In this document: positions 1 through 64,000 of the stretch, one piece after another
Position numbering within the stretch: the first letter of the stretch is position 1
How the letters are laid out: each line of letters begins with the position of its first letter
Assembly (NCBI GenBank): GCA_011053005.1
Contig: DRHW01000004.1
Location: 124,001 to 188,000 of the forward strand
From: Methylophaga sp.
GTDB lineage: Bacteria > Pseudomonadota > Gammaproteobacteria > Nitrosococcales > Methylophagaceae
Reading direction: 5' to 3'
Length of the DNA stretch: 64,000 nt
Made by a program: the position numbers and the translations under genes
The notes under the pieces: generated by a model
What the model was told of the DNA's origin: nothing
The model's database searches: none
The model's input: only the letters and a program-made list of their open reading frames with translations

Positions 1-53
1 AGAGATTGTAGTTCGGCAAGATCTTTATTGTGGCACAGGAAATGGCTAGACAT
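1..53 (-). CDS. Partial 5' end of an unidentified gene
   Basis: An ATG on the minus strand at 53-51 opens a frame that stays open to the left edge, giving 17 residues beginning MSSHFLCHNKD. It starts four bases after the stop of the PfkB kinase gene, as expected of a next operon member, and a weak GAAG lies about eight bases upstream of the ATG. Too little is visible to name a family, and it could be a chance open frame. Confidence 0.3.
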   Translation of the reverse strand, partial: MSSHFLCHNKDLAELQS

Positions 54-56
54 AGT

Positions 57-929
57 TTAAGCTTCAAAAGTGTGAGAAAGATTTGCAAAACCAACTTGAC
101 CACATTTATGACCAGCAAGTTGGCAAGCGTAAGTTAGGGCTTGTTCTAATTCTGTGTTATTAACTAATTTATCGATTAAACCCGCATTAAATGTATCGCC
201 TGCCCCCAAAGTATCAATCACTTGTTTAGGCGCAAATGCTGGGCTGTGAAATAGCTTTGTGTGTTGATCTATTGCCCACGCGCCAGCATTTCCCCATGCA
301 CACGTGGCGATGATATTTGTACTTAATGACGACAAGAGGCTGCTGGCATCTGTAAAACCTTGGCTAATGGCATAGTGTTGCGAAAACAGTAATAGCGTTG
401 GCAAATCAAATAATGATTCAATATCAGGTCGTGGCTTTTCTATTTCTAGTGAGCAGGGTAGAGCGGGATGATGTTGTTTGAGATGAAGCAACATTAGTTT
501 GGTTTCAACTACATTACGTCCTTCAAAATGTACCCAATCGAATTGGCTGAGATCAATTTGAGTGAAGTCTTCAAAGCTAAATTCTGGGCAATCTCGGTGA
601 TGAACAATGGTCCGACTACCTGTTTGTTGATTCAAGGTAATGTATGACGTGGGCATTTTGCCATCAGCAAGTCGTTTACACGCCGCAAAGTCAATATGAT
701 TGTTTTCTAAGTCGCGTTGAATAATTTGGCTGTCAGGTTCATCAATTAAAACGCCGCCCCAACTACATTGATGACCTAGCTGACTGAGTACGGTGAGTGT
801 ATTAGTGGCATTACCACCGCGTGTTTGTTGTTGGCTTATTGCGCGTTGTTCGCTATCTTCATCAGGGTAAAACTCAACCGTATTAATGATGTCGAGTGTT
901 GCGATACCGATTGCAAGAATATTAGCCAT
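57..929 (-). CDS. PfkB-family carbohydrate kinase (ketohexokinase-like)
   Basis: A 290-residue ribokinase/PfkB-fold kinase that should phosphorylate a sugar or sugar-like alcohol with ATP in the cytoplasm. The N-terminus (ILAIGIATLDIIN) matches the substrate-binding first strand of the family. A glycine/asparagine signature (RGGNATNTL) lies near residue 37, and the C-terminal motif DTLGAGDTFNAG near residues 240-251 carries the catalytic Asp and anion hole. The length is normal. It lies directly downstream of adk on the same strand, behind a terminator hairpin that abuts its start codon. The substrate cannot be read from the sequence; ketohexokinase-like sugars are the nearest guess. Confidence 0.85.
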   Translation of the reverse strand: MANILAIGIATLDIINTVEFYPDEDSEQRAISQQQTRGGNATNTLTVLSQLGHQCSWGGVLIDEPDSQIIQRDLENNHIDFAACKRLADGKMPTSYITLNQQTGSRTIVHHRDCPEFSFEDFTQIDLSQFDWVHFEGRNVVETKLMLLHLKQHHPALPCSLEIEKPRPDIESLFDLPTLLLFSQHYAISQGFTDASSLLSSLSTNIIATCAWGNAGAWAIDQHTKLFHSPAFAPKQVIDTLGAGDTFNAGLIDKLVNNTELEQALTYACQLAGHKCGQVGFANLSHTFEA

Positions 930-931
930 AA

Positions 932-968
932 ATTAAAAAATCCCCTTTAGAAGAAACAAAAGGGGATT
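932..968 (-). terminator. Rho-independent terminator after adk
   Basis: A 10-bp perfect stem (939-948 with 959-968, four G-C pairs in the middle) encloses a 10-base loop. Read on the minus strand it is followed by a run of T (940-935). It sits between the adk stop and the PfkB kinase start, so it should end or reduce transcription from adk into the kinase gene. Confidence 0.8.
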
Positions 969-980
969 GAAGCTTATCGA

Positions 981-1628
981 TTAAATAGTATCGAAAATGT
1001 TAGTGATAGCGTCGGTAATGTCATTAACATCACCAATACCAGCGATGCTGTGTAATTTACCCTGTGACTCATAATAACCAATCAATGGTGATGTTTGTTC
1101 GATGTAAACGTTTAAACGATTGCCGATAGTATCTTCATTATCATCAGCGCGTTGTAGTAAATCGCCATTACAGGCATCACAATGTCCCGCGACCTTAGAA
1201 GGTGATAAATGGATATTGTAAATTGCTCCACAATCTTTACAGGTACGACGACCTGTTAAACGTTGTAGCAATTCTTCAAAAGCAACATCGAGTAATACTA
1301 CGCCTTGTAATGGTTGGTTGAGCGCGGTCAACATCGTATCTAAGGCTTCTGCTTGGGCGATATTACGTGGGAAACCATCCAAAATATAACCTTGTTTCGC
1401 ATCATCTTGCGAAATACGTTCTCTGATCAAGCCAATCACAATCTCATCAGACACTAAAGCACCTGCGTCCATTGCAGATTTTGCTTTTTTACCTAATTCA
1501 GATCCAGCAGCAACCGCTGCTCTTAATAAGTCACCTGTTGAAACTTGGGGAATGTTATATTTTTCTGATAACACTGCGCCTTGTGTGCCTTTGCCTGAAC
1601 CGGGTGCGCCTAATAAAACTGTTCTCAT
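981..1628 (-). CDS. adk: Adenylate kinase
   Basis: Catalyses ATP + AMP = 2 ADP in the cytoplasm. The 215-residue protein has the P-loop GAPGSGKGT (residues 7-15), the AMP-site DGFPRN (84-89) and a long-form LID domain. The LID carries four cysteines (130, 133, 150, 153) spaced as C-x2-C-x16-C-x2-C, which in this family is the structural zinc-binding pattern; enteric adenylate kinases lack it. The neighbour upstream on the same strand is the S49 protease, and a terminator follows the gene. Length and all catalytic motifs are normal. Confidence 0.98.
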   Translation of the reverse strand: MRTVLLGAPGSGKGTQGAVLSEKYNIPQVSTGDLLRAAVAAGSELGKKAKSAMDAGALVSDEIVIGLIRERISQDDAKQGYILDGFPRNIAQAEALDTMLTALNQPLQGVVLLDVAFEELLQRLTGRRTCKDCGAIYNIHLSPSKVAGHCDACNGDLLQRADDNEDTIGNRLNVYIEQTSPLIGYYESQGKLHSIAGIGDVNDITDAITNIFDTI

Positions 1629-1678
1629 GGATTGCCTCTTTCAATATAGTGTTGGATTAACGTAAGTCGATATAGCGA

Positions 1679-2671
1679 TTAACGGACGCTGACGTATGAT
1701 GCTTCCTGCATCATTTGGCTAATAGATGTGCCCAGCTTGCCAGCAAACTGATCAAAATAACTAGGTCTAAGTGTGTAGTCAACGATCTCTTCTGCACCGA
1801 TCATATCGCGTGCAACAGTGCTACTGTTCGCAAGACCATCAATCAGGCCTAAAGGTAGCGCTTGTTCACCAGACCAAAATAGGCCGGTAAATAAACGTGG
1901 ATCATTACTCAAACGATCACCACGACCTGCTTTAACGACATCAATAAATTGTTGGTGAATATTGTTGAGCATTTCATGAGCAAATTCTAAGTCTGCTTCT
2001 TTCATAGGTAAAAACGGATCAAGAAACGCTTTATTTTCGCCCGCAGTGACTGAACGACGTTCAACGCCTAACTTATCGATAAGTCCGGTGAAACCAAAGC
2101 TATCCATTCTCACGCCAATTGAACCGACAATACTGGCTTTATCGGCATAAATTTTATTGGCAGCAACGGCAATGTAATAACCACCTGATGCACAGACATC
2201 TTGAATAACAGCATAAACAGGAAAATCAGGTCGTGTCGCTTCTAATCGTTTGATTTCATCATTAATAATGCCCGCTTGCACAGGACTTCCGCCTGGCGTA
2301 TTTAATCTTAGGATTAAACCTTGTGCATTTGTGTTGTCAAAAGCATCTCGTAGTGCGGTGACTATACTGTCTGCATTCGCCTCAGCATCAGCTGAAATTT
2401 CACCGTTAATTTCAATCAATGCGGTATGTTTAGATTTATGCATAGGCAAATCACCTGATGGAATCATCAACATCAGGAAGGCAAATAGATATAAAAACAT
2501 CAATCCTTTGAATACATAACCCCATCGGCGACTTTTCCGCTGTTCTTTTAATGCGGCAAAGGCAAGATCTTCGAGTACTTTACGTTCCCATGAGCCCGAA
2601 TTTTGATTCGCTTGACTGCGCTCATCTGAAGCAGTGTTGTTAGAAGGTGGAAAGTCACCAAATGTGGCCAT
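1679..2671 (-). CDS. sppA: S49 family membrane-anchored peptidase (SppA type)
   Basis: A 330-residue short-form signal peptide peptidase, expected to cleave leftover signal peptides in or at the inner membrane. The N-terminal 50 residues are polar. One membrane segment lies at about 53-71 and is followed by the periplasmic protease domain. The likely nucleophile is Ser162 (ASGGYY). The likely general base is Lys214 (GENKAF), 52 residues downstream, the same spacing as the Ser-Lys dyad of Bacillus SppA. The gene sits in the rluC-HAD-sppA order seen in other gammaproteobacteria. It could equally be called a generic S49 peptidase, since its substrate is not visible. Confidence 0.9.
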   Translation of the reverse strand: MATFGDFPPSNNTASDERSQANQNSGSWERKVLEDLAFAALKEQRKSRRWGYVFKGLMFLYLFAFLMLMIPSGDLPMHKSKHTALIEINGEISADAEANADSIVTALRDAFDNTNAQGLILRLNTPGGSPVQAGIINDEIKRLEATRPDFPVYAVIQDVCASGGYYIAVAANKIYADKASIVGSIGVRMDSFGFTGLIDKLGVERRSVTAGENKAFLDPFLPMKEADLEFAHEMLNNIHQQFIDVVKAGRGDRLSNDPRLFTGLFWSGEQALPLGLIDGLANSSTVARDMIGAEEIVDYTLRPSYFDQFAGKLGTSISQMMQEASYVSVR

Positions 2672-2741
2672 AACTGTTTTATCCTGAGTCGTTCGCTAGA
2701 ATTATCTAATGATGTTGAATTGAGTCGAGCAGTAAATCATA

Positions 2742-3404
2742 TCAAAGTTTTGCCGACAAGTTGCTTAACCATTGTTCCGCTTGATATAAGTCAGCGACAA
2801 TAGCTTTTGGTTGACAGGCTTCTAAGGTTACGATGCCGTGAGCGCCATGAGTGATCCCCAAACTATCTGCACCAGCATTATGAGCCATTTGTAAGTCATA
2901 TTCTGTATCACCGATCATTAATGTTTTATCAGCATCAACGCCAAAATAAGTGATCAATTCTTCTAACATTTGTGGGTGTGGTTTGGAGTGACATTCCCCA
3001 GCACAACGCGTGGCATGAAATAACGGGCCTAATTGGCTGCTGGCTAACACTTTGTCTAAACCTCGACGACTTTTACCTGTGGCTACACCAAGAAAATAAT
3101 CTTGCTCATTGAGTGATTTAACGAGGTGACGAGCATTCGCAAATAGCGGCATTTCTAAAGGATTATTGAGCCAAATATCTCGATAAGTATCAGCCAATGA
3201 ACTGATGGTCGCTGCACTTGCTGTGGGATAAAGTGCGTATGCTGCTTCATTAAGGCCTAAACCTATAATATGACTGATCGCGCTGTCATCTAATGGTGCT
3301 AAATCTAATTGTGTAATGGCTTGTTGCATGCAATCAACAATGTGACCTGTCGAGTCCATCAACGTGCCGTCCCAATCAAAGACGATCAGTTGGTACTGAC
3401 TCAT
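2742..3404 (-). CDS. HAD-superfamily hydrolase, phosphoglycolate phosphatase-like
   Basis: A 220-residue subfamily IA haloacid dehalogenase-type phosphatase. Motif I is DWDGTL with nucleophile Asp10 and acid/base Asp12. Motif II is the Thr in VATGKS (about 109), motif III is Lys141, and motif IV is IGDTEYD with Asp166 and Asp170, which bind magnesium. A helical cap lies between residues about 17 and 85. The start codon overlaps the rluC stop by four bases (ATGA), so the two are translationally coupled. The substrate is unknown; the similarity to Gph-type enzymes is only at motif level. Confidence 0.9.
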   Translation of the reverse strand: MSQYQLIVFDWDGTLMDSTGHIVDCMQQAITQLDLAPLDDSAISHIIGLGLNEAAYALYPTASAATISSLADTYRDIWLNNPLEMPLFANARHLVKSLNEQDYFLGVATGKSRRGLDKVLASSQLGPLFHATRCAGECHSKPHPQMLEELITYFGVDADKTLMIGDTEYDLQMAHNAGADSLGITHGAHGIVTLEACQPKAIVADLYQAEQWLSNLSAKL

Positions 3405-4372
3405 GCTTGCTGTCTCAATTTAGTGATCACATTGACCAGTTGTTCAGGCAGCGGGGCTTCGAGCAGGATCGCTTCGTTAGTCGTTGGATGAGTAATCCCG
3501 AGTTTCCATGCATGTAAAAACATGCGTTTTAAACCAAATTTTTTCATGTCTTTATTAAAAATGCGTTGGCCGTACTTGTCATCACCAGCAAGTGGTGAAT
3601 TGAGATAGTTAGCATGAACCCTAATTTGGTGGGTGCGACCGGTATATAAAACGACTTCTGTAAGTTGAGCTTGCGCAAATGATTCCACAGGAATAAAGAG
3701 TGTTTTGGCATATTTTCCTTCTGGATCAATCCGCACCATACGCTCACCGGATGTAACGGTATTTTTTAATAAAGGTTGTTCAACCAGCCGTTCATCTTGA
3801 CCCCAGCTACCTTTTAACAAAGTAAGGTAACGTTTGTTTATGTCGTGATTGATCATTTGTTGTTGTAAATTAATCACTGTATCGCGATTTTTGGCTAGTA
3901 ATAAACAACCAGAAGTATCACGATCAAGACGATGCACTAATTCTAAGTAGGGCAATTCTGGTCTTATAACGCGCATTGCTTCGATGATGCCTTGATCAAT
4001 ATCCGTTCCCGCATGTACGGCAATGCCACACGGTTTATTTAAAACCAGTAAATCATCATCTTCCAGCAAAATGCTTTCAGTTAATAGGCGTCGTAAAAAC
4101 TCACTAACCGTCGTTGGCGTCGTATCTTCAGAAACACGAAGTGGTGGAATGCGAATAGAGTCGCCTGCCTGAATTTTGTAGGTCTGTTTTATGCGACCTT
4201 TATTAACTCTCACTTCGCCTTTGCGAATAGCACGATAAATACGACTTTTCGGCACACCTTTTTCTAAGGTGAGCAGAAAATTATCAATTCGTTGTCCTGC
4301 TTGCGCGGCAGTGATATCAATGAATTGAACTGGATTAGAAGTCTGATTGGATTTGGTATCGCTACTTGTCAT
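3401..4372 (-). CDS. rluC: 23S rRNA pseudouridine synthase RluC
   Basis: A 323-residue pseudouridine synthase expected to modify 23S rRNA (in E. coli RluC acts at positions 955, 2504 and 2580). An S4 RNA-binding domain occupies about residues 26-75 (AGQRIDNFL, SRIYRAIRKGEVRVN). It is followed by the catalytic domain with the signature HRLDRDTSG, whose Asp150 is the nucleophile. The gene diverges from rne, as in E. coli and pseudomonads, and overlaps the HAD phosphatase gene downstream. Confidence 0.95.
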   Translation of the reverse strand: MTSSDTKSNQTSNPVQFIDITAAQAGQRIDNFLLTLEKGVPKSRIYRAIRKGEVRVNKGRIKQTYKIQAGDSIRIPPLRVSEDTTPTTVSEFLRRLLTESILLEDDDLLVLNKPCGIAVHAGTDIDQGIIEAMRVIRPELPYLELVHRLDRDTSGCLLLAKNRDTVINLQQQMINHDINKRYLTLLKGSWGQDERLVEQPLLKNTVTSGERMVRIDPEGKYAKTLFIPVESFAQAQLTEVVLYTGRTHQIRVHANYLNSPLAGDDKYGQRIFNKDMKKFGLKRMFLHAWKLGITHPTTNEAILLEAPLPEQLVNVITKLRQQA

Positions 4373-4955
4373 AAAAATGTCTGGTTGGCTATTGCTGATA
4401 TGATCGCGTGCTGTTATATTCAGTCGATGGTCATTGCGTTAAAGGGAGTCAGTATACCGACTTTTATACAAGGTAACCTGAAATGGCATAGTCGCGCCTT
4501 CACTGAAAACATATATTGTAGAAGTTGATGCGGCAAGGCCCAACAAGTTTTGATTTAACACGTTTGACTCTGGTCAGGCGTGATTGGTGCTCAATAGTGA
4601 GCAAGAAATTAAGTAGTTCTCATGTCTTGGTGATAAAGAATAAATACAGTACCAAGCAGGGCATTGACAGGTAATTAATAAAGATAAATATCCGGCCAGC
4701 TACACCAGGGGGTGAAGCGCTGATATTAAGTAGTTCGTCGCAGAATATTATTGCGACAGTAGAAAGCGTCTATAAGGCGCACACTACATGTAGGGTTAAA
4801 CAATGTGCAAATGTAAGACGCATTGTGACTATTAATTGCACAAAATAAAACAATGTCGTCCTGTGAAAGTCAAGTTTTTTATGACTTCAGTAGTTAGCTG
4901 TACCTAAATAAATTAGGGAAAAACCAGCGTGAGAACCTCAACAAGAGGTTAGTGC
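4373..4955 (+). promoter_or_regulatory. Long rne leader and rluC/rne divergent control region
   Basis: This 583-base gap separates the divergent rluC and rne genes and contains no convincing ORF. It is the right place for the long RNase E leader through which RNase E represses its own mRNA in E. coli. Several stem-loops are visible, including an A/T-rich one (4867-4872 with 4882-4887, loop rich in T) and one covering the ribosome binding site (4934-4950). A possible sigma-70 promoter is TTGACA at 4664-4669 with a weak -10 TAAATA at 4685-4690 (15-base spacer). The role is inferred from position and known rne biology. Confidence 0.55.
4934..4950 (+). promoter_or_regulatory. Hairpin sequestering the rne Shine-Dalgarno
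   Basis: AACCTC (4934-4939) pairs perfectly with GAGGTT (4945-4950) around an AACAA loop. The only good Shine-Dalgarno for rne, AGAGG at 4944-4948, lies inside the 3' arm, and the ATG follows at 4956. The stem is short but would hide the ribosome binding site when folded. Confidence 0.5.
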
Positions 4956-7427
4956 ATGAAACGAATTTTAATTAACGCGACGCATGATGAAGAGCTGCGC
5001 GTAGCGATGGTCGATGGCCAGCGGTTATTTGATTTAGATATCGATATACCATCAAGAGAACAAAAGAAAGGCAACATCTACAAAGGTAAAATCACTCGAG
5101 TCGAGCCAAGCTTAGAAGCTGTTTTTGTTGAATACGGCTCAGAAAGACAAGGCTTTTTACCACTAAAAGAAATTTCAAAAAGTTATTTCAAACAAAAAAG
5201 TGGCGACAATGAATCTGGTCGTATTAACGTCCAAGATGTACTTTCTGTCGGCCAAGAACTCGTCATTCAAATCGAAAAAGAAGAACGTGGTAATAAAGGC
5301 GCAGCCTTAACAACCATGATCAGCCTTGCCGGTCGTTATTTAGTCTTAATGCCTAATAGCCCACGCGCTGGTGGTATTTCACGTCGTATTGAAGGCGATG
5401 AACGTGCTGAATTACAAGAAGCCTTACGCTCACTAACTGTGCCAGAAGGCATGGGCATGATCGTGCGTACTGCAGGCGTTGGCAAACAAACCGAAGAATT
5501 GCAATGGGATTTAGAATATCTTGTGCAATTATGGACAGCGATTGATAACGCCACCAAAGAGCGTAAAGCGCCGTTTTTAGTCTACCAAGAAAGTAATATT
5601 ATCATCCGTGCATTACGTGATTATTTGCGTAAGGATATTGGTGAAATCCTCGTTGATTCGCCTGAAATGTATCAAACAGGTTATGACTTTATGCGCATGG
5701 TTATGCCGCATGAGTTGAGCAAATTCAAGTTATACCAAGATAAAGTGCCACTATTTACGCGTTACCAAGTGGAAAGCCAGATTGAAACGGCATTTCGTCA
5801 TGAAGTACGTTTACCATCGGGTGGCGCTTTAGTCATCGATCCGACAGAAGCGTTAATTTCAATCGACGTCAACTCCGCGCGTGCTAATAAGGGCGGCGAT
5901 ATTGAAGAAACCGCATTTAACACCAACTTAGAAGCCGCTGAAGAAATTGCTCGCCAATTACGTATTCGTGATTTAGGTGGTTTAGTCGTTATTGACTTCA
6001 TCGATATGGGACCAAGTCGTCACCAACGTGAAGTTGAAAACCGCCTTCGTGATCACCTTAAAGCGGATCGTGCACGCGTCCAAGTCGGTCGTATTTCGCG
6101 CTTTGGTTTGTTAGAAATGTCGCGTCAACGTATTCGCCCATCATTGGGTGATGCACATGAAGAAGTATGTCCACGTTGTGCTGGTTTAGGCCATATACGT
6201 GGTGTTGAATCATTAGGTTTAGCTGTCTTAAGATTATTAGAAGAAGAATCAACAAGAGACAATATTTCTCAATTAGTTGTGCAGTTACCGATTTCTGTCG
6301 CCACGTTTATGTTGAACGAAAAACGCAATCAACTAGACATGATTGAGCGTCGTCATAACGTTAAATTATTGTTAATTCCAAATCCACATTTAGACACACC
6401 TCATTACGATATCGAACGTGTTAAAGATGGCGGTGAACAAGGAAAAGTGAGTCATCATTTGATGGTAACGCCTGATCCTTTTACGCCAGAAGCATTGAAA
6501 GATAAACCGGTTATTGAACAAGCGGCCGTAACGGGGGTTTCTCCTGCGGCCCCTGCACCAGTTATCACGACAGAAGTCAAAGCGAAAGAAGAACAAGTTG
6601 TGGTTAAAGAGAAAAAACCAAACTTATTAAAACGCTTGTTAAATGTATTAACAGGTAAGGCTGCTGATGAGCCTGAAGCAGAGCCTGAAACTGAAATTGA
6701 ATCAAAAACCGAAGATAAACCAGCTCGTGATCAAAACCGTCGTCCCCGTAATCGTAACAATAATAATAACCGTCGAGGTCCTCGTGGACGACCTGAGCAG
6801 GAGAATGCTGAACAGAAAACGGCTACTCCAGCTAAAGTAACGGATACCAACACTAAACCTGATGTAGCTGCTCCTGTAACACCACCATCAAACAACAATG
6901 ATGATGATGAGCAATCAGGAACGCGTAATCCTAATGCGAAACGTGCACGTCGCGGTGGACGTCGTCGTCGTCCTGCCGGTGCTGGCACAAATGCGGGTGG
7001 AAGCCGTCCTGAAGGCGAAGCAAATATAGTTCAAGTTGAAATTACGATTCCAGATGATGCTGGTAATAAATTGCCTCCTGAAAAGAAAGAAGTTGAAGGT
7101 AATCTAATACCTAAAGCAGCGCCTGAAATAAATGGTAATGTGCCTAGTCAAGAAGTGAAAGAAGTTGATGGCAACAAACCGACAGCAGATGCAAAACCAC
7201 GCCGTAGTAGAACTCAAACTGCTGGTAACCCACGTCGTCGTCGTCCGCCTACTAACCAGGCTGAAAATAGTCAGGCTACAGCTACGCCATCACCAGTAGC
7301 AGATTTGCCAACAGAAAATGTGGCAAAAAAAACAGTAGTGGCTGATAATGTGGAAGTGAAAGTAAAAGTGGTACGACCAAAACGTATTGTTAAGGAAGTG
7401 AAACTTACAGAAGATGCCAGCGAATAA
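4956..7427 (+). CDS. rne: Ribonuclease E
   Basis: The endoribonuclease that initiates mRNA decay and processes rRNA and tRNA; it scaffolds the degradosome. The 823-residue protein starts [17 protein letters not shown]. It has an S1 domain (about 35-120), a 5'-sensor/RNase H-like and DNase I-like catalytic core with magnesium ligands Asp304 (SIDVNSA) and Asp347 (VIDFIDM), and the zinc-link CPRC at Cys405/Cys408 that joins dimers. Residues from about 520 are low complexity with Arg-rich blocks (near 590-607, 660-675 and 745-760), the expected disordered RNA-binding arm, but shorter than in E. coli (1061 residues). It is preceded by a long structured leader and overlaps a small ORF by 14 bases. 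Confidence 0.97.
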
Positions 7428-7692
7428 TAACCTAAGATCAGAGCAGTTGTTGGCCTTACTTGGTCAGCAACTTGTTTATCAACAACGACAATGTGAAATA
7501 ATTGAGTTGTTAGATGACTGCAAGTTGGTGCTGCAAGTATTACAGTCCGATAGTAATATCCAAGCAAACCAATATGGTGAAGGTCATCGTACTGTTCCCA
7601 CAACCTATACTTTGCCAGTTTTTGATGGTGAAGGTGAGCTTCATCCAGAACTTGTTATTGCTGGATTGCAGCGGTTGTTGATTTCAATATAA
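7414..7692 (+). CDS. Small protein overlapping the 3' end of rne
   Basis: A 92-residue frame whose ATG lies 14 bases inside the end of rne, in a different frame, suggesting translational coupling. The sequence is protein-like rather than low complexity: an N-terminal helix-forming stretch with heptad-like leucines ([15 protein letters not shown]), then a central segment with [11 protein letters not shown] and a short hydrophobic C-terminus. There are no cysteine motifs apart from two isolated Cys, and no signal peptide or membrane segment. I do not recognise a family. It is followed by an A/T-stem terminator. It could be a spurious frame. Confidence 0.5.
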
Positions 7693-7716
7693 TCACAATA
7701 CTAAAATTAAAAACCC

Positions 7717-7737
7717 AGATATTTTATATCTTTTTTT
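7717..7737 (+). terminator. Weak terminator after the rne operon
   Basis: AGATAT (7717-7722) pairs with ATATCT (7726-7731) across a TTT loop and is followed by six more T. The stem is all A/T apart from one G-C pair, so it is weak, but the location between convergent rne/small ORF and kdsB fits a terminator. Confidence 0.5.
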
Positions 7738-7756
7738 CACATTAAAGCTACTTCGC

Positions 7757-8509
7757 TTAAGCCAATAATTGACGCACAACCATTAAGTCTTGTTCGGTAT
7801 CAACGCCATGGCCAGGATCAATATTAGCGGGCGTTAGGTGAATCTTTTTACCATGGAATATAGCGCGTAACTGCTCTAATGACTCTTCTTGTTCCAATAC
7901 GCATGGATTCAGTTCCGCATAATGCTTTAAGAAACTCGCACGATAGCCGTACAAGCCTATGTGGCGGTAATGGGGCAGTATTGTCGGTAGCGAAGATTCT
8001 TTGTCAAAATGGTCACGCATCCATGGAATAGGGGCCCGACTAAAATAAAGTGCATAACCCTGATGATCCAGCACCACTTTGACAGCATTTGGATCAAAGA
8101 TTTGTTTTTCTTCAGTGATCTTGGTATATAAAGTAGCGATATCGGCAGCGGAATGTTCTGCTAAGTCAAAGGCAACCTGATTAATTAAGCTCGCAGGCAA
8201 ACAAGGTTCATCGCCCTGAACATTAACAATAATATCGGTATCAGCAAAAGCGCGTTGTGCCGTGACTTCTGCCAATCGGTCGGTGCCGGAAATATGATCT
8301 GAACGTGTCATGCAAACATCAGCGCCGAAAGCTTTTGCTACTTGTGCAATTCGTTCATCATCGGTGGCAATAATGACTTCGCTAGCAAGACTTTCTTTTG
8401 CACGCTCATAGACATGCTGAATCATCGGTTTGCCAGCAATATCTAATAAAGGTTTACCTGGGAGACGGGTGGATGCATAACGTGCGGGTATGATGATTTT
8501 GAATGACAT
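7757..8509 (-). CDS. kdsB: 3-deoxy-manno-octulosonate cytidylyltransferase (CMP-KDO synthetase)
   Basis: Activates KDO with CTP to CMP-KDO for transfer onto lipid A in the cytoplasm. The 250-residue protein begins with the nucleotidyltransferase signature ARYASTRLPGKPL (about 9-21). It also has TDDERIAQVAKAFGADV near residues 49-65 and the VNVQGDEP magnesium-binding segment near 94-101. It is the last gene of a minus-strand envelope block and starts one base from the ycaR stop. Length is typical. Confidence 0.97.
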   Translation of the reverse strand: MSFKIIIPARYASTRLPGKPLLDIAGKPMIQHVYERAKESLASEVIIATDDERIAQVAKAFGADVCMTRSDHISGTDRLAEVTAQRAFADTDIIVNVQGDEPCLPASLINQVAFDLAEHSAADIATLYTKITEEKQIFDPNAVKVVLDHQGYALYFSRAPIPWMRDHFDKESSLPTILPHYRHIGLYGYRASFLKHYAELNPCVLEQEESLEQLRAIFHGKKIHLTPANIDPGHGVDTEQDLMVVRQLLA

Positions 8510-8689
8510 TTAAATCGTTTCACCATCAGTGAGTGCGCGAGCTTCATCTATAAGCATCACAGGAATATCATCACGAATCGGATAGGCAACACGACATGTA
8601 TTACATGCCAGTTCATTATCAGATTTACGGTAGATCAGGCTGCCTTTACAGTTAGGGCAGGCGAGAATATCAAGTAGGGTTTTATCCAT
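8510..8689 (-). CDS. ycaR: YcaR/Trm112-family small zinc-ribbon-like protein
   Basis: A 59-residue protein read from the minus strand starting [16 protein letters not shown] and ending ALTDGETI. It has two cysteine pairs, CPNC (Cys11, Cys14) and CNTC further on, followed by the [12 protein letters not shown] motif typical of the UPF0434/Trm112 family. These proteins are small zinc-ribbon-like proteins; the eukaryotic Trm112 is a methyltransferase partner, while the bacterial role is unclear. It lies between lpxK and kdsB, as in E. coli, overlaps the lpxK stop by eight bases and abuts kdsB. Confidence 0.93.
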
Positions 8690-9677
8690 GAGGTGTTATT
8701 CCTGCTAGTTTTTTGAGAATATGTTGGTCAAGTTTACCGCTTATTGATGCTTCAATGGGAATATACCATGTGTCGCTATTCGCAAACCCCTGGCATTTAA
8801 CCGCATCTTTTTCGGTCATTAGAATCGGTATGTCATCGTTGAATATAAGATCTTTAGTTTGAAATGGGTGATGGTCATCAAATGGGTGGCTAATCACCTG
8901 TAAACCTTGTGTAGATAGTTGGTCAAAAAAGCGTTGGGGATGACCTATGCCAGCAATCGCATGAACGGTTTGGCCCCGTTCAATAAAACTTGATAACGCT
9001 CGTCTTTTTGTAGGATCAACGACATTAATCGCATGCTGTTGGTATAAATACATATTATATTGGGCTGAATCTTTACCATGATTTTCAACTATAAAATCAA
9101 CATTTTGTAACCGTGACATCGGCTCTCTTAACGGGCCAGCAGGCAAACAAAGTTGATTGCCAAATTGGCGCTGCCCATCAACAATCACGATTTCAATATC
9201 ACGACCTAAAGCATAATGCTGCAAACCATCATCAGCAATAATAATATTGCAATCATAGTCTTGCAGCAGCATTTTACCAGCGGCAAAGCGATCGGGCGCA
9301 ACGACCATTGGGCATAATGTGTGGCGACTGATAATAATAGGCTCATCGCCGACAACACTGGGATCACTATCAGGCATAACATTTTGGGGATAATGTTCGG
9401 CTTTACCACCATAGCCACGACTAATAATGCCGGGACGATAGCCTGCTTGTTTTAACTGTGTAGCTAACCATATGACAAACGGGGTTTTTCCTGTTCCACC
9501 AACGGTAATATTACCTACGATAATCACCGGTACAGATAAATAATTTTGTTTTAATATCCCAAACTGATAAAGCCATTTTCTTAAATAAAGCACCGCTTGA
9601 TAGACGATTGATAATGGCCACAATAACCAGCGAACTGGCTGGAGTTGATACCAGCTATTTATAAGCCACTGCACCAT
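8682..9677 (-). CDS. lpxK: Tetraacyldisaccharide 4'-kinase
   Basis: Phosphorylates the 4' position of the lipid A precursor disaccharide at the inner membrane. The 331-residue protein has an N-terminal amphipathic/membrane-associated region (about 1-40) and the P-loop GGTGKTP (60-66) within [13 protein letters not shown]. The catalytic Asp region is [10 protein letters not shown], and a C-terminal segment ([15 protein letters not shown]) is shared across LpxK proteins. It lies between msbA and ycaR, so lipid A phosphorylation, export and KDO activation are co-transcribed. Confidence 0.97.
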
Positions 9678-9685
9678 GAGTCAGA

Positions 9686-11440
9686 TTATTTTTCCTGAAA
9701 CTGCAAGCGGTACAGCTCAGCGTAATGTTGGCCTTTAGAAAGCAATTCTGTATGCGTACCAGTTTCTATTATTCTGCCATTATGCATAACGATAATTTGA
9801 TCCGCTTTTTCAATCGTCGATAAGCGATGTGCAATAACCAATGTAGTTCGTTGCTTCATCAATGCTTCTAATGCCGCTTGGATATGGCGTTCAGCTTCTG
9901 AATCTAGTGAGGCAGTCGCTTCATCTAAAATAAGGATCGGTGCATCACGTAATAAAGCACGAGCAATGGCTAGGCGTTGTCGTTGTCCGCCCGACAGCAA
10001 TACACCATTTTGACCAACTTGGGTTGCTAGACCTTGAGGCAAACGTTGAATAAAGTCCCAAGCATGAGCCGCTTTGGCGGCGGCAATAATTTGATCATTG
10101 CTCACATGCTGTTTCTGACCGTAAGAAATATTGTTGGCAATGGTGTCGTTAAAAAGTACAACTTGTTGATTTACAAGTGATATTTGGTTTCTTAATTCAG
10201 TGAGTTGGAGTTCATTGATATCAATGCCATCAATTGATATCTGTCCCGAACTACTAGGATAAAAGCGAGCTAATAAGCTTACTAAGGTTGTTTTACCACT
10301 GCCGGAGTGGCCGACAAAAGCAATTGTCTGGCCTGGCTTGGCATGAAAAGAAATATCTTCAAGAACATTGCCATTATCTGAATTGTAGCTAAATTCGACA
10401 TTTTTATATTGAATATCGCCACGCGACCGACCGATCATTTTTGTGCCGTTATCAGACTCCATCTTTTCATCAAGCAGACTAAAAACACTCTGCGCCGCCG
10501 CAATACCAGCTTGAATTTTACCGTTAATTTTTGTCAAACGCTTGAGTGGTGTCAGCAGCATGAACATCGCAGTAATAAAAGAAATAAAGCTACCAGCAGA
10601 AATTTTGTCCAACATATCAGGCATGGTCGCAATGTAAATAACACCCGACAGTCCTAATACCGAAATAAGTTGAATAACAGGCTGACTAATCGCATCCGTC
10701 GCGATCATTTTCATCCGTTGGTTACGGTTTTTTTGATTGATTATTTCAAAACGTTTTTGCTCATATTCTTGGCTACCAAATGTTTTGACTTCACGATGAC
10801 CTTCGATAACTTCGTTACTGACATGACCGACATCACCCATTGAATCTTGAATGGTTTTACTAATACGACGAAAACGGTAACTGACTTTGTAGACGAGAAC
10901 AGCAATAAGCGGCACGGTCAGCAAAATAATCAAAGACAACATGCCATTGATATAAATCATCCAAGCCAATAAACCGATGATGGTTAATGTGTCACGAATC
11001 ATAGTTAACACGGCATCGGTGGCAGCGTCGGCCACTTGTTCGACATCGTAAAGCAGCTTAGACATTAACTGCCCAGAAGTGCTTTGGTCATAATAGCTTG
11101 CTGGCAAAGTGATGAGACGTTCAAACATTTCTTTACGTAATTGTTTAATAACATTACGTGCTATCCAGCCTAAGCCGTAGGAAGTGATAAAGTTTGCTGC
11201 GCCGCGGACTAAAAATAAACCAATAAGTGCTAAGGGAATAAATTTGATTGTTTCGCTATCTTTATTGACAAAACTACCATCCATCAATGGTTTCATCATC
11301 GCCGCGAGTCCCGTTTCGGTCGCCGCATAGAGTGCCATTGAAATCACGGCTGCCACAAAAGCCGGCCAGTAGGGTTTTACATAATTTAATAGGCGGCCAT
11401 AAACTTCACCCGCGCTGATACTCTTCGTGTTATCAATCAT
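9686..11440 (-). CDS. msbA: Lipid A export ABC transporter MsbA
   Basis: A 584-residue half-transporter that flips lipid A-core across the inner membrane. The N-terminal half has six membrane segments (the first about 24-44, another about 67-86). The C-terminal ATPase has Walker A GHSGSGKTTL, the signature LSGGQRQRLAIARALL, Walker B ILILDEATASLD and the switch His in IAHRLSTI. Its start overlaps the exbD stop by four bases, and lpxK follows eight bases downstream. Linkage to ExbBD is common in gammaproteobacteria. Confidence 0.97.
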   Translation of the reverse strand: MIDNTKSISAGEVYGRLLNYVKPYWPAFVAAVISMALYAATETGLAAMMKPLMDGSFVNKDSETIKFIPLALIGLFLVRGAANFITSYGLGWIARNVIKQLRKEMFERLITLPASYYDQSTSGQLMSKLLYDVEQVADAATDAVLTMIRDTLTIIGLLAWMIYINGMLSLIILLTVPLIAVLVYKVSYRFRRISKTIQDSMGDVGHVSNEVIEGHREVKTFGSQEYEQKRFEIINQKNRNQRMKMIATDAISQPVIQLISVLGLSGVIYIATMPDMLDKISAGSFISFITAMFMLLTPLKRLTKINGKIQAGIAAAQSVFSLLDEKMESDNGTKMIGRSRGDIQYKNVEFSYNSDNGNVLEDISFHAKPGQTIAFVGHSGSGKTTLVSLLARFYPSSSGQISIDGIDINELQLTELRNQISLVNQQVVLFNDTIANNISYGQKQHVSNDQIIAAAKAAHAWDFIQRLPQGLATQVGQNGVLLSGGQRQRLAIARALLRDAPILILDEATASLDSEAERHIQAALEALMKQRTTLVIAHRLSTIEKADQIIVMHNGRIIETGTHTELLSKGQHYAELYRLQFQEK

Positions 11441-11862
11441 CGTTTTTCGTTTGTTTTTTGTCGTGTAGCAAGTGTTAATCTGCTGTAACCGAGTTGTTGT
11501 GCACTATCCATCGCAGTGACGATATTTTGATAGTCTGCTTTAGCATCTGCGGTAATAATAATATGTGGATCGCTATTTTCACCGACCGCCAGTTTTAACT
11601 GTGCCGACAAATCTTCTTTATTAGGCGATGTTAACGTGATTTTGTTGACAGTAAATTGACCATCGGCATTGATAATGATGTCGATGGGTTTGTCTTTTTC
11701 TGCGGTCGTTTGACCCGTTGCCTCAGGTAAATCAACTTTAAGCGAACTTTCGCGGATGAAGCTAGTGGAAACCATGAAAAAAAGTAGTAATAAAAAGACT
11801 ACATCAATCATCGGCGTCAGGTTAACATCAGGCTCATCTGCCTTTTGTGGCGAGAGGTTCAC
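11437..11862 (-). CDS. exbD: ExbD/TolR-type biopolymer transport protein
   Basis: A 141-residue proton-channel subunit with a short cytoplasmic N-terminus (LSPQKADEPDVNLTPMIDVV), one membrane helix (about 20-39) carrying the conserved Asp of PMIDVVF, and a periplasmic domain. With ExbB it harvests proton motive force, either for TonB-dependent uptake or, in this msbA-linked arrangement, for another outer-membrane process. It overlaps exbB and msbA by four bases each. No TonB gene is adjacent. Confidence 0.92.
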   Translation of the reverse strand: MNLSPQKADEPDVNLTPMIDVVFLLLLFFMVSTSFIRESSLKVDLPEATGQTTAEKDKPIDIIINADGQFTVNKITLTSPNKEDLSAQLKLAVGENSDPHIIITADAKADYQNIVTAMDSAQQLGYSRLTLATRQKTNEKR

Positions 11863-12494
11863 TTGTCTAGTTCCTCATCAATATTAAACTCACGATCGCC
11901 ATGTAAAATTTCAATTAACTTCATGGCTTCTTGTTCCATATCAACGACTAACGAGCTAATTTTTCCTCGGAAATAGCGGTAAAAAATCAAACTTGGAATA
12001 GCGACGATTAACCCTGTAGCCGTAGTAATTAATGCAACAGAAATACCACTTGCTAATGTTTCTGGATTTCCAACACCCTCGGTAGTGATCACCGTAAAAA
12101 CCTTAATCATACCGAATACCGTACCTAGTAGACCAAGTAGCGGAGAAATGGCGGCGATAGTACCCAAGGTATTAAGATTTCGTTCGAGTGATAACGTCAC
12201 ATGACGACCAATATCTTCAATACTTTCACGGGTAATTTCACGTGAGTGGTTACGATTGATTAAGCCTGCTGCTAAAATTCGACCTAGTGGCGAGTTAGCT
12301 TGCAACGTTTTAATGCGATTATCATCGACTTGTTTAAAGCGTAACCATTGCCAAATTTGAGTCATTAATTCAGGTGGGGCGATACGTTTAGTTTGAAGGC
12401 TCCAAAACCGTTCAGCAATAATTGCAATCGCAATAATAGAGCAGGCAAATAGCGGTATCATTAGCCAACCACCAGATTCAATTATCTCTAACAT
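11859..12494 (-). CDS. exbB: ExbB/TolQ-type proton channel protein
   Basis: A 211-residue MotA/TolQ/ExbB-family protein with three membrane segments: near the N-terminus (GGWLMIPLFACSIIAIAII), around LNTLGTIAAISPLLGLLGTV, and around VALITTATGLIVAIPSL. I place the start at the ATG giving MLEIIESGGW, the usual ExbB N-terminus, with GAG about nine bases upstream. In-frame ATGs at 12503 and 12533 are also possible. It pairs with ExbD downstream with a four-base overlap. Confidence 0.92.
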   Translation of the reverse strand: MLEIIESGGWLMIPLFACSIIAIAIIAERFWSLQTKRIAPPELMTQIWQWLRFKQVDDNRIKTLQANSPLGRILAAGLINRNHSREITRESIEDIGRHVTLSLERNLNTLGTIAAISPLLGLLGTVFGMIKVFTVITTEGVGNPETLASGISVALITTATGLIVAIPSLIFYRYFRGKISSLVVDMEQEAMKLIEILHGDREFNIDEELDK

Positions 12495-12549
12495 GATGTT
12501 CATCTCGATTTTAAAAAAAACTGCGCTTATCATACGTTAATGATGATGT

Positions 12550-14829
12550 TTAGTCAGTATTGTCGGCAGACCAAATCGTTTTAGCTTGTTCGCGATAAAG
12601 CGAAGGTGCAGATATTTCAGTCAGCCCTATTTTGAACTGAATAGCACCATGATCGGCACTGTTATATTGGCGTATATCTTTTTGCTGATAACGATCAGTA
12701 ATTGTTTTAGCTGGGAAGTGATAACGATTGCGATAACCGATAGGAAATAAAACAACATCAGGATGAACGGCATCAATAAAGGAGATGCTTGAGGAAGTCT
12801 TACTGCCGTGATGTGGTGCGACGAGTATGTTAGCTTGCAGATTGTGATCTTGCCTTAAGATTAGCTGCTGTTCGGCTTCTATTTCGATATCGCCGGTTAA
12901 TAAAACACTACCCATACCGTTACTGATTTTTAATACACAAGATAGATTATTTCTACTGCCAGTATCTTGCTTTTCTGGATAAAGCATCAGGAAGGATACG
13001 TCGTTCCATTGCCATGATTGTCCCGCCAAACAAGGTAAAGCATCAGGTAAATTATGATTAGGCACGCTGGTTAATAATTTATTGACCGTTATATTCTCGA
13101 TTAATGGTTTGGCACCACCAATGTGATCATTGTCAGCATGACTAATAACCAGCGTATCGATATTTTTTATGGCTTGCTGTTGTAAAAAGGGCAGCACAAT
13201 GGCAGACCCAGCATTAAAGTTGTCACTATATTTGGGGCCGGCATCAAATACCAGCGTGTGATCTTTGGTTTGAACTACGGCGGATAAACCTTGACCTACA
13301 TCCAGTAAAGTAAACCAAAACTCACCTTGTTCGGGACGATTGGCTTGAAATAAAAATAAAGGTGAAAGCCCTATCACTCCTAACCACTTAGCTGGAAATC
13401 CGCGAGGCGATAACAATAATAAGCAGCCGATGATTATCGATAAATAATAGTAAAAGGGAAGGTGAGCGACAGACCAATTTGAAAAAGGTAGCGTGGCAAT
13501 ATAATCAAGCAATGGCCAAAATAGCGCGAGTAAGTTATCCGCTAATTGAAGTAATGCAGCGCCAATTGGCTCAAATATCCATAACATTAAACTAGCCAAT
13601 AATAAAATAGGCACGATAATTAAGCTGATAAAAGGTACGGCAATAATATTGGCGATGGGTGCAATTAATGAGGTTTGCATAAAAAATAATAGCAATAAAG
13701 GCGTCAAACCAAACGCAATTAAAGTATGAATTTTTAGCCATTGCCAGCGTGGTGATGGCAATCGATTTTGGCTCGTAAATAAAATAATAGCAACGGCCGA
13801 AAAAGATAGCCAAAATCCAGCCGCTAATACCGCAAATGGATCCCAAATCAATACCAGTAACATGCTGAATGCTAATACATGGGAAGGTGCAACAGGACGT
13901 CGAATTAATACGGCAATCATTACTGTTGCTACCATAATCAATGCCCGCTGAGTTGGAATGGCAAAGCCTGCTAATGCGGCATAAAATAAGGCAACAACAA
14001 AGCCTGAAATTACAGCGGCTTCTATAGCAGGTAATATCAATAGATTTTTAGCTCGCCGTGACCACAACCATCGCATGCAGAAAAAACCGATAGCGGCCGC
14101 TAAACCAATATGAAGTCCAGAAATTGCGAGTAAATGATTGGTGCCTGAAAGTCGTAATGTTTGCCACTGAGATTGGCTAATATTATCGCGAATCCCGGTG
14201 GTTAACCCCTCAATCAAACCTAATTGTGGGCTGTCTTTTAAATGGCTACTTAATTTGGTTAACAGTGTTTGTCGTACGGCATTGACGGAATAAAAAGGCG
14301 CTGCAGCAAGACGTTTATTATTTTTATCAGTACGAACATAACCTGTTGCATTAATTCTTTGTTGAAATAACCAGCCTTCATAATCAAAACTACCGGGGTT
14401 TGCCATGCCGTGAATTTGTTTGAGCCTTACTTTTAATTGCCAGCGTTCGCCAGCAGCAAGTGATGTTGGCAGAGGTTTATACCAATTGAGGCGTACTTTT
14501 CGGGGAAGAACAAGATCTGACTTATCATCAGGCTTAAATTCAAAGCGAATCGAGTGAGCATCCTGCTCAGGGACACTGGCAATACTGCCAGTTATCATAA
14601 TGTCTTTGCCAGCTAATTCAGGTGGCAATCGGTTGTTAAGCGCAATGTTTGCTTGTGATATGACCCAGAATCCAGCGAATAAAACTACTGCTAATAATCG
14701 GGTTTTAGTCCAAATCAGTGAGATGATTGCGAAAGCGAACATCACCCATATCCATACTGGATCAGGTAAACTAGGCAATTGTAGAAACAACAGACAGCCC
14801 AACATGAATGAAATGGCAGTTTTAATCAT
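12550..14829 (-). CDS. comEC: ComEC/Rec2-family DNA uptake channel
   Basis: A 759-residue inner-membrane protein expected to import single-stranded DNA during natural transformation. It has N-terminal membrane helices with an OB-like region (about 50-180). The multi-helix competence domain (about 200-490) includes NHLLAISGLHIGLAA. The C-terminal metallo-beta-lactamase-like domain has LLDVGQGLSAVV, ISHADNDHIGG and APHHGS, which could bind metal and act as a nuclease. The length is full and no disruption is seen. No other competence genes are in the window, but the type II-like genes at the right edge are a separate system. Confidence 0.95.
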   Translation of the reverse strand: MIKTAISFMLGCLLFLQLPSLPDPVWIWVMFAFAIISLIWTKTRLLAVVLFAGFWVISQANIALNNRLPPELAGKDIMITGSIASVPEQDAHSIRFEFKPDDKSDLVLPRKVRLNWYKPLPTSLAAGERWQLKVRLKQIHGMANPGSFDYEGWLFQQRINATGYVRTDKNNKRLAAAPFYSVNAVRQTLLTKLSSHLKDSPQLGLIEGLTTGIRDNISQSQWQTLRLSGTNHLLAISGLHIGLAAAIGFFCMRWLWSRRAKNLLILPAIEAAVISGFVVALFYAALAGFAIPTQRALIMVATVMIAVLIRRPVAPSHVLAFSMLLVLIWDPFAVLAAGFWLSFSAVAIILFTSQNRLPSPRWQWLKIHTLIAFGLTPLLLLFFMQTSLIAPIANIIAVPFISLIIVPILLLASLMLWIFEPIGAALLQLADNLLALFWPLLDYIATLPFSNWSVAHLPFYYYLSIIIGCLLLLSPRGFPAKWLGVIGLSPLFLFQANRPEQGEFWFTLLDVGQGLSAVVQTKDHTLVFDAGPKYSDNFNAGSAIVLPFLQQQAIKNIDTLVISHADNDHIGGAKPLIENITVNKLLTSVPNHNLPDALPCLAGQSWQWNDVSFLMLYPEKQDTGSRNNLSCVLKISNGMGSVLLTGDIEIEAEQQLILRQDHNLQANILVAPHHGSKTSSSISFIDAVHPDVVLFPIGYRNRYHFPAKTITDRYQQKDIRQYNSADHGAIQFKIGLTEISAPSLYREQAKTIWSADNTD

Positions 14830-14871
14830 ATATCCCTATAATGACGACCGACTTAAAGTGTGACTTGAGAC

Positions 14872-15399
14872 ATGATGCCTCGTAAATTTCTTAAACGTTT
14901 TATGCCCGATCACAAAACTATGCAAGAGCATCCGCATCTGCAAAAATTTGGTCGTCGTCTTACCGATCCCAAACTCTGGCACCTAAATCGTCGAGCAGCT
15001 GCAGGTGGATTAGCACTAGGTGTGTTTGTTGGTTTTATGCCTATATTAGCGCAAATGTTTATAGCTGCAGCATTAGCGATTTTTTTCCGTGTAAATCTGC
15101 CTATTGCTGTAATGGGGGTTTGGATCACCAATCCACTGACATTTGCCCCTATTTATTTATTTAATTATAAAGTGGGTGCATGGGTACTCGATATGCCTAT
15201 CGAGCACTACGGATTCACGATGACGTGGCAGTGGTTTACCCATGAATTTTTAATGATTTGGCAACCATTAATACTGGGTAGTTTTATCTGCGGCATTATC
15301 GCTGGCTTGTTAGCCGTTTTGTTTGTTCGGTTAATTTGGCGCCTGATGGTGATACGTAACTGGCTCAAAAGAAATAAACAATCAACGCCTAAAAACTAA
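14872..15399 (+). CDS. DUF2062 membrane protein
   Basis: A 175-residue protein with a basic N-terminus and the DUF2062 pattern: [18 protein letters not shown], a membrane segment around 60-85, the [12 protein letters not shown] motif, and a second membrane segment near 140-162. The family is widespread and uncharacterised, often near comEC or lol genes. It is the only plus-strand gene here. Its end overlaps the convergent lolD by 11 bases, so the two mRNAs have complementary 3' ends. Confidence 0.88.
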
Positions 15400-16069
15400 A
15401 CTTACCATCTAATAAGGTAAATGTTTTATCCATACGACTTGCCAGTCCATTGTCATGGGTTACGATGACCAATGCTGTGCCTAATGACTCATTCAGCTCT
15501 AAAATCAAATCAAAAATAGCCTGCGCGGTACGGTGATCTAAGTTGCCGGTCGGTTCATCAGCTAACAAACAATCAGGTTGAGTAATTAAAGCACGTGCTA
15601 ATGCTGCACGTTGGCGTTCGCCGCCTGATAACTCACTTGGCTTATGACCAAGGCGATGACCTAAACCTACTTTGATCAGCAGTTCTTCAGCTTGTTGCTG
15701 TGCTTGTTTTGGTTTTATACCACCAATCACAAGTGGAATTGCTACGTTTTCGACAGCAGTAAACTCCGGCAATAAATGATGGAATTGATAAACAAAACCT
15801 AAACTCTGATTGCGTAGTTTACTTAGGCTATTAACTGATAAAAGATTAATGTCTTGACCATGAATTTCTACTTTACCGCTGGTCGGTTCATCTAATCCGC
15901 CCAATAAATGTAGCAAGGTACTTTTACCTGAACCTGAGCTGCCGACGATGGCAATTTTGTCGCCTCGATTAACCGTTAGATTGATGTCATTAAGTACGTC
16001 AGTATCTAAGCCACCATCACTAAAGCGTTTGGTCAGTTGACTGCATTGAATAACAGCAGGATTAGTCAT
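15389..16069 (-). CDS. lolD: Lipoprotein-releasing ABC transporter ATPase LolD
   Basis: A 226-residue ATPase that powers release of outer-membrane lipoproteins from the inner membrane to LolA. Walker A is GSSGSGKST, the signature is [15 protein letters not shown], and Walker B is [12 protein letters not shown], typical of the LolD/MacB group. I use the ATG at 16069 ([16 protein letters not shown]), which overlaps the lolC stop by eight bases. The 25 residues available upstream in frame run back inside lolC and do not look like LolD. Confidence 0.96.
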
Positions 16070-17309
16070 AACGTAAAGCCTCGGCGGGGCGTATTTTCGC
16101 TGCACGCCATGAAGGGTAAATAGTTGAAAGTAATGACAGCACAAATGCTGTTATGCCGATGACGGTGACGTCATTCCATTGTAAATCAGACGGTAAGCTA
16201 CTGATGTAATAAACATCGGCTGGCAGAAATTGATAACCTAGTATTTTTTCTACGCCCGAAATAATCGATTCGACATTCAACGCCAATGTCACGCCGCCGA
16301 CAATGCCGATGAGCGTACCAAATAAACCTATTAATGTGCCTTGTACCATGAAAATAGTCATGATGCTTTTAGGTGTCATGCCTAGGGTTCTGAGGATCGC
16401 AATATCAGATTGTTTATCCGTCACCATCATAATTAAGGTCGAAACAATATTGAATGCAGCCACAGCGACGATTAACAATAAAATAACAAACATCACTATT
16501 TTTTCAGTTTTCAGCGCACGGAAAAAGTTAGCATGTTGATACGTCCAATCTGCACCACGATAATTGACCGGTAAAGTCATCATGATGTCTCGTGTGATAC
16601 TTGGCGCTTTATAAACATCATCCAATTTAAGTCGTAATCCAGTCACTGAGCTAGGAATGCGGAATAACTTAGCTGCATCTTCAATATTCATAATCGCTAA
16701 GGCGCTGTCATATTCATACATGCCTATTTCAAAAATACCGACGACATCAAGTCGTTTTAAACGAGGGATAATTCCCGCTGGGGTTGGGCTGACATCCGGA
16801 GTAATTAAGGTTATTTTATCCCCGGTGGTAACCCCCATAGTCAAGGCTAAATCTTTACCGAGAATAATACCGAAGCTGCCGGGCTTTAAGGCAGAAAATT
16901 GGCCTTGAATAATTTTATTGCCAATCGTTGAAACGCGACCTTCCAAATTTGGATCAATACCGCGAATTTGTGCACCACTAACTCGGCTGCCTTGACTGAG
17001 CATCGCTTGACCTTCAACGAATGGCGCAGAATCAACAACATGTGGCTCATGCACGATGCGGTCTTGCAGACTTTTCCAATCTTTAAGTGAGCCATTGGCT
17101 TCAGTGATAAAAGCATGTGACGTCATACCTAAAATACGAGTACGTAATTCTTTTTCAAAACCATTCATCACTGACAATACCGTGATGAGCGCTGCAACGC
17201 CTAGCGCAACACCGAGCATCGATGACAGTGAAATGAATGAAATGAAGTGATCACGACGTTTGGCGCGGGTATACCGCATACCGATGTAGACACTTAAAGG
17301 TTTAAACAT
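16062..17309 (-). CDS. lolC: Lipoprotein-releasing transporter permease LolC/LolE family
   Basis: A 415-residue MacB/FtsX-type permease with one N-terminal membrane helix (about 25-50), a periplasmic domain and three C-terminal helices (about 270-300, 320-345, 378-400). The loop [15 protein letters not shown] aligns with the LolA-binding 'Hook' of E. coli LolC. Only one permease is present beside lolD, with no lolE in the window, so this may work as a homodimeric LolF-type permease or pair with a distant LolE. Confidence 0.93.
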
Positions 17310-17345
17310 AGCGTTTTAATTACTACTTTTATTTAAGGAATGATG

Positions 17346-17368
17346 CCCCACACTCGAAAAGTGTGGGG
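17346..17368 (-). terminator. Hairpin between rpiA and lolC
   Basis: A perfect 9-bp G/C-rich stem (17346-17354 with 17360-17368) with a five-base loop lies just after the rpiA stop. It lacks a clean T-run on the minus strand, so it may be a weak terminator or an mRNA 3'-end stabiliser. Confidence 0.55.
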
Positions 17369-17391
17369 TTATCTTAAAGGCTCAGCTTAAT

Positions 17392-18054
17392 TTATTTAGC
17401 ATAAACCGTTTTTGTGCCACTTTCGCTACCCAGTAACAAGACATCAGCAGGGCGCATTGCAAATAAACCGTTAGAAACGACACCTACGATATTATTTAAT
17501 TCTTTTTCGAGCTTAATCGGCTCCATAATTTCCCAGCCATGAACATCTAAAATGACATTGCTGTTATCAGTAATAAAACCTTCACGATAAACAGGTTGGC
17601 CACCCATTTTGACAATTTCACGAGCAACATAACTACGCGCCATTGGCACGACTTCTACTGGCAATGGAAAGGTACCTAAGATATCAACTAATTTACTTTC
17701 ATCAGCGATACAGACGAATTTATCACTGGCAGCAGCAATAATTTTTTCACGTGTTAATGCACCACCACCACCTTTAATTAACTGTAGATTGTGGTTGGAT
17801 TCATCAGCGCCATCAACGTACACCGCAATTTGACCTGCATCATTTAAATCAAAAACTTGAATGCCATGAGCTTCTAAACGTTGAGTTGAAACGATAGAGC
17901 TAGACACCGCACCTTCAATTTTATGCTTAATCGTCGCTAATGCATCAATAAAATGATTAACTGTTGAGCCTGTTCCAACGCCGACGATGCCATTCGTATC
18001 AATGTGTTCTAGTGCGGCATAAGCGGCTTGTTTTTTCATTTCATCAGCAGTCAT
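17392..18054 (-). CDS. rpiA: Ribose-5-phosphate isomerase A
   Basis: Interconverts ribose 5-phosphate and ribulose 5-phosphate. In a ribulose monophosphate methylotroph it would help regenerate the formaldehyde acceptor. The 220-residue protein has the substrate-binding [13 protein letters not shown] (about 24-36), the catalytic VDGADE region (about 81-86) and [11 protein letters not shown] (about 94-104). It diverges from ilvA. Confidence 0.97.
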
Positions 18055-18153
18055 TACATTTTCCTTATTATTTAAATTGGTAAATTATCCCGCCAATTAT
18101 AGAGATAAATCAGCGTCAGTGTTACCGTAAGCACTATTTAATTAATATAGTGG

Positions 18154-19683
18154 ATGAATTGTGTGGCCATGCTGACTGAATATGTCGAAAAAATCCTGAA
18201 AGCCCGTGTATATGACGTGGCTATTGAAACGCCACTCGATATCATGCCGCGGCTATCTCAGAAAACGAAGAATACGATGCTGCTAAAACGAGAAGATTTA
18301 CAGCCTGTATTTTCATTTAAGTTGCGTGGCGCATATAACCGGATGAGTCAATTATCTGCTGAAGAGCGCATGCAAGGTGTTGTCGCAGCATCAGCTGGCA
18401 ATCACGCACAAGGTGTTGCATTAGCTGCCGAGAAAATGGGTATTTCTGCACTGATTGTTATGCCAAAAACAACACCGCCCATCAAGGTTGAAGCAGTACG
18501 TTCATATGGCGCTGAAATCAGTTTGCATGGCAATAGTTATGATGAAGCTTATGCTTATGCAATGAGCATAGCTAAAGAGCAAGACCGTACTTTTATTCAT
18601 CCTTATGACGATCCTGAAGTAATTGCAGGCCAAGGTACGATCGCTATGGAAATCATGCGACAACATCCAGATCCAATCCACGCCATTTTTGTACCCGTGG
18701 GCGGAGGCGGTCTTATTGCCGGTATTGGTGCTTATATAAAAGCTTTTTGGCCTGAAATAAAAATTATTGGTGTTGAACCTGCTGATGCGGCCAGTTTAAA
18801 AGCGGCATTAGCAGCTGATGAGCGGGTGATATTGGATCAAGTTGGATTGTTTGCTGATGGCACTGCGGTACGACAAGTGGGCGTAGAACCTTTTAGAATC
18901 GCTCGTGAAACAGTAGATGAAGTCATCGTCGTTGATAGCGATGAAATATGCGCTGCCATCATGGATATTTTTAATGACACAAGATCGATTGCCGAGCCGT
19001 CAGGTGCGTTAGCGGTTGCTGGCGCTAAAAAATATATCGCCCGTGAACAATTGCAAAATGAACACTTAGTGGTCATTGATAGTGGTGCCAATGTTAACTT
19101 TGATCGTTTACGTCATGTGGCTGAAAGGGCCGAACTAGGTGAGCGACGTGAAGTTTTATTCGCGGCAACAATTGATGAACGCCCCGGAAGTTTTCAATTA
19201 TTTTGCCAGACATTATCAGACCGAGGCATTACCGAATTTAACTATCGATATGCCGATAATCAGCAAGCACAAGTTTTTGTTGGGGTTCGCTTAGCGGGTG
19301 GTGATAATGAACGTCAGGCCTTATTTGCGAGCCTTGATAAGGCTAATTATCAGTGGACTGATTTTAGCGATAATGAAATGGCTAAGTTACATGTTCGTTA
19401 TATGGTTGGTGGGCATGCGCCGCAGGTTGAAAATGAACGGATATTTCGATTTGAATTTCCTGAACGGCCAGGTGCTTTGTTACGATTTTTAACTCGTATC
19501 GGTCAACGTTGGAATATTAGTTTATTTCATTACCGAAATCATGGTGCTGCTTACGGTCGTGTATTGGTTGGTGTACAAGTGCCTGATGCCGAACAAGCAG
19601 ACTTTCAAGGCTTTTTAGATGCGCTTGGTTATCAATATTGGCAAGAGTCAGATAATCCAGCTTACGATTTGTTTTTAAAATAA
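18154..19683 (+). CDS. ilvA: Threonine deaminase, biosynthetic
   Basis: A PLP enzyme converting threonine to 2-oxobutanoate, the first step of isoleucine synthesis. The 509-residue protein binds PLP at Lys56 (SFKLRGAY), with ASAGNHAQGVA and the glycine loop PVGGGGLIAG. Two C-terminal ACT-like regulatory domains (ERPGSFQLFCQTL and ERPGALLRFLTRIG) mark the isoleucine-inhibited biosynthetic type. The start is uncertain: an in-frame ATG at 18169 (MLTEYVEKIL) is equally plausible, and neither has a strong Shine-Dalgarno. Confidence 0.96.
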   Translation: MNCVAMLTEYVEKILKARVYDVAIETPLDIMPRLSQKTKNTMLLKREDLQPVFSFKLRGAYNRMSQLSAEERMQGVVAASAGNHAQGVALAAEKMGISALIVMPKTTPPIKVEAVRSYGAEISLHGNSYDEAYAYAMSIAKEQDRTFIHPYDDPEVIAGQGTIAMEIMRQHPDPIHAIFVPVGGGGLIAGIGAYIKAFWPEIKIIGVEPADAASLKAALAADERVILDQVGLFADGTAVRQVGVEPFRIARETVDEVIVVDSDEICAAIMDIFNDTRSIAEPSGALAVAGAKKYIAREQLQNEHLVVIDSGANVNFDRLRHVAERAELGERREVLFAATIDERPGSFQLFCQTLSDRGITEFNYRYADNQQAQVFVGVRLAGGDNERQALFASLDKANYQWTDFSDNEMAKLHVRYMVGGHAPQVENERIFRFEFPERPGALLRFLTRIGQRWNISLFHYRNHGAAYGRVLVGVQVPDAEQADFQGFLDALGYQYWQESDNPAYDLFLK

Positions 19684-19729
19684 TAAAAAAACGTTTTTCT
19701 CCGCTCTATCTTGAAAGACTATTTTTCGC

Positions 19730-19757
19730 TTGCGTAAAAAACCAAGCGCTGTATAAT
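19730..19757 (+). promoter_or_regulatory. Sigma-70 promoter for tRNA-Val
   Basis: TTGCGT (19730-19735), a 16-base spacer and a consensus TATAAT (19752-19757), followed by a G/C-containing discriminator. The expected transcription start falls about 10 bases before the tRNA 5' end. Confidence 0.65.
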
Positions 19758-19773
19758 TCCTCGGCTTAACGGC

Positions 19774-19850
19774 AGGCGCGTAGCTCAGTTGGTTAGAGCA
19801 CTACCTTGACATGGTAGGGGTCGGTGGTTCGAATCCACTCGTGCCTACCA
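19774..19850 (+). tRNA. tRNA-Val (GAC)
   Basis: A 77-base cloverleaf. The acceptor AGGCGCG pairs with CGTGCCT (one G-T wobble). The D arm contains GCTCAGTTGGTTAGAGC. The anticodon stem CTACC/GGTAG encloses loop TTGACAT, giving anticodon GAC. The T arm contains GGTTCGAATCC. The CCA end is encoded. Confidence 0.97.
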
Positions 19851-20399
19851 GTTAATTCATTATTATCAATGATTTAGCTGGTTATCTAAAGCGGTTAAAA
19901 ACACTTTCGCAATATTTTCGCAATATTACAGTGCATTCGGCACTTCAATTCCTCCCCACCGATATTTAGAAGTCTAAACGCTTCTCTAGTTGCGTTTTAA
20001 TCTTAAAATACAATGCTACTTTCATTTTAATCCTCGCAAGATTTGTTACGGCGTCTAGATTTACTCAACTTTCAATGAGCTACTTTGATTAACTCGTTTT
20101 AGAAACCTTCATGACTACAGTTAAATTTTTATCCGGACTGCACTTGGGCTTTAAAACGCTGATTACTTATACTCAACGTTGTTTTTACTCATCTTTACTA
20201 CTACATCGTTTTTTTATTTTAGAATGCTTGAAATTCCTTCATTAACTAGAGAAAAGTGATTCAAAATCATAGAGAATAGAGCCACTAGTACCAAAGTACA
20301 CTAGATAAATAATTTCTTTGAAGTAAAGTATGCCTATAAGATAGATGTCAAATACAGTCATCTAATCTACCAATACTCAAGTTTTTTAAGGAAAGCGTC
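19851..20399 (+). other. Intergenic region between tRNA-Val and the adhesin gene
   Basis: 549 bases with no gene I can support. An 11-base tandem repeat (two copies of TTTCGCAATAT, 19905-19927) lies 55 bases after the tRNA. The rest is AT-rich and probably contains the adhesin promoter, but no convincing -35/-10 pair was chosen. No integrase remnant and no second copy of the tRNA 3' end was seen. Confidence 0.5.
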
Positions 20400-23300
20400 A
20401 TGGCTACAGAAATTGGTTTCATCAAAGGACTTATCGGTTTAGCTATTGCCACAGCAGCGGATGGTTCGCAACGCACATTGCAGGTTGGCGATAAAGTATT
20501 TGCTAATGAAATTGTGAGCACAGGTGCCGCAGGCGCTGTTGAGATCGAATTTACTGATGGTAGCATCATGGATCTAGGCAGAAATTCGCAAGCGATCCTC
20601 GATAATGAAGTGCTTGACCCACAACAAGCGGCGCCAGCACAAACAGCAGTGCAAGATGATGTTGATGCATTACAACAAGCCTTATTAGATGGTGCCGATC
20701 CAACACTAGTTGGCGAGGCGACGGCTGCTGGTGCAGGAACTCAGTCAGGTAATGAAGGCCATACGCCCGTTACTGTACAGTACTTAGCGCCGCAAGCTCC
20801 TGTAACAAGTGGATTTGATACAACGGGTCCTGGTGTTATTTTTCCTGTTGTTATTGACGAAATTTACGAAGAGGATTTGGGACTTCTCGCTAATGATTCG
20901 CCAATTGATCCTGATCAACCTATTGTCATCGAAAATGGCCTTCCTAGCGCATCAAACGATTCAAATACAGTTTTCGAAGATCAAGCTGACTTTAATAGTT
21001 TGGCAGGAACTGGCACAGGTTTTATCGACGACCGCGGTGACTTTGTACAGCAAGTCGCAACTGGAAATGTCCTTGCTAATGATGACTTTGGTGATGATGG
21101 TGCAGGAGGTTTAGTGTCTGTAACCTACACAGGCGGGAGCACGGGAGTAACAACCTCGGTGGTTGGTGGCGTTACCACATTAGAAATGGCTGATCCTGAT
21201 TCGCCTGCAACAGGTCCGATTTGGACTCTAACCGTCGAAACCAATGGCGACTATACCTTCACCCTTAATAAGCCATATGCTCATAGCGGATCTGGTGCAG
21301 ATACTGCCCAAGAATCATTCCAATACACGATTCAAGATGGTAATGGTGATACTGCATCAGCTGTCTTAACTTTGAATATTGTTGATGATGTGCCAACGAT
21401 TTCTGCAACACAACCTGCTGGCCCAACACTACCAACCTACGAGTTCACGATTACCAATCATGATGAAGTTAGTTCGGCAGGTTTTCATAATAGCTATGGT
21501 TATTACATTAAAGATTCAGATGGTAATCCAACAAACGGTGTTGTTGTTTGGGATGATGTTCACGATAAAGATACCGTGCCAGTAACGGTTACAGGCTATA
21601 CACCAGATCAAATAGGCTTCTTTATTATTCCAAATGGTGATAGTAATTCTTTTCTTGAAGATAATACTCCGGTGAGTTTTAGTTTTGTGAATGGACAGTG
21701 GCAAGTTTTTTCTGGAACAACGCCTATAGTTGGTAGTGGTGCACATGTATATTTTGACGATGCTGGCCTGAATAAAGATTCCCAACAGCATGTTGTTGAT
21801 AATGGACTTACTGGTAATCAAAACTGGGAAGATAAACCGATACCCAGCGGTGATAAAGACTTCAATGACGTCAATATTAATGTCGAGTGGAAAGTGACTG
21901 AGGGAACAGGAAAATTATTAACTGTTGATGAAACAGCATTAGCGGATGGTGATGATGCGACGACGGCATCTGCGACAGTGGCGTTGGCTGGATCATTTGC
22001 GATAACTGCTGGGGCTGATGGTCTTGGTTCTGTTGGCTATGAACTTGGTTTAGTTGCTCAAGACGCTGATTCTGGGCTAGTTGACACTGGTTCAAATAAT
22101 GCTGTGTTGTTAAGAACTAATGCTGCTGGTGATATAGAGGGATATGTTGCTGATGGTGTGGTATTTACCTTAACCGTTAATACAGCAACGGGTGAAGTAA
22201 CGCTGACTCAATTACGCGCTGTTGTTCATGGTAATCCAGCTGACAGTGATGAATCAACATCGCCAGCAACAATTAACGATGGCTTGATTGTATTGACGGC
22301 GACGGTTACTGACGGTGATGGTGATACCGCAAGTGACAGTATTGATCTGGGTACGTTGATTGCCTTTGAAGATGATGGTCCAACTGCAGTTGCAGATAAT
22401 ACGATAACGACTAATGAAGATACGCCGATTGTTATAAATGTTTTAGCAAATGATAATCTGGGTGCAGATAATGCGACGGTTACAAATCATACTCAAGCTA
22501 CAAACGGGACAGTTGTGTTAAATGATGATGGCACATTTACCTATACACCATCGGCTAATTATTCTGGTGCTGATTCCTTTAGTTACACGCTAACAGATGG
22601 AGATGGTGATACATCAACCGCTTTGGTCAGTATTGGTGTCACTCCCGTGGCTGATGCACCAACATTGTTGATGAGCGTTGGTGCTGCAACAACGATTGTT
22701 GGTGATAATCTCGTTATTAATGGTAGTTTTGAAGATGTTAGCGGCAAAAATGCTAATGGCGGAAAAGTTACCGATCAGCCAATCGCTGATGGTGGTCTTG
22801 TCTCAAGAATCTCAATTCCTGGTTGGACTACAGTCTCGGGTCCAGCCATGGAGCCTCATGATCAGAATCATGCTGGCGTAGGCACTACTGATGGTGTGCA
22901 TTATATGGACTTGGGCGGCACACCGGGTAATACTTCAATAGAGCAAAAATTTAGTTCACTGGTTGCTGGTCAAACCTATCAGTTATCATTTGATTTCAGA
23001 GACAAAGCGGCTATGCAAGAAAGCGGTCAAGCTGGTCAAGATTCTGGTGTGATGAATGTGGTATGGAATGGTGCTGTCATTGCTACTGTTCAAGGCAATA
23101 ACACTGACAGCTGGGATACACTAACAATCAACGTGGAAGCGACGGGTAATGATAGTTTAGTATATGCTGAAGTAGGGGATAGTGATGACAATTGGGGCAT
23201 AGCACTTGATAATGTTCAGTTACATGGCGTTGCATACAGTTACGAACTTTCAGTATTGGGTGGATTAACCGATGTGGATGGCAGTGAATCATTAAGTGGA

Positions 23301-23936
23301 GTGACAATATCTAACTTACCTGATGGTGCAACCATTACTAGTGATGCAAATGCTGATGGTACTTACGAGCCTGGAACGTTGACGATAACATCGGATCATC
23401 AATTGTCGGCGACAGAAGTTAATAACATTACGGGTGAAATAACATCAACAGATGGTGCGAGCACCGCGACGACAGTTGAAACAGCTAAGGTCGTATTTGA
23501 AGGGTTAGATGCTACTGGTGAAACAGCTAACTTATTGATCGAAGGTGATGGGAGTGCAAATAAGATTATCGGCGGCGCTGGCGATGACATTATCTTTGGC
23601 GGAGCAGGAAATGATATGCTGACTGGTGGTGCTGGTTCTGATACCTTTGTTTGGAATCAAGCTGATCTTGGTACTGCTGGAACAGCAGCACTGGATACGG
23701 TGACAGACTTTGACGTTAATCATGATGTATTGAATTTATCTGATTTATTATCCGATGCTTCTCATACTATCGAAGGAATTTCGACAGGTACTGATAATCA
23801 TTTACAGTTAAATATCAACGATACAAGTGGAAATACTGTTCAACAAATTGATTTACAAGGCGTATCTGCGGGTACTGATGTAAATGCAACGCTCAATTCA
23901 TTAATAGCTTCGGGTGCAATTAACGACGGTATTTAA
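20400..23936 (+). CDS. LapA-like RTX adhesin with N-terminal retention module
   Basis: A 1178-residue surface protein exported by type I secretion. Residues 1-110 are a LapA-type retention module (start MATEIGFIKGLIGLA; VGDKVFANEIVSTG). They end in TAAG at 108-111, the di-alanine motif cut by the periplasmic protease LapG when c-di-GMP is low. A DUF4114-like region follows (about 360-480), then a T1SS-repeat region (about 515-655), a cadherin-like/tandem repeat (TTNEDTPIVINVLANDN, about 665-750) and a jelly-roll-like region starting NLVINGSFED (about 769-920). C-terminal RTX repeats (GGAGDDIIFGGAGND, about 1058-1075) and a type I secretion tail complete it. The size is small for LapA. No lapBCDEG genes are in the window. 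Confidence 0.88.
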   Translation: MATEIGFIKGLIGLAIATAADGSQRTLQVGDKVFANEIVSTGAAGAVEIEFTDGSIMDLGRNSQAILDNEVLDPQQAAPAQTAVQDDVDALQQALLDGADPTLVGEATAAGAGTQSGNEGHTPVTVQYLAPQAPVTSGFDTTGPGVIFPVVIDEIYEEDLGLLANDSPIDPDQPIVIENGLPSASNDSNTVFEDQADFNSLAGTGTGFIDDRGDFVQQVATGNVLANDDFGDDGAGGLVSVTYTGGSTGVTTSVVGGVTTLEMADPDSPATGPIWTLTVETNGDYTFTLNKPYAHSGSGADTAQESFQYTIQDGNGDTASAVLTLNIVDDVPTISATQPAGPTLPTYEFTITNHDEVSSAGFHNSYGYYIKDSDGNPTNGVVVWDDVHDKDTVPVTVTGYTPDQIGFFIIPNGDSNSFLEDNTPVSFSFVNGQWQVFSGTTPIVGSGAHVYFDDAGLNKDSQQHVVDNGLTGNQNWEDKPIPSGDKDFNDVNINVEWKVTEGTGKLLTVDETALADGDDATTASATVALAGSFAITAGADGLGSVGYELGLVAQDADSGLVDTGSNNAVLLRTNAAGDIEGYVADGVVFTLTVNTATGEVTLTQLRAVVHGNPADSDESTSPATINDGLIVLTATVTDGDGDTASDSIDLGTLIAFEDDGPTAVADNTITTNEDTPIVINVLANDNLGADNATVTNHTQATNGTVVLNDDGTFTYTPSANYSGADSFSYTLTDGDGDTSTALVSIGVTPVADAPTLLMSVGAATTIVGDNLVINGSFEDVSGKNANGGKVTDQPIADGGLVSRISIPGWTTVSGPAMEPHDQNHAGVGTTDGVHYMDLGGTPGNTSIEQKFSSLVAGQTYQLSFDFRDKAAMQESGQAGQDSGVMNVVWNGAVIATVQGNNTDSWDTLTINVEATGNDSLVYAEVGDSDDNWGIALDNVQLHGVAYSYELSVLGGLTDVDGSESLSGVTISNLPDGATITSDANADGTYEPGTLTITSDHQLSATEVNNITGEITSTDGASTATTVETAKVVFEGLDATGETANLLIEGDGSANKIIGGAGDDIIFGGAGNDMLTGGAGSDTFVWNQADLGTAGTAALDTVTDFDVNHDVLNLSDLLSDASHTIEGISTGTDNHLQLNINDTSGNTVQQIDLQGVSAGTDVNATLNSLIASGAINDGI

Positions 23937-23956
23937 AAGTTAAATTTGTTTGATAG

Positions 23957-23985
23957 AAATAAGGCATCTTTGGATGCCTTATTTT
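23957..23985 (+). terminator. Rho-independent terminator after the adhesin gene
   Basis: A 12-bp stem (23957-23968 with 23973-23984), G/C-rich in the centre, with a TTTG loop and a T-rich 3' arm. It lies 20 bases after the adhesin stop. Confidence 0.85.
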
Positions 23986-24140
23986 ATGGCAAAGATTATT
24001 GTGGCTAGAAAAATATATGGTCAATCAACGCTAACGAAGCTGGTTAATAACAATAAAAAAGACTCTTAAATGTGAAATCAATCATGACGAAAATGAATTG
24101 AATAATAAAATATCAAAAATGATAGTAAAACCTAGTCACT

Positions 24141-24168
24141 TTGACGTGATATTAAAATAGAGTATGAT
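24141..24168 (+). promoter_or_regulatory. Sigma-70 promoter of the thrS operon
   Basis: TTGACG (24141-24146), a 16-base spacer and TATGAT (24163-24168) lie about 160 bases upstream of thrS. The start would fall near 24175, leaving a leader of about 155 bases. Confidence 0.65.
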
Positions 24169-24261
24169 ACGCCCGCTATTAGGTTTATCAAGTTAGACCT
24201 TTATTTTATAGGATAGAAAGTAGTGGTTTGAAACACCAACATCTATCAACTGACATAATAG

Positions 24262-24290
24262 AAGGCACCTTAAGGTGCTTTTTTGGTTTT
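24262..24290 (+). terminator. Terminator-like attenuator in the thrS leader
   Basis: An 8-bp stem (24262-24269 with 24274-24281, loop TTAA) is followed at once by a T-rich tract. It sits inside the thrS leader, about 40 bases before the start codon and after a likely promoter. It is therefore placed as a leader attenuator rather than an end-of-operon terminator; attenuation itself is inferred. Confidence 0.65.
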
Positions 24291-24329
24291 TACGGCCCTT
24301 TGTATCGGCCACAACCGGAATAAAATTAT

Positions 24330-26255
24330 ATGATTACTGTAACGCTTCCCGATGGCGGTCAACGCCAGTTTGATCACCCCGTTTCAATTTTTGATGTTGC
24401 TAATGATATTGGTGCAGGTTTAGCCCGTGCAGCATTGGCTGGTAAGGTTAATGGCCAATTAGTCGATACATCTCATGTTATTGATCGAAATGCTGATATC
24501 TCAATCATTACAGAACGAGATGAAGAAGGGCTGGATATTATTAGGCATTCGACATCGCACTTGATGGCGCAAGCGGTGAAACAGTTATTTCCTGAAGCGC
24601 AAGTGACCATTGGTCCTGTAATTGAAAACGGCTTTTATTACGATTTTTCTTATCCTAAAGGTTTTACACCTGAAGACTTAACAAGAATCGAAAAACGTAT
24701 GGAAGAATTGGTGAAGCAAGATTTGCCCGTTATCCGTCAAGAAGTCTCACGCGAAGCGGGTATTGAAAAATTCCGTAATATGGGCGAAGCGTACAAGGCG
24801 GAAATTTTAGAAGATATTCCTACAGGACAAACCTTATCGTTATATGGACAAGGTGATTTTGTTGATCTATGCCGTGGTCCACATGTACCGAGCACGGGTA
24901 AATTAAAAGCATTTAAATTGATGAAACTTGCTGGTGCTTATTGGCGTGGTAATTCTGACAATGAAATGCTGCAACGTATTTACGGTACAGCATGGACTGA
25001 TAAAAAAGCGTTAAAAGAATACCTTTTCCGTCTAGAAGAAGCAGAAAAACGTGATCACCGTAAAATAGGTAAAACACTGGATTTATTTCATAATCAAGAA
25101 GAAGCGCCAGGCATGGTGTTTTGGCATGATAACGGCTGGCGGATTTATCGCGAAGTAGAAAATTACATTCGTGATATTTTACAAAATAATGATTATCAAG
25201 AAGTACGTACACCGCAAGTAGTTGATCGTTCATTGTGGGAAAAGTCAGGTCATTGGGACAAATTTGGTGACATGATTTTTACAACGCATTCAGATAATCG
25301 GGATTATGCAATTAAACCGATGAACTGCCCATGTCACGTACAAATCTTCAATCAAGGTTTAAAAAGTTATCGTGACTTGCCATTACGCATGGCTGAATTT
25401 GGTTCATGTCACCGAAATGAACCATCAGGTACATTACACGGTTTGATGCGTTTACGTAGCTTCACCCAAGATGATGCGCACATTTTCTGTACTGAAGATC
25501 AAATTCAGTCTGAAGTCTCAACATTTATGGATTTATTAAAAGATGTTTATGCAGACTTTGGTTTTAATGAAATCATCGTCAAATTATCGACCAGACCGGA
25601 AAATCGCGTAGGTAGTGATGAGGTATGGGATAAAGCAGAACATGCACTTGAACGCGCTTTAAATGACAAAGGTTTAGCATGGGATTTACAGCCTGGTGAA
25701 GGCGCTTTTTATGGTCCTAAAATCGAGTTTTCATTGAAAGACTGTTTAGGTCGAGTGTGGCAGTGCGGCACTATACAAGTTGATTTCTCAATGCCTGGTC
25801 GTTTAGATGCAGCTTATGTTGCCGATGATGGTAGTAAGCAAGTTCCCGTAATGTTACACCGTGCAATATTGGGATCATTGGAAAGATTTATTGGTATTTT
25901 GATCGAAGAATACGCGGGCTCTTTCCCAACTTGGTTAGCGCCACGTCAAGTTGTTGTGATGGGAATTAGTCAAAATCAATCTGAATATGCCAAAAAAATC
26001 ACCAAAGAATTACAAAATAATGGTTTTAGAGCAGATATAGACTTGAGAAATGAGAAGATAGGCTTTAAAATACGCGAACATACATTGCGCCGCGTTCCTT
26101 ATCTGATTATACTTGGGGATCGTGAAGCACAAGAAAACTCCGTAGCAGTACGAACTCGTAAGGGTGACGATTTAGGTGTTATGACACTTGAAGATTTCGT
26201 CAGTACCTTAAGGACCGATATTGCTAATCGAGGCCGAATTATTTTAGAGGATTAA
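24330..26255 (+). CDS. thrS: Threonyl-tRNA synthetase
   Basis: Charges tRNA-Thr. The 641-residue class II synthetase has an N-terminal TGS domain (1-62), an editing/SAD domain (about 63-225, with [10 protein letters not shown]), a catalytic core with [10 protein letters not shown] (zinc-ligand Cys) and [15 protein letters not shown], and a C-terminal anticodon-binding domain from about 535. It opens the classic thrS-infC-rpmI-rplT-pheST operon. The leader contains a promoter and a terminator-like stem. Confidence 0.98.
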
Positions 26256-26259
26256 CGCG

Positions 26260-26775
26260 ATCGCTACTGATGACAAAAAACTGAATGGTGAAATAACCGC
26301 CAAAGAAGTTCGCCTAACAGGCGCAGATGGTGAGCAATTAGGCGTAGTGCCTTTAGCGCAAGCTAAAGCACTTGCTGAAGAAGCAGAGTTAGATTTGGTG
26401 GAGATTTCTGCGCAAGCAACGCCACCAGTTTGCCGTATTATGGATTACGGTAAGTTTGTATTTGAGACTAATAAGCAGAAAGCAATTGCTAAAAAGAAGC
26501 AAAAACAAATTGTGGTCAAGGAGATTAAGTTCAGACCGGGCACAGAAGATGGGGATTATCGGGTAAAACTACGCAACCTGATACGTTTCTTGGAAGAGGG
26601 TAATAAAACTAAAGTCAGTCTTAGATTTCGTGGACGCGAAATGGCACATCAGGACTTAGGATTAAAGTTACTTGAACGAGTAGCTGAAGATCTTAAAGAA
26701 CTGTCAATTGTCGAACAACGTCCTAAGAAAGAAGGGCGTCAAATGATTATGGTTTTAGCACCCAGTAAAAAATAA
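26260..26775 (+). CDS. infC: Translation initiation factor IF-3, non-AUG start
   Basis: A 171-residue factor that prevents subunit joining and discriminates against non-standard start codons. The IF-3 N-domain is already recognisable at [19 protein letters not shown], well before any in-frame ATG or GTG. I place the start at ATC (26260), nine bases after AGAGG (26246-26250). ATT at 26251, overlapping the thrS stop, is also in frame but lies only one base from that Shine-Dalgarno. A GTG at 26347 would remove 29 conserved residues. Non-AUG starts are the known device by which IF-3 represses its own gene (AUU in E. coli). Confidence 0.9.
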
Positions 26776-26812
26776 ATTAATTTAATAAAATACGAATGCG
26801 GAGTTCGAAATA

Positions 26813-27010
26813 ATGCCAAAATTAAAAACACATAGAGGTGCTGCAAAGCGCTTCAAACTTACTGGTAGCGGTAAGTTCAAACGCTCACAAGCGTTTACCA
26901 GCCACATCCTTACTAAGAAGAGCACAAAGCGGAAACGCCAATTGCGTTCGACATTGATGGTTTGTAAAGCCGATCATCGATCAGTTCGTAAAATGTTGCC
27001 AAATCTATAA
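26813..27010 (+). CDS. rpmI: 50S ribosomal protein L35
   Basis: A 65-residue, strongly basic protein ([20 protein letters not shown]) of the large subunit, of typical length and in its conserved place between infC and rplT. In E. coli this pair is repressed by L20 binding upstream of rpmI; the same control is likely but not demonstrated here. Confidence 0.98.
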
Positions 27011-27028
27011 TTATTAAGGAGTTATCTC

Positions 27029-27388
27029 ATGCCAAGAGTTAAACGTGGTGTAGTCGCTCATGCGCGACATAAGAAAGTTATCGATCAGGCCAAAGGTTAC
27101 CAAGGTCGTCGTAAAAATGTATATCGTGTAGCTGTCCAAGCTGTAACTAAAGCAGGACAATACGCATACCGCGATCGTCGTCAGAAAAAACGTACTTTCC
27201 GTACTTTATGGATTGCACGTATTAATGCTGGTGCACGTGAATGTGGAATGTCTTACAGTCGTATGATTAATGGTTTGAAAAGAGCCAATATCGTTATCGA
27301 TCGTAAAGTACTTGCTGATATCGCAATGCATGACTCAGCAGCATTTGCTGTTATCGCTGAAAAAGCGAAAGCGGCTTTAGCTGAGTAA
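27029..27388 (+). CDS. rplT: 50S ribosomal protein L20
   Basis: A 119-residue basic protein ([20 protein letters not shown]) required for early 50S assembly and, in E. coli, the repressor of rpmI-rplT translation. A clear AAGGAG Shine-Dalgarno precedes it. A strong terminator follows, separating it from pheST. Confidence 0.98.
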
Positions 27389-27432
27389 TACTGCCTTACT
27401 TATATACAAGTAATATTGCAGTATGTTGATAG

Positions 27433-28533
<1,101 letters not shown>

Positions 28534-28548
28534 TTTTGAGATAACACA

Positions 28549-30927
28549 ATGAAATTTAGTGAAAAATGGTTACGTGAATGGGTCAATCCTAACGTCGATA
28601 CAGCAACATTAAGTGCTCAGTTAACCCTTGCCGGTTTAGAAGTTGATGCGATTGAACTGGTAGCGGGTGATTTTAGCGGTGTGCTTGTTGGACAAGTGGT
28701 TGCTGTAGAACCGCATCCAGATGCTGACAAATTACGTTTATGTAAAGTTGATGTCGCGGCGGAAGAATTACTGTCTATCGTCTGCGGTGCTGCAAATGTT
28801 CGTTTAGATTTAAAGATCCCTGTTGCGGTTATCGGCTCAGTTTTGCCAGGTAATTTTAAAATCAAAAAAGCCAAATTACGTGGCATTGAATCATTTGGTA
28901 TGCTGTGTTCGGCAAAAGAACTCGGGATGGTTGAAAATGCTGATGGTTTGATGGAACTTGCTGTCGATGCGCCTGTAGGTGAAGATTTTAGAAAATATTT
29001 AGATCTTGATGATGTATCGATTGATGTTGATCTAACACCAAATCGAAGTGATTGTTTAGGCATTGCAGGTATCGCTCGCGAAGTCGGCGTATTGACTGGC
29101 TGTGATCTCACTAACTGGCCTAAAGAAGCCGTTATTGAGCAAAGTTCAAAACAGTTAGAAGTAAAAGTTGAAGCTCCTGGTGCTTGTCCTCGCTATGTTG
29201 GTCGGGTGATTGAAAATATTAATGTTAAAGCAACAACACCGACATGGATGCAAGAAAAATTACGCCGTAGTGGTGTGCGTTCAATCAGTCCTGTCGTCGA
29301 TATTACTAACTATGTGATGTTAGAACTTGGGCAACCGATGCATGCTTTTGATTTAAAAGCATTAAATGGCGCCATCAAGGTCAGAATGGCTAAACAAGGT
29401 GAAAAATTAACCTTATTAGATGGTCAAGAAGTCACTGTCAGCGAAACAAGTTTAGTGATTGCTGATGATGCTTCTCCGCTAGCACTTGCCGGCATTATGG
29501 GCGGCAAATCATCAAGCGTTACTGATGCAACAAAGCATTTATTTCTAGAAGCGGCTTTCTTTAATCCTCTCGCGATTGCTGGCCGCGCACGTGAATATGG
29601 CTTGCATACAGATTCATCACATCGTTTTGAACGTGGTGTTGATCCTGAATTACCAAAATTAGCAATTGAACGCGCTACTACTTTATTGTTAGAAATTGTC
29701 GGTGGTCAGGCGGGTCCTATCACTGAAGTGGTATCACAATCGGAGTTGCCACAAGCACGAGTCATTACATTACGTGCAAAAAGAATTAAACGTGTTTTAG
29801 GTATTGATATTGCTCCTGCGCAGGTTGAAGATCAATTGACACGTTTAGGTTTGACTGTAGTTGCTAATGATGAAGGTTGGCAAGTTACTGCGCCAAGTTT
29901 CCGTTTTGATATTGCAATTGAAGTCGACTTAATTGAAGAACTTGGTCGTTTATATGGTTATGATAAATTACCAAAAACACGTCCACAAGGTACAGTTTTA
30001 AGCGCAGATATTTCGGAACATACATTGGCAACCCAACGTTTACAGGCATTGCTTGTTGATCGTGGTTACCAAGAAGCGATCACCTACAGCTTTGTTGATC
30101 CAACTCTTCAACAACATTTAGCCATTGAAGGCGAACAGGCAATTGCTTTAGCGAATCCAATTTCAGCTGATTTGTCTGTGATGCGAACCTCATTGTGGCC
30201 GGGTCTGATACAGGCGATGGTTCGCAATCTCAATAGACAACACGAGCGTGTGCGTTTGTTTGAAGTGGGTCGTGTATTTACTGGCACAAGTGATAATGTT
30301 GAACAACATCGTCATATTGGTGGTGTATTGTGTGGTAGCCGTTATGCTGAACAATGGTCAGAAAAACAACGTCCTGTTGATTTTTTTGACGCAAAAGCGG
30401 ATGTGGAAGCTTTGTTGGATTTAGGAAATGAAGATAATATTCATTTTGTCGCAGAGGCACATCCTGCTCTACATCCAGGACAATCAGCGCGTATCTATAA
30501 AAATGAACAGGCAATTGGTTGGATAGGCGCATTGCATCCTCGATTGAATAAGCCTTTAGATATCGATTGTAGGGTTTATGCATTCGAATTGACATTGTCA
30601 TCTGTACTGGCTGCAAAAGTACCTTCATTTACGCCTTTATCACGTTTTCCTGCACTTCGTCGAGACTTAGCGTTGGTTGTTGATGCTAAGACAACAGCAG
30701 GTGAAATTGAACATTGCTTGAATGACATAGAATCTGATATTCTTGTGTCAATTCAACTGTTTGACGTTTATAGTGGAGCAGGTATCGAGCAGGGCAAGAA
30801 GAGTATTGCTGTTGCTTTTCAACTTCAACATGCTGAGCGTACATTGACTGATGAAGATGTTGATGTGCTAATGCAGACCGTAACACAAAAATTAGAACAA
30901 CACGTCGGTGCAACGATTAGATCGTAA
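28549..30927 (+). CDS. pheT: Phenylalanyl-tRNA synthetase beta subunit
   Basis: A 792-residue partner of PheS that binds the tRNA and edits Tyr-tRNA-Phe. The domains in order are an N-terminal tRNA-binding OB domain (about 38-150), B1/B3/B4 editing domains (about 200-400), B5 (about 405-475), a catalytic-like core, and a C-terminal ferredoxin-fold anticodon-binding domain (about 700-790, FPALRRDLALVVD). It starts 15 bases after pheS. Confidence 0.98.
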   Translation: MKFSEKWLREWVNPNVDTATLSAQLTLAGLEVDAIELVAGDFSGVLVGQVVAVEPHPDADKLRLCKVDVAAEELLSIVCGAANVRLDLKIPVAVIGSVLPGNFKIKKAKLRGIESFGMLCSAKELGMVENADGLMELAVDAPVGEDFRKYLDLDDVSIDVDLTPNRSDCLGIAGIAREVGVLTGCDLTNWPKEAVIEQSSKQLEVKVEAPGACPRYVGRVIENINVKATTPTWMQEKLRRSGVRSISPVVDITNYVMLELGQPMHAFDLKALNGAIKVRMAKQGEKLTLLDGQEVTVSETSLVIADDASPLALAGIMGGKSSSVTDATKHLFLEAAFFNPLAIAGRAREYGLHTDSSHRFERGVDPELPKLAIERATTLLLEIVGGQAGPITEVVSQSELPQARVITLRAKRIKRVLGIDIAPAQVEDQLTRLGLTVVANDEGWQVTAPSFRFDIAIEVDLIEELGRLYGYDKLPKTRPQGTVLSADISEHTLATQRLQALLVDRGYQEAITYSFVDPTLQQHLAIEGEQAIALANPISADLSVMRTSLWPGLIQAMVRNLNRQHERVRLFEVGRVFTGTSDNVEQHRHIGGVLCGSRYAEQWSEKQRPVDFFDAKADVEALLDLGNEDNIHFVAEAHPALHPGQSARIYKNEQAIGWIGALHPRLNKPLDIDCRVYAFELTLSSVLAAKVPSFTPLSRFPALRRDLALVVDAKTTAGEIEHCLNDIESDILVSIQLFDVYSGAGIEQGKKSIAVAFQLQHAERTLTDEDVDVLMQTVTQKLEQHVGATIRS

Positions 30928-30961
30928 GCTGGATAGAAAAAAGAAATATTAGAGGATAGAC

Positions 30962-31258
30962 ATGGCACTGACAAAAGCCGACATGACAGAACAACTATAC
31001 GACGAGTTGGGATTTAACAAACGCGAAGCTAAAGAATTAGTAGAAATGTTTTTTGAAGAAATTCGTGGTGCTTTAGAATCTGGTGAACATGTTAAATTAT
31101 CAGGATTCGGTAACTTTGAGTTAAGAGACAAAAGTGAACGACCAGGCAGAAATCCAAAAACAGGTGAAGAAATTCCAATTTCAGCACGTCGTGTAGTCAC
31201 CTTTCGTCCAGGGCAAAAACTAAAAGCTAGGGTGGATAATTATGTTAGAAGCGAGTAA
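30962..31258 (+). CDS. ihfA: Integration host factor alpha subunit
   Basis: A 98-residue HU/IHF-family DNA-bending protein. The beta-arm motif [20 protein letters not shown] with the intercalating proline is present, and the N-terminus [20 protein letters not shown] is IhfA-like. It follows pheT, as in E. coli, and overlaps the MerR-type gene by 17 bases. Confidence 0.97.
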
Positions 31259-31619
31259 CAATAACGAATTACCGGTTATTCCAGGTAAACGCTACTTTGC
31301 CATTGGTGAAGTGAGCGAGTTGTGTGGTGTTAAGCCCCACGTTTTACGTTATTGGGAGCAAGAGTTCTCGCAGCTTAAGCCGGTTAAACGCCGTGGTAAT
31401 AGACGTTATTATCAGCGACATGATGTTGTTTTAATTCGTGAAATTCGTGAGTTATTATATGAGCAAGGTTTCACTATCGGTGGCGCTCGCCAACGTCTTG
31501 AAGCAGAAGTGAAAACTAAACCAGAAGTTGTAGTACCTGTACAAGATAATAAAAAACACGTTATCCATGAAATGTTGGAAGAGCTACAACAAATTCATGC
31601 TTTATTTAGCATAAAATAA
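31242..31619 (+). CDS. MerR-family transcriptional regulator
   Basis: A 125-residue protein with an N-terminal winged HTH of the MerR type ([22 protein letters not shown], given here only as a region at residues 18-40). It continues through [27 protein letters not shown] and a short C-terminal helix. This small MerR-like gene next to ihfA is widespread in proteobacteria; its targets are unknown. The short C-terminus has no cysteine metal-binding motif. Confidence 0.9.
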
Positions 31620-31635
31620 TATTGTCGTATTGTTT

Positions 31636-31661
31636 CTGACTAGTTCATTTTGACTAGTCAG
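31636..31661 (+). terminator. Inverted repeat after the MerR-type gene
   Basis: CTGACTAG (31636-31643) and CTAGTCAG (31654-31661) form a perfect 8-bp stem with a 10-base loop, 16 bases after the stop. There is no strong T-run, so it is a weak or Rho-assisted terminator at best. The 278-base gap to tRNA-Pro holds nothing else I can support; a TATAAT at 31813-31818 lacks a matching -35. Confidence 0.5.
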
Positions 31662-31897
31662 GAATTCTCTCCATTTTATTTAGAAAGTTTTTTTAGTACA
31701 GGCTCCGATTTTAAAAGCTCTAAGCAGAGCGTAGTAAGCTTTCGTTTTATCGGACAAACAAAAAAGTCCTCAGGTGGCAGATATGCTTTTAATACATTGC
31801 TTTCTGTGAATGTATAATCTCCACCTATTCATCAAGCGTCTTATCGGAAAAGTTATAAAGATTGCTAAGTAACATAAGTATTTGATTTTATTACAGT

Positions 31898-31974
31898 CGG
31901 GGCATGGCGCAGTCTGGTAGCGCACTTGTCTGGGGGACAAGGGGTCGCAGGTTCAAATCCTGCTGTTCCGACCA
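31898..31974 (+). tRNA. tRNA-Pro (GGG)
   Basis: A 77-base cloverleaf. The acceptor CGGGGCA pairs with TGTTCCG (two wobbles). The anticodon stem CTTGT/ACAAG encloses loop CTGGGGG, giving anticodon GGG. The T arm contains GGTTCAAATCC. The CCA end is encoded. Confidence 0.97.
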
Positions 31975-32049
31975 ATAAAATCAATCAGGTACATAATGCT
32001 TTCTTTTTAATGAAATTCCTATATAGGACTGAAACTTAAAGAATAAAAA

Positions 32050-33747
32050 ATGTTAGCTCATATCTCCTCGAAAGACCTAATCACACACCTAAAAGAATTA
32101 GTTGGGAACAGTAATACTCTGACGGACAGTGCAACAACTCAGCCTTATAGCCAAGGTTATCGATTTGGTGGCGGGGAAGTTTTAGCGGTAATCAAACCGG
32201 GCACATTGTTGGAAATATGGCAGGCATTACAATTATGCTTGAAAGCGAATACTGCCATCATTCTACAGGCTGCAAATACCGGCTTAACAGGCGGGTCAAC
32301 TCCGGATGGAAATGAGTATGACAGACCTATCGTTATTATTAATACAATGCGTATTGATCAAATTCATCTACTTGATAATGCTCATCAGATCATTGGCTTT
32401 CCAGGCAGTACGCTATTTGGCCTTGAAGAAACATTAAAACCTTTTGGGCGTGAGCCTCACTCAGTGATTGGCTCTTCTTGTATTGGCGCTTCTATCGTTG
32501 GCGGTGTGTGTAATAACTCAGGTGGAGCTTTAGTTCAAAGAGGACCTGCCTACACAGAATTATCGTTATTTGCTCAAGTGCTTGAAAATGGTGAGCTTCA
32601 ACTCGTTAACAACTTAGGCATAGATTTAGGTAATACACCTGAAGAAATACTGACCAATTTAGAGAGTCAAACATACAATAATAAAGATAATTTACAGCCG
32701 GAAAAGCGCGCATCAGACAACGAGTATCATGAGCGGGTTCGAGAGATAGATGCAGATACACCAGCCCGATTTAATAATGATGGTCGTCGATTATATGATT
32801 CTGCTGGCTGTGCAGGAAAAGTAGCCGTTTTTGCAGTGCGATTAGATACTTATCCCATTGTAAAACAACAGGTTTTCTACGTTGGTACAAACGATGCGAA
32901 GGTTTTGTCCACTATGCGTCGTGATATTTTATCGGGTTTTAAATCTTTGCCTGTGTCTGGTGAGTATATGCATCGTGACTGCTATGCGGTCACTAAAAAA
33001 TATGGCAAAGATACATTTTTAGTCATTGATAAATTAGGTACCAAATACATCCCTAAAATGTTCAGTTTGAAAAGAACCGTTGATCGCATTGCTGACAAAT
33101 TAACCTTTTTACCTACTAAAATATCTGATCGGATCATGCAAGCGCTCAGTTATTTATGGCCTAATCACTTGCCGAAACGGATGGAAGATTATCACCAACA
33201 ATATCAACATCATTGGATTTTGGAGATGAGTGGTGAAGGAATAGAAGAAGCACGGTCATACCTTAAAACCTTTTTTGCAAAACACGAAGGTGACTATTTT
33301 GAATGCACGCCAGACGAGGGCGATAAAGCCATTTTGCATCGTTTTGTAGCAGGTGGTGCAATTGGTCGTTATCACATAATGAAGCGTAAAGAAGTAGGCG
33401 CAATGATGACAGTCGATATTGCATTACGTCGTAATGAGGCAGAATGGTTTGAACAATTACCGGCAGAAATTGATAGTTTAGTTCAAGATAAATTCTACTA
33501 TGGCCATTTATTTTGTCATGTCATGCATCAAAATTATGTGTTAAAAAAAGGTGTTGATGCAAAAAAACTTAAGCAACAAATTTTGACATCATTTGATGCT
33601 CGTGGTGCAGAATACCCTGCAGAACATAATGTCGGTCATGAGTATTTTGCCAAGCCGGCACTTAAAAATTTCTATCGTAAGCTTGATCCTACCAACTCGT
33701 TTAATCCTGGTATTGGTAAGACTAGTAAATTTAAAAACTGGTTATAG
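32050..33747 (+). CDS. dld: Quinone-dependent D-lactate dehydrogenase
   Basis: A peripheral membrane flavoenzyme oxidising D-lactate to pyruvate and passing electrons to quinone. The 565-residue protein has an N-terminal FAD-binding type 4 domain (about 40-180: ANTGLTGGSTP, CIGASIVGGVCNNSGGA) and a C-terminal membrane-binding D-lactate dehydrogenase domain, as in E. coli Dld (571 residues). It converges on serA across a shared terminator. In a methylotroph it may serve to remove D-lactate from methylglyoxal detoxification; that is inference. Confidence 0.94.
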   Translation: MLAHISSKDLITHLKELVGNSNTLTDSATTQPYSQGYRFGGGEVLAVIKPGTLLEIWQALQLCLKANTAIILQAANTGLTGGSTPDGNEYDRPIVIINTMRIDQIHLLDNAHQIIGFPGSTLFGLEETLKPFGREPHSVIGSSCIGASIVGGVCNNSGGALVQRGPAYTELSLFAQVLENGELQLVNNLGIDLGNTPEEILTNLESQTYNNKDNLQPEKRASDNEYHERVREIDADTPARFNNDGRRLYDSAGCAGKVAVFAVRLDTYPIVKQQVFYVGTNDAKVLSTMRRDILSGFKSLPVSGEYMHRDCYAVTKKYGKDTFLVIDKLGTKYIPKMFSLKRTVDRIADKLTFLPTKISDRIMQALSYLWPNHLPKRMEDYHQQYQHHWILEMSGEGIEEARSYLKTFFAKHEGDYFECTPDEGDKAILHRFVAGGAIGRYHIMKRKEVGAMMTVDIALRRNEAEWFEQLPAEIDSLVQDKFYYGHLFCHVMHQNYVLKKGVDAKKLKQQILTSFDARGAEYPAEHNVGHEYFAKPALKNFYRKLDPTNSFNPGIGKTSKFKNWL

Positions 33748-33770
33748 ACTAAGCTTCGCAGCTAGCCTAT

Positions 33771-33821
33771 AAAAAAGCCGCTTAATCTGTTTCAAGGATG
33801 AAACAAACAAGCGGCTTTTTT
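33771..33821. terminator. Bidirectional terminator between dld and serA
   Basis: AAAAAAGCCGCTT (33771-33783) pairs perfectly with 33809-33821, giving T-runs on both strands. A second small stem (GTTTC/GAAAC) sits inside the loop. The convergent gene arrangement fits a two-way terminator. Confidence 0.88.
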
Positions 33822-33843
33822 GTGTTAATTAAGAAAAATATAT

Positions 33844-35073
33844 TTAGTAAAGCACTCTTAATCTAATCGTCCCTTCAACCGTATTTAAAATTTCGAGTGC
33901 GAGTTCAGAATTAAATTCTGCAACATCTAATATTAGATAACCAATCTCATCACGTGTCATCATATTTTGAGCCAATATATTGATATTGTGTTCGGCAAAT
34001 AACAGGTTAATGCTAGATAAAACGCCAGGTTTATTATGATGAATGTGCAAGATTCTATGCGTGCTGTCTTGTTGCTGAACAGCGATACCAGGGAAGTTCA
34101 CTGCAGAAACAGTGGTTCCTCTATCTGCAAACTGCACAAACTTCTCAGCCACTTCCCCACCAATATTCACTTGTGCTTCAATGGTCGAACCACCGACATG
34201 TGGCGTTAAAATGACATTAGGGAAACCACGAAGTGGAGAATCTAACGGCTCGTTATTAGATTTAGGTTCAGTAGGGAATACATCAATTGCAGCGCCAGCT
34301 AACTTTTTATTTTTAATAGCTTCTGCCAAGTCTTCAATGTCAACGCAACTACCTCTAGCAGCATTAATGAAAATAGCCCCATCTTTCATCTGATCAAATT
34401 CTGTTTTGGTCATAATGTTATAAGTAGAAGCTAGCTCAGGAACGTGTAGCGATACAACATCTGCCTGGCTTAATAAATCTTGCATTGTTGCTACTTGGCT
34501 TGCATTACCTAATGGTAATTTGGTAATCACATCATAATAAATGACATTCATACCCAAGCTTTCAGCTAACACAGAGAGTTGCGAACCGATACTGCCGTAA
34601 CCGACGATTCCTAATGTTTTACCACGGGCTTCGTATGATGCTGTGGCGCTTTTAGGCCAAAGACCATTATGAACACTGTGATTCTTTTCTGGGATCCCAC
34701 GTAGCAATAAAATAAGTTGCCCAATAACCAATTCAGCAACTGAACGGGTATTTGAGTAGGGCGCATTAAAAACAGGAATACCTTTCATTTTTGCTGCGTT
34801 TAAATCAACTTGATTGGTGCCAATACAAAAACATCCAATCCCTGCAAGAATATCTGCAGCATCTAATACTTTTTTGGTTAACTGTGTACGAGAACGAATA
34901 CCAATAAAGCGAACATCTTTAATTTTTTCGATTAAGGTATCTTCATCGAGTGCATGTGAAATATATTCGATGTTGGTATAACCAGCATTTTCGAGGATTT
35001 TTACGGCACTTTTATCAACGCCTTCTAATAAAAGGAAGCGAGCATCTTGTTTTTTCGTAGGAGCTAATCCCAT
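33844..35073 (-). CDS. serA: D-3-phosphoglycerate dehydrogenase
   Basis: The first enzyme of serine synthesis, oxidising 3-phosphoglycerate with NAD. The 409-residue protein has a D-isomer hydroxyacid dehydrogenase fold with NAD-binding GYGSIGSQL (about 155-163), the catalytic Arg in NAARGSCVD, a His in LTPHVGGST, and a C-terminal ACT domain (about 335-409) for serine feedback. Length and order match the E. coli type. Confidence 0.97.
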   Translation of the reverse strand: MGLAPTKKQDARFLLLEGVDKSAVKILENAGYTNIEYISHALDEDTLIEKIKDVRFIGIRSRTQLTKKVLDAADILAGIGCFCIGTNQVDLNAAKMKGIPVFNAPYSNTRSVAELVIGQLILLLRGIPEKNHSVHNGLWPKSATASYEARGKTLGIVGYGSIGSQLSVLAESLGMNVIYYDVITKLPLGNASQVATMQDLLSQADVVSLHVPELASTYNIMTKTEFDQMKDGAIFINAARGSCVDIEDLAEAIKNKKLAGAAIDVFPTEPKSNNEPLDSPLRGFPNVILTPHVGGSTIEAQVNIGGEVAEKFVQFADRGTTVSAVNFPGIAVQQQDSTHRILHIHHNKPGVLSSINLLFAEHNINILAQNMMTRDEIGYLILDVAEFNSELALEILNTVEGTIRLRVLY

Positions 35074-35824
35074 TAGTTATATACCTATAGTTAGGAGTGA
35101 TGGGGGAGAATCAAACGATAATTATAGCAGAATAGTAAGCAATGCCGGAATAAACACTGCCTCATATCTGCACGGGAGTTATATGTCCTCAATGCTTAGT
35201 CAGTAATGTCTTTTTTACTATATTTAATAAAAGAGGTAGTTCAGTTGATTTAGTTTAACTGTCTAATAGTTTTTTTCAGACTCTGTCTATTCGAGTAGCG
35301 TTTTGGAAGTATTTAACTTCTGTTAAACATTGTTTGATTACTGGATTTTAAATAACAAGATTCTAGTCATTTATTTTAGGTAAATAATTATTTATTCTGT
35401 CACGTCTAAATAATGCTCGGCAGTTCATTTTACAATTGCCACTAGTATTCACATATTGTATTGTAAGTTAGCTGTGAAACTGGGTTCCATCTTCGTTTTT
35501 TTGTGGGGATATTAAATGTAACGGCTTATATTTGATCTTGAAAAAGCTCCAGCAAAGGCTGTATAAACTGAAACGCGAATCTGTATCGTAATTGTTGACT
35601 CCTGCTGCGCCCTGAAATCATTCTATTGCATGTTTTATTTGATTAGCCTTTATTGTTTTAAAGTTTTCTTATCCGTGAATTAGAAAAAGAGATACCAGTT
35701 ATATTACTTGCTTAGTGAGTTTGTGGATGCTAATAATTTTTTAGTACCGGTTACTTGATAGCATCCCGTCATCTGCCAACATTTTTTATGAGCATTCAAT
35801 GTTAATAAAATTATAGAGTTCATC
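35074..35824 (+). promoter_or_regulatory. Long intergenic region upstream of moxY
   Basis: 751 AT-rich bases between divergent serA and moxY without a supportable ORF. A candidate moxYX promoter is TTGCTT (35708-35713), a 17-base spacer and TAATAA (35731-35736). The rest holds several T-tracts and no clear strong hairpin. The length suggests regulatory content, a small RNA or a decayed gene, none of which I can demonstrate. Confidence 0.35.
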
Positions 35825-37141
35825 ATGAGTTTAAGATCGCTAATTAATTTACGAATTGTATTTTCTGTAGTATTTATTTTACTGTTAGGCGGCGCGACGG
35901 CTGTATGGCAGGCGCGACAATCGGTAGAAAGAGAAGTGCAATCATCGATTAATCTTGCATTACAAATGATTGAATTTGGTTTTGCACAGGTACCGTTATC
36001 TAGTCGTTATGGTAGTGAGTGGTTGCCTCAGATCAGCGCTTTGCAGCAAACAAGACATTTACATATTTCGATTTCTGAAAATGGTGTTAAACCCACTAAG
36101 TTTATTACCCAACGTATTGTCGATGAAGCACGTAATGAGCCACCGCAATGGTTTATTGATTTAGTCAGAGCACGTCATTTTACTGAGAAATATGATGTCT
36201 CTATGGCTGATGGCACGGTCAAAACAATTTTAATTACAGCTGATCCGATGGATGAAATCACTGAGGCATGGGGAGAGTCGCAAGCTTTTTTCTGGTCAAT
36301 TGTCGCGATGTCAGTGATTATGTTTTTAGCGATCAACTTAGTGTTTAATGCTGTACTGCGTGCGGTGAAAACGATTCTATCGGGTTTACAACAAGTAGAA
36401 GATGGTCATTATGGATTGGCATTACCTCGCTTTAAAATTAAAGAGTTTGATGCGATAGCTCTTGAGGTGAATGAGATGTCATCTTCTTTAAAAGCAGCAC
36501 AGAAAAATAACCAAGCCTTAGCCCGTCATACAATGCATATTCAAGAATCTGAACGACAAACCATGTCACGTGAGCTGCATGATGAAATGGGGCAATCATT
36601 AACCGCGATTAAAGCGATGGCGGTGACCTCTAAGCAGGCCAGTGCCGATATACCGTCTATTGCAGATTCAATTATTACTGTTTGTAATCATCTTTCGATT
36701 GTGGTGCGTTCGATGATGCGGACACTTCATCCTTTGAGTTTGGCTGAATTAGGTTTACGCGCTACCTTATCGGATTTGATTAGTGAGTGGCAGCGTCGCA
36801 CGTCTGATTTAATGATTGATCTAGATTATGATGATCAGCTTGAACGGCTCAATAATGAGGTAACGATTCATGTTTATCGTATTGTTCAGGAGTGTTTAAC
36901 CAATGTTGTGCGTCATGCTAAGGCGACACACGTGTCTATTTTATTAGAGAAACGTGGCGATACGGTGTGGATGTCAGTATCGGATAATGGTGTAGGCGGA
37001 CAAATGGGGCAACAAGGATTTGGTGTGTTAGGTATGCGTGAACGTGCTCAGAATTTAGGCGGGAAATTTTTATTTGAATCAGTCGATAATGAAGGGGTTA
37101 ATGTTATCGTTCAACTGCCTTATATTGAGAAAAAACGATGA
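35825..37141 (+). CDS. moxY: MoxY-type sensor histidine kinase
   Basis: A 438-residue membrane sensor of the NarL/HisKA_3 class. The first membrane helix is at about 10-28, the periplasmic sensor about 29-150 has the LapD/MoxY N-terminal character, the second helix is at about 153-178, and a HAMP-like linker follows. The phospho-acceptor His252 lies in SRELHDEMGQ, and the HATPase domain has SDNGVGG and GFGVLGMRER. It overlaps moxX by four bases. In Paracoccus denitrificans MoxYX controls methanol oxidation genes, and the position upstream of mxaF supports the same role. The ligand is unknown. Confidence 0.85.
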   Translation: MSLRSLINLRIVFSVVFILLLGGATAVWQARQSVEREVQSSINLALQMIEFGFAQVPLSSRYGSEWLPQISALQQTRHLHISISENGVKPTKFITQRIVDEARNEPPQWFIDLVRARHFTEKYDVSMADGTVKTILITADPMDEITEAWGESQAFFWSIVAMSVIMFLAINLVFNAVLRAVKTILSGLQQVEDGHYGLALPRFKIKEFDAIALEVNEMSSSLKAAQKNNQALARHTMHIQESERQTMSRELHDEMGQSLTAIKAMAVTSKQASADIPSIADSIITVCNHLSIVVRSMMRTLHPLSLAELGLRATLSDLISEWQRRTSDLMIDLDYDDQLERLNNEVTIHVYRIVQECLTNVVRHAKATHVSILLEKRGDTVWMSVSDNGVGGQMGQQGFGVLGMRERAQNLGGKFLFESVDNEGVNVIVQLPYIEKKR

Positions 37142-37785
37142 GTGAGCAAGCAATAAAAGTATTGTTAGTCGACGACCATACCGTCGTGCGTGCTGGATTT
37201 CGGATGTTATTAGCATCGCAATCCTTTATTGGCGATATTGTTGATGTTGATCGTGGTGAATTAGCGACCCAAGAATATAACCGATTTCAACCTGATGTCG
37301 TGGTGATGGATTTATCCATGCCTGGAATTGGCGGATTGGAAACCATACGCCGCTTATGTAAAAATAATCCTGACGCCGTTATTTTGGTCTATAGCATTCA
37401 TGATGAAGCTATATATGTAGAGCGCGCTTTACAAGCAGGGGCTAAAGGCTATGTCAGCAAAAACAGTGCGGCAGAAGTATTAGCTGAAGCCGTTGCCGTA
37501 GTCGCTTCGGGCAAACGTTATATCGAGCGGGATCTTTTACCAAAAGTAGATGATGTCCGTGAAGCGGGCCCTGAATATATTAAGGAGGCGGTGACAGCCT
37601 TATCACCACGAGAGTTTGATGTATTTTGTCTTCTCGCAAAAGGAAAAACAGCACACGAGATTTCTGCCGATATGTGTTTGAGTTATAAAACAGTGTCTAA
37701 TTACAGCACGCATATTAAGAGTAAGCTCAAGGCTAGCACTGCAGCAGATTTGGCCAATGTTGCGATGGTTTTGGGTTTAATTTAA
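37138..37785 (+). CDS. moxX: MoxX-type NarL-family response regulator
   Basis: A 215-residue regulator with a receiver domain (acidic pair Asp12/Asp13, phospho-acceptor Asp58 in VVVMDLSMPG, Lys near 107 in YVSKNSA) and a C-terminal LuxR-type HTH (about 148-210, LSPREFDVFCLLAKGKTAHE). It is translationally coupled to moxY. It probably activates mxaF or related promoters; the direct target site is not identified. Confidence 0.87.
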   Translation: MSEQAIKVLLVDDHTVVRAGFRMLLASQSFIGDIVDVDRGELATQEYNRFQPDVVVMDLSMPGIGGLETIRRLCKNNPDAVILVYSIHDEAIYVERALQAGAKGYVSKNSAAEVLAEAVAVVASGKRYIERDLLPKVDDVREAGPEYIKEAVTALSPREFDVFCLLAKGKTAHEISADMCLSYKTVSNYSTHIKSKLKASTAADLANVAMVLGLI

Positions 37786-38402
37786 TAGGAATAAAGATAG
37801 ACCTTGAATGGGTAAGATGGCTGAGTTATTTAGAATTGAAGCAAGTAAATATCTTGGGTATATAAAGTATAAAATCATGCTTAAACCAATTCTTTGAACT
37901 TAATTTATGATGATTCAGCCATAATAAAAAATGGTATATGCCAAAAATAATATGCTGACTCTCGTTAGTTGTAGCGGCTTCAAATATCCAAAATCAGAGA
38001 TACTTCCACTCATAACGTTTATCTAAAAAGTACAGAACAGTAATGTTTGTTAGTAATTCTTGGACGATATAAGCTGCTAATTTTAATGAACGGCAACGCC
38101 TCCAGTTACATTTCAATATCCAAATATGCATCTTCTCAAGAAAATAAAATCGCCTAATCACGGCATTTTTTAGATCTGTAAGTTCCCTCACAATAATCTT
38201 CAGTTTTATCAATTCCTTTGTTTTAGCGGGGGAGTGGCGTTTACCTCTTCTGTTTAATGATGACTTCCTTGCTCCATCTGTGGCTGCCGTCTCTATTTCA
38301 TAGTGTTGATCGAGGCGGATAATTCATCCGTCGACTCACCAACGTGACTGAGACATTGATATGTCAACGAGAGTTGACTTCAGACTATTTAGGAGTATGT
38401 AT
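37786..38402 (+). promoter_or_regulatory. mxaF upstream region and leader
   Basis: 617 bases before mxaF. A possible -10 is GATAAT (38318-38323) without a good -35, which would fit an activator-dependent promoter with a transcript start near 38330. A good Shine-Dalgarno AGGAG lies at 38391-38395. A minus-strand frame at 37994-38212 (72 residues, Lys/Arg/Ile-rich) is not recognisable and is not called a gene. Confidence 0.45.
38352..38378 (+). promoter_or_regulatory. Two mutually exclusive hairpins in the mxaF leader
   Basis: GACAT (38352-38356) can pair with ATGTC (38361-38365), while GTCAAC (38363-38368) can pair with GTTGAC (38373-38378) around a GAGA tetraloop of the GNRA type. The two share 38363-38365 and cannot form together. 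The second ends 12 bases before the mxaF Shine-Dalgarno. Confidence 0.5.
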
Positions 38403-40298
38403 ATGAATATAAGAACGAGAGGGAAGAGCTATCTGTCAGTAGCAACTTCAGCAGCCTTATTAGGTTCTGTTGTCGGCCTATTGGCTTCGGGTTCAGTGTT
38501 TGCTAATAAAAACTTAGTAGAATTACAAAAAAGTGAAGCAAACTGGGTCATGCAAGGTAAAAACTACTCAGCAAACCATTTCAGTACAGCAACACAAGTC
38601 AATAAAAGTAACGTAAAAGATTTAGAGCCAGCTTGGTCATTTTCTACTGGTGCTTTAAGTGGACATGAAGGCGCACCTTTGGTTGTGGGTGACATTATGT
38701 ATATTCATTCACCTTATCCAAATAATACATTTGCTGTGAGCTTAAAAGAGCCAGGTAAAATTCTTTGGGAACATAAACCAAAACAAGATCCTGCTGCGCG
38801 TGCGGTTGCATGTTGTGACGTTGTTAACCGTGGTCTAGCTTACTGGCCTGGTGATAGCAAAACGCCTGCGATGATCGTGAAAAGTCAATTAGACGGTAAT
38901 GTTGTAGCGTTAAACGCTAAAACAGGTGAAGTATATTGGAAGGTTGAAACAGCTGATATCAGTGTCGGTCAAACTCAAACAGCTGCACCTTTCGTCATGA
39001 ACGATTTAGTTGTACAAGGTTCTTCTGGTGCTGAATTGGGTGTTCGTGGTTATTTAACAGCATTTGATATGCACACCGGTGAAATGGTTTGGCGTTGGTA
39101 TGCAACAGGTCCAGATTCTGAAATTGGCCTTGATAAAGACTTCAATAGCGCTAACCCACACTACGGTCAAAAAGATCTAGGTACTAAAACATGGGAAGGT
39201 GATGCATGGAAAATCGGTGGTGGTACTAACTGGGGTTGGTATGCCTATGATCCTGATTTAAACATGTTCTACTACGGTTCTGGTAACCCTGCGCCGTGGA
39301 ATGAAACAATGCGTCCGGGTGATAACAAATGGACAATGACTATCTGGGGTCGTGATGCTGACACTGGTTTAGCGAAGTTCGGTTATCAAAAAACACCACA
39401 TGATGAGTGGGATTATGCCGGCGTTAACGTGATGATGTTATCTGAACAAAAAACAGCAGATGGCAAAATGCACAAGTTGCTAACGCATCCAGATCGTAAC
39501 GGTATTGTCTACACACTAGATCGTGAAAATGGTGACCTCATCTCTGCAAATAAAATGGATGAGACAGCTAACTGGGTGAAAAAAGTGGATCTAAAAACAG
39601 GTTTACCGATTCGTGATCCTGAATTTAGCACCAGCATGGGCAATCGTTCACACGATATCTGTCCATCAGCGATGGGCTTCCATAACCAAGGTATGGATTC
39701 ATACGATCCTAACAAAGAGTTATTCTTCTTAGGTATCAACCATCTATGTATGGATTGGGAACCGTATATGTTGCCATACCGTGCAGGTCAGTTCTTCGTT
39801 GGTGCCAACGTTTGGACATACCCTGGACCTAAAGGTGATCGCCAAAAAGGTATCGGTTCTGGTCAAGTTAAAGCTTATAACGCTATTACAGGTAAATTTG
39901 CTTGGGAGAAAATGGAAAAATTCGCAGTATGGGGTGGTACAACAGCAACAGCCGGCGATTTAGTTTTCTACGGAACATTAGATGGTTTCATCAAAGCACG
40001 TGATACAGACACAGGTAAATTACTGTGGAAATTCAGATTACCTTCAGGTGCTGTAGGTCATCCGATGACGTATACACATGACGGCGTTCAATATGTTGCC
40101 ATTTATTACGGTGTAGGCGGCTGGCCTGCGGTTGGTCTAGTGTTTGACTTGAACGATCCATCTGCTGGTTTAGGTGCTGTAGGTGCCTTTAAAGAACTTG
40201 CACATTACACTCAAATGGGTGGTGGTGTAATCGTTTTCTCTCTTGATGGTCAAAGCCCATTCACAAAAGACGTGAACTTGGGTGAGTACGAGAATTAA
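38403..40298 (+). CDS. mxaF: Methanol dehydrogenase large subunit, PQQ/calcium type
   Basis: Periplasmic PQQ enzyme oxidising methanol to formaldehyde. The start at 38403 has AGGAG seven bases upstream; ATGs at 38361 and 38397 do not fit. The 631-residue precursor has a signal peptide ending SVFA (residue 34). In mature numbering the known Methylobacterium MxaF residues fall exactly in place: the Cys103-Cys104 disulphide (VACCDVV), Glu177, Asn261 and catalytic Asp303. Residue 305 is Ala (DYA), not the Asp that binds lanthanides in XoxF, so this is the calcium form. Eight beta-propeller repeats with tryptophans are expected. Confidence 0.98.
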
Positions 40299-40391
40299 TC
40301 AACATAGACAGACATAAGTTGTATTAATTAACTTTTGTATTCAACCTGGCTGGCAGCATTTGCTGTCAGCCAACTTTTGAGAGTGGATCTG

Positions 40392-41234
40392 ATGTATAAA
40401 AAAAGCAAAAAACAATTAAGCCAATGTGGATTATTTACTGCACTAGCATTAACACTAATATCTTCTGCACATGCTAGTGAAGGCTTACCAGATACTTTGC
40501 GTGTTTGTGCTTCGAGCAATGAAATGCCGTATTCAAACACTCAGCAGCAAGGCTTTGAAAATGATATCGCAAAAGTCTTAGCTAATAATATGTCGTTACC
40601 CGTTGAATTTGTGTGGTCAGATAAAGCGGCTATATTTTTGGTAACAGAACAATTAATGAAAAATACCTGTGATGTTGTTATAGGTGTTGATGCTGGTGAC
40701 ACACGAGTGTTGACTAGTAAACCTTATTATAAAAGTGGCTATGCGTTTATCTACAAATCAGATAAAGGTTTAGACGTTAAAAGCTGGACCAGTCCAGATG
40801 TAAAAAACATGCAAAAATTTGCCGTCGTTGCAGGCAGCCCATCTGAAGTCATGTTACGTGAAGTGGGTAAATACAGCGAAAACTTCAATTATCAAAAATC
40901 ATTATCTGGCTATAAATCGCCACGTAATAAATATATTCGTCTTGAGCCTAAGATGTTAGTTGGCGAAGTACTTAGTGGTAAAGCCGATATGGCTCATCTA
41001 TGGGCGCCAGAAGTGGCACGTTATGTAAAAGAAAGCCAAGGCAAATTAACAATGGTTGTATCACCTGAATTTGAAACCTTAAGTGATGGTCAGCAAGTGG
41101 CTGAGCATTATGCTCAATCTGTTGCCGTGAGGTTAGATGACAAAGCGTTATTAGATGCTGTGAACAAAGGTTTGCAAAAATCAGCGCCCGAAATTAATAA
41201 AATTTTGAACAAGGAAGGGATTCCTTTACTTTAA
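40392..41234 (+). CDS. mxaJ: MxaJ, periplasmic solute-binding-like assembly protein
   Basis: A 280-residue type 3 solute-binding-fold protein with a Sec signal peptide (start MYKKSKKQLSQCG, cleavage after ISSAHA). It begins LPDTLRVCASSNEMPYSN, as in MxaJ. MxaJ helps assembly or stability of methanol dehydrogenase and is needed for activity in genetic studies of other methylotrophs. I use the ATG at 40392; the 19 residues available upstream in frame do not resemble a signal sequence. It lies between mxaF and mxaG. Confidence 0.93.
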   Translation: MYKKSKKQLSQCGLFTALALTLISSAHASEGLPDTLRVCASSNEMPYSNTQQQGFENDIAKVLANNMSLPVEFVWSDKAAIFLVTEQLMKNTCDVVIGVDAGDTRVLTSKPYYKSGYAFIYKSDKGLDVKSWTSPDVKNMQKFAVVAGSPSEVMLREVGKYSENFNYQKSLSGYKSPRNKYIRLEPKMLVGEVLSGKADMAHLWAPEVARYVKESQGKLTMVVSPEFETLSDGQQVAEHYAQSVAVRLDDKALLDAVNKGLQKSAPEINKILNKEGIPLL

Positions 41235-41276
41235 ATAAGACCCTGAATAGATAAATAGTAAGGAATCAAAGATCTC

Positions 41277-41861
41277 ATGACAAATAAGAGTAAGAGTAAA
41301 AGTATGATTAAAAAAACGGCTTGTTTAGTGGCATTGGCTATTGGACTTTCATCAGCAACAGCATTTGCTGATATGACATTCCGTAACGCATTATCTGGCG
41401 ATCCAATTGATTTTTCATTTGGTAAAAAGGGTCCTGAAACTGAAGCGACTAAACACTTCATGCAGACGGGAGAAAATATTTATAACAAAGATAAAGATGT
41501 TATTACATCGGGCGAAAGCCTATTTGCTACTGCGTGTGCTGGTTGTCATGGACATCATGCAGAAGGAAAAATTGGTCCAGCATTAGGCGATAGTTATTGG
41601 ACATATCCTAGAGCAAGAACTGATGCCGGTATGTTTGAAGTGGTATATGACGGTGCTCGAGCCATGATGGGCCCGCAACGTAATAACTTAACAGTTGACG
41701 AAATTCTGACGGTAATGGCCTATGTTCGTAGTATTAACTGGGGTGATGCTGAAGATGCCTTATGGTTGAGCGAAGAAGAACGCGAGCATTTTGTACCAGC
41801 GCCAGTTCCTGAAGAATTTAAAGAAGCAATGGAAAAATTCAACGAATCTAATGGTAAGTAA
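41277..41861 (+). CDS. mxaG: Cytochrome cL, electron acceptor of methanol dehydrogenase
   Basis: A 194-residue periplasmic class I c-type cytochrome that takes electrons from the PQQ centre of MxaFI. It has a signal peptide ending AFA, one heme motif CAGCH (with GHHAEGKIGPALGD following), and a late candidate axial Met. The acidic tail (EEFKEAMEKFNESNGK) is typical. An internal ATG at 41304 would give a shorter n-region and is also possible. It lies in the mxaFJGI order. Confidence 0.95.
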   Translation: MTNKSKSKSMIKKTACLVALAIGLSSATAFADMTFRNALSGDPIDFSFGKKGPETEATKHFMQTGENIYNKDKDVITSGESLFATACAGCHGHHAEGKIGPALGDSYWTYPRARTDAGMFEVVYDGARAMMGPQRNNLTVDEILTVMAYVRSINWGDAEDALWLSEEEREHFVPAPVPEEFKEAMEKFNESNGK

Positions 41862-41960
41862 TGCCATTGTAAGCGAAATGATTGTAAGTAATGGCAGCTG
41901 CAAAGTGCAGTTTTCCATTGCTTGCAACATTATGTAGTTCAATCCAAAGGAGAGAAGAAG

Positions 41961-42236
41961 ATGAATAAAATTAAACTATTAGCAATAAGTAGTGCAACAG
42001 CCTTAATGTTTACTTTTGGCATGTCTGCCATGGCTTATGACGGCACAAACTGTAAATCAGACGGCGTATGTTGGGAAGCTAAACCAGGATTTCCTAATGA
42101 AATTAAAGGTTCAAAATTTGATCCTAAACACAGTGCAAAAGAGTTAGAAAAACAAAATGTCGCTAACAACGCGATGGAAGAGCGTAATGCAAAACGTGTT
42201 GAAAACTTCAAAAAAACAGGTAAGTGGGTTTACTAA
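41961..42236 (+). CDS. mxaI: Methanol dehydrogenase small subunit
   Basis: A 91-residue precursor whose signal peptide (MNKIKLLAISSATALMF, cleavage after SAMA) leaves a mature beta subunit starting YDGTNCKSDGVCWEAKPGFP. This is the conserved MxaI N-terminus with two cysteines for a disulphide. The rest is Lys-rich and helical and wraps MxaF. The start at 41961 has AAAGGAG upstream. A terminator follows. Confidence 0.97.
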   Translation: MNKIKLLAISSATALMFTFGMSAMAYDGTNCKSDGVCWEAKPGFPNEIKGSKFDPKHSAKELEKQNVANNAMEERNAKRVENFKKTGKWVY

Positions 42237-42252
42237 TCCATAAGTCTTGTTG

Positions 42253-42285
42253 AGAGGCCAGTTTTTAGCTGGCCTCTTTTGTTTT
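42253..42285 (+). terminator. Terminator between mxaI and mxaR
   Basis: A 9-bp stem, AGAGGCCAG (42253-42261) with CTGGCCTCT (42269-42277), loop of seven, then TTT and GTTTT. It lies between the highly expressed structural genes and the accessory genes, so it probably lowers expression of mxaRSACKL relative to mxaFJGI. Confidence 0.88.
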
Positions 42286-42307
42286 ATCCCCCATAAAGCT
42301 GGTTCCT

Positions 42308-43333
42308 ATGATTCAAAATACCGATAGTCTATTACTCGATTGGCAACAAAAAGCGATTCAATTACAGGCCAATATCAACCAAAGTATTGTAGGGCAAGAA
42401 CAAGCAATTGAAATGATTGTAGTAGCTATATTTTGTCGTGGTCATATTTTGCTTGAAGGTGATGTAGGCGTAGGTAAAACAACATTACTTAAAGCAACGG
42501 CAGAAAGTTTAGGTGGTCACTTTGAGCGTATCGAAGGCACTATTGATTTAATGCCGCACGATTTAGTTTATTACACACATATTAGTAGTGATGGTAAACC
42601 AGCAGTAAGTGAAGGTCCCTTACTCAAACATGGCGAAGATTTATCGATATTTTTCTTTAATGAAATCAATCGATCTCGACCACAAGTACATTCTTTATTA
42701 TTACGCGTAATGGCAGAACGCAGTGTCAGCGCATTTAATAAAACATTCAAATTTCCTCATCTACAAGTGTTTGCTGATCGTAATGGCCTTGAAAAAGATG
42801 AAACCTTTGAGTTGCCAGCTGCGGCACGTGATCGTTTTATGATGGAGCTACATATTGGTCAGCCTAAAGTCGAAGCACAACTCAAAGACTTAATGTTTAA
42901 TACGCGCTATCACGATTCAGATAAATTAATTGATAGTAGCGATAAAGCAATATTACCGTATACCGAATTAAATGCGATCGCAGAAACGATTCAAACAACA
43001 ATTCATGCTAGTGACACGATTCAACATTATGGTTTTCAACTCGGTCAAGCATTACGAAATCCACATGAATTTAATATTTCAATCAGTGATGTTGATAGTG
43101 AAAAATTGATTTTAGGTGGCATGGGCCCACGAGGAATGAGCTATTTATCACGAGCCGCACGAACACATGCTTGGCTAAAAGGCCGCAACAGTATTATTCC
43201 TGAAGATTTTCATGCCGTTCTTCGCGTTATTAGCAAACATAGATTGTTTATCAATCCAATTTATAACTACAACAGCGAAGCGATCATTGAAGAGCTTATT
43301 AACGGCGTGTTGAACACCATTGCTTCACCATGA
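42308..43333 (+). CDS. mxaR: MxaR, MoxR-family AAA ATPase
   Basis: A 341-residue AAA+ ATPase with Walker A EGDVGVGKTT (50-59) and Walker B IFFFNEINRSRP. The family acts as chaperone or metal-insertion machinery with VWA-domain partners; in mxa clusters it is linked to calcium insertion into methanol dehydrogenase. It overlaps mxaS by four bases. Residues after about 200 carry the lid domain. Confidence 0.93.
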   Translation: MIQNTDSLLLDWQQKAIQLQANINQSIVGQEQAIEMIVVAIFCRGHILLEGDVGVGKTTLLKATAESLGGHFERIEGTIDLMPHDLVYYTHISSDGKPAVSEGPLLKHGEDLSIFFFNEINRSRPQVHSLLLRVMAERSVSAFNKTFKFPHLQVFADRNGLEKDETFELPAAARDRFMMELHIGQPKVEAQLKDLMFNTRYHDSDKLIDSSDKAILPYTELNAIAETIQTTIHASDTIQHYGFQLGQALRNPHEFNISISDVDSEKLILGGMGPRGMSYLSRAARTHAWLKGRNSIIPEDFHAVLRVISKHRLFINPIYNYNSEAIIEELINGVLNTIASP

Positions 43334-44151
43334 TTTCAGCACCTCTTTTTGATTATAAAACGCCGTTTGTATTAAATGCATTGGCGGATGGCGAACATAA
43401 AAGTAAGCGTCAAGGTTTAGGCAGTGACTTTTATAAAAAATCATATTTTCTTTCTGAACCTAATCCCGCTCGTATTGATTTAGCCAGTAGCTTAACCGAT
43501 CCGTTTGAATCACTTTATGTCAAAAGCTATCGTCAACGTAGCCAACTCAATGTCCTGACTTTAATTGATGGTTCTAGCTCAATGTCTATCGCTAATAAGC
43601 CTGAATTAATCAGTGAATTTGAGAGCAGTATTGCCGCCTCAGTTTCAGCTAGATCTGATAATTATGCTGCTTATTTATTGAGTAGCAAAATTAAAGCACT
43701 CAGCGAAACTCAGACTGATAACTCACTGATTTATGAGCATTTTTCGCAGATCAATCATCATGATGTTGCTTCATCGTTTAACGATTTGGAAAGGCTGTTG
43801 CCTGAACGGCGTTCAATGATATTTCTGATTTCTGACTTTCACTGGTCGACTGCAACGATTAAACGCATTTTTGATAAATTATCAGGCCATTATGTCGTGC
43901 CAATTGTGCTTCGTTGTTCAGCTGAATACGAAGCCTATAAATTATGGCGCTTTGTACAAATACAGGATGCAGAAACAGGTGAAAATCGATTGATATTTGT
44001 GACACCTAATCAAAAGCAGCAAATTGATAATGCGTTTATAACTCGGAAAACAGCATTAAATAAGATTTTCCAACAGTTTTCATGTCGGCCACTGTGGGCG
44101 GTTGATGTTTTTAATATTAATGATCTAAGAGCCTTTTTCCATGGTGTTTAG
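43330..44151 (+). CDS. mxaS: MxaS, DUF58/VWA-like protein
   Basis: A 273-residue cytoplasmic protein with an N-terminal basic region and a VWA-like domain whose metal-site motif reads IDGSSSMS (Asp-x-Ser-x-Ser type). Late ISDFHWS resembles the third metal-site element. MxaS proteins accompany the MxaR ATPase in all mxa clusters and are required for active calcium methanol dehydrogenase. It is translationally coupled to mxaR, and its end overlaps mxaA by 11 bases. Confidence 0.9.
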   Translation: MISAPLFDYKTPFVLNALADGEHKSKRQGLGSDFYKKSYFLSEPNPARIDLASSLTDPFESLYVKSYRQRSQLNVLTLIDGSSSMSIANKPELISEFESSIAASVSARSDNYAAYLLSSKIKALSETQTDNSLIYEHFSQINHHDVASSFNDLERLLPERRSMIFLISDFHWSTATIKRIFDKLSGHYVVPIVLRCSAEYEAYKLWRFVQIQDAETGENRLIFVTPNQKQQIDNAFITRKTALNKIFQQFSCRPLWAVDVFNINDLRAFFHGV

Positions 44152-45088
44152 TCTAGCTTATCAACGCTTATCAGTATTATTGATGGCTGCTTTATTGGCT
44201 GCTTTATTGATCGTGTCAGCGTCTGTTTCTGCAGATATTAGAATCATTCAACAATCATTGGGAAGAGATTTTGGTGTACTTGTTGGGGATCAGATTGAGC
44301 ATAGCTACATCATAGCCGTACCGGCTGAATTTGAGCTATCCCCCGATTCATTACCAAGTAAAGGCGATCTGAATTATTGGCTTAAGTTATTGAGTGTCAA
44401 CGCTAATGAAATAGGCACTCAGAATGGCATTAAAAAATATAAGCTTGATATCGTATTTCAAACTTTTTATGCCCCTTTAGATGTTAGGGTATTATCAACA
44501 CCTGAAATGGATATCACGTTTCACGCTGGTGACAAACAACAAAAAATAAGCCTGCCAGCATGGCGATTTAGCATGTCGCCTTTAAAAGAAACGGCGCCTG
44601 TTTCATCAAAATCTGGTGAGTCAGCTCGCCCATTCATGAAACCTGATCTACCTATTATCGCGATTAATACACAAAGACAGACTTTAACGGTTTATTTGTT
44701 AACTTTAGCTGTCGTGATTATGGCTTTTATATGGTTAGTGTTGAGCGGCAAGGTGTTTAGTTTTGCTTGCTCGCCATTTCAGTTAGCGATAAAACAGATT
44801 AAAAAATCAAAGTCTAAGCAAGACAAGGCCAATGTGAGTCAAGCTATATATGAAGTGCATCAAGCATTTAATAGTGTTGCCAAACAGGCTATATTTTCAC
44901 ATCAGATCGATGCATTTATCGCTACATTTCCGGAATTTAGTCGCTATAAACAACAAATTATTGAGTTTTATGACTTATCAATGAATGTGTTATACGGCGA
45001 AACCCAAGCAAAACCAGAACATTTTCAGCAACTTTTAAGCTTATGTCGAACAATGGCTAAGGCTGAAAAATTAGCGTTGAAAAAATAA
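44141..45088 (+). CDS. mxaA: MxaA, membrane-anchored periplasmic protein
   Basis: A 315-residue protein with an N-terminal signal/anchor (about 8-30), a periplasmic domain of about 150 residues, a second membrane helix (about 184-204) and a cytoplasmic helical tail. Position between mxaS and mxaC and overall architecture identify it as MxaA, implicated in calcium incorporation. Primary sequence is poorly conserved in this family, so the name rests largely on synteny. Confidence 0.85.
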   Translation: MVFSLAYQRLSVLLMAALLAALLIVSASVSADIRIIQQSLGRDFGVLVGDQIEHSYIIAVPAEFELSPDSLPSKGDLNYWLKLLSVNANEIGTQNGIKKYKLDIVFQTFYAPLDVRVLSTPEMDITFHAGDKQQKISLPAWRFSMSPLKETAPVSSKSGESARPFMKPDLPIIAINTQRQTLTVYLLTLAVVIMAFIWLVLSGKVFSFACSPFQLAIKQIKKSKSKQDKANVSQAIYEVHQAFNSVAKQAIFSHQIDAFIATFPEFSRYKQQIIEFYDLSMNVLYGETQAKPEHFQQLLSLCRTMAKAEKLALKK

Positions 45089-46065
45089 TGTCATTTTCAT
45101 TTAGCCAGCCATGGGTGCTCTATTTACTACCATTAGCGTTATTGCCTTTTTTTGTCAGTTTGTTTATGCAAAAACTAGCAAGTTGGAATGTGCTGGTTCC
45201 TCAAGCGAATAGTAGCCATTATTTAGATTGGTTCATCAAAATTATCGGCGTTATAGCTATCAGCAGTAGTATTTTGGGCCTGGCAGGTTTATATCAAATG
45301 GATAAATCAATTGAGCGTGTAGGAACGGGTGCACATGTCGTGTTTGTATTAGATCGTAGTGCGAGTATGAATGAAACCTTTGGTGGCAAAGTACCTGATG
45401 AACAAACACCAGCCAAAAGCCAAGTTGCGAGAGAGTTATTAGCAAAGTTTGTTGATGAACGTCCACACGATTTATTCGGTGTGGTGGGTTTTAGCACCCA
45501 GCCTTTTTTTATGAGCCCACTTACCGAACATAAGTCGGCAACACAAGCAGCGATTAATAGTTTGGAAAGTCCAGGCCTTGCTTTTACCAATGTATACAAA
45601 GGTCTAGCAATGGGCTTGAATTATTTTAAAGATAAAGCACAAACAGGCTCGCGAGTCATTGTACTGGTTTCAGATGGTGCAGCTACTTTAGATCATCGTT
45701 CTCAAAAGGCATTACGTGAATGGTTTCAACGCTATCAAACCAATTTGTATTGGTTCTTTTTACGTACTAAAAATGGGACTGCTATTAGCAGTATTCCCGA
45801 AACGAGTAGTGATGATAATCCTAGAATAATGCCTGAGCGTTATTTAGATAAGTTTTTTAAATCTTTAGCGATTCCATATCGTTCATTTGAAGTCGATACG
45901 CCCGAATCATTGCAAGCGGCTATTTCGGAATTAGATGCATTAGAAAGTACACCGCTGACCTATAAAGAACTGATTCCAAGAAAGAGCTATGCCAGTTTAT
46001 GTTATTTAATTGCACTGTTATCGGTGCTCATTTTAAGCGGTGTGAAAGCATTGGAGGCCAGATAA
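45088..46065 (+). CDS. mxaC: MxaC, VWA-domain membrane protein
   Basis: A 325-residue protein with two N-terminal membrane helices (about 10-27, 48-68), a periplasmic VWA domain with an intact metal site (VFVLDRSASMNET; later LVSDGAATLD), and a C-terminal helix (about 304-320). VWA proteins of this BatA-like layout pair with MoxR ATPases. It shares one base with the mxaA stop and one to three bases with mxaK. Confidence 0.9.
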   Translation: MSFSFSQPWVLYLLPLALLPFFVSLFMQKLASWNVLVPQANSSHYLDWFIKIIGVIAISSSILGLAGLYQMDKSIERVGTGAHVVFVLDRSASMNETFGGKVPDEQTPAKSQVARELLAKFVDERPHDLFGVVGFSTQPFFMSPLTEHKSATQAAINSLESPGLAFTNVYKGLAMGLNYFKDKAQTGSRVIVLVSDGAATLDHRSQKALREWFQRYQTNLYWFFLRTKNGTAISSIPETSSDDNPRIMPERYLDKFFKSLAIPYRSFEVDTPESLQAAISELDALESTPLTYKELIPRKSYASLCYLIALLSVLILSGVKALEAR

Positions 46066-46634
46066 TGTCTATAAGCCGAAATAATTGGCGCTTATTTGTA
46101 GCCACTATAACGATACTTTTGTTCATCGCTTTAGCATGGGCAATGAATAGCTTATGGCATGAAAACAAGATTAATCAACAACTTGATTTACTAGCGAAAG
46201 GCGAGTTTATTGATAAAGCTGAATTAGACTTAACGAGTATTGAAGTATTACTTAGCTATGCAGCATTACAATATAAATTGCAGTTATATGATCAAGCAGT
46301 AGAAGCCTACAGCCAAGCAGAACCGCTAGCTAATCATCAACAATTGACTCAGATTTATTACAACTTAGGTAATATTCATTTATCTCAAGCGATTGAATTT
46401 GGGCAACATGTTAAAGTCGATCGTGCCGTGACGATGGCAGATGTGGCAAAGGATTATTATCGATCAACCTTAGTTAATCAGCCTGATTTCTGGGATGCAA
46501 AATATAATTATGAAGCTGCACAGCGTTTGTCTCGTGACTTACCGTTAGGTGATTTGGTCGAGAATGACGATACGCAAGAGAGCAGCACTGAATTATGGTC
46601 AGCAATGCCTGGTTTTCCAATTGGTTTACCTTAA
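46065..46634 (+). CDS. mxaK: MxaK, TPR-like membrane protein
   Basis: A 189-residue protein with one N-terminal membrane helix (about 12-30) and a periplasmic helical region with TPR character (YAALQYKLQLYDQAVEAYSQ). The ATG at 46065 overlaps the mxaC stop and has GGAGG eight bases upstream; the longer in-frame ATG at 45999 lies inside mxaC. In mxa clusters MxaK is needed for calcium insertion. The name rests on synteny plus architecture. Confidence 0.88.
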   Translation: MSISRNNWRLFVATITILLFIALAWAMNSLWHENKINQQLDLLAKGEFIDKAELDLTSIEVLLSYAALQYKLQLYDQAVEAYSQAEPLANHQQLTQIYYNLGNIHLSQAIEFGQHVKVDRAVTMADVAKDYYRSTLVNQPDFWDAKYNYEAAQRLSRDLPLGDLVENDDTQESSTELWSAMPGFPIGLP

Positions 46635-46643
46635 GGTTATTTG

Positions 46644-47603
46644 ATGAAGTCTTTATATAGTTTGCTGGCTGCGGCTTTATTATTTGTCATGGCTATTTTT
46701 TTGCCATTATTGCCATTTCCTAGCACGCAATACGATTATTTTTTAATGGTCGATATCTCACGCAGTATGAATGTGCAGGATTATCAAGATGACAGTGGCC
46801 AAGCAATCAGCCGGCTAGATAAAGTCAAAGCCGATATGTTGACAGTAATTAGGCAATTACCTTGTGGTTCTCGGGTTGGTCTTGGTGTCTTTGCTGAACG
46901 TATGCCAACGATGATCCATAGCCCTATCGAAGTATGCAGTGATTATCCAGAACTACAGCAAAGTATTAGCCACTTAGATTGGCGTATGGGATGGGTGGCA
47001 GATAGTAAAATTATTCAGGCTTTATATAACACCCTAAAATTAGTACGTCAGGTAAAGTTAGCGGATAGCACATTGGTCTTTTTTACTGATGGTCAAGAAG
47101 CACCACCAATGAATATGCGTTATGCACCGAGTTTTGATGATGTTCAAATAGAAGCCGAAGGTGTCAAACTTAAGCCCATTAAAGGGATTATTATTGGTAC
47201 TGGTCAACTAAGTTTGAGTCGTATTCCTAAATACGATGAAGAGGGTAATCAGATTGGTTTTTATACAGCTGAAGATGTGCCACATCATTCTTCATTTGGT
47301 CAGCCAGAAGATCCTACTAAAATTCAAGGCTATGTACCTAGAAATGCGCCGTGGGGCAATGTTAGTAAAGAGGGAACCGAGCATTTATCGAGTGTAAAAG
47401 AGAAATACTTACAAGAACTCGGCGAAAAAACGGGGCTGAAATACCATCATTTACAATCATCAGCCGAATTACTGGCAGCACTTAAAGATAAAGATTTTGC
47501 TATCAGTAATATTCAGTTGACTGATTTACGTTATATTCCAGCTGGTTTAGCGTTATTACTCTTATTATTCGTGTATTTTCCTATTCGATTATTTAGACGT
47601 TGA
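46644..47603 (+). CDS. mxaL: MxaL, VWA-domain membrane protein
   Basis: A 319-residue protein with an N-terminal membrane helix (about 5-22), a periplasmic VWA domain (DYFLMVDISRSMNVQDY metal site; VFFTDGQEAPP) and a C-terminal membrane helix (about 296-314). It is the second VWA partner of the MxaR/MxaC machinery. The ATG at 46644 is preferred over the adjoining TTG. It ends two bases from the convergent response regulator gene. Confidence 0.9.
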   Translation: MKSLYSLLAAALLFVMAIFLPLLPFPSTQYDYFLMVDISRSMNVQDYQDDSGQAISRLDKVKADMLTVIRQLPCGSRVGLGVFAERMPTMIHSPIEVCSDYPELQQSISHLDWRMGWVADSKIIQALYNTLKLVRQVKLADSTLVFFTDGQEAPPMNMRYAPSFDDVQIEAEGVKLKPIKGIIIGTGQLSLSRIPKYDEEGNQIGFYTAEDVPHHSSFGQPEDPTKIQGYVPRNAPWGNVSKEGTEHLSSVKEKYLQELGEKTGLKYHHLQSSAELLAALKDKDFAISNIQLTDLRYIPAGLALLLLLFVYFPIRLFRR

Positions 47604-47604
47604 A

Positions 47605-48255
47605 TTAATGATTAGGCGGTGTGATTAAACCAATTTTTTGAGCAAGAAAAATAATATCCACCAATTTTGTGGTATCTAATTTTCGCATCATATTTGTTTT
47701 GTAATTAGAAACGGTTTTAGGTGATAGCGATAAGCCCTTCGACATTTCTTCAATGCTCATTCCCTTTGCCAACATATTAAATATTGCAAACTCTTGGTGA
47801 GATAAAGCGCGTAATTTTTGATCTGTTTTTAAGTGCTTTTCCATTGCAATCGAATAAGCAATATCAGGTGCGAGATAGTGATTTTTATCCGCTACTGATT
47901 TCACCGCATCAATAAAAACATCAGATGAACATGACTTAGTAATGTAACCGATCGCACCGAGCTCCATTGCACGCATCGCTAAGGTTGTTTCATCGTGCAT
48001 ACTGCACACTAAAACACGGGCATTTTTACTGTGAAGACAAATACGGTGAATACACTCTAAGCCACTTTTTCCCGGCATGGTGAGATCAACAATACACACA
48101 TCTGGTTGAAGTTTAACAAACGCTTTATAGCCTTCATCAGCATTATCTGCTTGTCCGATGACATCAAAACCCGCCGATTCAAGTAGCCTTTGATAACCTT
48201 CTCTTAGAATAGTGTGATCATCTATTAATAATATTGAAGTACGAGGATTGCTCAT
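47605..48255 (-). CDS. NarL-family response regulator (MxaB-like)
   Basis: A 216-residue regulator with receiver phospho-acceptor Asp57 (VCIVDLTMPG), conserved Lys near 106 (YITKSCS) and a LuxR-type HTH (about 150-210, LSHQEFAIFNMLAKGMS). It resembles moxX in layout and in the HTH, suggesting an old duplication of the system. MxaB of Methylobacterium is also a NarL-type regulator in the mxa region, so this is a candidate for that role. It is partnered with the kinase just upstream and convergent with mxaL. Confidence 0.82.
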   Translation of the reverse strand: MSNPRTSILLIDDHTILREGYQRLLESAGFDVIGQADNADEGYKAFVKLQPDVCIVDLTMPGKSGLECIHRICLHSKNARVLVCSMHDETTLAMRAMELGAIGYITKSCSSDVFIDAVKSVADKNHYLAPDIAYSIAMEKHLKTDQKLRALSHQEFAIFNMLAKGMSIEEMSKGLSLSPKTVSNYKTNMMRKLDTTKLVDIIFLAQKIGLITPPNH

Positions 48256-48279
48256 AGTGCTGCCTTTCTTAAAAAGTGG

Positions 48280-49239
48280 TTATAAAGGAATATTGATTTT
48301 TAAGCGTGAACCTTGCGGCTCAGCATTACTGATAGAAAGCTGGCCTGATAATGCGGTTATTCGCTCACGCATACCAATCAGTCCTATCCCCATTGATAAA
48401 TCATTCACAGGTTTAAAACCTACACCATCATCTTGGATGATTAATAGCACTTCGTAATGAATGCCATCTTCAGCATGGGTGTACAAATCAATATTTATAT
48501 TACTCGCATGTGCATGTTTAACGATGTTGGAAAGTGCTTCTTGCAGACAGCGGTACACCGTCAAAGCAACATCATAATTAACCAATTCATCATGAACCTT
48601 GCTTGAAAGTATCAGCTCATAACTTGGAAACGAAACGAGCCATTGTGATGCAAGTGACTCGATACTTGCAGACAGGCCAACCGACTGTAAATTGGGGGGC
48701 TTAATGCTTTGAAGCTGAGAGCGCGTCACTTCAATAAGAAAACTCGCACTGGTTTGAACTGTTTTCAGAATAGGTAAGATCTTGTCATCACCCTGTGCGT
48801 ATTTGCAGGCAACAGCAAGATTCACATCGATGGCGGCAAGATGTTGGCCAAAAACATCATGTAATTCAGTCGCTAAATCGTTTCGTTCGGCTTCCCTTAC
48901 TTGGGTGATATGTTTAATTAATTCACGGTTTTGTGCCAACAAGGTCACCACTTCAGTATTCTTGTTTTCGAGTGATGCTGATATCGCCATATTATTTTTT
49001 AAAGTGGTTTGTAGCACTCGGTAATGACGATGACTAAACCAACTTAAACAAATACTCAGTGCTAAAAAGCTAAAAATAAGCTCATCGAGCTGATAGTTTT
49101 CTTCTGGGTGAGCCCATTCCTGCCAAGCTTCAGCAAGCTCAAAATGAGCAGCAATAAAAAACACGCCGACAGTGATCACCATGATCAGCAAGATCTCTAG
49201 TTTTCTACTTGCTCTTTGAGATCGATTGTTTAACGACAT
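48280..49239 (-). CDS. NarL-class sensor histidine kinase
   Basis: A 319-residue kinase with two membrane helices (about 14-33 and 54-69) separated by a short periplasmic loop rich in acidic and tryptophan residues. It then has a coiled-coil (about 85-120), HisKA_3 with phospho-acceptor His127 (ATELHDVFGQ), and a HATPase domain (IQDDGVGFKP, GIGLIGMRER). No large sensor domain is visible, so it may sense membrane state or a small signal. It is cotranscribed with the response regulator 25 bases downstream. Confidence 0.85.
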   Translation of the reverse strand: MSLNNRSQRASRKLEILLIMVITVGVFFIAAHFELAEAWQEWAHPEENYQLDELIFSFLALSICLSWFSHRHYRVLQTTLKNNMAISASLENKNTEVVTLLAQNRELIKHITQVREAERNDLATELHDVFGQHLAAIDVNLAVACKYAQGDDKILPILKTVQTSASFLIEVTRSQLQSIKPPNLQSVGLSASIESLASQWLVSFPSYELILSSKVHDELVNYDVALTVYRCLQEALSNIVKHAHASNINIDLYTHAEDGIHYEVLLIIQDDGVGFKPVNDLSMGIGLIGMRERITALSGQLSISNAEPQGSRLKINIPL

Positions 49240-49331
49240 TTAGACTTTTCCCGAACGATAATCTGAATTTTAGTAAAAGGGGGATTATATAGGCTTTATT
49301 TTATTTTAATTACACGTTTGTGCGTAACAGC

Positions 49332-49355
49332 ATCACTCATATAGTTATGAGTGAT
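49332..49355. promoter_or_regulatory. Perfect 24-base dyad, candidate operator
   Basis: ATCACTCATA (49332-49341) and TATGAGTGAT (49346-49355) form a perfect 10-bp inverted repeat with a 4-base centre. It lies in the 201-base gap between the divergent histidine kinase and the small periplasmic protein gene, where no terminator is needed for either, and lacks a T-run. Confidence 0.6.
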
Positions 49356-49389
49356 AACTTCCCTAGTGCGTCAGTGCCGGATCCTCTAC

Positions 49390-49416
49390 TTGTAGATTTA
49401 TTGGTCTCTGTATGAT
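49390..49416 (+). promoter_or_regulatory. Candidate promoter for the mxaD-containing operon
   Basis: TTGTAG (49390-49395), a 15-base spacer and TATGAT (49411-49416) lie 25 bases before the start of the small periplasmic protein gene and 35 bases after the perfect dyad. Confidence 0.4.
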
Positions 49417-49440
49417 GATTATTTTTGAGAGAAATCAACC

Positions 49441-49767
49441 ATGAAAATATTAAAGAGAAGTTTAGCCCCGTTATTATTTGTTTTGTTATCAACTACCGCA
49501 TTTGCTAATTCATTAGTTGAGACACCGATGGATGAAACGACATTTGTAAAAACGTTTGCAGGTAAATCTGCTGATTTTGTTCGAGAAAGCCTAGGTGATC
49601 CTGAAACAATTTCAAGTAAAAAGAATGAAAGCGGCACGGTTGAATTTTGGCTTTATAAAGATATCGTCAAAATCGATAAAAAGGGCAAAACATTTAAATT
49701 TACCCAAATAGGTATTATCAACAATTATGTTGAAACCCTTGGTAACACTAACCGCACACCTAAATAA
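49441..49767 (+). CDS. Small periplasmic SmpA-like protein upstream of mxaD
   Basis: A 108-residue precursor with a Sec signal peptide (MKILKRSLAPLLFVLLSTTA, cleavage after FAN or AFA) and a mature domain of about 85 residues. The segment FAGKSADFVRESLGDPETIS resembles the SmpA/OmlA fold seen in BamE-like proteins. It has no cysteine and hence no lipobox. It lies 32 bases before mxaD and may be the equivalent of one of the uncharacterised mxa genes (mxaE/mxaH) near mxaD elsewhere, which I cannot confirm. Confidence 0.82.
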   Translation: MKILKRSLAPLLFVLLSTTAFANSLVETPMDETTFVKTFAGKSADFVRESLGDPETISSKKNESGTVEFWLYKDIVKIDKKGKTFKFTQIGIINNYVETLGNTNRTPK

Positions 49768-49799
49768 TCCACCATCAATAAGAAATTAGAGAACGATAA

Positions 49800-50324
49800 A
49801 TGAATGTAATCAAAAAACTATTAGCAGTATTGGGCCTTAGTCTAAGTTTAGTCGCCACTTCGGCGTTCGCTCATGGTCCTACACCGCAAAAAGTGGATGA
49901 AGAAATTATTATTAATGCTGATATGGCAACGGTGTGGAATAAAATTAAAGCCTTCGACAGCTTTGCTGAATGGCAGCCTGCCGTAGCTTCTATTGCGATG
50001 ACAGATCCAGATACACGCGTAGTAACACTTAAATCGGGTGGTGAATTTACCGATAGTTTAGATGAGGTTAATGAAGAAGAACACTATATTGGTTATCGTT
50101 TATTAGAAGAAAATGCAAAGATATTTCCGGTTAGTTTTTACACGATTAATATACAAGTAAGCGCTGAAGGCGACAAAAGCAAAGTCAGCTGGAGCGGTCG
50201 TTTTTATCGTGGCGACACCGGTAATTTCCCTGCTGAAAACTTAAATGATGATGCGGCTGTGAAAGCGATGACAGAGTATGCCAACTCTGGTTTAGCAGGT
50301 CTAAAAGCACTGGTTGAAAAGTAA
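49800..50324 (+). CDS. mxaD: MxaD, periplasmic SRPBCC-fold protein
   Basis: A 174-residue precursor with a signal peptide ending SAFA and a mature polyketide cyclase/START-like fold (EEIIINADMATVWNKIKAFD, FAEWQPAVASI). In Methylobacterium MxaD is periplasmic and improves electron transfer between methanol dehydrogenase and cytochrome cL. Here it is separated from mxaL by the two-component genes and belongs to its own three-gene unit. Its 3' end abuts the beta-propeller gene. Confidence 0.9.
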   Translation: MNVIKKLLAVLGLSLSLVATSAFAHGPTPQKVDEEIIINADMATVWNKIKAFDSFAEWQPAVASIAMTDPDTRVVTLKSGGEFTDSLDEVNEEEHYIGYRLLEENAKIFPVSFYTINIQVSAEGDKSKVSWSGRFYRGDTGNFPAENLNDDAAVKAMTEYANSGLAGLKALVEK

Positions 50325-50325
50325 G

Positions 50326-51267
50326 TTGAAGCGCCACGGACTGTATTTAGTTTATATGTTTCTGTTGTTATCGCCGAAGTTGGTTTATTCAACAGAGTTT
50401 TATATTAGCAGCCAAACGTCTAATGCAATATCACTGTTTAATTCAAACACCTTAGACATTGAACAATCCTTTGCAGTGCCAAAAGGCCCGGTTAATTTAT
50501 TGGTGAATGAAGACAAAGATGTTTTTTATATTTCACATCCAGAAAAAGGCGTCGTATCTGTTTTTGATCAAAAGACACGCCGTTTGTTACAAGAAATTGA
50601 AACAGGCGGACAACCTTTTGGTATGGCGTTAGATACTAAAAAACAAAAATTGTTTGTTACCGATTGGTCTCGTGATTCTGTGCTGGTTATCAACACCGTG
50701 TCATTTCAAGTCGTCGATATTTTAGCGGTAGGTAAAAGCCCAGCAGGCATAGCCATTGATACCGTTGGTAGAAAGGTGTTTGTTGCTAATCGTGAGAGTC
50801 ATACCTTAACGGTTTTAGATGCCGATAAACCGAGATTGATTGCACATATAGAGACAGGAAATAATCCTTATTCCGTGGTCTTTAATTCGCAAAAAAATCA
50901 ACTCTATGTTGGCTGCGTCAAAGAAAATTCAGTGACGGTCATTGATACAGAAAGTTATAAGGTGATAGCCAGTTTGCCTGTTAAAGCGCCTTATGGTTTT
51001 GCAATATCCAATGACGGTGAGCAGTTTTTTGTGACATCTCAAGCTGAAAATAAGTTAGTGGTATTTGATGCTAATACACTTGAGGCTACATCTAGAATCG
51101 CCACAGGTAAAATGCCAGAAAGCGTGGCATTGTCAGTAGATAATCAACGCGCTTTTGTGGTGAATTGGTTTAGCAATTCTATTTCGGTTATCGATCTTCA
51201 AACAAAGCAGCAAAGCAGTTTAGTCAAACTGAATAATGAATCACGGATGATTGTGAAGGCACAATAA
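50326..51267 (+). CDS. Periplasmic YVTN-type beta-propeller protein
   Basis: About 313 residues with an N-terminal signal sequence (hydrophobic LYLVYMFLLLSP, cleavage near VYS) and six to seven repeats of about 42 residues of the YVTN/PQQ-associated propeller type (FVTDWSRDSVLVINT, VFVANRESHTLTVLD, FVTSQAENKLVVFDA). The start is a TTG at 50326 (or 50314 inside mxaD), both with weak ribosome sites. A similar propeller family accompanies PQQ-dependent pathways, so a role beside methanol dehydrogenase is plausible but unproven. Confidence 0.83.
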   Translation: MKRHGLYLVYMFLLLSPKLVYSTEFYISSQTSNAISLFNSNTLDIEQSFAVPKGPVNLLVNEDKDVFYISHPEKGVVSVFDQKTRRLLQEIETGGQPFGMALDTKKQKLFVTDWSRDSVLVINTVSFQVVDILAVGKSPAGIAIDTVGRKVFVANRESHTLTVLDADKPRLIAHIETGNNPYSVVFNSQKNQLYVGCVKENSVTVIDTESYKVIASLPVKAPYGFAISNDGEQFFVTSQAENKLVVFDANTLEATSRIATGKMPESVALSVDNQRAFVVNWFSNSISVIDLQTKQQSSLVKLNNESRMIVKAQ

Positions 51268-51861
51268 AGTAAATAGAACGCCGTGTGGCGGCAATAAGGC
51301 AATATTATAGGAGGCCTTGTTGTCGTCACATTAAGTTCAAATTAAGAAGAGGTCTCTTTAGCCAAAAAAAGATCATTATTCAACGTCTTGCCATTAATTA
51401 ATATCCATGCACACTCTGGAATGAAACGATCTGGTACGCGGAAAACTTAAACATAAGGTAATTAAATCGTTTTCGATCCTTTGTTTTATGAGTCTTTATT
51501 TACCGATAGCCGTTTAAAAAAATAACTATCGGTAAGTATTGAATGAAAAATCAGATAACCCTTTAGATTGCCGTATTCACCGTATTTCATCACTTAGAGG
51601 CAGCAAGAAAACTTCCTAACATTGATAAAGTAAGCTTCCATTTTTCTGTATGGATTGATTCCTACAACTTTAGGAATTTTTCCTATGTTTAGTCTTTGTA
51701 AGGTGGAGTACTTTAACCCCTTGTTAGATGAATTTATATCGAATTTCGTGAGCTGAGTCGCAGAACTTATTTAAAGCTTATGGCTGGAAAGTACCGCCGT
51801 AAACCCAAATTAAGCATGAGACACATAATGCCCACAAATTATGTGAAAAGGGGAAGATCGA
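51268..51861 (+). promoter_or_regulatory. Region upstream of the FecI-type sigma gene, with repeated TTCCTA half-sites
   Basis: 594 bases without a gene. Four copies of TTCCTA or its complement lie within 73 bases: 51613-51618, 51659-51664, 51671-51676 (inverted) and 51680-51685. The last three can form two alternative hairpins. These could be operator half-sites for control of the sigma factor. No standard Fur box was seen. Confidence 0.45.
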
Positions 51862-52404
51862 TTGAGTAACGCAGCGGTATATCAAGATTTAAATGTCGGC
51901 ATAGTGAGTCCTCGTTCAGCCAGAAATGGTTTGGTCACTGAGCTTTATCAAGCACACAATGCCTGGTTACTTGGATGGTTACGTAAAAAAATAGGTTGCA
52001 GTTTAGATGCGGCCGATTTGATGCACGATACGTTTTCACGACTTTTACAAAAAGACGACCTTCCCGTCATTAATGAGCCTCGCGCCTATCTCACTACGAT
52101 TGCTCATGGCCTTATGGTCAACCATGTTCGTAGACGCGATATCGAACAGGCTTATCACAATGCAATAGCACATTTACCAGAAGCTGAGATGCTGTCAGCC
52201 GAAACAATCAACATCATGGTTGAAACACTCACTAATATTGATGCAATGCTTAGTGGCTTATCAAGCAAAGTACGCGATGCTTTTTTATGGTGTCAATTAG
52301 AAGGCTTAACCCATGCTGAAATTGCTGAAAGGTTAGATGTCTCAGTGAGTTCTGTGCGTCAATATATTGCTAAAGCCTTACTGCATTGCATCGAAGTTGT
52401 TTAA
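51862..52404 (+). CDS. FecI-type ECF sigma factor
   Basis: A 180-residue extracytoplasmic-function sigma factor. Region 2 lies at about 28-95 (WLRKKIGCSLDAADLMHDTF, LTTIAHGLMVNHVRRRD). Region 4 lies at about 120-175 (LSGLSSKVRDAFLWCQLEGL, HAEIAERLDVSVSSVRQYIA). The start is a TTG at 51862 supported by GGGGAAG five bases upstream. It precedes fecR by 32 bases, the standard cell-surface-signalling pair. It should direct transcription of the receptor and possibly the genes beyond. Confidence 0.92.
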   Translation: MSNAAVYQDLNVGIVSPRSARNGLVTELYQAHNAWLLGWLRKKIGCSLDAADLMHDTFSRLLQKDDLPVINEPRAYLTTIAHGLMVNHVRRRDIEQAYHNAIAHLPEAEMLSAETINIMVETLTNIDAMLSGLSSKVRDAFLWCQLEGLTHAEIAERLDVSVSSVRQYIAKALLHCIEVV

Positions 52405-52436
52405 ATCGTTATTAATCTAATTAAGCAAGTAGCCTT

Positions 52437-53399
52437 ATGATAAAACAAAGTTCCAATGCACTTCATGATGCTGCCGAGTGGTTTGTTCAGCTGACATCAG
52501 GTGATGCGACAGCACAAGATCGTGAAGCATGGCAAGCATGGGTTAATGCCGATGATGAACATAAACAAGCTTGGCAAAGAATCGAAGGCGTCACCAGCCA
52601 ATTCAAAGGATTAGATCCTAAAACAAGCATCGCTGTGCTTAATAGCTCGAATGCCAATTCATCAATATCGAATGAACGCCGACAAGCGATTAAAACCTTG
52701 GGCTTACTCTTAGCAGTGGGATCTGCAGGTTGGCTAACCTATAACACTTCGCCGTGGGATGCATTGATGGCAGATTATGCTACTGCCACGGGCGAGATTA
52801 AACATATCCAGCTTTCAGATGGAACGCGTCTAGTACTCAATACCAATAGCCAAATTTCAATTGATTTTGATGAGCAATACAGAAATGTCAGATTATTGAA
52901 AGGCGAGGTTTATATTGAAACCGCACACGAAGAGAACCGTGTTTATCGTCCTTTTAACGTGATAACCGATCATGGCATAGCAACCGCCTTGGGAACCCGA
53001 TTTAGCACACGTCTAGACGATGAACTCAGCTGCGTTAATGTTTATCAAGATACCGTAAAAGTACAAGCAATGACGGGTGAAACTACCTTTATTAATGCGG
53101 GTGAATCTGTCAAGTTCACGAGTAATACTATTCATCCGATCATGGCAGTTGACGATGCAGCCAATGCATGGACAAAAGGTTTTATCATTGCCGATAAAAT
53201 GCCATTGGCTCAGTTTGTTGAAGAACTCGCTCGATACAAGTCTGGCATAGTGCGTTGCGATCCTGCCATTGCCAGTTTAGAAATTTCAGGCTCCTATCCT
53301 TTGACAGATGTGGATGCGACTTTGCATAGCATTAGTACAATTTTCCCAATAAAAATTGATCATTTTACCCGTTATTGGATCATGCTCAAACCCGCATAG
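52437..53399 (+). CDS. FecR-type anti-sigma regulator
   Basis: A 320-residue inner-membrane regulator. The cytoplasmic N-terminus (DAAEWFVQLTSGDATAQDRE, DUF4880 type) holds the sigma factor. One membrane helix lies at about 84-103, and the periplasmic FecR domain (about 112-215: IKHIQLSDGTRLVLNTNSQI, GEVYIET) receives the signal from the TonB receptor's N-terminal domain. The C-terminal STN-like part (about 260-320) contacts the transducer. It matches the downstream STN receptor. Confidence 0.93.
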   Translation: MIKQSSNALHDAAEWFVQLTSGDATAQDREAWQAWVNADDEHKQAWQRIEGVTSQFKGLDPKTSIAVLNSSNANSSISNERRQAIKTLGLLLAVGSAGWLTYNTSPWDALMADYATATGEIKHIQLSDGTRLVLNTNSQISIDFDEQYRNVRLLKGEVYIETAHEENRVYRPFNVITDHGIATALGTRFSTRLDDELSCVNVYQDTVKVQAMTGETTFINAGESVKFTSNTIHPIMAVDDAANAWTKGFIIADKMPLAQFVEELARYKSGIVRCDPAIASLEISGSYPLTDVDATLHSISTIFPIKIDHFTRYWIMLKPA

Positions 53400-53540
53400 A
53401 ATATAGCTATTAAACGGATAGCTATCATCGCCTCATAAAATAATTTAAAAAAAGTTCAAAAAAAATTGTCACTTTTCGGTTTTCGATTGGCATAACTAAT
53501 AAAGAACAAAAAAAGTTATTAATCGAAGAGAGAGAGAGAA

Positions 53541-56500
53541 GTGAATAAAGAACGGCACCTAAATAAAGTATTATCTCGTTGGTTGTATTCCGTGGCGATG
53601 ATTATGGTTTCAACTATGTCATTGAGTAATATAGCGATTGCAGATGATGACACCACTGATAACGCATCAAATAAAAAATACGCTATTCCAGCAGGCCCAT
53701 TAGGTAAAGCTATCTCAAGCTATGCTGCAGATAATGGTATGCGTTTAACGTTTGAGCCTTCATTAGCAGAAGGCAAAACAACACAAGGCCTGCAAGGTGA
53801 ATATACCGTCAACGAAGGTTTTTCTAAGCTATTAGATAACAGCGGTTTAGAAGTGATTGATGATCAAGATGGAGGTTACTTCCTAGTGCCATCGATGGAA
53901 GAATTTCCAGCACTGGGTGAAGATGTCATCAAACTAGACCAAGTCAATGTCCGTGCCCAACGCTTTTATGAACTCGGTCCATTACCCGGTTTAGGTCTGA
54001 CTAAAGAAGAAATCCCCGGCAACGTACAAAGCATCAGCGCCCAAGAAATTAAAGATTCTCATTCTTTAAGCATGACCGATTTATTCAATCAAAAACTACA
54101 AGGTGTCACCGTCAACGACTACCAAGGCAATCCCTTTCAAATGGATGTGCAATATCGTGGCTTTAGTGCAGGCCCACAAATTGGCACACCACAAGGTTTA
54201 AGCGTGTTTTTTGATGGTATTCGTGTTAACGAACCGTTTGGTGATGTGGTGAACTGGGACATGATCCCCATGAATGCCATTTCTAGTGTGGATGTCTTTC
54301 CAGGTTCAAATCCTATCTTTGGTTTAAATACCTTAGGTGGTGCCTTCACCATGAAAACCAAAGATGGTTTTAACAACGATAAAGCCGATGTACAAGTCCT
54401 AGCTGGTTCATTTGGTCGTAAACAATTACTGATGGAAAACGGCTGGAACAATGGCAAAATCGCCTTTTTTGGTGCAGCAAGTTTATTTGATGAAGAAGGC
54501 TGGCGTGATGACTCACCGAGTAAAGTGAATCAATTCTTTGGAAAAAGCAGCTACCGAGGTGACAAACTTGATGTTAATTTAAGCACCTTATTAGTTAAAA
54601 CCGATTTAACAGGTAATGGCCTCATTCCTAGCGAACAATACGATAGAGATTCATCAAGCGTCTTTACATCACCCGATACCACCACCAACAAACTACAACA
54701 ATTTCAACTTTCTAGTGCGTTTCAAGTCAATGACAAATTTAGTGTCACAGGTCAAGTTTATCGACGTAATAGTGACCGACGTCAAATTGGTTCTGATGTT
54801 GTGACGGATTATGATGATGAGCTACTTGCCAAACGTTTACCGGCTGATGGTGAACAATATACTTGTTTATTTAATAGTACTGGTATAGCGAATGACTATG
54901 GCGTACCTAACTACTTTGTTATTCCAGTTGATAACTATGACCCTAGTTCTACAAGTATTTTTAACTCACAGTTTCTTCAGGATTTAGTCACTAGTTCCCC
55001 AACACAATTGGCGACAGATTATGGTTCAAATATCAATACTGAATTACCTGGTGATTTTCTAAAAGCATTTCAATATAGATATGTAGAAAACCGCAATTTT
55101 AAAGAAGAAAATACATACAATAGGAACAACACACCTATAAGTAAAGATGGTCCTCAAAATCCAGATTTTCCCGGCGAACTTGAATACTCAGCTGATTTTT
55201 CATACTCATTAGTAGGGGGAGGAACAAGTAATGGCTTTGGTGCAGTTTTTGAGAGTGATACTTATTTTTTTACTCGATCTACTGATGGAAGTGGTAACCC
55301 GGTAATCACCAAAAATTACGTTATTCTTTTACCTCCCTCGAATGAAGATACATGCCAGCAAACAAAAGCAACTGTTAATAACTATGAAATATACGATGAT
55401 GTTGGCAATCCGGTTGCGATAGATGGGGCCTATGGATATGGTGAAGATGGCCCAGGTTCGGGCTCAGGATATGTAAAAGGCACACCCACAGCCATTATTA
55501 CTGATAACCGAATCACACAAAGTACTGATGGTGCATCTGTTCAGTTCAACTGGAATTTAGATGAACACAAATTTATGGTGGGTATGTCAATTGATGCGGC
55601 TAGTGCTGATTATACCAATAGTCAACGACTTGGCTTTTTTGATGCTAATCGAAAGGCCTATTTAGACCCAGACCAAGCTCACCCTCAATTTTTGGCAGCC
55701 TTTGATCCCTTAGAAAACAGTAATTTTAGTGGCACCAATACCACGAAGAGTATTTATTTCAGTGAAACATGGAACCCCATTGATGCATGGAATTTTAACT
55801 TCTCGGGACGTTATAACGACACCACCACAAAAAGCAAAATTGCAACGCGTTATGGACCCAAAGGTGCCAACTATTCGGTGACTGATTTAATTGGCGAGCC
55901 AGATCAATACAATATCTGTCCTAATGGTGACTGTACAGGTGTGGCCACCAATTTTAAACGCTATCGTTTAGACGATACGCTTGAAGAGGCTGAATCAGAA
56001 TCGTTTAATTATTATTCATTTAATCCGTCGTTAGGTGCGACTTGGCAGGCCAAAGATAATTTGAATGTTTATGCCAATTGGTCACAAGGTACGCGGGTTC
56101 CCAGCGTCATTGAGCTAGGTTGTGCCTTAGACCATACACCAACAGGTAGATATTACGAAGATGGTCAGGGTGGATTCTATGAAATTCCCAAAAGTGTGTT
56201 AGAAAAAAGAGGCTGTTATTTACCTAATACGCTATCAGGTGATCCGTATTTACCTCAAATAAAAGCGACGTCATATGATATCGGTTTACGAGGCAGCCTG
56301 AGTGATAATTTGCAATGGAACTTAGGTGCTTACCAAACAGATCTTAAAGACGACATTTATTTTGTTGCGGTCGGTGGTGGATCAGGATTCTTCGACAGTA
56401 TTGGTAACACACGTCGCCGAGGTATCGAAGCAGGTTTATCGGGCCAACATGAAAAATGGGGCTTTAGTGTCAACTACGCACTGACCGAAGCAACATTTCA

Positions 56501-57062
56501 AGATAAATTCTTGATGATTAGTGCTGATAATGGAACGGCAATCTATGTGCCCAGCATTGGAAATTCAATTATTGAGGTTGATAAAGGCGACACGATGCCA
56601 GGTGTTTCGCGTCATAACCTGAATGCAACAGTTAGCTATTTAGTCACACCAAAATGGCAAGTAGGCGTGACGGCTATTGCTCACTCATCAAGTTATGTTC
56701 GAGGTAACGAAAATAATGAACATAAAGTCGGTCAAGTTCAAACACGAGAATTAGGTGGTGTCGAAGTTTCTCGTCAGCCTATGACTAACCCTGGGACGAT
56801 ACCTGCTTACGCCACTTTTAATTTTCAAACGAGTTATAAAGCGACCAAAACGCTCACCGTTTCACTGTTAGTAAACAATGTATTCGATAAAGAATATTTC
56901 AGTGCAGGTGGTCTGGGACGTGATCCTTTCTCACCCAGCATTAACGGTGCAATTGGTCCAGATGGCTATAACCACAACTCTAATGATTGGCAAAGTACCA
57001 ACTTTATTGCACCGGGTGCACCGCGTGGTGCATGGGTAGGGCTAAATTGGGTTTTTGATTAA
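53541..57062 (+). CDS. TonB-dependent outer-membrane transducer with STN domain
   Basis: A 1173-residue receptor. A signal peptide is followed by a signalling STN domain (about 46-115: YAIPAGPLGKAISSYAADNG), then a TonB box/plug (about 140-270: EEIPGNVQSISAQEIKDS) and a large beta barrel ending in aromatic VFD. The start is GTG at 53541 after a GAGAGA tract. It is far longer than ordinary FecA-type receptors (about 770-800). The extra length is partly a hydrophilic loop (about 440-660) with Cys442 and Cys605. The ligand is not identifiable; the STN domain says it signals to FecR. Confidence 0.92.
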   Translation: MNKERHLNKVLSRWLYSVAMIMVSTMSLSNIAIADDDTTDNASNKKYAIPAGPLGKAISSYAADNGMRLTFEPSLAEGKTTQGLQGEYTVNEGFSKLLDNSGLEVIDDQDGGYFLVPSMEEFPALGEDVIKLDQVNVRAQRFYELGPLPGLGLTKEEIPGNVQSISAQEIKDSHSLSMTDLFNQKLQGVTVNDYQGNPFQMDVQYRGFSAGPQIGTPQGLSVFFDGIRVNEPFGDVVNWDMIPMNAISSVDVFPGSNPIFGLNTLGGAFTMKTKDGFNNDKADVQVLAGSFGRKQLLMENGWNNGKIAFFGAASLFDEEGWRDDSPSKVNQFFGKSSYRGDKLDVNLSTLLVKTDLTGNGLIPSEQYDRDSSSVFTSPDTTTNKLQQFQLSSAFQVNDKFSVTGQVYRRNSDRRQIGSDVVTDYDDELLAKRLPADGEQYTCLFNSTGIANDYGVPNYFVIPVDNYDPSSTSIFNSQFLQDLVTSSPTQLATDYGSNINTELPGDFLKAFQYRYVENRNFKEENTYNRNNTPISKDGPQNPDFPGELEYSADFSYSLVGGGTSNGFGAVFESDTYFFTRSTDGSGNPVITKNYVILLPPSNEDTCQQTKATVNNYEIYDDVGNPVAIDGAYGYGEDGPGSGSGYVKGTPTAIITDNRITQSTDGASVQFNWNLDEHKFMVGMSIDAASADYTNSQRLGFFDANRKAYLDPDQAHPQFLAAFDPLENSNFSGTNTTKSIYFSETWNPIDAWNFNFSGRYNDTTTKSKIATRYGPKGANYSVTDLIGEPDQYNICPNGDCTGVATNFKRYRLDDTLEEAESESFNYYSFNPSLGATWQAKDNLNVYANWSQGTRVPSVIELGCALDHTPTGRYYEDGQGGFYEIPKSVLEKRGCYLPNTLSGDPYLPQIKATSYDIGLRGSLSDNLQWNLGAYQTDLKDDIYFVAVGGGSGFFDSIGNTRRRGIEAGLSGQHEKWGFSVNYALTEATFQDKFLMISADNGTAIYVPSIGNSIIEVDKGDTMPGVSRHNLNATVSYLVTPKWQVGVTAIAHSSSYVRGNENNEHKVGQVQTRELGGVEVSRQPMTNPGTIPAYATFNFQTSYKATKTLTVSLLVNNVFDKEYFSAGGLGRDPFSPSINGAIGPDGYNHNSNDWQSTNFIAPGAPRGAWVGLNWVFD

Positions 57063-57122
57063 GAACTTTTGTAATAAGCAGTTATAAATGCCTATTTTAT
57101 TGTAATTCACATGGAGAAGCAG

Positions 57123-58118
57123 ATGAGATACAACACATTAAAACTAACAATGCTCTTAGCCTTAGGTTTGTCTGGAACACAAGCACATGCTTTAGGCTTG
57201 GTTGCATTACCTGATACTGGGTTTTCAAGTTCAGCTTATACCAGTTGTTATAACAATGGTCGGGTTGTACCACCGACAAATGCTGATGATGTTAAAGGGA
57301 ACTTTGGTTCATATCCGATTGCTGGTGCAAACCAACCCTCAACTTCCAAAAATAACACTTGTTTTGTAGCAAAACCATTTTTTGAAAATTTCTCACCCGT
57401 ATCGGGATATACATTAGTTGGAAATAGAAGTACGGTTATTCCAGCTACAACTGGCGGTGGCGGGAATATCGGAACTCTCGTTGATTATGTATGGCGAAAT
57501 TCTGCACAAACGATGTGTATTTTTGGTACACGAGTAACGATGAATAATGCAGATCATACGAATGGTGGCTCGATATATAAATATTTCGAGGTGAATGATA
57601 TAGCACGTGGAGGTTTTTCCAACTCTGGAACAGTTAATGTGGGATATACCATTTTCAGAACAACAGGTAATACGTCACCACTTTATCGAATCGGTCGTAC
57701 ATTTACTTCTGTTCAACATCGTGCGTATAAATATGACACTCTTTTGAATAAGCAAGTAAATGGTCTTAACTATCTAGATTTACCCACGAAAAATAATGTG
57801 TCATCAGCTATTACAGGTGAAAATTTACCATTAGCAGATCATACTGTTGCTAGTACAACATTGGCTAGTCAAGATGCTGTCGCGAATAGTAATTGGGTGA
57901 ACTTCACAACAAAAGTAACATTTGCAGATTCCGATACAGGTTCTACATTTGCAATATCCCCTTTTACTTATATACAAGCACCTTGTGACTCAAGTTCACC
58001 TAATACATGGATAAAAACCGGAGCAATTCGTCTGCGTCAAACAATTCAGGAGGTCGGGTCATCGTTAAAAGAAATTACTGTCGATGGTTATGCTCCACCG
58101 GATGCGACACTGCCTTGA
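57123..58118 (+). CDS. Secreted protein of unknown function, tandem copy 1
   Basis: A 331-residue precursor with a signal peptide (MRYNTLKLTMLLALGLSG, cleavage after AHA at 23). The start at 57123 has GGAG six bases upstream. The mature protein has four cysteines (42, 80, 132 and one near the C-terminus), a glycine-rich turn (TTGGGGNIG, about 109-117), and is rich in Thr, Ser, Asn and aromatic residues like an extracellular beta protein. It is nearly identical to copy 2 over its first 137 residues (seven differences), then diverges. I do not recognise the family. It follows the TonB transducer by 60 bases. Confidence 0.87.
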   Translation: MRYNTLKLTMLLALGLSGTQAHALGLVALPDTGFSSSAYTSCYNNGRVVPPTNADDVKGNFGSYPIAGANQPSTSKNNTCFVAKPFFENFSPVSGYTLVGNRSTVIPATTGGGGNIGTLVDYVWRNSAQTMCIFGTRVTMNNADHTNGGSIYKYFEVNDIARGGFSNSGTVNVGYTIFRTTGNTSPLYRIGRTFTSVQHRAYKYDTLLNKQVNGLNYLDLPTKNNVSSAITGENLPLADHTVASTTLASQDAVANSNWVNFTTKVTFADSDTGSTFAISPFTYIQAPCDSSSPNTWIKTGAIRLRQTIQEVGSSLKEITVDGYAPPDATLP

Positions 58119-58288
58119 TAAAAATGAAGGTCAAAAAGTTTTTTCAGGATTATAGGTAGACATTTGTGACTACCAAACAGGTTTCATTTTCAAGCATTGA
58201 AATCAACAAATTACAGACGCTTGGAATGAAATGGGTGATACAGGCAGCCACAAATGCCTGTTTTATTGTAACTCGTATGGAGAAGCAA

Positions 58289-59278
58289 ATGAAACATAAC
58301 ACATTAAAACTAACAATGCTCTTAGCCTTAGGTTTGTCTGGAACACAAGCACATGCTTTAGGCTTGGTTGCATTACCTGATACTGGTTTTGCAAGTTCAG
58401 CTTATACCAGTTGTTATAACGATGGTCGGGTTGTACCACCGGCAAATGCTGATGATGTTAAAGGGAACTTTGGTTCATATCCGATTGCTGGTGCAAACCA
58501 ACCCTCGACTTCCAAAAACAACACTTGTTTCATAGCAAAACCATTTTTTGAAAATTTCTCGCCAGTATCAGGATATACATTAGTTGGGAATAGAAGTACG
58601 GTTATTCCAGCTACAACTGGCGGTGGCGGAAATATCGGAACTCTCGTTGATTATGTATGGCGAAATTCTGCACAAACGATGTGTATTTTTGGTACACGAG
58701 CAACGATGATTAGTGCGGATCATGATAGCAGTAAATCTGGCACGCAATATTTTGAAATTAATGATATTGCTCGTGGTGGCTTTGCTAACTCTGGAACTGT
58801 CAATGTGGGATATACCATTTTCAGCACAGCTGGTAATACGTCGCCCGTCTATCGGGTGGGTCGTACCTTCACCTCTGTCCAACATCGTTCGAAAAGTTAT
58901 GACACATTTTTGAATAAGCAAGTAAATGGGACCAACTATCTTGATTTGCCTACCAAGAATAGCGTCACGGCTGCTATCACAGGTGAAAATTCACCTATTG
59001 ATGCCACTGATCCAGCTAGTACAACCTTAGCAACGCAAGATGCAGTGGTGAATAGCAATTGGGTCGATTTTACTGCTGATACTGTTTTTTACGATGACGA
59101 TGGATCGACAAATGCGCTATCTGGGTTTACTTATATTCAAGCTGCTTGTGACGGTACTGATACTGATGATTGGGTCCTATCAGATGCTATTCGTCTTCGT
59201 CAAACAGCTCAGGAAGAAACTACCTTTAAGGAAATTGCAATTCCTGGATTTGCACCGCCGGGTGCAAGCATCCCTTAA
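58289..59278 (+). CDS. Secreted protein of unknown function, tandem copy 2
   Basis: A 329-residue paralogue of the preceding gene with the same signal peptide, cysteines and glycine turn. The start at 58289 has GGAG as in copy 1; the longer in-frame ATG at 58166 gives an N-terminus that would hide the signal peptide. The duplicated unit includes the leader sequence (57085-57122 matches 58251-58288). Divergence is concentrated after residue 137. Folded, disulphide-bearing exoproteins of this kind are typical type II secretion cargo, and gspGFE lie downstream, but the link is inferred. Confidence 0.87.
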   Translation: MKHNTLKLTMLLALGLSGTQAHALGLVALPDTGFASSAYTSCYNDGRVVPPANADDVKGNFGSYPIAGANQPSTSKNNTCFIAKPFFENFSPVSGYTLVGNRSTVIPATTGGGGNIGTLVDYVWRNSAQTMCIFGTRATMISADHDSSKSGTQYFEINDIARGGFANSGTVNVGYTIFSTAGNTSPVYRVGRTFTSVQHRSKSYDTFLNKQVNGTNYLDLPTKNSVTAAITGENSPIDATDPASTTLATQDAVVNSNWVDFTADTVFYDDDGSTNALSGFTYIQAACDGTDTDDWVLSDAIRLRQTAQEETTFKEIAIPGFAPPGASIP

Positions 59279-59302
59279 ATAATAATTTTTGATGGTAATT
59301 AA

Positions 59303-59339
59303 CCGCAAGACTGGTATTTATTCAGTCTTGCGGAATTTT
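59303..59339 (+). terminator. Terminator-like hairpin before the RTX gene
   Basis: CCGCAAGACTG (59303-59313) pairs perfectly with CAGTCTTGCGG (59323-59333), loop of nine, then AATTTT. It lies 30 bases before the RTX gene start, so it may cap the duplicated-gene transcript and reduce read-through. Confidence 0.75.
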
Positions 59340-59362
59340 AAAAAATTTGATGGAGAGAAATC

Positions 59363-61642
59363 ATGGCGACAAAAATTTTTAATTCAACAGAAGTAACTTA
59401 TACGGGCACAAATAACGCTGATTTTGTGGTCGGAAATGGTCTTGATAATTATATTGAAGGTGCTGGTGGTAATGATCTGATTTATGCAGGGGATGGTAAT
59501 GATGTTGTTCTCGGCGGTACAGGCAACGACATCATTTTAGGCGGTGCCGGCGATGATGTTTTAGTGGGTGAATCTGGTGATGATCTAATTTTAGGGGGCT
59601 CAGGTGATGACGCCATTGCCGGTGGTGATGGGGATGATATTATTCATGGTGGATCCGGAAATGATACTATTTTTGGTGACAATGGCGACGACATCATTAG
59701 TGGTGGGAAGGGGAGTGACTATATAGAAGGTGGAGACAGTACCGCTGGAAATGAAGCTATTAATGGTAATGTTTATTTAGCAACATCGGATGATTTATTA
59801 CTGGGTGGTGGGGGAAATGATACCTTTGTATTAGCTGATGCTGAGGATTATCTTACTGAAGATGAAGATGAAGATGAAGATGAAGATGAAGAAGTCGAAG
59901 AAGTCGAAGACGACGATGACGACGATGACGATGACGATGACGATCTAGCACCATCAGTAAGTATGTTAGGTGCGACATCTTCTCTAGATAACAATGGAAA
60001 TGTGGCTAGATATACCGATGTTCAAGAGGCTGAAGAAGACAATGATGATGCAGGATTCGTTGTTTTTGATAATGTGTTAGGTGAATTTGTTGCATTAGAC
60101 AGTATCGAAATTGCAGAACAAACAGAGACAGATGTTCGTTTAAATATCGTTACACGTCCCGGTTCTTCAGAAATCAACACAGCTGCAAGTACTATTGCTG
60201 GTTATAACGCTGTTGATACACTTGAATTTACTGAAAGTGGTGATTTTTCTGAGTCAATAGGTTTCAGTGGCATTGAACGTATTGAGTTGAATGATGGTGT
60301 CAATATCACGTTGTCTTCTGAACAATTTGAAGCAAATGGCGAGTCTTTAAGCTTAGGTGAACTAAATCCGGGTACTCATATTTATGGTACTGCGGGTGGT
60401 GAGTCTGAATCAGTCACTATTGCTTTTGAATATGAAGAAGCTGAGTTCGAACCAGAAGATGACATCGTTGGTGCCGTTGAAGTTGAATATGACTATGCAG
60501 GATTTTCTGCTGATGAATATTCAATTGCTAACTTATTCCATGATGTAAATATTATCTACGATGCCAGCGAAGGAGAAGAAGGCAGCTTTACACGTGTAGA
60601 TGGTGGTAATGAAACTGCTGGTGCAACTGAAACTGTTTACGGTAGTGAAGGTGTTGACTACGGCACGATGCATTCAGGTGACGATACTTACTACGGTAAC
60701 GATGGCAACGATGTTTTAGTTGGCCAAAGTGGTGCTGATAGTTTGTATGGTGAAGATGGCGATGACATCTTTGAAATCGGTGGTTTTGGTACAGGTGTTT
60801 CAGGTACAACTTCTGCTGCTGATGATGGTAATCAAGAATGGATTGCGACCGGTGCGAAACATGATCTAATCGTGGGTGGTGATGGTGTTGATACCTTGCG
60901 TGTTACGACAGGTGTTGGTGCTAATACTCAAGCAAGCGGTACGGTGGTACTGAATGATGCTAACTTCCAAAGCATGGAAGTTGTTCAAGTCGGTGGAACC
61001 GTTGATCAGTTGAATGTAGAAAATGATGCGTTGCAAATGTTGAACGATCATTACTATTTCCAAGCGAATGGTAATGTGAGTGATCTTAGCAACAGCTTAG
61101 GCAATAACGGCGGCACGATTAATAATGTGGTTATTGATGCATCTGGCGTAACAGCGAATGGTCTGCGTTTTGAAGGTAATGCTGATGACAATACGTTCAT
61201 CGGAACAACGCAAGACGATGTCTTTGTTGGTAACAGCGGTGATGATGTTATGACCGGTGGTGCTGGTGCTGATACGTTTGTATTTGGTCAAGTGCAAGAG
61301 CAAGTTGTCACAGGTGATGATGATGAAGTTCAAAGCTATGTCGATACAGCATTTGATTTGACGGGTGTTGATACGATTACTGACTTCCTAAGTGGTACGG
61401 ATACCATTGCTTTAAATGTTGATATGTTCAGTTCATTGACTGTTGGTGGCTTCTCTGCTGCTAACTTGGTGAGTGGTGCTGGTGCTGTGGCAGGTGATGC
61501 AGATGACTATTTGTTGTTTGATTCACTGACCAATACATTAAGCTATGATGCTGACGGAAATGGTGCTGGTGATGCCGTGCAAATTGCGGTCTTGACGGGT
61601 GTTACTTCATTTAGCGCTTCTGATGTTGAAGTGTTTGCATAA
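59363..61642 (+). CDS. RTX calcium-binding protein with poly-acidic tract
   Basis: A 759-residue protein without a Sec signal (start MATKIFNSTEVTYTG), preceded by a strong GGAGAG ribosome site. RTX nonapeptide blocks lie at about 28-125 (GGAGDDVLVGESGDD, GGSGNDTIFGDNGDD), near 435-465, and near 605-640 (GNSGDDVMTGGAGADTF). A run of Glu/Asp lies at about 166-194. The C-terminus (ITDFLSGTDTIALN, LSYDADGNGAGDAVQ) resembles type I secretion tails. It could be an S-layer-like or cell-surface calcium protein; that is inference. No type I exporter is in the window. Confidence 0.85.
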   Translation: MATKIFNSTEVTYTGTNNADFVVGNGLDNYIEGAGGNDLIYAGDGNDVVLGGTGNDIILGGAGDDVLVGESGDDLILGGSGDDAIAGGDGDDIIHGGSGNDTIFGDNGDDIISGGKGSDYIEGGDSTAGNEAINGNVYLATSDDLLLGGGGNDTFVLADAEDYLTEDEDEDEDEDEEVEEVEDDDDDDDDDDDDLAPSVSMLGATSSLDNNGNVARYTDVQEAEEDNDDAGFVVFDNVLGEFVALDSIEIAEQTETDVRLNIVTRPGSSEINTAASTIAGYNAVDTLEFTESGDFSESIGFSGIERIELNDGVNITLSSEQFEANGESLSLGELNPGTHIYGTAGGESESVTIAFEYEEAEFEPEDDIVGAVEVEYDYAGFSADEYSIANLFHDVNIIYDASEGEEGSFTRVDGGNETAGATETVYGSEGVDYGTMHSGDDTYYGNDGNDVLVGQSGADSLYGEDGDDIFEIGGFGTGVSGTTSAADDGNQEWIATGAKHDLIVGGDGVDTLRVTTGVGANTQASGTVVLNDANFQSMEVVQVGGTVDQLNVENDALQMLNDHYYFQANGNVSDLSNSLGNNGGTINNVVIDASGVTANGLRFEGNADDNTFIGTTQDDVFVGNSGDDVMTGGAGADTFVFGQVQEQVVTGDDDEVQSYVDTAFDLTGVDTITDFLSGTDTIALNVDMFSSLTVGGFSAANLVSGAGAVAGDADDYLLFDSLTNTLSYDADGNGAGDAVQIAVLTGVTSFSASDVEVFA

Positions 61643-61651
61643 GTAAAGATT

Positions 61652-61687
61652 AAGAGGATGTGCCGGTTGGTGCATCCTCTTTTTTTA
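61652..61687 (+). terminator. Strong terminator after the RTX gene
   Basis: A 13-bp stem (61652-61664 with 61669-61681, two wobbles) with a GGTT loop followed by six T. It ends the RTX transcript 30 bases before gspG, which must be read through or use its own start. Confidence 0.92.
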
Positions 61688-61717
61688 TTCTTCATGTTCA
61701 ACATTAAGGTAGTCATC

Positions 61718-62188
61718 ATGTCAGTGTTCAAAGCGTTTATTAATCCAGTTCAATTAACAAATACAGCTAGATCAGCACAGCGAGGTTTTACCTTGCTCGA
61801 GTTGCTGGTGGTTATGGTCATTATCGGTCTATTGGCTGGTTATGTTGGCCCCAAATATTTTGCTCAAATCGGTAAGTCAGAAGTCAAAACGGCTCGCGCT
61901 CAAATCAACGCATTAGGTAAAGCATTAGATACCTATCGTTTGGATGTTGGGCATTACCCAAGCACAGAAAATGGTTTAGCGGCATTAACGACGCAACCTA
62001 ATAATGAACCCAAATGGCAAGGTCCATATCTACAAAAAGATGCACCAAAAGATCCTTGGGACAATCCTTATCATTATCAAATGCCCGGTACACATGGCCA
62101 AAGTGGCGATTATGATTTGTGGTCATTAGGCAATGATAATGCGAGTGGTGGTAAAGACATTGCTGCCGATATTGTGAGCTGGCAATAG
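61718..62188 (+). CDS. gspG: Type II secretion major pseudopilin GspG
   Basis: A 156-residue pseudopilin of the type II secretion system. The prepilin peptidase site is RG|FTLLELLVVMVIIGLL, with the mature Phe +1 and the conserved Glu +5. It is followed by the GspG C-terminal domain with calcium-site features (LDVGHYPSTENGL, KDPWDNPYHY, GDYDLWSLG). The start at 61718 gives a 23-residue leader, long but within range; the in-frame ATG at 61658 lies inside the terminator. It is followed by gspF. Confidence 0.93.
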   Translation: MSVFKAFINPVQLTNTARSAQRGFTLLELLVVMVIIGLLAGYVGPKYFAQIGKSEVKTARAQINALGKALDTYRLDVGHYPSTENGLAALTTQPNNEPKWQGPYLQKDAPKDPWDNPYHYQMPGTHGQSGDYDLWSLGNDNASGGKDIAADIVSWQ

Positions 62189-62200
62189 GTACTTTAAAGA

Positions 62201-63391
62201 GTGAAATTTAGCTTGAAAATAGTACAAGGCGACACTGTTAATGTGATGGAAGTCGAGGCTGGCAATTCTTTGCAAGCGCGTTCTATTGCAGAAGAACAAG
62301 GTCATCATGTGTTATCAATCAGCCAGCAAAAGGCAGTTAATCTTAAGATTGCTAGTCTCAAAACAACTAAATTTAATGTCATGTTATTCAGCCAAGAGTT
62401 GTTGGCGTTGATTGAATCTGGCTTAAGCTTAGTTGAGGCAATAGAAGCATTAGCTGAGAAGGAAACGCATGCTGAATCGAAAGCTGTTTTAAACAAAATC
62501 AAAGCGTCGCTTTTTGATGGGCAAACACTTTCAACCTCATTAGAAAATGTGCCAGATGTCTTTACAGCACTTTATATTGCTTTGATTCGAGCGAGTGAAC
62601 GCACGGGTGATATGGAAACGGCTTTACGTCGACATGTCGCTTATCAATCGCAAGTTGATGCGATGAAAAAGAAGATTATCTCTGCCGCTATTTATCCGGT
62701 GTTATTACTGGTGGTGGGCGGCTTAGTGGTGCTGTTTTTATTAGGTTATGTTGTACCTAAATTTAGTGTGATTTATGAAAGCACTAATGCTGAGTTGCCG
62801 TTGATGTCTCAGCTTTTATTGAGTTGGGGACGTTTATTACATACTCATGGTCGCGAAGCATTTGCTGTATTTATTGTGGGTATTTGTTTGATGAGTTATG
62901 TATTAAGTCGACCTTTTGTTCGCAGCATGATCATGGCAAAAGTGTGGCAAATTCCTAAAGTGGGTGAGAGTCTGCGTATTTATCAACTAGCACGGTTTTA
63001 TCGGACTTTAAGTATGTTATTGCAAGGCGGTATTCCACTGACCAGTGCAATGCGGATGGTGTCGTCATTATTACAGCCTTTATTACGTAGCAAATTAGCC
63101 AACGTAGTGAATGACGTGCAAGAAGGCAAACCGTTATCGACTGCGATGGAAATACATGGGCTGACAACTTCTATTTCTGTTCGTATGTTACGAGTGGGAG
63201 AACGTACCGGACAAATGGGCGAAATGATGGAACGCATCGGTATTTTTTATGATGATGAAATTGCCCGTGTTGTTGAGTGGTTTACCAAATTACTAGAACC
63301 GATATTGATGATTGCAATCGGCTTAGTGGTGGGCTTGGTTGTTGTATTAATGTACATGCCAATTTTTGAGTTGGCGGGGAGTATTCAATGA
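62201..63391 (+). CDS. gspF: Type II secretion inner-membrane platform protein GspF
   Basis: A 396-residue platform protein with two repeated cytoplasmic T2SF domains (about 65-185 and 268-388: LIRASERTGDMETALRRH, MLRVGERTGQMGEMMERI) and three membrane segments (about 165-190, 220-240, 365-388). It starts at GTG 62201, 12 bases after gspG. The N-terminal segment of about 60 residues is shorter than some GspF proteins. It overlaps gspE by four bases. Confidence 0.93.
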   Translation: MKFSLKIVQGDTVNVMEVEAGNSLQARSIAEEQGHHVLSISQQKAVNLKIASLKTTKFNVMLFSQELLALIESGLSLVEAIEALAEKETHAESKAVLNKIKASLFDGQTLSTSLENVPDVFTALYIALIRASERTGDMETALRRHVAYQSQVDAMKKKIISAAIYPVLLLVVGGLVVLFLLGYVVPKFSVIYESTNAELPLMSQLLLSWGRLLHTHGREAFAVFIVGICLMSYVLSRPFVRSMIMAKVWQIPKVGESLRIYQLARFYRTLSMLLQGGIPLTSAMRMVSSLLQPLLRSKLANVVNDVQEGKPLSTAMEIHGLTTSISVRMLRVGERTGQMGEMMERIGIFYDDEIARVVEWFTKLLEPILMIAIGLVVGLVVVLMYMPIFELAGSIQ

Positions 63392-64000
63392 ATATGGCCT
63401 TATTATCGACATCAAACAAAGAAGATGTAGTGCTAACGGTAGCACAATTACAACAAGCCAAAAAACTGGCTGAACAAACCAAAAAACCATTACTCAATGT
63501 ATTAGAAGATATTAGCCATTTAAGCCCTGAGATCTTTGCTCAAGCTTTGGGCCGATTCATGCAATATCCCGTGTTGAATATTTCACAACTTTATGAACTA
63601 CAACCTGAATTTACGGTATTACCCTTTGCCCAAGCAGAAAAATTAGGCTGTATTATTGCTCGTGATGCACGACACGTTTTACATGTTGTTCATGCCAATC
63701 CATTCGATCTGAATTTACAAAATAAACTAGATCTCTTGATGACTGAAGAAGCCGTTTGGGTGTTGGCACATACAGATGATTTAAATGTTTATTTAGCTCA
63801 TCATGAAGCGAGCATGCGAGCATTGGGCGACGTCTCATCTAGTCAAGGCGATCATGCCAATAATGAACAAGGGCTAGAAGATATTTCATTACGTTCAATT
63901 AGTGAAGATACCAGCCCAATCGTTAAGTTTGTTCGCTCTACTTTATATGATGCATTGAAAGCTGGCGCGAGTGATGTGCATTTAGAAACGGATCATAATG
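63388..64000 (+). CDS. gspE: Type II secretion ATPase GspE, cut by the window edge
   Basis: The first 204 codons of the motor ATPase. The ATG at 63388 overlaps the gspF stop as ATGA. The N-terminal domain (about 15-130, MshEN/GspE_N-like: LNVLEDISHLSPEIFAQALG) is followed by the start of the T2SSE domain (VKFVRSTLYDALKAGASDVH). Walker motifs would lie beyond the edge. The G-F-E order indicates a compact type II system continuing to the right. Confidence 0.9.
   Translation, partial: MNMALLSTSNKEDVVLTVAQLQQAKKLAEQTKKPLLNVLEDISHLSPEIFAQALGRFMQYPVLNISQLYELQPEFTVLPFAQAEKLGCIIARDARHVLHVVHANPFDLNLQNKLDLLMTEEAVWVLAHTDDLNVYLAHHEASMRALGDVSSSQGDHANNEQGLEDISLRSISEDTSPIVKFVRSTLYDALKAGASDVHLETDHN

What the first reader, a model, noticed from the sequence alone, without database searches (positions are those of the whole stretch)
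51862..64000. Surface-signalling TonB system joined to duplicated exoproteins, an RTX protein and type II secretion genes
The order is FecI sigma, FecR anti-sigma, a very large STN-TonB transducer, two tandem secreted proteins of unknown family, an RTX protein and gspG-F-E, all on one strand with short gaps. Each part is a known family, but I know no described system with this composition. The simplest model is that the transducer senses an external ligand, or its own secreted partner, and through FecR/FecI turns on the exoproteins, which type II secretion exports. The functional link between the FecIR half and the Gsp half is inference from gene order.
Basis: partly seen in the sequence, partly recalled or inferred. 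Interest (0 to 1): 0.75.

Follow-up and report, generated by a model that had tools for sequence, protein, structure and literature searches.

The report
Methylotroph secreted-protein and receptor uptake island
Methanol- and methane-eating bacteria from several families carry a gene island that pairs an outer-membrane import receptor with a little-known secreted protein and its export machines, and its surroundings suggest it may collect rare-earth metals for methanol oxidation, though no metal has been shown to bind.

Summary
In detail: FecI, FecR, TonB receptor (TBDT), two exoproteins, RTX protein, gspG-F-E. The island runs on past the window: the rest of a type II-like system, a type I system (PrtD-HlyD-TolC) and a second FecI-FecR-TBDT. 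The linkage is not chance: a TBDT lies within 5 kb of the exoprotein in 66 of 70 loci examined (9/9, 38/40, 19/21 in three lineages), and in a class-wide sample 1 of 370 genomes, the window's own, matched the exoprotein. The plan resembles HAS haemophore systems (recalled) plus a secretion system; PUMA3/Hxc is a partial precedent. One unplaced locus apart, the exoprotein was found only in methylotroph lineages, with mxa genes or a MoxY-like kinase within 15 kb in 16 of 70 loci. I propose a secreted-protein acquisition system, most likely for lanthanides; ligand, import and secretion routes are inferred. A covarying RNA element without Rfam match lies before the exoprotein. New variant of a known kind.

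The parts
51862..52404 (+). ECF sigma factor, FecI type (SigA)
52437..53399 (+). FecR anti-sigma factor (FecR + DUF4880)
53541..57062 (+). TonB-dependent receptor/transducer, 1173 aa, N-terminal STN-like region (below cut-off), plug, long barrel
   Evidence: near Exo in other genomes
57123..58118 (+). Exo1, protein of unnamed family, Sec-type signal by eye, 4 Cys
   Evidence: (no family)
58155..58273 (+). conserved structured intercistronic RNA element (P2 long stem, P3 hairpin)
   Evidence: no Rfam match
58289..59278 (+). Exo2, 78% identical to Exo1
59363..61642 (+). RTX calcium-binding-repeat protein, no signal peptide seen, 0 Cys
61652..61681 (+). terminator-like hairpin between RTX and gspG (number of such sites in the region is at chance level)
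61658..62188 (+). GspG major pseudopilin (likely start further in, about 61718)
   Evidence: above equivalog cut-off
62201..63391 (+). GspF-type inner membrane protein
63388..64000 (+). GspE-type ATPase, N-terminal part; continues outside the window (locus L003) with PilN/PilO-like genes, TPR-secretin, pseudopilins, type I PrtD-HlyD-TolC, and FecI-FecR-TBDT
35825..37141 (+). MoxY/MxaY-type histidine kinase (LapD_MoxY_N domain), context of the proposed lanthanide link
38361..40298 (+). MxaF calcium-type methanol dehydrogenase (DEWDYA)
47605..48255 (-). LuxR-type response regulator inside the mxa region (MxaB by position, inferred)

Best explanation
This is a methylotroph acquisition island in which a TonB receptor is paired with a dedicated secreted protein, laid out like a HAS haemophore system but with other parts. 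The Exo proteins carry Sec-type signals and most likely leave through the type II-like system encoded with them; RTX leaves through the type I exporter encoded with it. Outside, Exo (perhaps with RTX) captures a ligand and delivers it to the adjacent receptor; ExbB-ExbD-TonB drives import; the loaded receptor signals through FecR/FecI, or in other species a MoxY-like kinase pair acts, to adjust expression. The ligand is most likely the rare-earth metal of XoxF methanol dehydrogenase, because the system was found (one unplaced locus apart) only in methylotroph lineages and is repeatedly placed near mxa genes or lanthanide-switch-like regulators. Shown here: gene order, family, distribution, RTX-type I linkage, context. 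Inferred: secretion routes, Exo-receptor binding, import, signalling, ligand.
For: TBDT within 5 kb of Exo in 9/9, 38/40 and 19/21 loci of three lineages. Named scan: of 24 loci 22 bear names of methylotroph genera or families, L034 ('Gammaproteobacteria') is genome G001 of the window's genus by contig and sequence, L051 is unplaced. Class-wide control: 1 of 370 genomes matched, the window's own. At least one of ExbB/ExbD/TonB in 5/9 Methylophagaceae and 8/40 Methylophilaceae loci (all three in 7 of the 8). RTX with type I: 23/27 against 0/13. mxa genes within 15 kb in 8/21 Methylococcales loci and in the window. MoxY-like kinase plus regulator in 7/40 Methylophilaceae loci; in all 7 of those genomes the kinase near Exo is the genome's best match to the Exo-adjacent kinase of Methylovulum. 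LapD_MoxY_N is in each of the three such kinases tested: Methylovulum, M. oryzisoli, window. MxaY controls the lanthanide switch (PMC5018670, passages). Lanthanide-type Asp motif in 9 of 12 Exo genomes tested; three (G065, G067, G070) gave only that type at the cut-off. Methylotenera oryzisoli (L041/G070) is called lanthanide-dependent in a title seen in reference lists.
Against: No metal binding, expression or import data. Exo matched in only 8 of 57 Methylophagaceae, 40 of 187 Methylophilaceae and 20 of 251 Methylococcales genomes, so it is accessory. Away from the window none of the other 8 Methylophagaceae or 40 Methylophilaceae loci has mxa genes within 15 kb, and 13 of 21 Methylococcales loci do not. 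The neighbours found are mxa (calcium enzyme) genes; no xoxF was seen beside Exo, though this was not searched for systematically. The kinase argument is loose: the second-best kinase is within 4-16 bits in five of the seven genomes; in G054, G038 and G069 the best match is not near Exo, and in G256 the Exo-adjacent kinase is second. FecI/FecR is classically iron-linked (recalled). In G001 and G069 only MxaF-type enzymes passed the cut-off, in G066 nothing. Methylococcales loci lack gsp genes; their single RTX (36%) and single type I (26%) matches are weak. Two of nine conserved acidic Exo positions are not acidic in Exo1. Comparison with LanA, the known lanthanide receptor, could not be made.
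Confidence: 0.42

Rival explanations
1. The same secreted-protein/receptor uptake plan, but for iron, haem, calcium, copper or another nutrient rather than a lanthanide.
For: FecI-FecR-STN receptors are classically iron-linked (recalled); FecI seen in 5/9 Methylophagaceae and 18/40 Methylophilaceae loci; RTX repeats bind calcium (family knowledge). A study of M. album S-layer units groups RTX and TolC with calcium uptake and a TonB receptor with siderophore uptake (PMC13274458, passages).
Against: Does not by itself explain the near restriction to methylotroph lineages or the placement near mxa genes and MoxY-like kinases. No PDB chain is similar to Exo in sequence; the copper proteins CorA and MopE should be among those chains if deposited as I recall.
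Confidence: 0.25
2. PUMA3-like surface signalling that controls exoprotein secretion; no import by the receptor, and Exo/RTX act outside (enzyme, toxin, matrix).
For: PUMA3: VreI up-regulates adjacent hxc type II genes and exbBD (PMC2729926, passages).
Against: The receptor here has plug and barrel above cut-off, unlike VreA, which lacks the barrel. TBDT-Exo pairing persists in Methylococcales without FecI/FecR or gsp genes nearby. No enzyme or toxin family in Exo.
Confidence: 0.2
3. A surface-structure island: the type II-like system builds a filament, RTX and Exo form an S-layer or adhesive coat, and the receptor is a neighbour.
For: GspE carries MshEN and scores as high with PilB as with GspE; PilN/PilO-like genes; an S-layer gene beside PrtD-type exporter genes is reported in M. 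album BG8 (PMC13274458, passages); one Exo is fused to Ig-like repeats (by eye, L160).
Against: TBDT is the most constant neighbour of Exo, also where gsp and RTX are absent.
Confidence: 0.1

Closest known systems
HAS haemophore systems (HasI-HasS-HasR-HasA-HasDE-HasB; recalled, not fetched)
   Same: Sigma, anti-sigma, STN receptor, adjacent secreted protein, type I exporter and TonB-type energisers in one island (the energisers in related loci, not on the window's contig as far as it reaches)
   Different: Exo matches no family and starts with a Sec-type signal rather than relying on a type I signal; RTX protein and type II-like system added; found in methylotrophs
PUMA3 / VreA-VreI-VreR with Hxc type II secretion, Pseudomonas aeruginosa (PMC2729926, passages)
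   Same: Surface signalling genes beside a type II system, secreted proteins and exbBD/tonB
   Different: VreA lacks the barrel; two-partner secretion instead of RTX-type I; Exo family not mentioned in the passages read
Lanthanide receptors LanA and LutH (PMC12482762, passages)
   Same: TonB-dependent receptors of methylotrophs tied to the lanthanide switch
Methylolanthanin and other small-molecule lanthanophores (PMC11317620 seen as search listing with start of abstract; PMC11996626 passages)
   Same: Extracellular lanthanide scavenging with receptor uptake
   Different: Small molecule made by biosynthetic enzymes, not a secreted protein

Membership tests
FecI/FecR/TonB-transducer cell-surface signalling | FecI-type ECF sigma factor | tested here: met
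   Sigma70_r2 and r4_2 above cut-off; sigma70-ECF superfamily above cut-off, nearest FecI-type models just or well below theirs
FecI/FecR/TonB-transducer cell-surface signalling | FecR anti-sigma factor | tested here: met
   PF04773 73.2 bits, cut-off 24
FecI/FecR/TonB-transducer cell-surface signalling | Receptor with N-terminal STN signalling domain | tested here: inconclusive
   STN 26.1 bits, cut-off 28.4; FecA model aligns to residues 22-121
FecI/FecR/TonB-transducer cell-surface signalling | Ligand-dependent transcription | not testable with these tools
   needs expression data
HAS haemophore system | HasA-family haemophore | tested here: not met
   Exo1 and Exo2 match no Pfam or NCBIfam family at E <= 0.01
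HAS haemophore system | Secreted partner exported by type I | tested here: inconclusive
   Exo starts with a Sec-type signal by eye; type I genes track RTX rather than Exo
HAS haemophore system | Dedicated TonB-type energiser | tested here: inconclusive
   At least one of ExbB/ExbD/TonB near Exo in 5/9 and 8/40 loci; none found with the window's Exo up to the contig end
PUMA3 | Receptor without beta-barrel | tested here: not met
   Barrel 134.4 bits, cut-off 27
Type II secretion system | GspG major pseudopilin | tested here: met
   TIGR01710 169.1 bits, cut-off 88.85
Type II secretion system | GspE, GspF, GspD equivalogs | tested here: inconclusive
   Family domains present but all below equivalog cut-offs; PilB and PilQ models score about as well as GspE and GspD
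Type II secretion system | Exports Exo | not testable with these tools
   needs exoproteome of a mutant
Type I secretion system with RTX substrate | PrtD, HlyD and TolC subunits in the same island as an RTX protein | tested here: met
   747, 370 and 312 bits, all above cut-off; RTX PF00353 122 bits
Lanthanide acquisition system | Carriers have lanthanide-type methanol dehydrogenase | tested here: inconclusive
Lanthanide acquisition system | Homology of receptor to LanA | not tested
   LanA sequence not available; Groom 2019 not held
Lanthanide acquisition system | Lanthanide binding and dependent growth | not testable with these tools
   bench work

The most novel reading that the evidence does not exclude
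The Exo family is a protein lanthanophore: a secreted, probably disulfide-bonded protein that captures rare-earth ions (alone or with RTX) and hands them to its own receptor, controlled by lanthanide-switch-like regulators and a new class of structured RNA. It would be a candidate for the lanthanide-scavenging molecule that Methylotenera is said to excrete (statement in PMC11978286, citing a 2017 paper not held).
Probability: 0.27. Interest if true: 0.92.

Novelty: new variant of a known kind. Interest (0 to 1): 0.7.

Why it matters
How methylotrophs outside Methylobacterium capture scarce, poorly soluble rare-earth metals is an open question; the passages read name receptors (LanA, LutH) but no identified extracellular carrier for the families that have this island. 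A conserved island with a receptor, a secreted partner family and both kinds of export machine, found in methylotroph lineages of the beta- and gammaproteobacteria, gives genes that can be deleted in cultivated, harmless species. If the ligand proves to be another nutrient, it is still an uptake system of HAS-like layout built from a secreted family that matched nothing in Pfam or NCBIfam, with a candidate new RNA element.

Tried and rejected
Exo relatives among solved structures: none (best E 0.36 with A1; 0.13 with A2). Fold: the AlphaFold2 model of Exo1 is confident (pLDDT 86.5, pTM 0.90) and mostly beta, but Foldseek's best E is 0.065 and the best VIA-align Z is 6.4 (rmsd 4.0, 130 aligned) to a mu2 adaptin domain, in the range the tool calls common for unrelated folds; residues 1-76 were barely tested. 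No fold claim is made.

Methanol-induced type II island of Methylotenera mobilis (mmol_1380-1409, up to 1000-fold against methylamine, PMC3728764 section 16): looked like support. Genome G426 has the size I recall for M. mobilis JLW8, but its Exo island lies at 1.17 Mb and a different secretin/ATPase cluster lies at 1.53 Mb, nearer the place expected for those gene numbers (which read 1.44-1.56 Mb and 1.16-1.20 Mb). I do not use the link.

First idea that the dehydrogenase beside Exo in Methylovulum and a Methylococcaceae genome was XoxF: wrong, it is MxaF (DEWDYA). My notebook entry that all 11 genomes with a hit had the XoxF motif is wrong; the count is 9 of 12.

Riboswitch reading of the RNA element: not settled. 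P2 and P3 covary (79 double-change cells against 20.4 in shuffles and 14-25 when slid), but my extra hairpin P1 is not clearly above shuffles (30 of 56 against 42%). Copies also lie behind receptors with no Exo following (L250, L251, L253, L025, L183), twice in L252 away from a receptor, after the last pseudopilin (L021), and weakly, in reverse, between two receptors (L023, L024). The element is nearly palindromic and its P3 also scores as terminator-like, so mRNA stabiliser, attenuator or recombination scar remain possible. No hit in 251 Methylococcales genomes (strict filters, and the tool warns that an empty answer without a known positive shows nothing). Nine of 65 motif matches (antisense or chance) were dropped before the model was built.

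PLSDB plasmids: no match to Exo1.
Full report
WHAT IS THERE. Past the window on the same contig the island continues with gspE, a gene in the PilM/GspL position, PilN- and PilO-like genes, a small gene in the GspC position without Pfam hit, a TPR-containing secretin and three small genes in pseudopilin position, two with the N-methylation motif, then a type I exporter, PrtD-HlyD-TolC, each above its curated cut-off, and a second FecI-FecR-TBDT (named by similarity) that runs into the contig end. The two exoproteins (Exo1, Exo2; 78% identical) match no Pfam or NCBIfam family at E <= 0.01. They start with what looks by eye like a Sec signal and have four cysteines; RTX has neither. Across 41 family members C60, C112 and C268 are invariant, C22 is in 40 of 41, and nine positions are acidic in 70% or more, two of which are not acidic in Exo1.

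WHO HAS IT. The window's genome is a 2.9 Mb methylotroph with an mxa operon. Its family contains the contigs of named Methylophaga genomes (L033, L045, L048, L056), so I call it Methylophagaceae (family name recalled). Exo matched in 8 of 57 genomes of that family, 40 of 187 Methylophilaceae (one, G393, only weakly) and 20 of 251 Methylococcales (order name recalled). The scan of one genome per species gave 24 loci: 22 with names of Methylophaga, Methylophilus, Methylobacillus, Methylovorus, Methylotenera, Methylovulum, Methylophilaceae or Methylococcaceae, one labelled only Gammaproteobacteria (the window's genus, by contig) and one only proteobacterium. That scan uses two peptide patterns and can miss relatives. 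A class-wide sample gave 1 of 370, the window's own genome.

LINKAGE. I annotated 70 loci by BLASTP against window proteins and relatives. TBDT within 5 kb of Exo: 9/9 Methylophagaceae, 38/40 Methylophilaceae, 19/21 Methylococcales. Of the four misses two are near a contig end (L161, L115), one is an Exo fused to Ig-like repeats (L160), one is unexplained (L128). Not all pairs are in one row: in Methylococcales the receptor mostly runs the other way, and in L170 it lies 4.9 kb off with RTX-like genes between. RTX: 9/9, 27/40, 1/21. gsp: 7/9, 29/40, 0/21. Type I: 6/9, 23/40, 1/21 (the last a 26% match, probably another ABC transporter). Stretches were mostly 20 kb, so absences of gsp or type I can be truncation. 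In Methylophilaceae type I genes occur in 23 of 27 loci with RTX and 0 of 13 without (p = 2e-7, not corrected for relatedness), while gsp genes occur in 12 of those 13. So two modules are superposed: RTX with type I, Exo with the type II-like set. At least one of ExbB, ExbD or TonB lies in 5/9 and 8/40 loci.

CONTEXT. In the window the island starts about 1.5 kb after an mxaD-like gene, with a beta-propeller gene between, and a MoxY-type kinase with its regulator precedes mxaF (35825-37785; LapD_MoxY_N; 48% identical to the Methylovulum kinase). In Methylococcales, 8 of 21 Exo loci have mxa genes within 15 kb: in Methylovulum the order is mxaG-mxaJ-mxaF, regulator, mxaD, TBDT, pentapeptide-type gene, Exo, regulator, MoxY-type kinase. 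In seven Methylophilaceae genomes a kinase-regulator pair lies near TBDT-Exo, and in all seven that kinase is the best match in the genome to the Methylovulum one; the runner-up is within 4-16 bits in five. In G054, G038 and G069 the best match is not near Exo, and in G256 the Exo-adjacent kinase comes second. MxaY is the kinase of the lanthanide switch in Methylomicrobium buryatense (PMC5018670, passages). Of 12 Exo genomes searched with MxaF, nine show the lanthanide-type DEWD[YF]D or DQWDYD motif, and G065, G067 and G070 show only that at E <= 1e-100; G001 and G069 show only MxaF, G066 nothing (the meaning of the motif is recalled, and it also fits other lanthanide-type alcohol dehydrogenases). 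G070 is Methylotenera oryzisoli La3113, called lanthanide-dependent in the title of its description (reference lists).

RNA ELEMENT. Between TBDT and Exo lies a conserved element of about 120 nt (window 58155-58273, before Exo2; before Exo1 only a degenerate remnant). It was first seen in 12 leaders of the family, then in Methylophilaceae. With 56 sequences, 93.3% of cells pair, and 79 cells changed on both sides against 20.4 in shuffles and 14-25 in slid controls. The window copy folds at z = -3.98; over the 56 the mean z is -2.9, 40 below -2. Rfam has no relevant match in the window stretch or in 12 loci. The covariance model hits the same 8 of 57 family genomes that have Exo and 39 of 187 Methylophilaceae, all of them among the 40 with Exo. 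It usually ends about 13-20 nt before the Exo start codon and in L043, L046, L047 and L190 a copy also precedes RTX. Some copies have no Exo behind them, so a role as riboswitch is only one option.

MECHANISM. Steps shown: gene content, order, conservation and modules. Steps from established families: FecI/FecR/STN signalling, type I export of RTX proteins, TonB-driven import. Steps inferred: Exo leaves by the type II-like system, binds the receptor, and carries a ligand; the ligand is a lanthanide. The HAS layout (recalled) is the closest working model, PUMA3 the closest for sigma plus type II. Against the lanthanide reading stand the iron tradition of FecIR, the accessory distribution, and that mxa rather than xox genes are the neighbours seen. 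I put the dedicated uptake reading at about two in three and the lanthanide ligand at about two in five.

LITERATURE. In ten searches of the held open-access library no title or abstract start listed describes this island or Exo; subscription papers and supplements were not searched. Groom 2019, Hemmann 2023 and Krause 2017 are not held. Seen as passages: PMC12482762, PMC10728633, PMC11996626, PMC2729926, PMC8788690, PMC5018670, PMC9260416, PMC11978286, PMC11845868, PMC13274458, PMC5723320, PMC7589939; as passages and section 16: PMC3728764. [quoted passage not shown] Exo is a candidate, nothing more.

CHANGES AFTER CHECKING. Mended against the calls: the kinase results that speak against the reading, the ExbB/ExbD/TonB criterion, the distance from mxaD, the spacing of the RNA element and the place of its stray copies.

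Noticed in passing
window 58155-58273 and 55 other copies (A4): Conserved covarying RNA element without Rfam match, tied to Exo carriers in two families; before Exo1 of the window only a degenerate remnant.
   Followed up: yes
L250, L251, L252, L253, L025, L183, L021: Copies of the RNA element with no Exo following, mostly behind receptors or at the operon end; perhaps scars of Exo loss.
   Followed up: partly
L160:8837-12283: Exo-like domain in a 1149-aa frame, followed by what look by eye like many Ig-like repeats and a YD-repeat-like end; no receptor nearby.
   Followed up: no
L162, L163, L164, L165: Second kind of locus in Methylophilaceae: a receptor followed by weak Exo-like proteins (24-30% identity).
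   Followed up: no
Methylococcales loci, e.g. L051:4750-5934, L052:8996-9904: Pentapeptide-repeat protein (Pfam on the L051 copy) with a conserved N-terminal region beside Exo in 15 of 21 loci.
   Followed up: partly
L167:1674-3980, L173, L176, L188: Large TPR protein between Exo and gspG in some Methylophilaceae, possibly a glycosyltransferase (guess).
   Followed up: partly
L197:11043-14711, L198: Autotransporter gene (Pfam on the L197 copy) between receptor and Exo.
   Followed up: partly
G036 locus L014:2532-3380: A further Exo copy with a stop inside the match and no start codon seen, apparently a decaying duplicate.
   Followed up: no
L003:12559-15690: Second FecI-FecR-TBDT cassette after the type I genes, cut by the contig end.
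   Followed up: no

What the first reader, a model, noticed from the sequence alone, without database searches (positions are those of the whole stretch)
57085..59278. Tandem duplicated secreted proteins with a frozen N-terminal half
The two proteins differ at only seven of their first 137 residues, including an unchanged signal peptide, glycine turn and three cysteines, while the C-terminal halves differ widely. The leader and ribosome site are also duplicated. This mosaic pattern suggests recent duplication followed by C-terminal diversification, or gene conversion of the 5' part. A constant delivery or anchoring half and a variable binding half would explain it.
Basis: seen in the sequence. 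Interest (0 to 1): 0.6.

Follow-up and report, generated by a model that had tools for sequence, protein, structure and literature searches.

The report
Converted gene pair in methylotroph uptake cassette
Two neighbouring genes for secreted proteins look half-identical because an old duplicate pair recently had its front halves overwritten by gene conversion; they belong to an undescribed cassette, shared among methanol-eating bacteria, that pairs an outer-membrane uptake receptor with proteins sent outside the cell, possibly to collect rare-earth metals.

Summary
The mosaic is real. Copies A (57111-58118) and B (58277-59278) differ at about 11% of synonymous sites up to residue ~146 and about 60% after it (0/5000 permutations). 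The cause is a ~430-bp gene-conversion tract, not a frozen half. In the C-terminal tree B groups with single-copy orthologues to the exclusion of A, so the duplication is old. Between those orthologues the N-terminal half is the more variable one, and family-wide both halves are equally conserved.

The proteins form an unnamed family with no Pfam, NCBIfam or PDB sequence match, strong only in methylotrophs. It sits directly behind or near one TonB-dependent receptor subfamily, usually in a cassette FecI-FecR-receptor-family(1-3)-RTX with type I and/or type II secretion genes. Here it lies near the mxa operon. Relatives of the lanthanide binder LanPepSY lie near other loci. In ten of ten closely related tandem pairs the receptor-proximal copy evolves faster and has a broken acidic DxDG loop that the partner keeps.

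Best guess: secreted partners of a receptor that takes up metal, perhaps lanthanides. The metal is inferred, not shown.

The parts
51862..52404 (+). FecI-type ECF sigma factor
   Evidence: Pfam/NCBIfam sigma-70 r2/r4 and FecI-like models
52437..53399 (+). FecR-type anti-sigma regulator
   Evidence: PF04773 FecR, E 2.5e-20
53541..57062 (+). TonB-dependent receptor with N-terminal STN-like signalling domain
   Evidence: PF00593, PF07715, weak PF07660; same receptor subfamily beside the family in nearly every locus examined
57078..57110 (+). leader and ribosome-binding region of copy A, duplicated before copy B at 58244-58276
   Evidence: local DNA alignment, 41/49 identical
57111..58118 (+). copy A: secreted protein, fast-evolving, receptor-proximal copy
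   Evidence: signal peptide read directly; longer branch and broken DxDG loop
58277..59278 (+). copy B: secreted protein, slow copy with intact DxDG loop
   Evidence: C part groups with single-copy orthologues L001 and L115
57120..57557 (+). gene-conversion tract in copy A (partner tract 58286-58723 in B); boundaries approximate
   Evidence: 93-100% identity inside, 57% in the next window; pS 0.11 against 0.6
57927..57941 (+). altered acidic loop of copy A (D-S-D-T-G, one residue inserted)
   Evidence: family alignment
59093..59104 (+). intact acidic DxDG loop of copy B (D-D-D-G, residues 273-276)
   Evidence: present in at least one copy of 45 of 46 loci
59363..61642 (+). RTX nonapeptide-repeat protein of the cassette
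   Evidence: PF00353, 7 stretches, E 6.3e-36; follows the family genes in most Methylophilaceae and Methylophagaceae loci
61658..62188 (+). GspG, first gene of a type II secretion cluster
   Evidence: TIGR01710 above cut-off
62201..63391 (+). GspF; the cluster continues past the window with GspE, a secretin and pseudopilins, then an ABC/HlyD/TolC type I exporter and a second FecI-FecR-receptor set
   Evidence: locus L014
38361..47603 (+). neighbouring mxa operon (Ca-dependent methanol dehydrogenase, mxaF-J-G-I and downstream genes); context, not a cassette part
   Evidence: PF02315 MDH beta subunit at 41922-42236 and motif [10 protein letters not shown] in the 38361 ORF

Best explanation
Shown: A and B are an old tandem pair of secreted proteins whose 5' ~430 bp were recently homogenised by gene conversion; each copy kept its own C-terminal part. 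Shown: they belong to a methylotroph-centred family that is linked to one subfamily of TonB-dependent receptors and, in most loci of two of the three groups, to FecI-FecR, an RTX protein and type I and/or type II secretion genes. Inferred: the family proteins leave the cytoplasm by Sec and the cell by the linked type II system, the RTX protein leaves by the type I system, and outside the cell they help deliver a scarce ligand to the receptor, which signals its arrival through FecR and FecI. Inferred, with less certainty: the ligand is a metal used in methanol oxidation, most likely a lanthanide, and the DxDG loop of the slow copy contributes to binding, while the fast copy has lost that site and taken another role. 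Confidence: conversion about 0.95; secreted partner of the receptor about 0.65; lanthanide as ligand about 0.4. The figure below is for the whole statement.
For: Conversion. Cassette: about 30 loci in Methylophilaceae and Methylophagaceae and the contig continuation with secretin, GspE, ABC/HlyD/TolC, second FecIR and receptor. Receptor linkage reaches weak relatives in Burkholderiales outside the methylotroph families (L138, L139). Restriction: 39/187 Methylophilaceae, 23/301 of the L005 order, 8/63 of the own order, but no strong hit in 369 sampled Gammaproteobacteria beyond the own genome and only weak ones (E no better than 1e-11) among sampled Burkholderiales outside Methylophilaceae. Lanthanide hints: two-PepSY LanPepSY-like protein next to the receptor in L006 and L095; within 12 kb of the family in 7 of 69 genomes against about 0.6 expected, in two lineages; 63 of 69 family-bearing genomes hold a LanPepSY-like gene; in the own genome a paralogue of this receptor (C2:213905-216121) lies ~200 bp from such a gene (C2:213277-213705); mxa operon and MoxY/MxaY-type kinase (PF16448) nearby; XoxF 'DYD' enzymes in family-bearing genomes including the own one. 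Loop and rate asymmetry.
Against: The nearest methanol dehydrogenase operon here is calcium-type, not XoxF. FecI-FecR-STN receptor sets are classically iron systems. No fold match and only low-confidence models (pLDDT 50 and 59), so binding by the DxDG loop is untested. No sequence of the lanthanide receptor LanA was available to compare. Secretion is inferred from gene order only.
Confidence: 0.45

Rival explanations
1. The cassette takes up iron or haem: FecI-FecR and an STN receptor sense a ferric or haem ligand delivered by secreted hemophore-like partners exported by type I and type II systems.
For: FecI/FecR/STN receptor architecture is that of ferric-citrate type signalling; best receptor models are siderophore/haem families.
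Against: All receptor model scores are far below curated cut-offs; strong hits are confined to methylotroph groups; neighbours include LanPepSY-like and mxa/MoxY genes.
Confidence: 0.2
2. The proteins are surface-layer or matrix components: the RTX protein is an S-layer-like protein exported by type I secretion and the family proteins decorate or anchor it; the receptor linkage reflects docking of an uptake system on that layer.
For: Methanotroph S-layer proteins resemble RsaA, lie beside type I exporters and are proposed as docks for metal-uptake proteins (PMC11784148); RTX and T1SS genes are in the cassette; the Methylococcales version has a pentapeptide-repeat protein in place of the RTX protein.
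Against: In Methylococcales no RTX/T1SS is needed for the family-receptor linkage; FecI-FecR regulation is unusual for a structural layer.
Confidence: 0.15
3. The receptor imports another methylotrophy factor, such as PQQ or a copper complex, with the secreted proteins as its carriers.
For: PQQ is the cofactor of both methanol dehydrogenases (general knowledge); weak receptor similarity to PqqU (59.7 bits); CorA-type secreted copper proteins exist in methanotrophs (PMC11784148).
Against: The PqqU score is far below its cut-off of 1200 bits; no copper or PQQ gene was seen at the loci by the models run.
Confidence: 0.15
4. The similarity of the 5' halves is constraint on a delivery half rather than conversion.
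For: Amino acids are nearly unchanged in residues 1-141.
Against: Synonymous sites are equally unchanged and the break is abrupt; the same half is variable between orthologues; N and C trees conflict.
Confidence: 0.02

Closest known systems
Protein partners of TonB-dependent receptors (hemophore HasA with HasR; surface partners such as TbpB), from general knowledge
   Same: A protein outside the cell works with a TonB-dependent receptor; HasA is a type I substrate and HasR works with a sigma/anti-sigma pair.
   Different: No sequence match to any PDB or Pfam entry; the family has a Sec signal peptide and is linked to type II secretion; the linked RTX protein is the likely type I substrate; found in methylotrophs.
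Lanthanide uptake receptors LanA and LutH and the binder LanPepSY (PMC12482762)
   Same: TonB-dependent receptor in methylotrophs; LanPepSY-like genes lie near many of these loci and next to a receptor paralogue in the own genome.
   Different: No secreted protein partner or dedicated secretion system was described for LanA/LutH in the passages read; the LanA sequence could not be compared.
RsaA-type S-layer proteins with type I secretion (PMC11784148)
   Same: RTX repeat protein beside a type I exporter in methane or methanol users.
   Different: Here it is tied to a FecI-FecR-receptor set and a second secreted family.
Concerted evolution of tandem paralogues by gene conversion
   Same: 5' tract homogenised between neighbours, rest diverged.
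   Different: Nothing unusual; direction of transfer could not be fixed.

Membership tests
Gene-conversion mosaic of tandem paralogues | abrupt change in synonymous divergence along the pair | tested here: met
   pS 0.11 to 0.61, break after residue 146, 0/5000 permutations
Gene-conversion mosaic of tandem paralogues | different phylogeny inside and outside the tract | tested here: met
   C part: B with L001, L115 (89/95) without A; N part: A and B together with one long-branched row
Constant-N / variable-C binding family | N half conserved and C half hypervariable among relatives | tested here: not met
   orthologues L001-L115 show the reverse; family-wide conservation equal
Any Pfam or NCBIfam family | profile match | tested here: not met
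   no family at E up to 1 for either copy; no PDB sequence match for the alignment
Type II secretion substrate | Sec signal peptide without lipobox, linked T2SS genes | tested here: met
   signal peptide read from sequence; T2SS cluster follows
Type II secretion substrate | export depends on the secretin/GspE | not testable with these tools
   needs deletion and fractionation
Lanthanide acquisition system | receptor is of the LanA or LutH family | not tested
   reference sequences (e.g. UniProt A0A4P9UKZ7, cited in PMC11996626) not held
Lanthanide acquisition system | linkage to known lanthanome genes | tested here: met
   LanPepSY-like gene within 12 kb in 7/69 genomes, 0.6 expected; next to a receptor paralogue in the own genome. 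The LanPepSY label rests on two PepSY domains and size, not on the reference sequence
Lanthanide acquisition system | binding of lanthanides or lanthanide-dependent expression | not testable with these tools
   needs bench work
XoxF (lanthanide methanol dehydrogenase) locus | DYD motif in the neighbouring dehydrogenase | tested here: not met
   neighbour is MxaF (DYA) in the window and in L006, L096, L120; XoxF genes lie elsewhere in the genome
Beta-sandwich adhesin-like fold | confident structural match | tested here: inconclusive
   pLDDT 59 model, best Z 7.0, best Foldseek E 9e-4 with TM 0.24

The most novel reading that the evidence does not exclude
A protein-based lanthanide-scavenging system of methylotrophs: secreted beta-rich proteins with an acidic DxDG loop and an RTX beta-roll protein, exported by linked type II and type I systems, pass lanthanides to a FecIR-signalling TonB-dependent receptor; the tandem copies are a binding and a non-binding partner kept similar at their 5' ends by gene conversion.
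Probability: 0.3. Interest if true: 0.8.

Novelty: new variant of a known kind. Interest (0 to 1): 0.5.

Why it matters
How methylotrophs obtain poorly soluble lanthanides is an open question; only a small-molecule metallophore and a few receptors and periplasmic binders are described in the papers read. A conserved cassette that ties a TonB-dependent receptor to proteins exported by linked type I and/or type II secretion systems, next to methanol-oxidation and LanPepSY-like genes, gives a concrete, testable candidate for a protein-based route. The tandem pair with one intact and one broken acidic loop supplies a natural comparison for the binding test.

Tried and rejected
First reading of the 38361 ORF as XoxF was wrong: MxaI (PF02315) and the DYA motif show the calcium-type mxa operon; earlier notebook entries that say XoxF are corrected there. 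Direction of conversion could not be fixed: within the tract A, B, L001 and L115 are about equally apart. Structure: two AlphaFold2 jobs gave pLDDT 50 and 59; Foldseek and VIA-align matches are to varied beta-sandwiches with Z at most 7 and are not interpretable. No PDB match by sequence. No plasmid records with the family. Two key papers (Groom 2019, Hemmann 2023) are not held. No held paper combines lanthanum, type II secretion and methanol dehydrogenase. The loop test was made on pairs chosen because the copies are sisters or near-sisters in the tree; loci with copies from different clades can hold two loop-bearing copies (L106, L110, L129).

Full report
Observation. Copies A (57111-58118) and B (58277-59278) are real neighbouring ORFs with a Sec-type signal peptide and no lipobox. 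Codon alignment gives pS 0.11 and pN 0.03 for codons 1-147 and pS 0.61 and pN 0.22 for the rest. The best single break in synonymous differences lies after residue 146 with max chi-square 62.5; none of 5000 permutations reached it (maximum 21.9). DNA identity is 93-100% from about 57132 to 57557 and drops to 57% in the next 60 columns; the alignment begins at 57078/58244, so part of the leader is inside or next to the tract. The tract is not identical (about 16 nucleotide differences in codons 1-140), which argues against a simple assembly duplicate.

What made the mosaic. In the C part A differs from B at 34% of residues and from the single-copy orthologues L001 and L115 at 33-34%, while B differs from them at 16-17%. 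A tree of the C part puts B with L001 and L115 (89/95) and leaves A outside; the N part puts A with B. An old duplication followed by recent conversion of the 5' part explains both. L117 (first 50 codons pS 0.03 against 0.48-0.89) and one L003 pair (0.32, 0.61, 0.25 in the first three blocks against 0.57-0.72) show further 5' patches; most other tandem pairs do not. The idea of a constant delivery half fails: between L001 and L115 residues 30-140 have pN 0.24 against 0.10 for the C part, and over 68 family members mean conservation is 0.57 and 0.54 for the two halves. The A/B C parts show dN/dS of about 0.2, so there is no sign of diversifying selection.

What the proteins are. Neither copy matches Pfam, NCBIfam or PDB sequences. 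Whole-genome searches found strong relatives only in the own order (8/63), Methylophilaceae (39/187) and the order of L005, Methylococcales (23/301); a sample of 369 Gammaproteobacteria gave none beyond the own genome apart from two genomes with weak matches, and 399 Burkholderiales gave only weak matches outside Methylophilaceae. Weak relatives checked there (27-33% identity) also sit directly behind a receptor of the same subfamily and in tandem (L138, L139). Four cysteines and several W, R, D and G positions are nearly invariant. The gene tree interleaves Methylophagaceae with Methylophilaceae sequences, which suggests transfer between beta- and gammaproteobacterial methylotrophs.

The cassette. 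In Methylophilaceae and Methylophagaceae the usual order is FecI-FecR-receptor-family(1-3)-RTX, then type I exporter genes and/or type II secretion genes, with some family copies between the two. In the window's contig the type II cluster (GspG, F, E, L-like, M-like, secretin, pseudopilins) is followed by ABC, HlyD and TolC genes and a second FecI-FecR-receptor set. In Methylococcales the family and receptor often flank a pentapeptide-repeat protein instead of the RTX protein. Export routes are inferred from this order.

Tandem copies differ in a regular way. In ten of ten sister or near-sister pairs the receptor-proximal copy has the longer branch (0.21-0.57 against 0.05-0.15) and lacks the D-x-D-G loop, which its partner keeps. 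At least one copy with the loop occurs in 45 of 46 loci; chance occurrence of the motif in shuffled C parts is about 5%. Loci whose copies come from different clades can have two loop-bearing copies (L106, L110, L129). A metal-binding role of the loop is an inference from its acidic make-up.

Which ligand. The neighbouring dehydrogenase operon is the calcium-type mxa operon, with a MoxY/MxaY-type kinase; PMC8788690 describes MxaY and MxaB as assumed components of lanthanide-dependent regulation. Genomes with the family whose dehydrogenases were checked have XoxF-type enzymes in most cases, the own genome included. A two-PepSY LanPepSY-like protein lies within 12 kb of the family in 7 of 69 genomes (0.6 expected), and in the own genome next to a paralogue of the receptor. 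An RTX block is reported to bind rare earths (PMC12756916, abstract). These are circumstantial; iron, copper or PQQ remain possible.

Structure. Models reached pLDDT 50 and 59, beta-rich, with confident strands from both halves; searches gave no interpretable match.

Verdict. The cassette it led to was not found described in the papers that could be searched, which cover open-licence papers only.

Noticed in passing
window 35825-37785 and 47605-49239: Two histidine kinase / response regulator pairs flank the mxa operon; the first kinase has the LapD/MoxY periplasmic domain.
   Followed up: partly
window 49800-51267: SRPBCC-like protein (AHGPTPQK start) and a YVTN beta-propeller between mxa and the cassette; relatives of both recur near some family loci.
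   Followed up: partly
G000:C2:213277-216121: LanPepSY-like gene about 200 bp from a receptor paralogue (38-44% identical to the window receptor) in the own genome.
   Followed up: partly
L014:15559-18692: Second FecI-FecR-receptor set (receptor about 70% identical) at the end of the window's contig.
   Followed up: partly
window 59868-59942: Long run of Asp/Glu codons inside the RTX protein, not seen in this form in the relatives read.
   Followed up: no
L001 and L115, first 29 codons of the family gene: Signal-peptide codons nearly identical between two genomes (pS 0.06) although the following codons are saturated (pS 0.75).
   Followed up: no
L111:11540 and L128:3085: An autotransporter-like protein of about 1100-1200 aa sits between the receptor and the family genes.
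   Followed up: no
L006:8714, L120:10812: Pentapeptide-repeat protein between receptor and family gene in Methylococcales, in the place of the RTX protein.
   Followed up: partly
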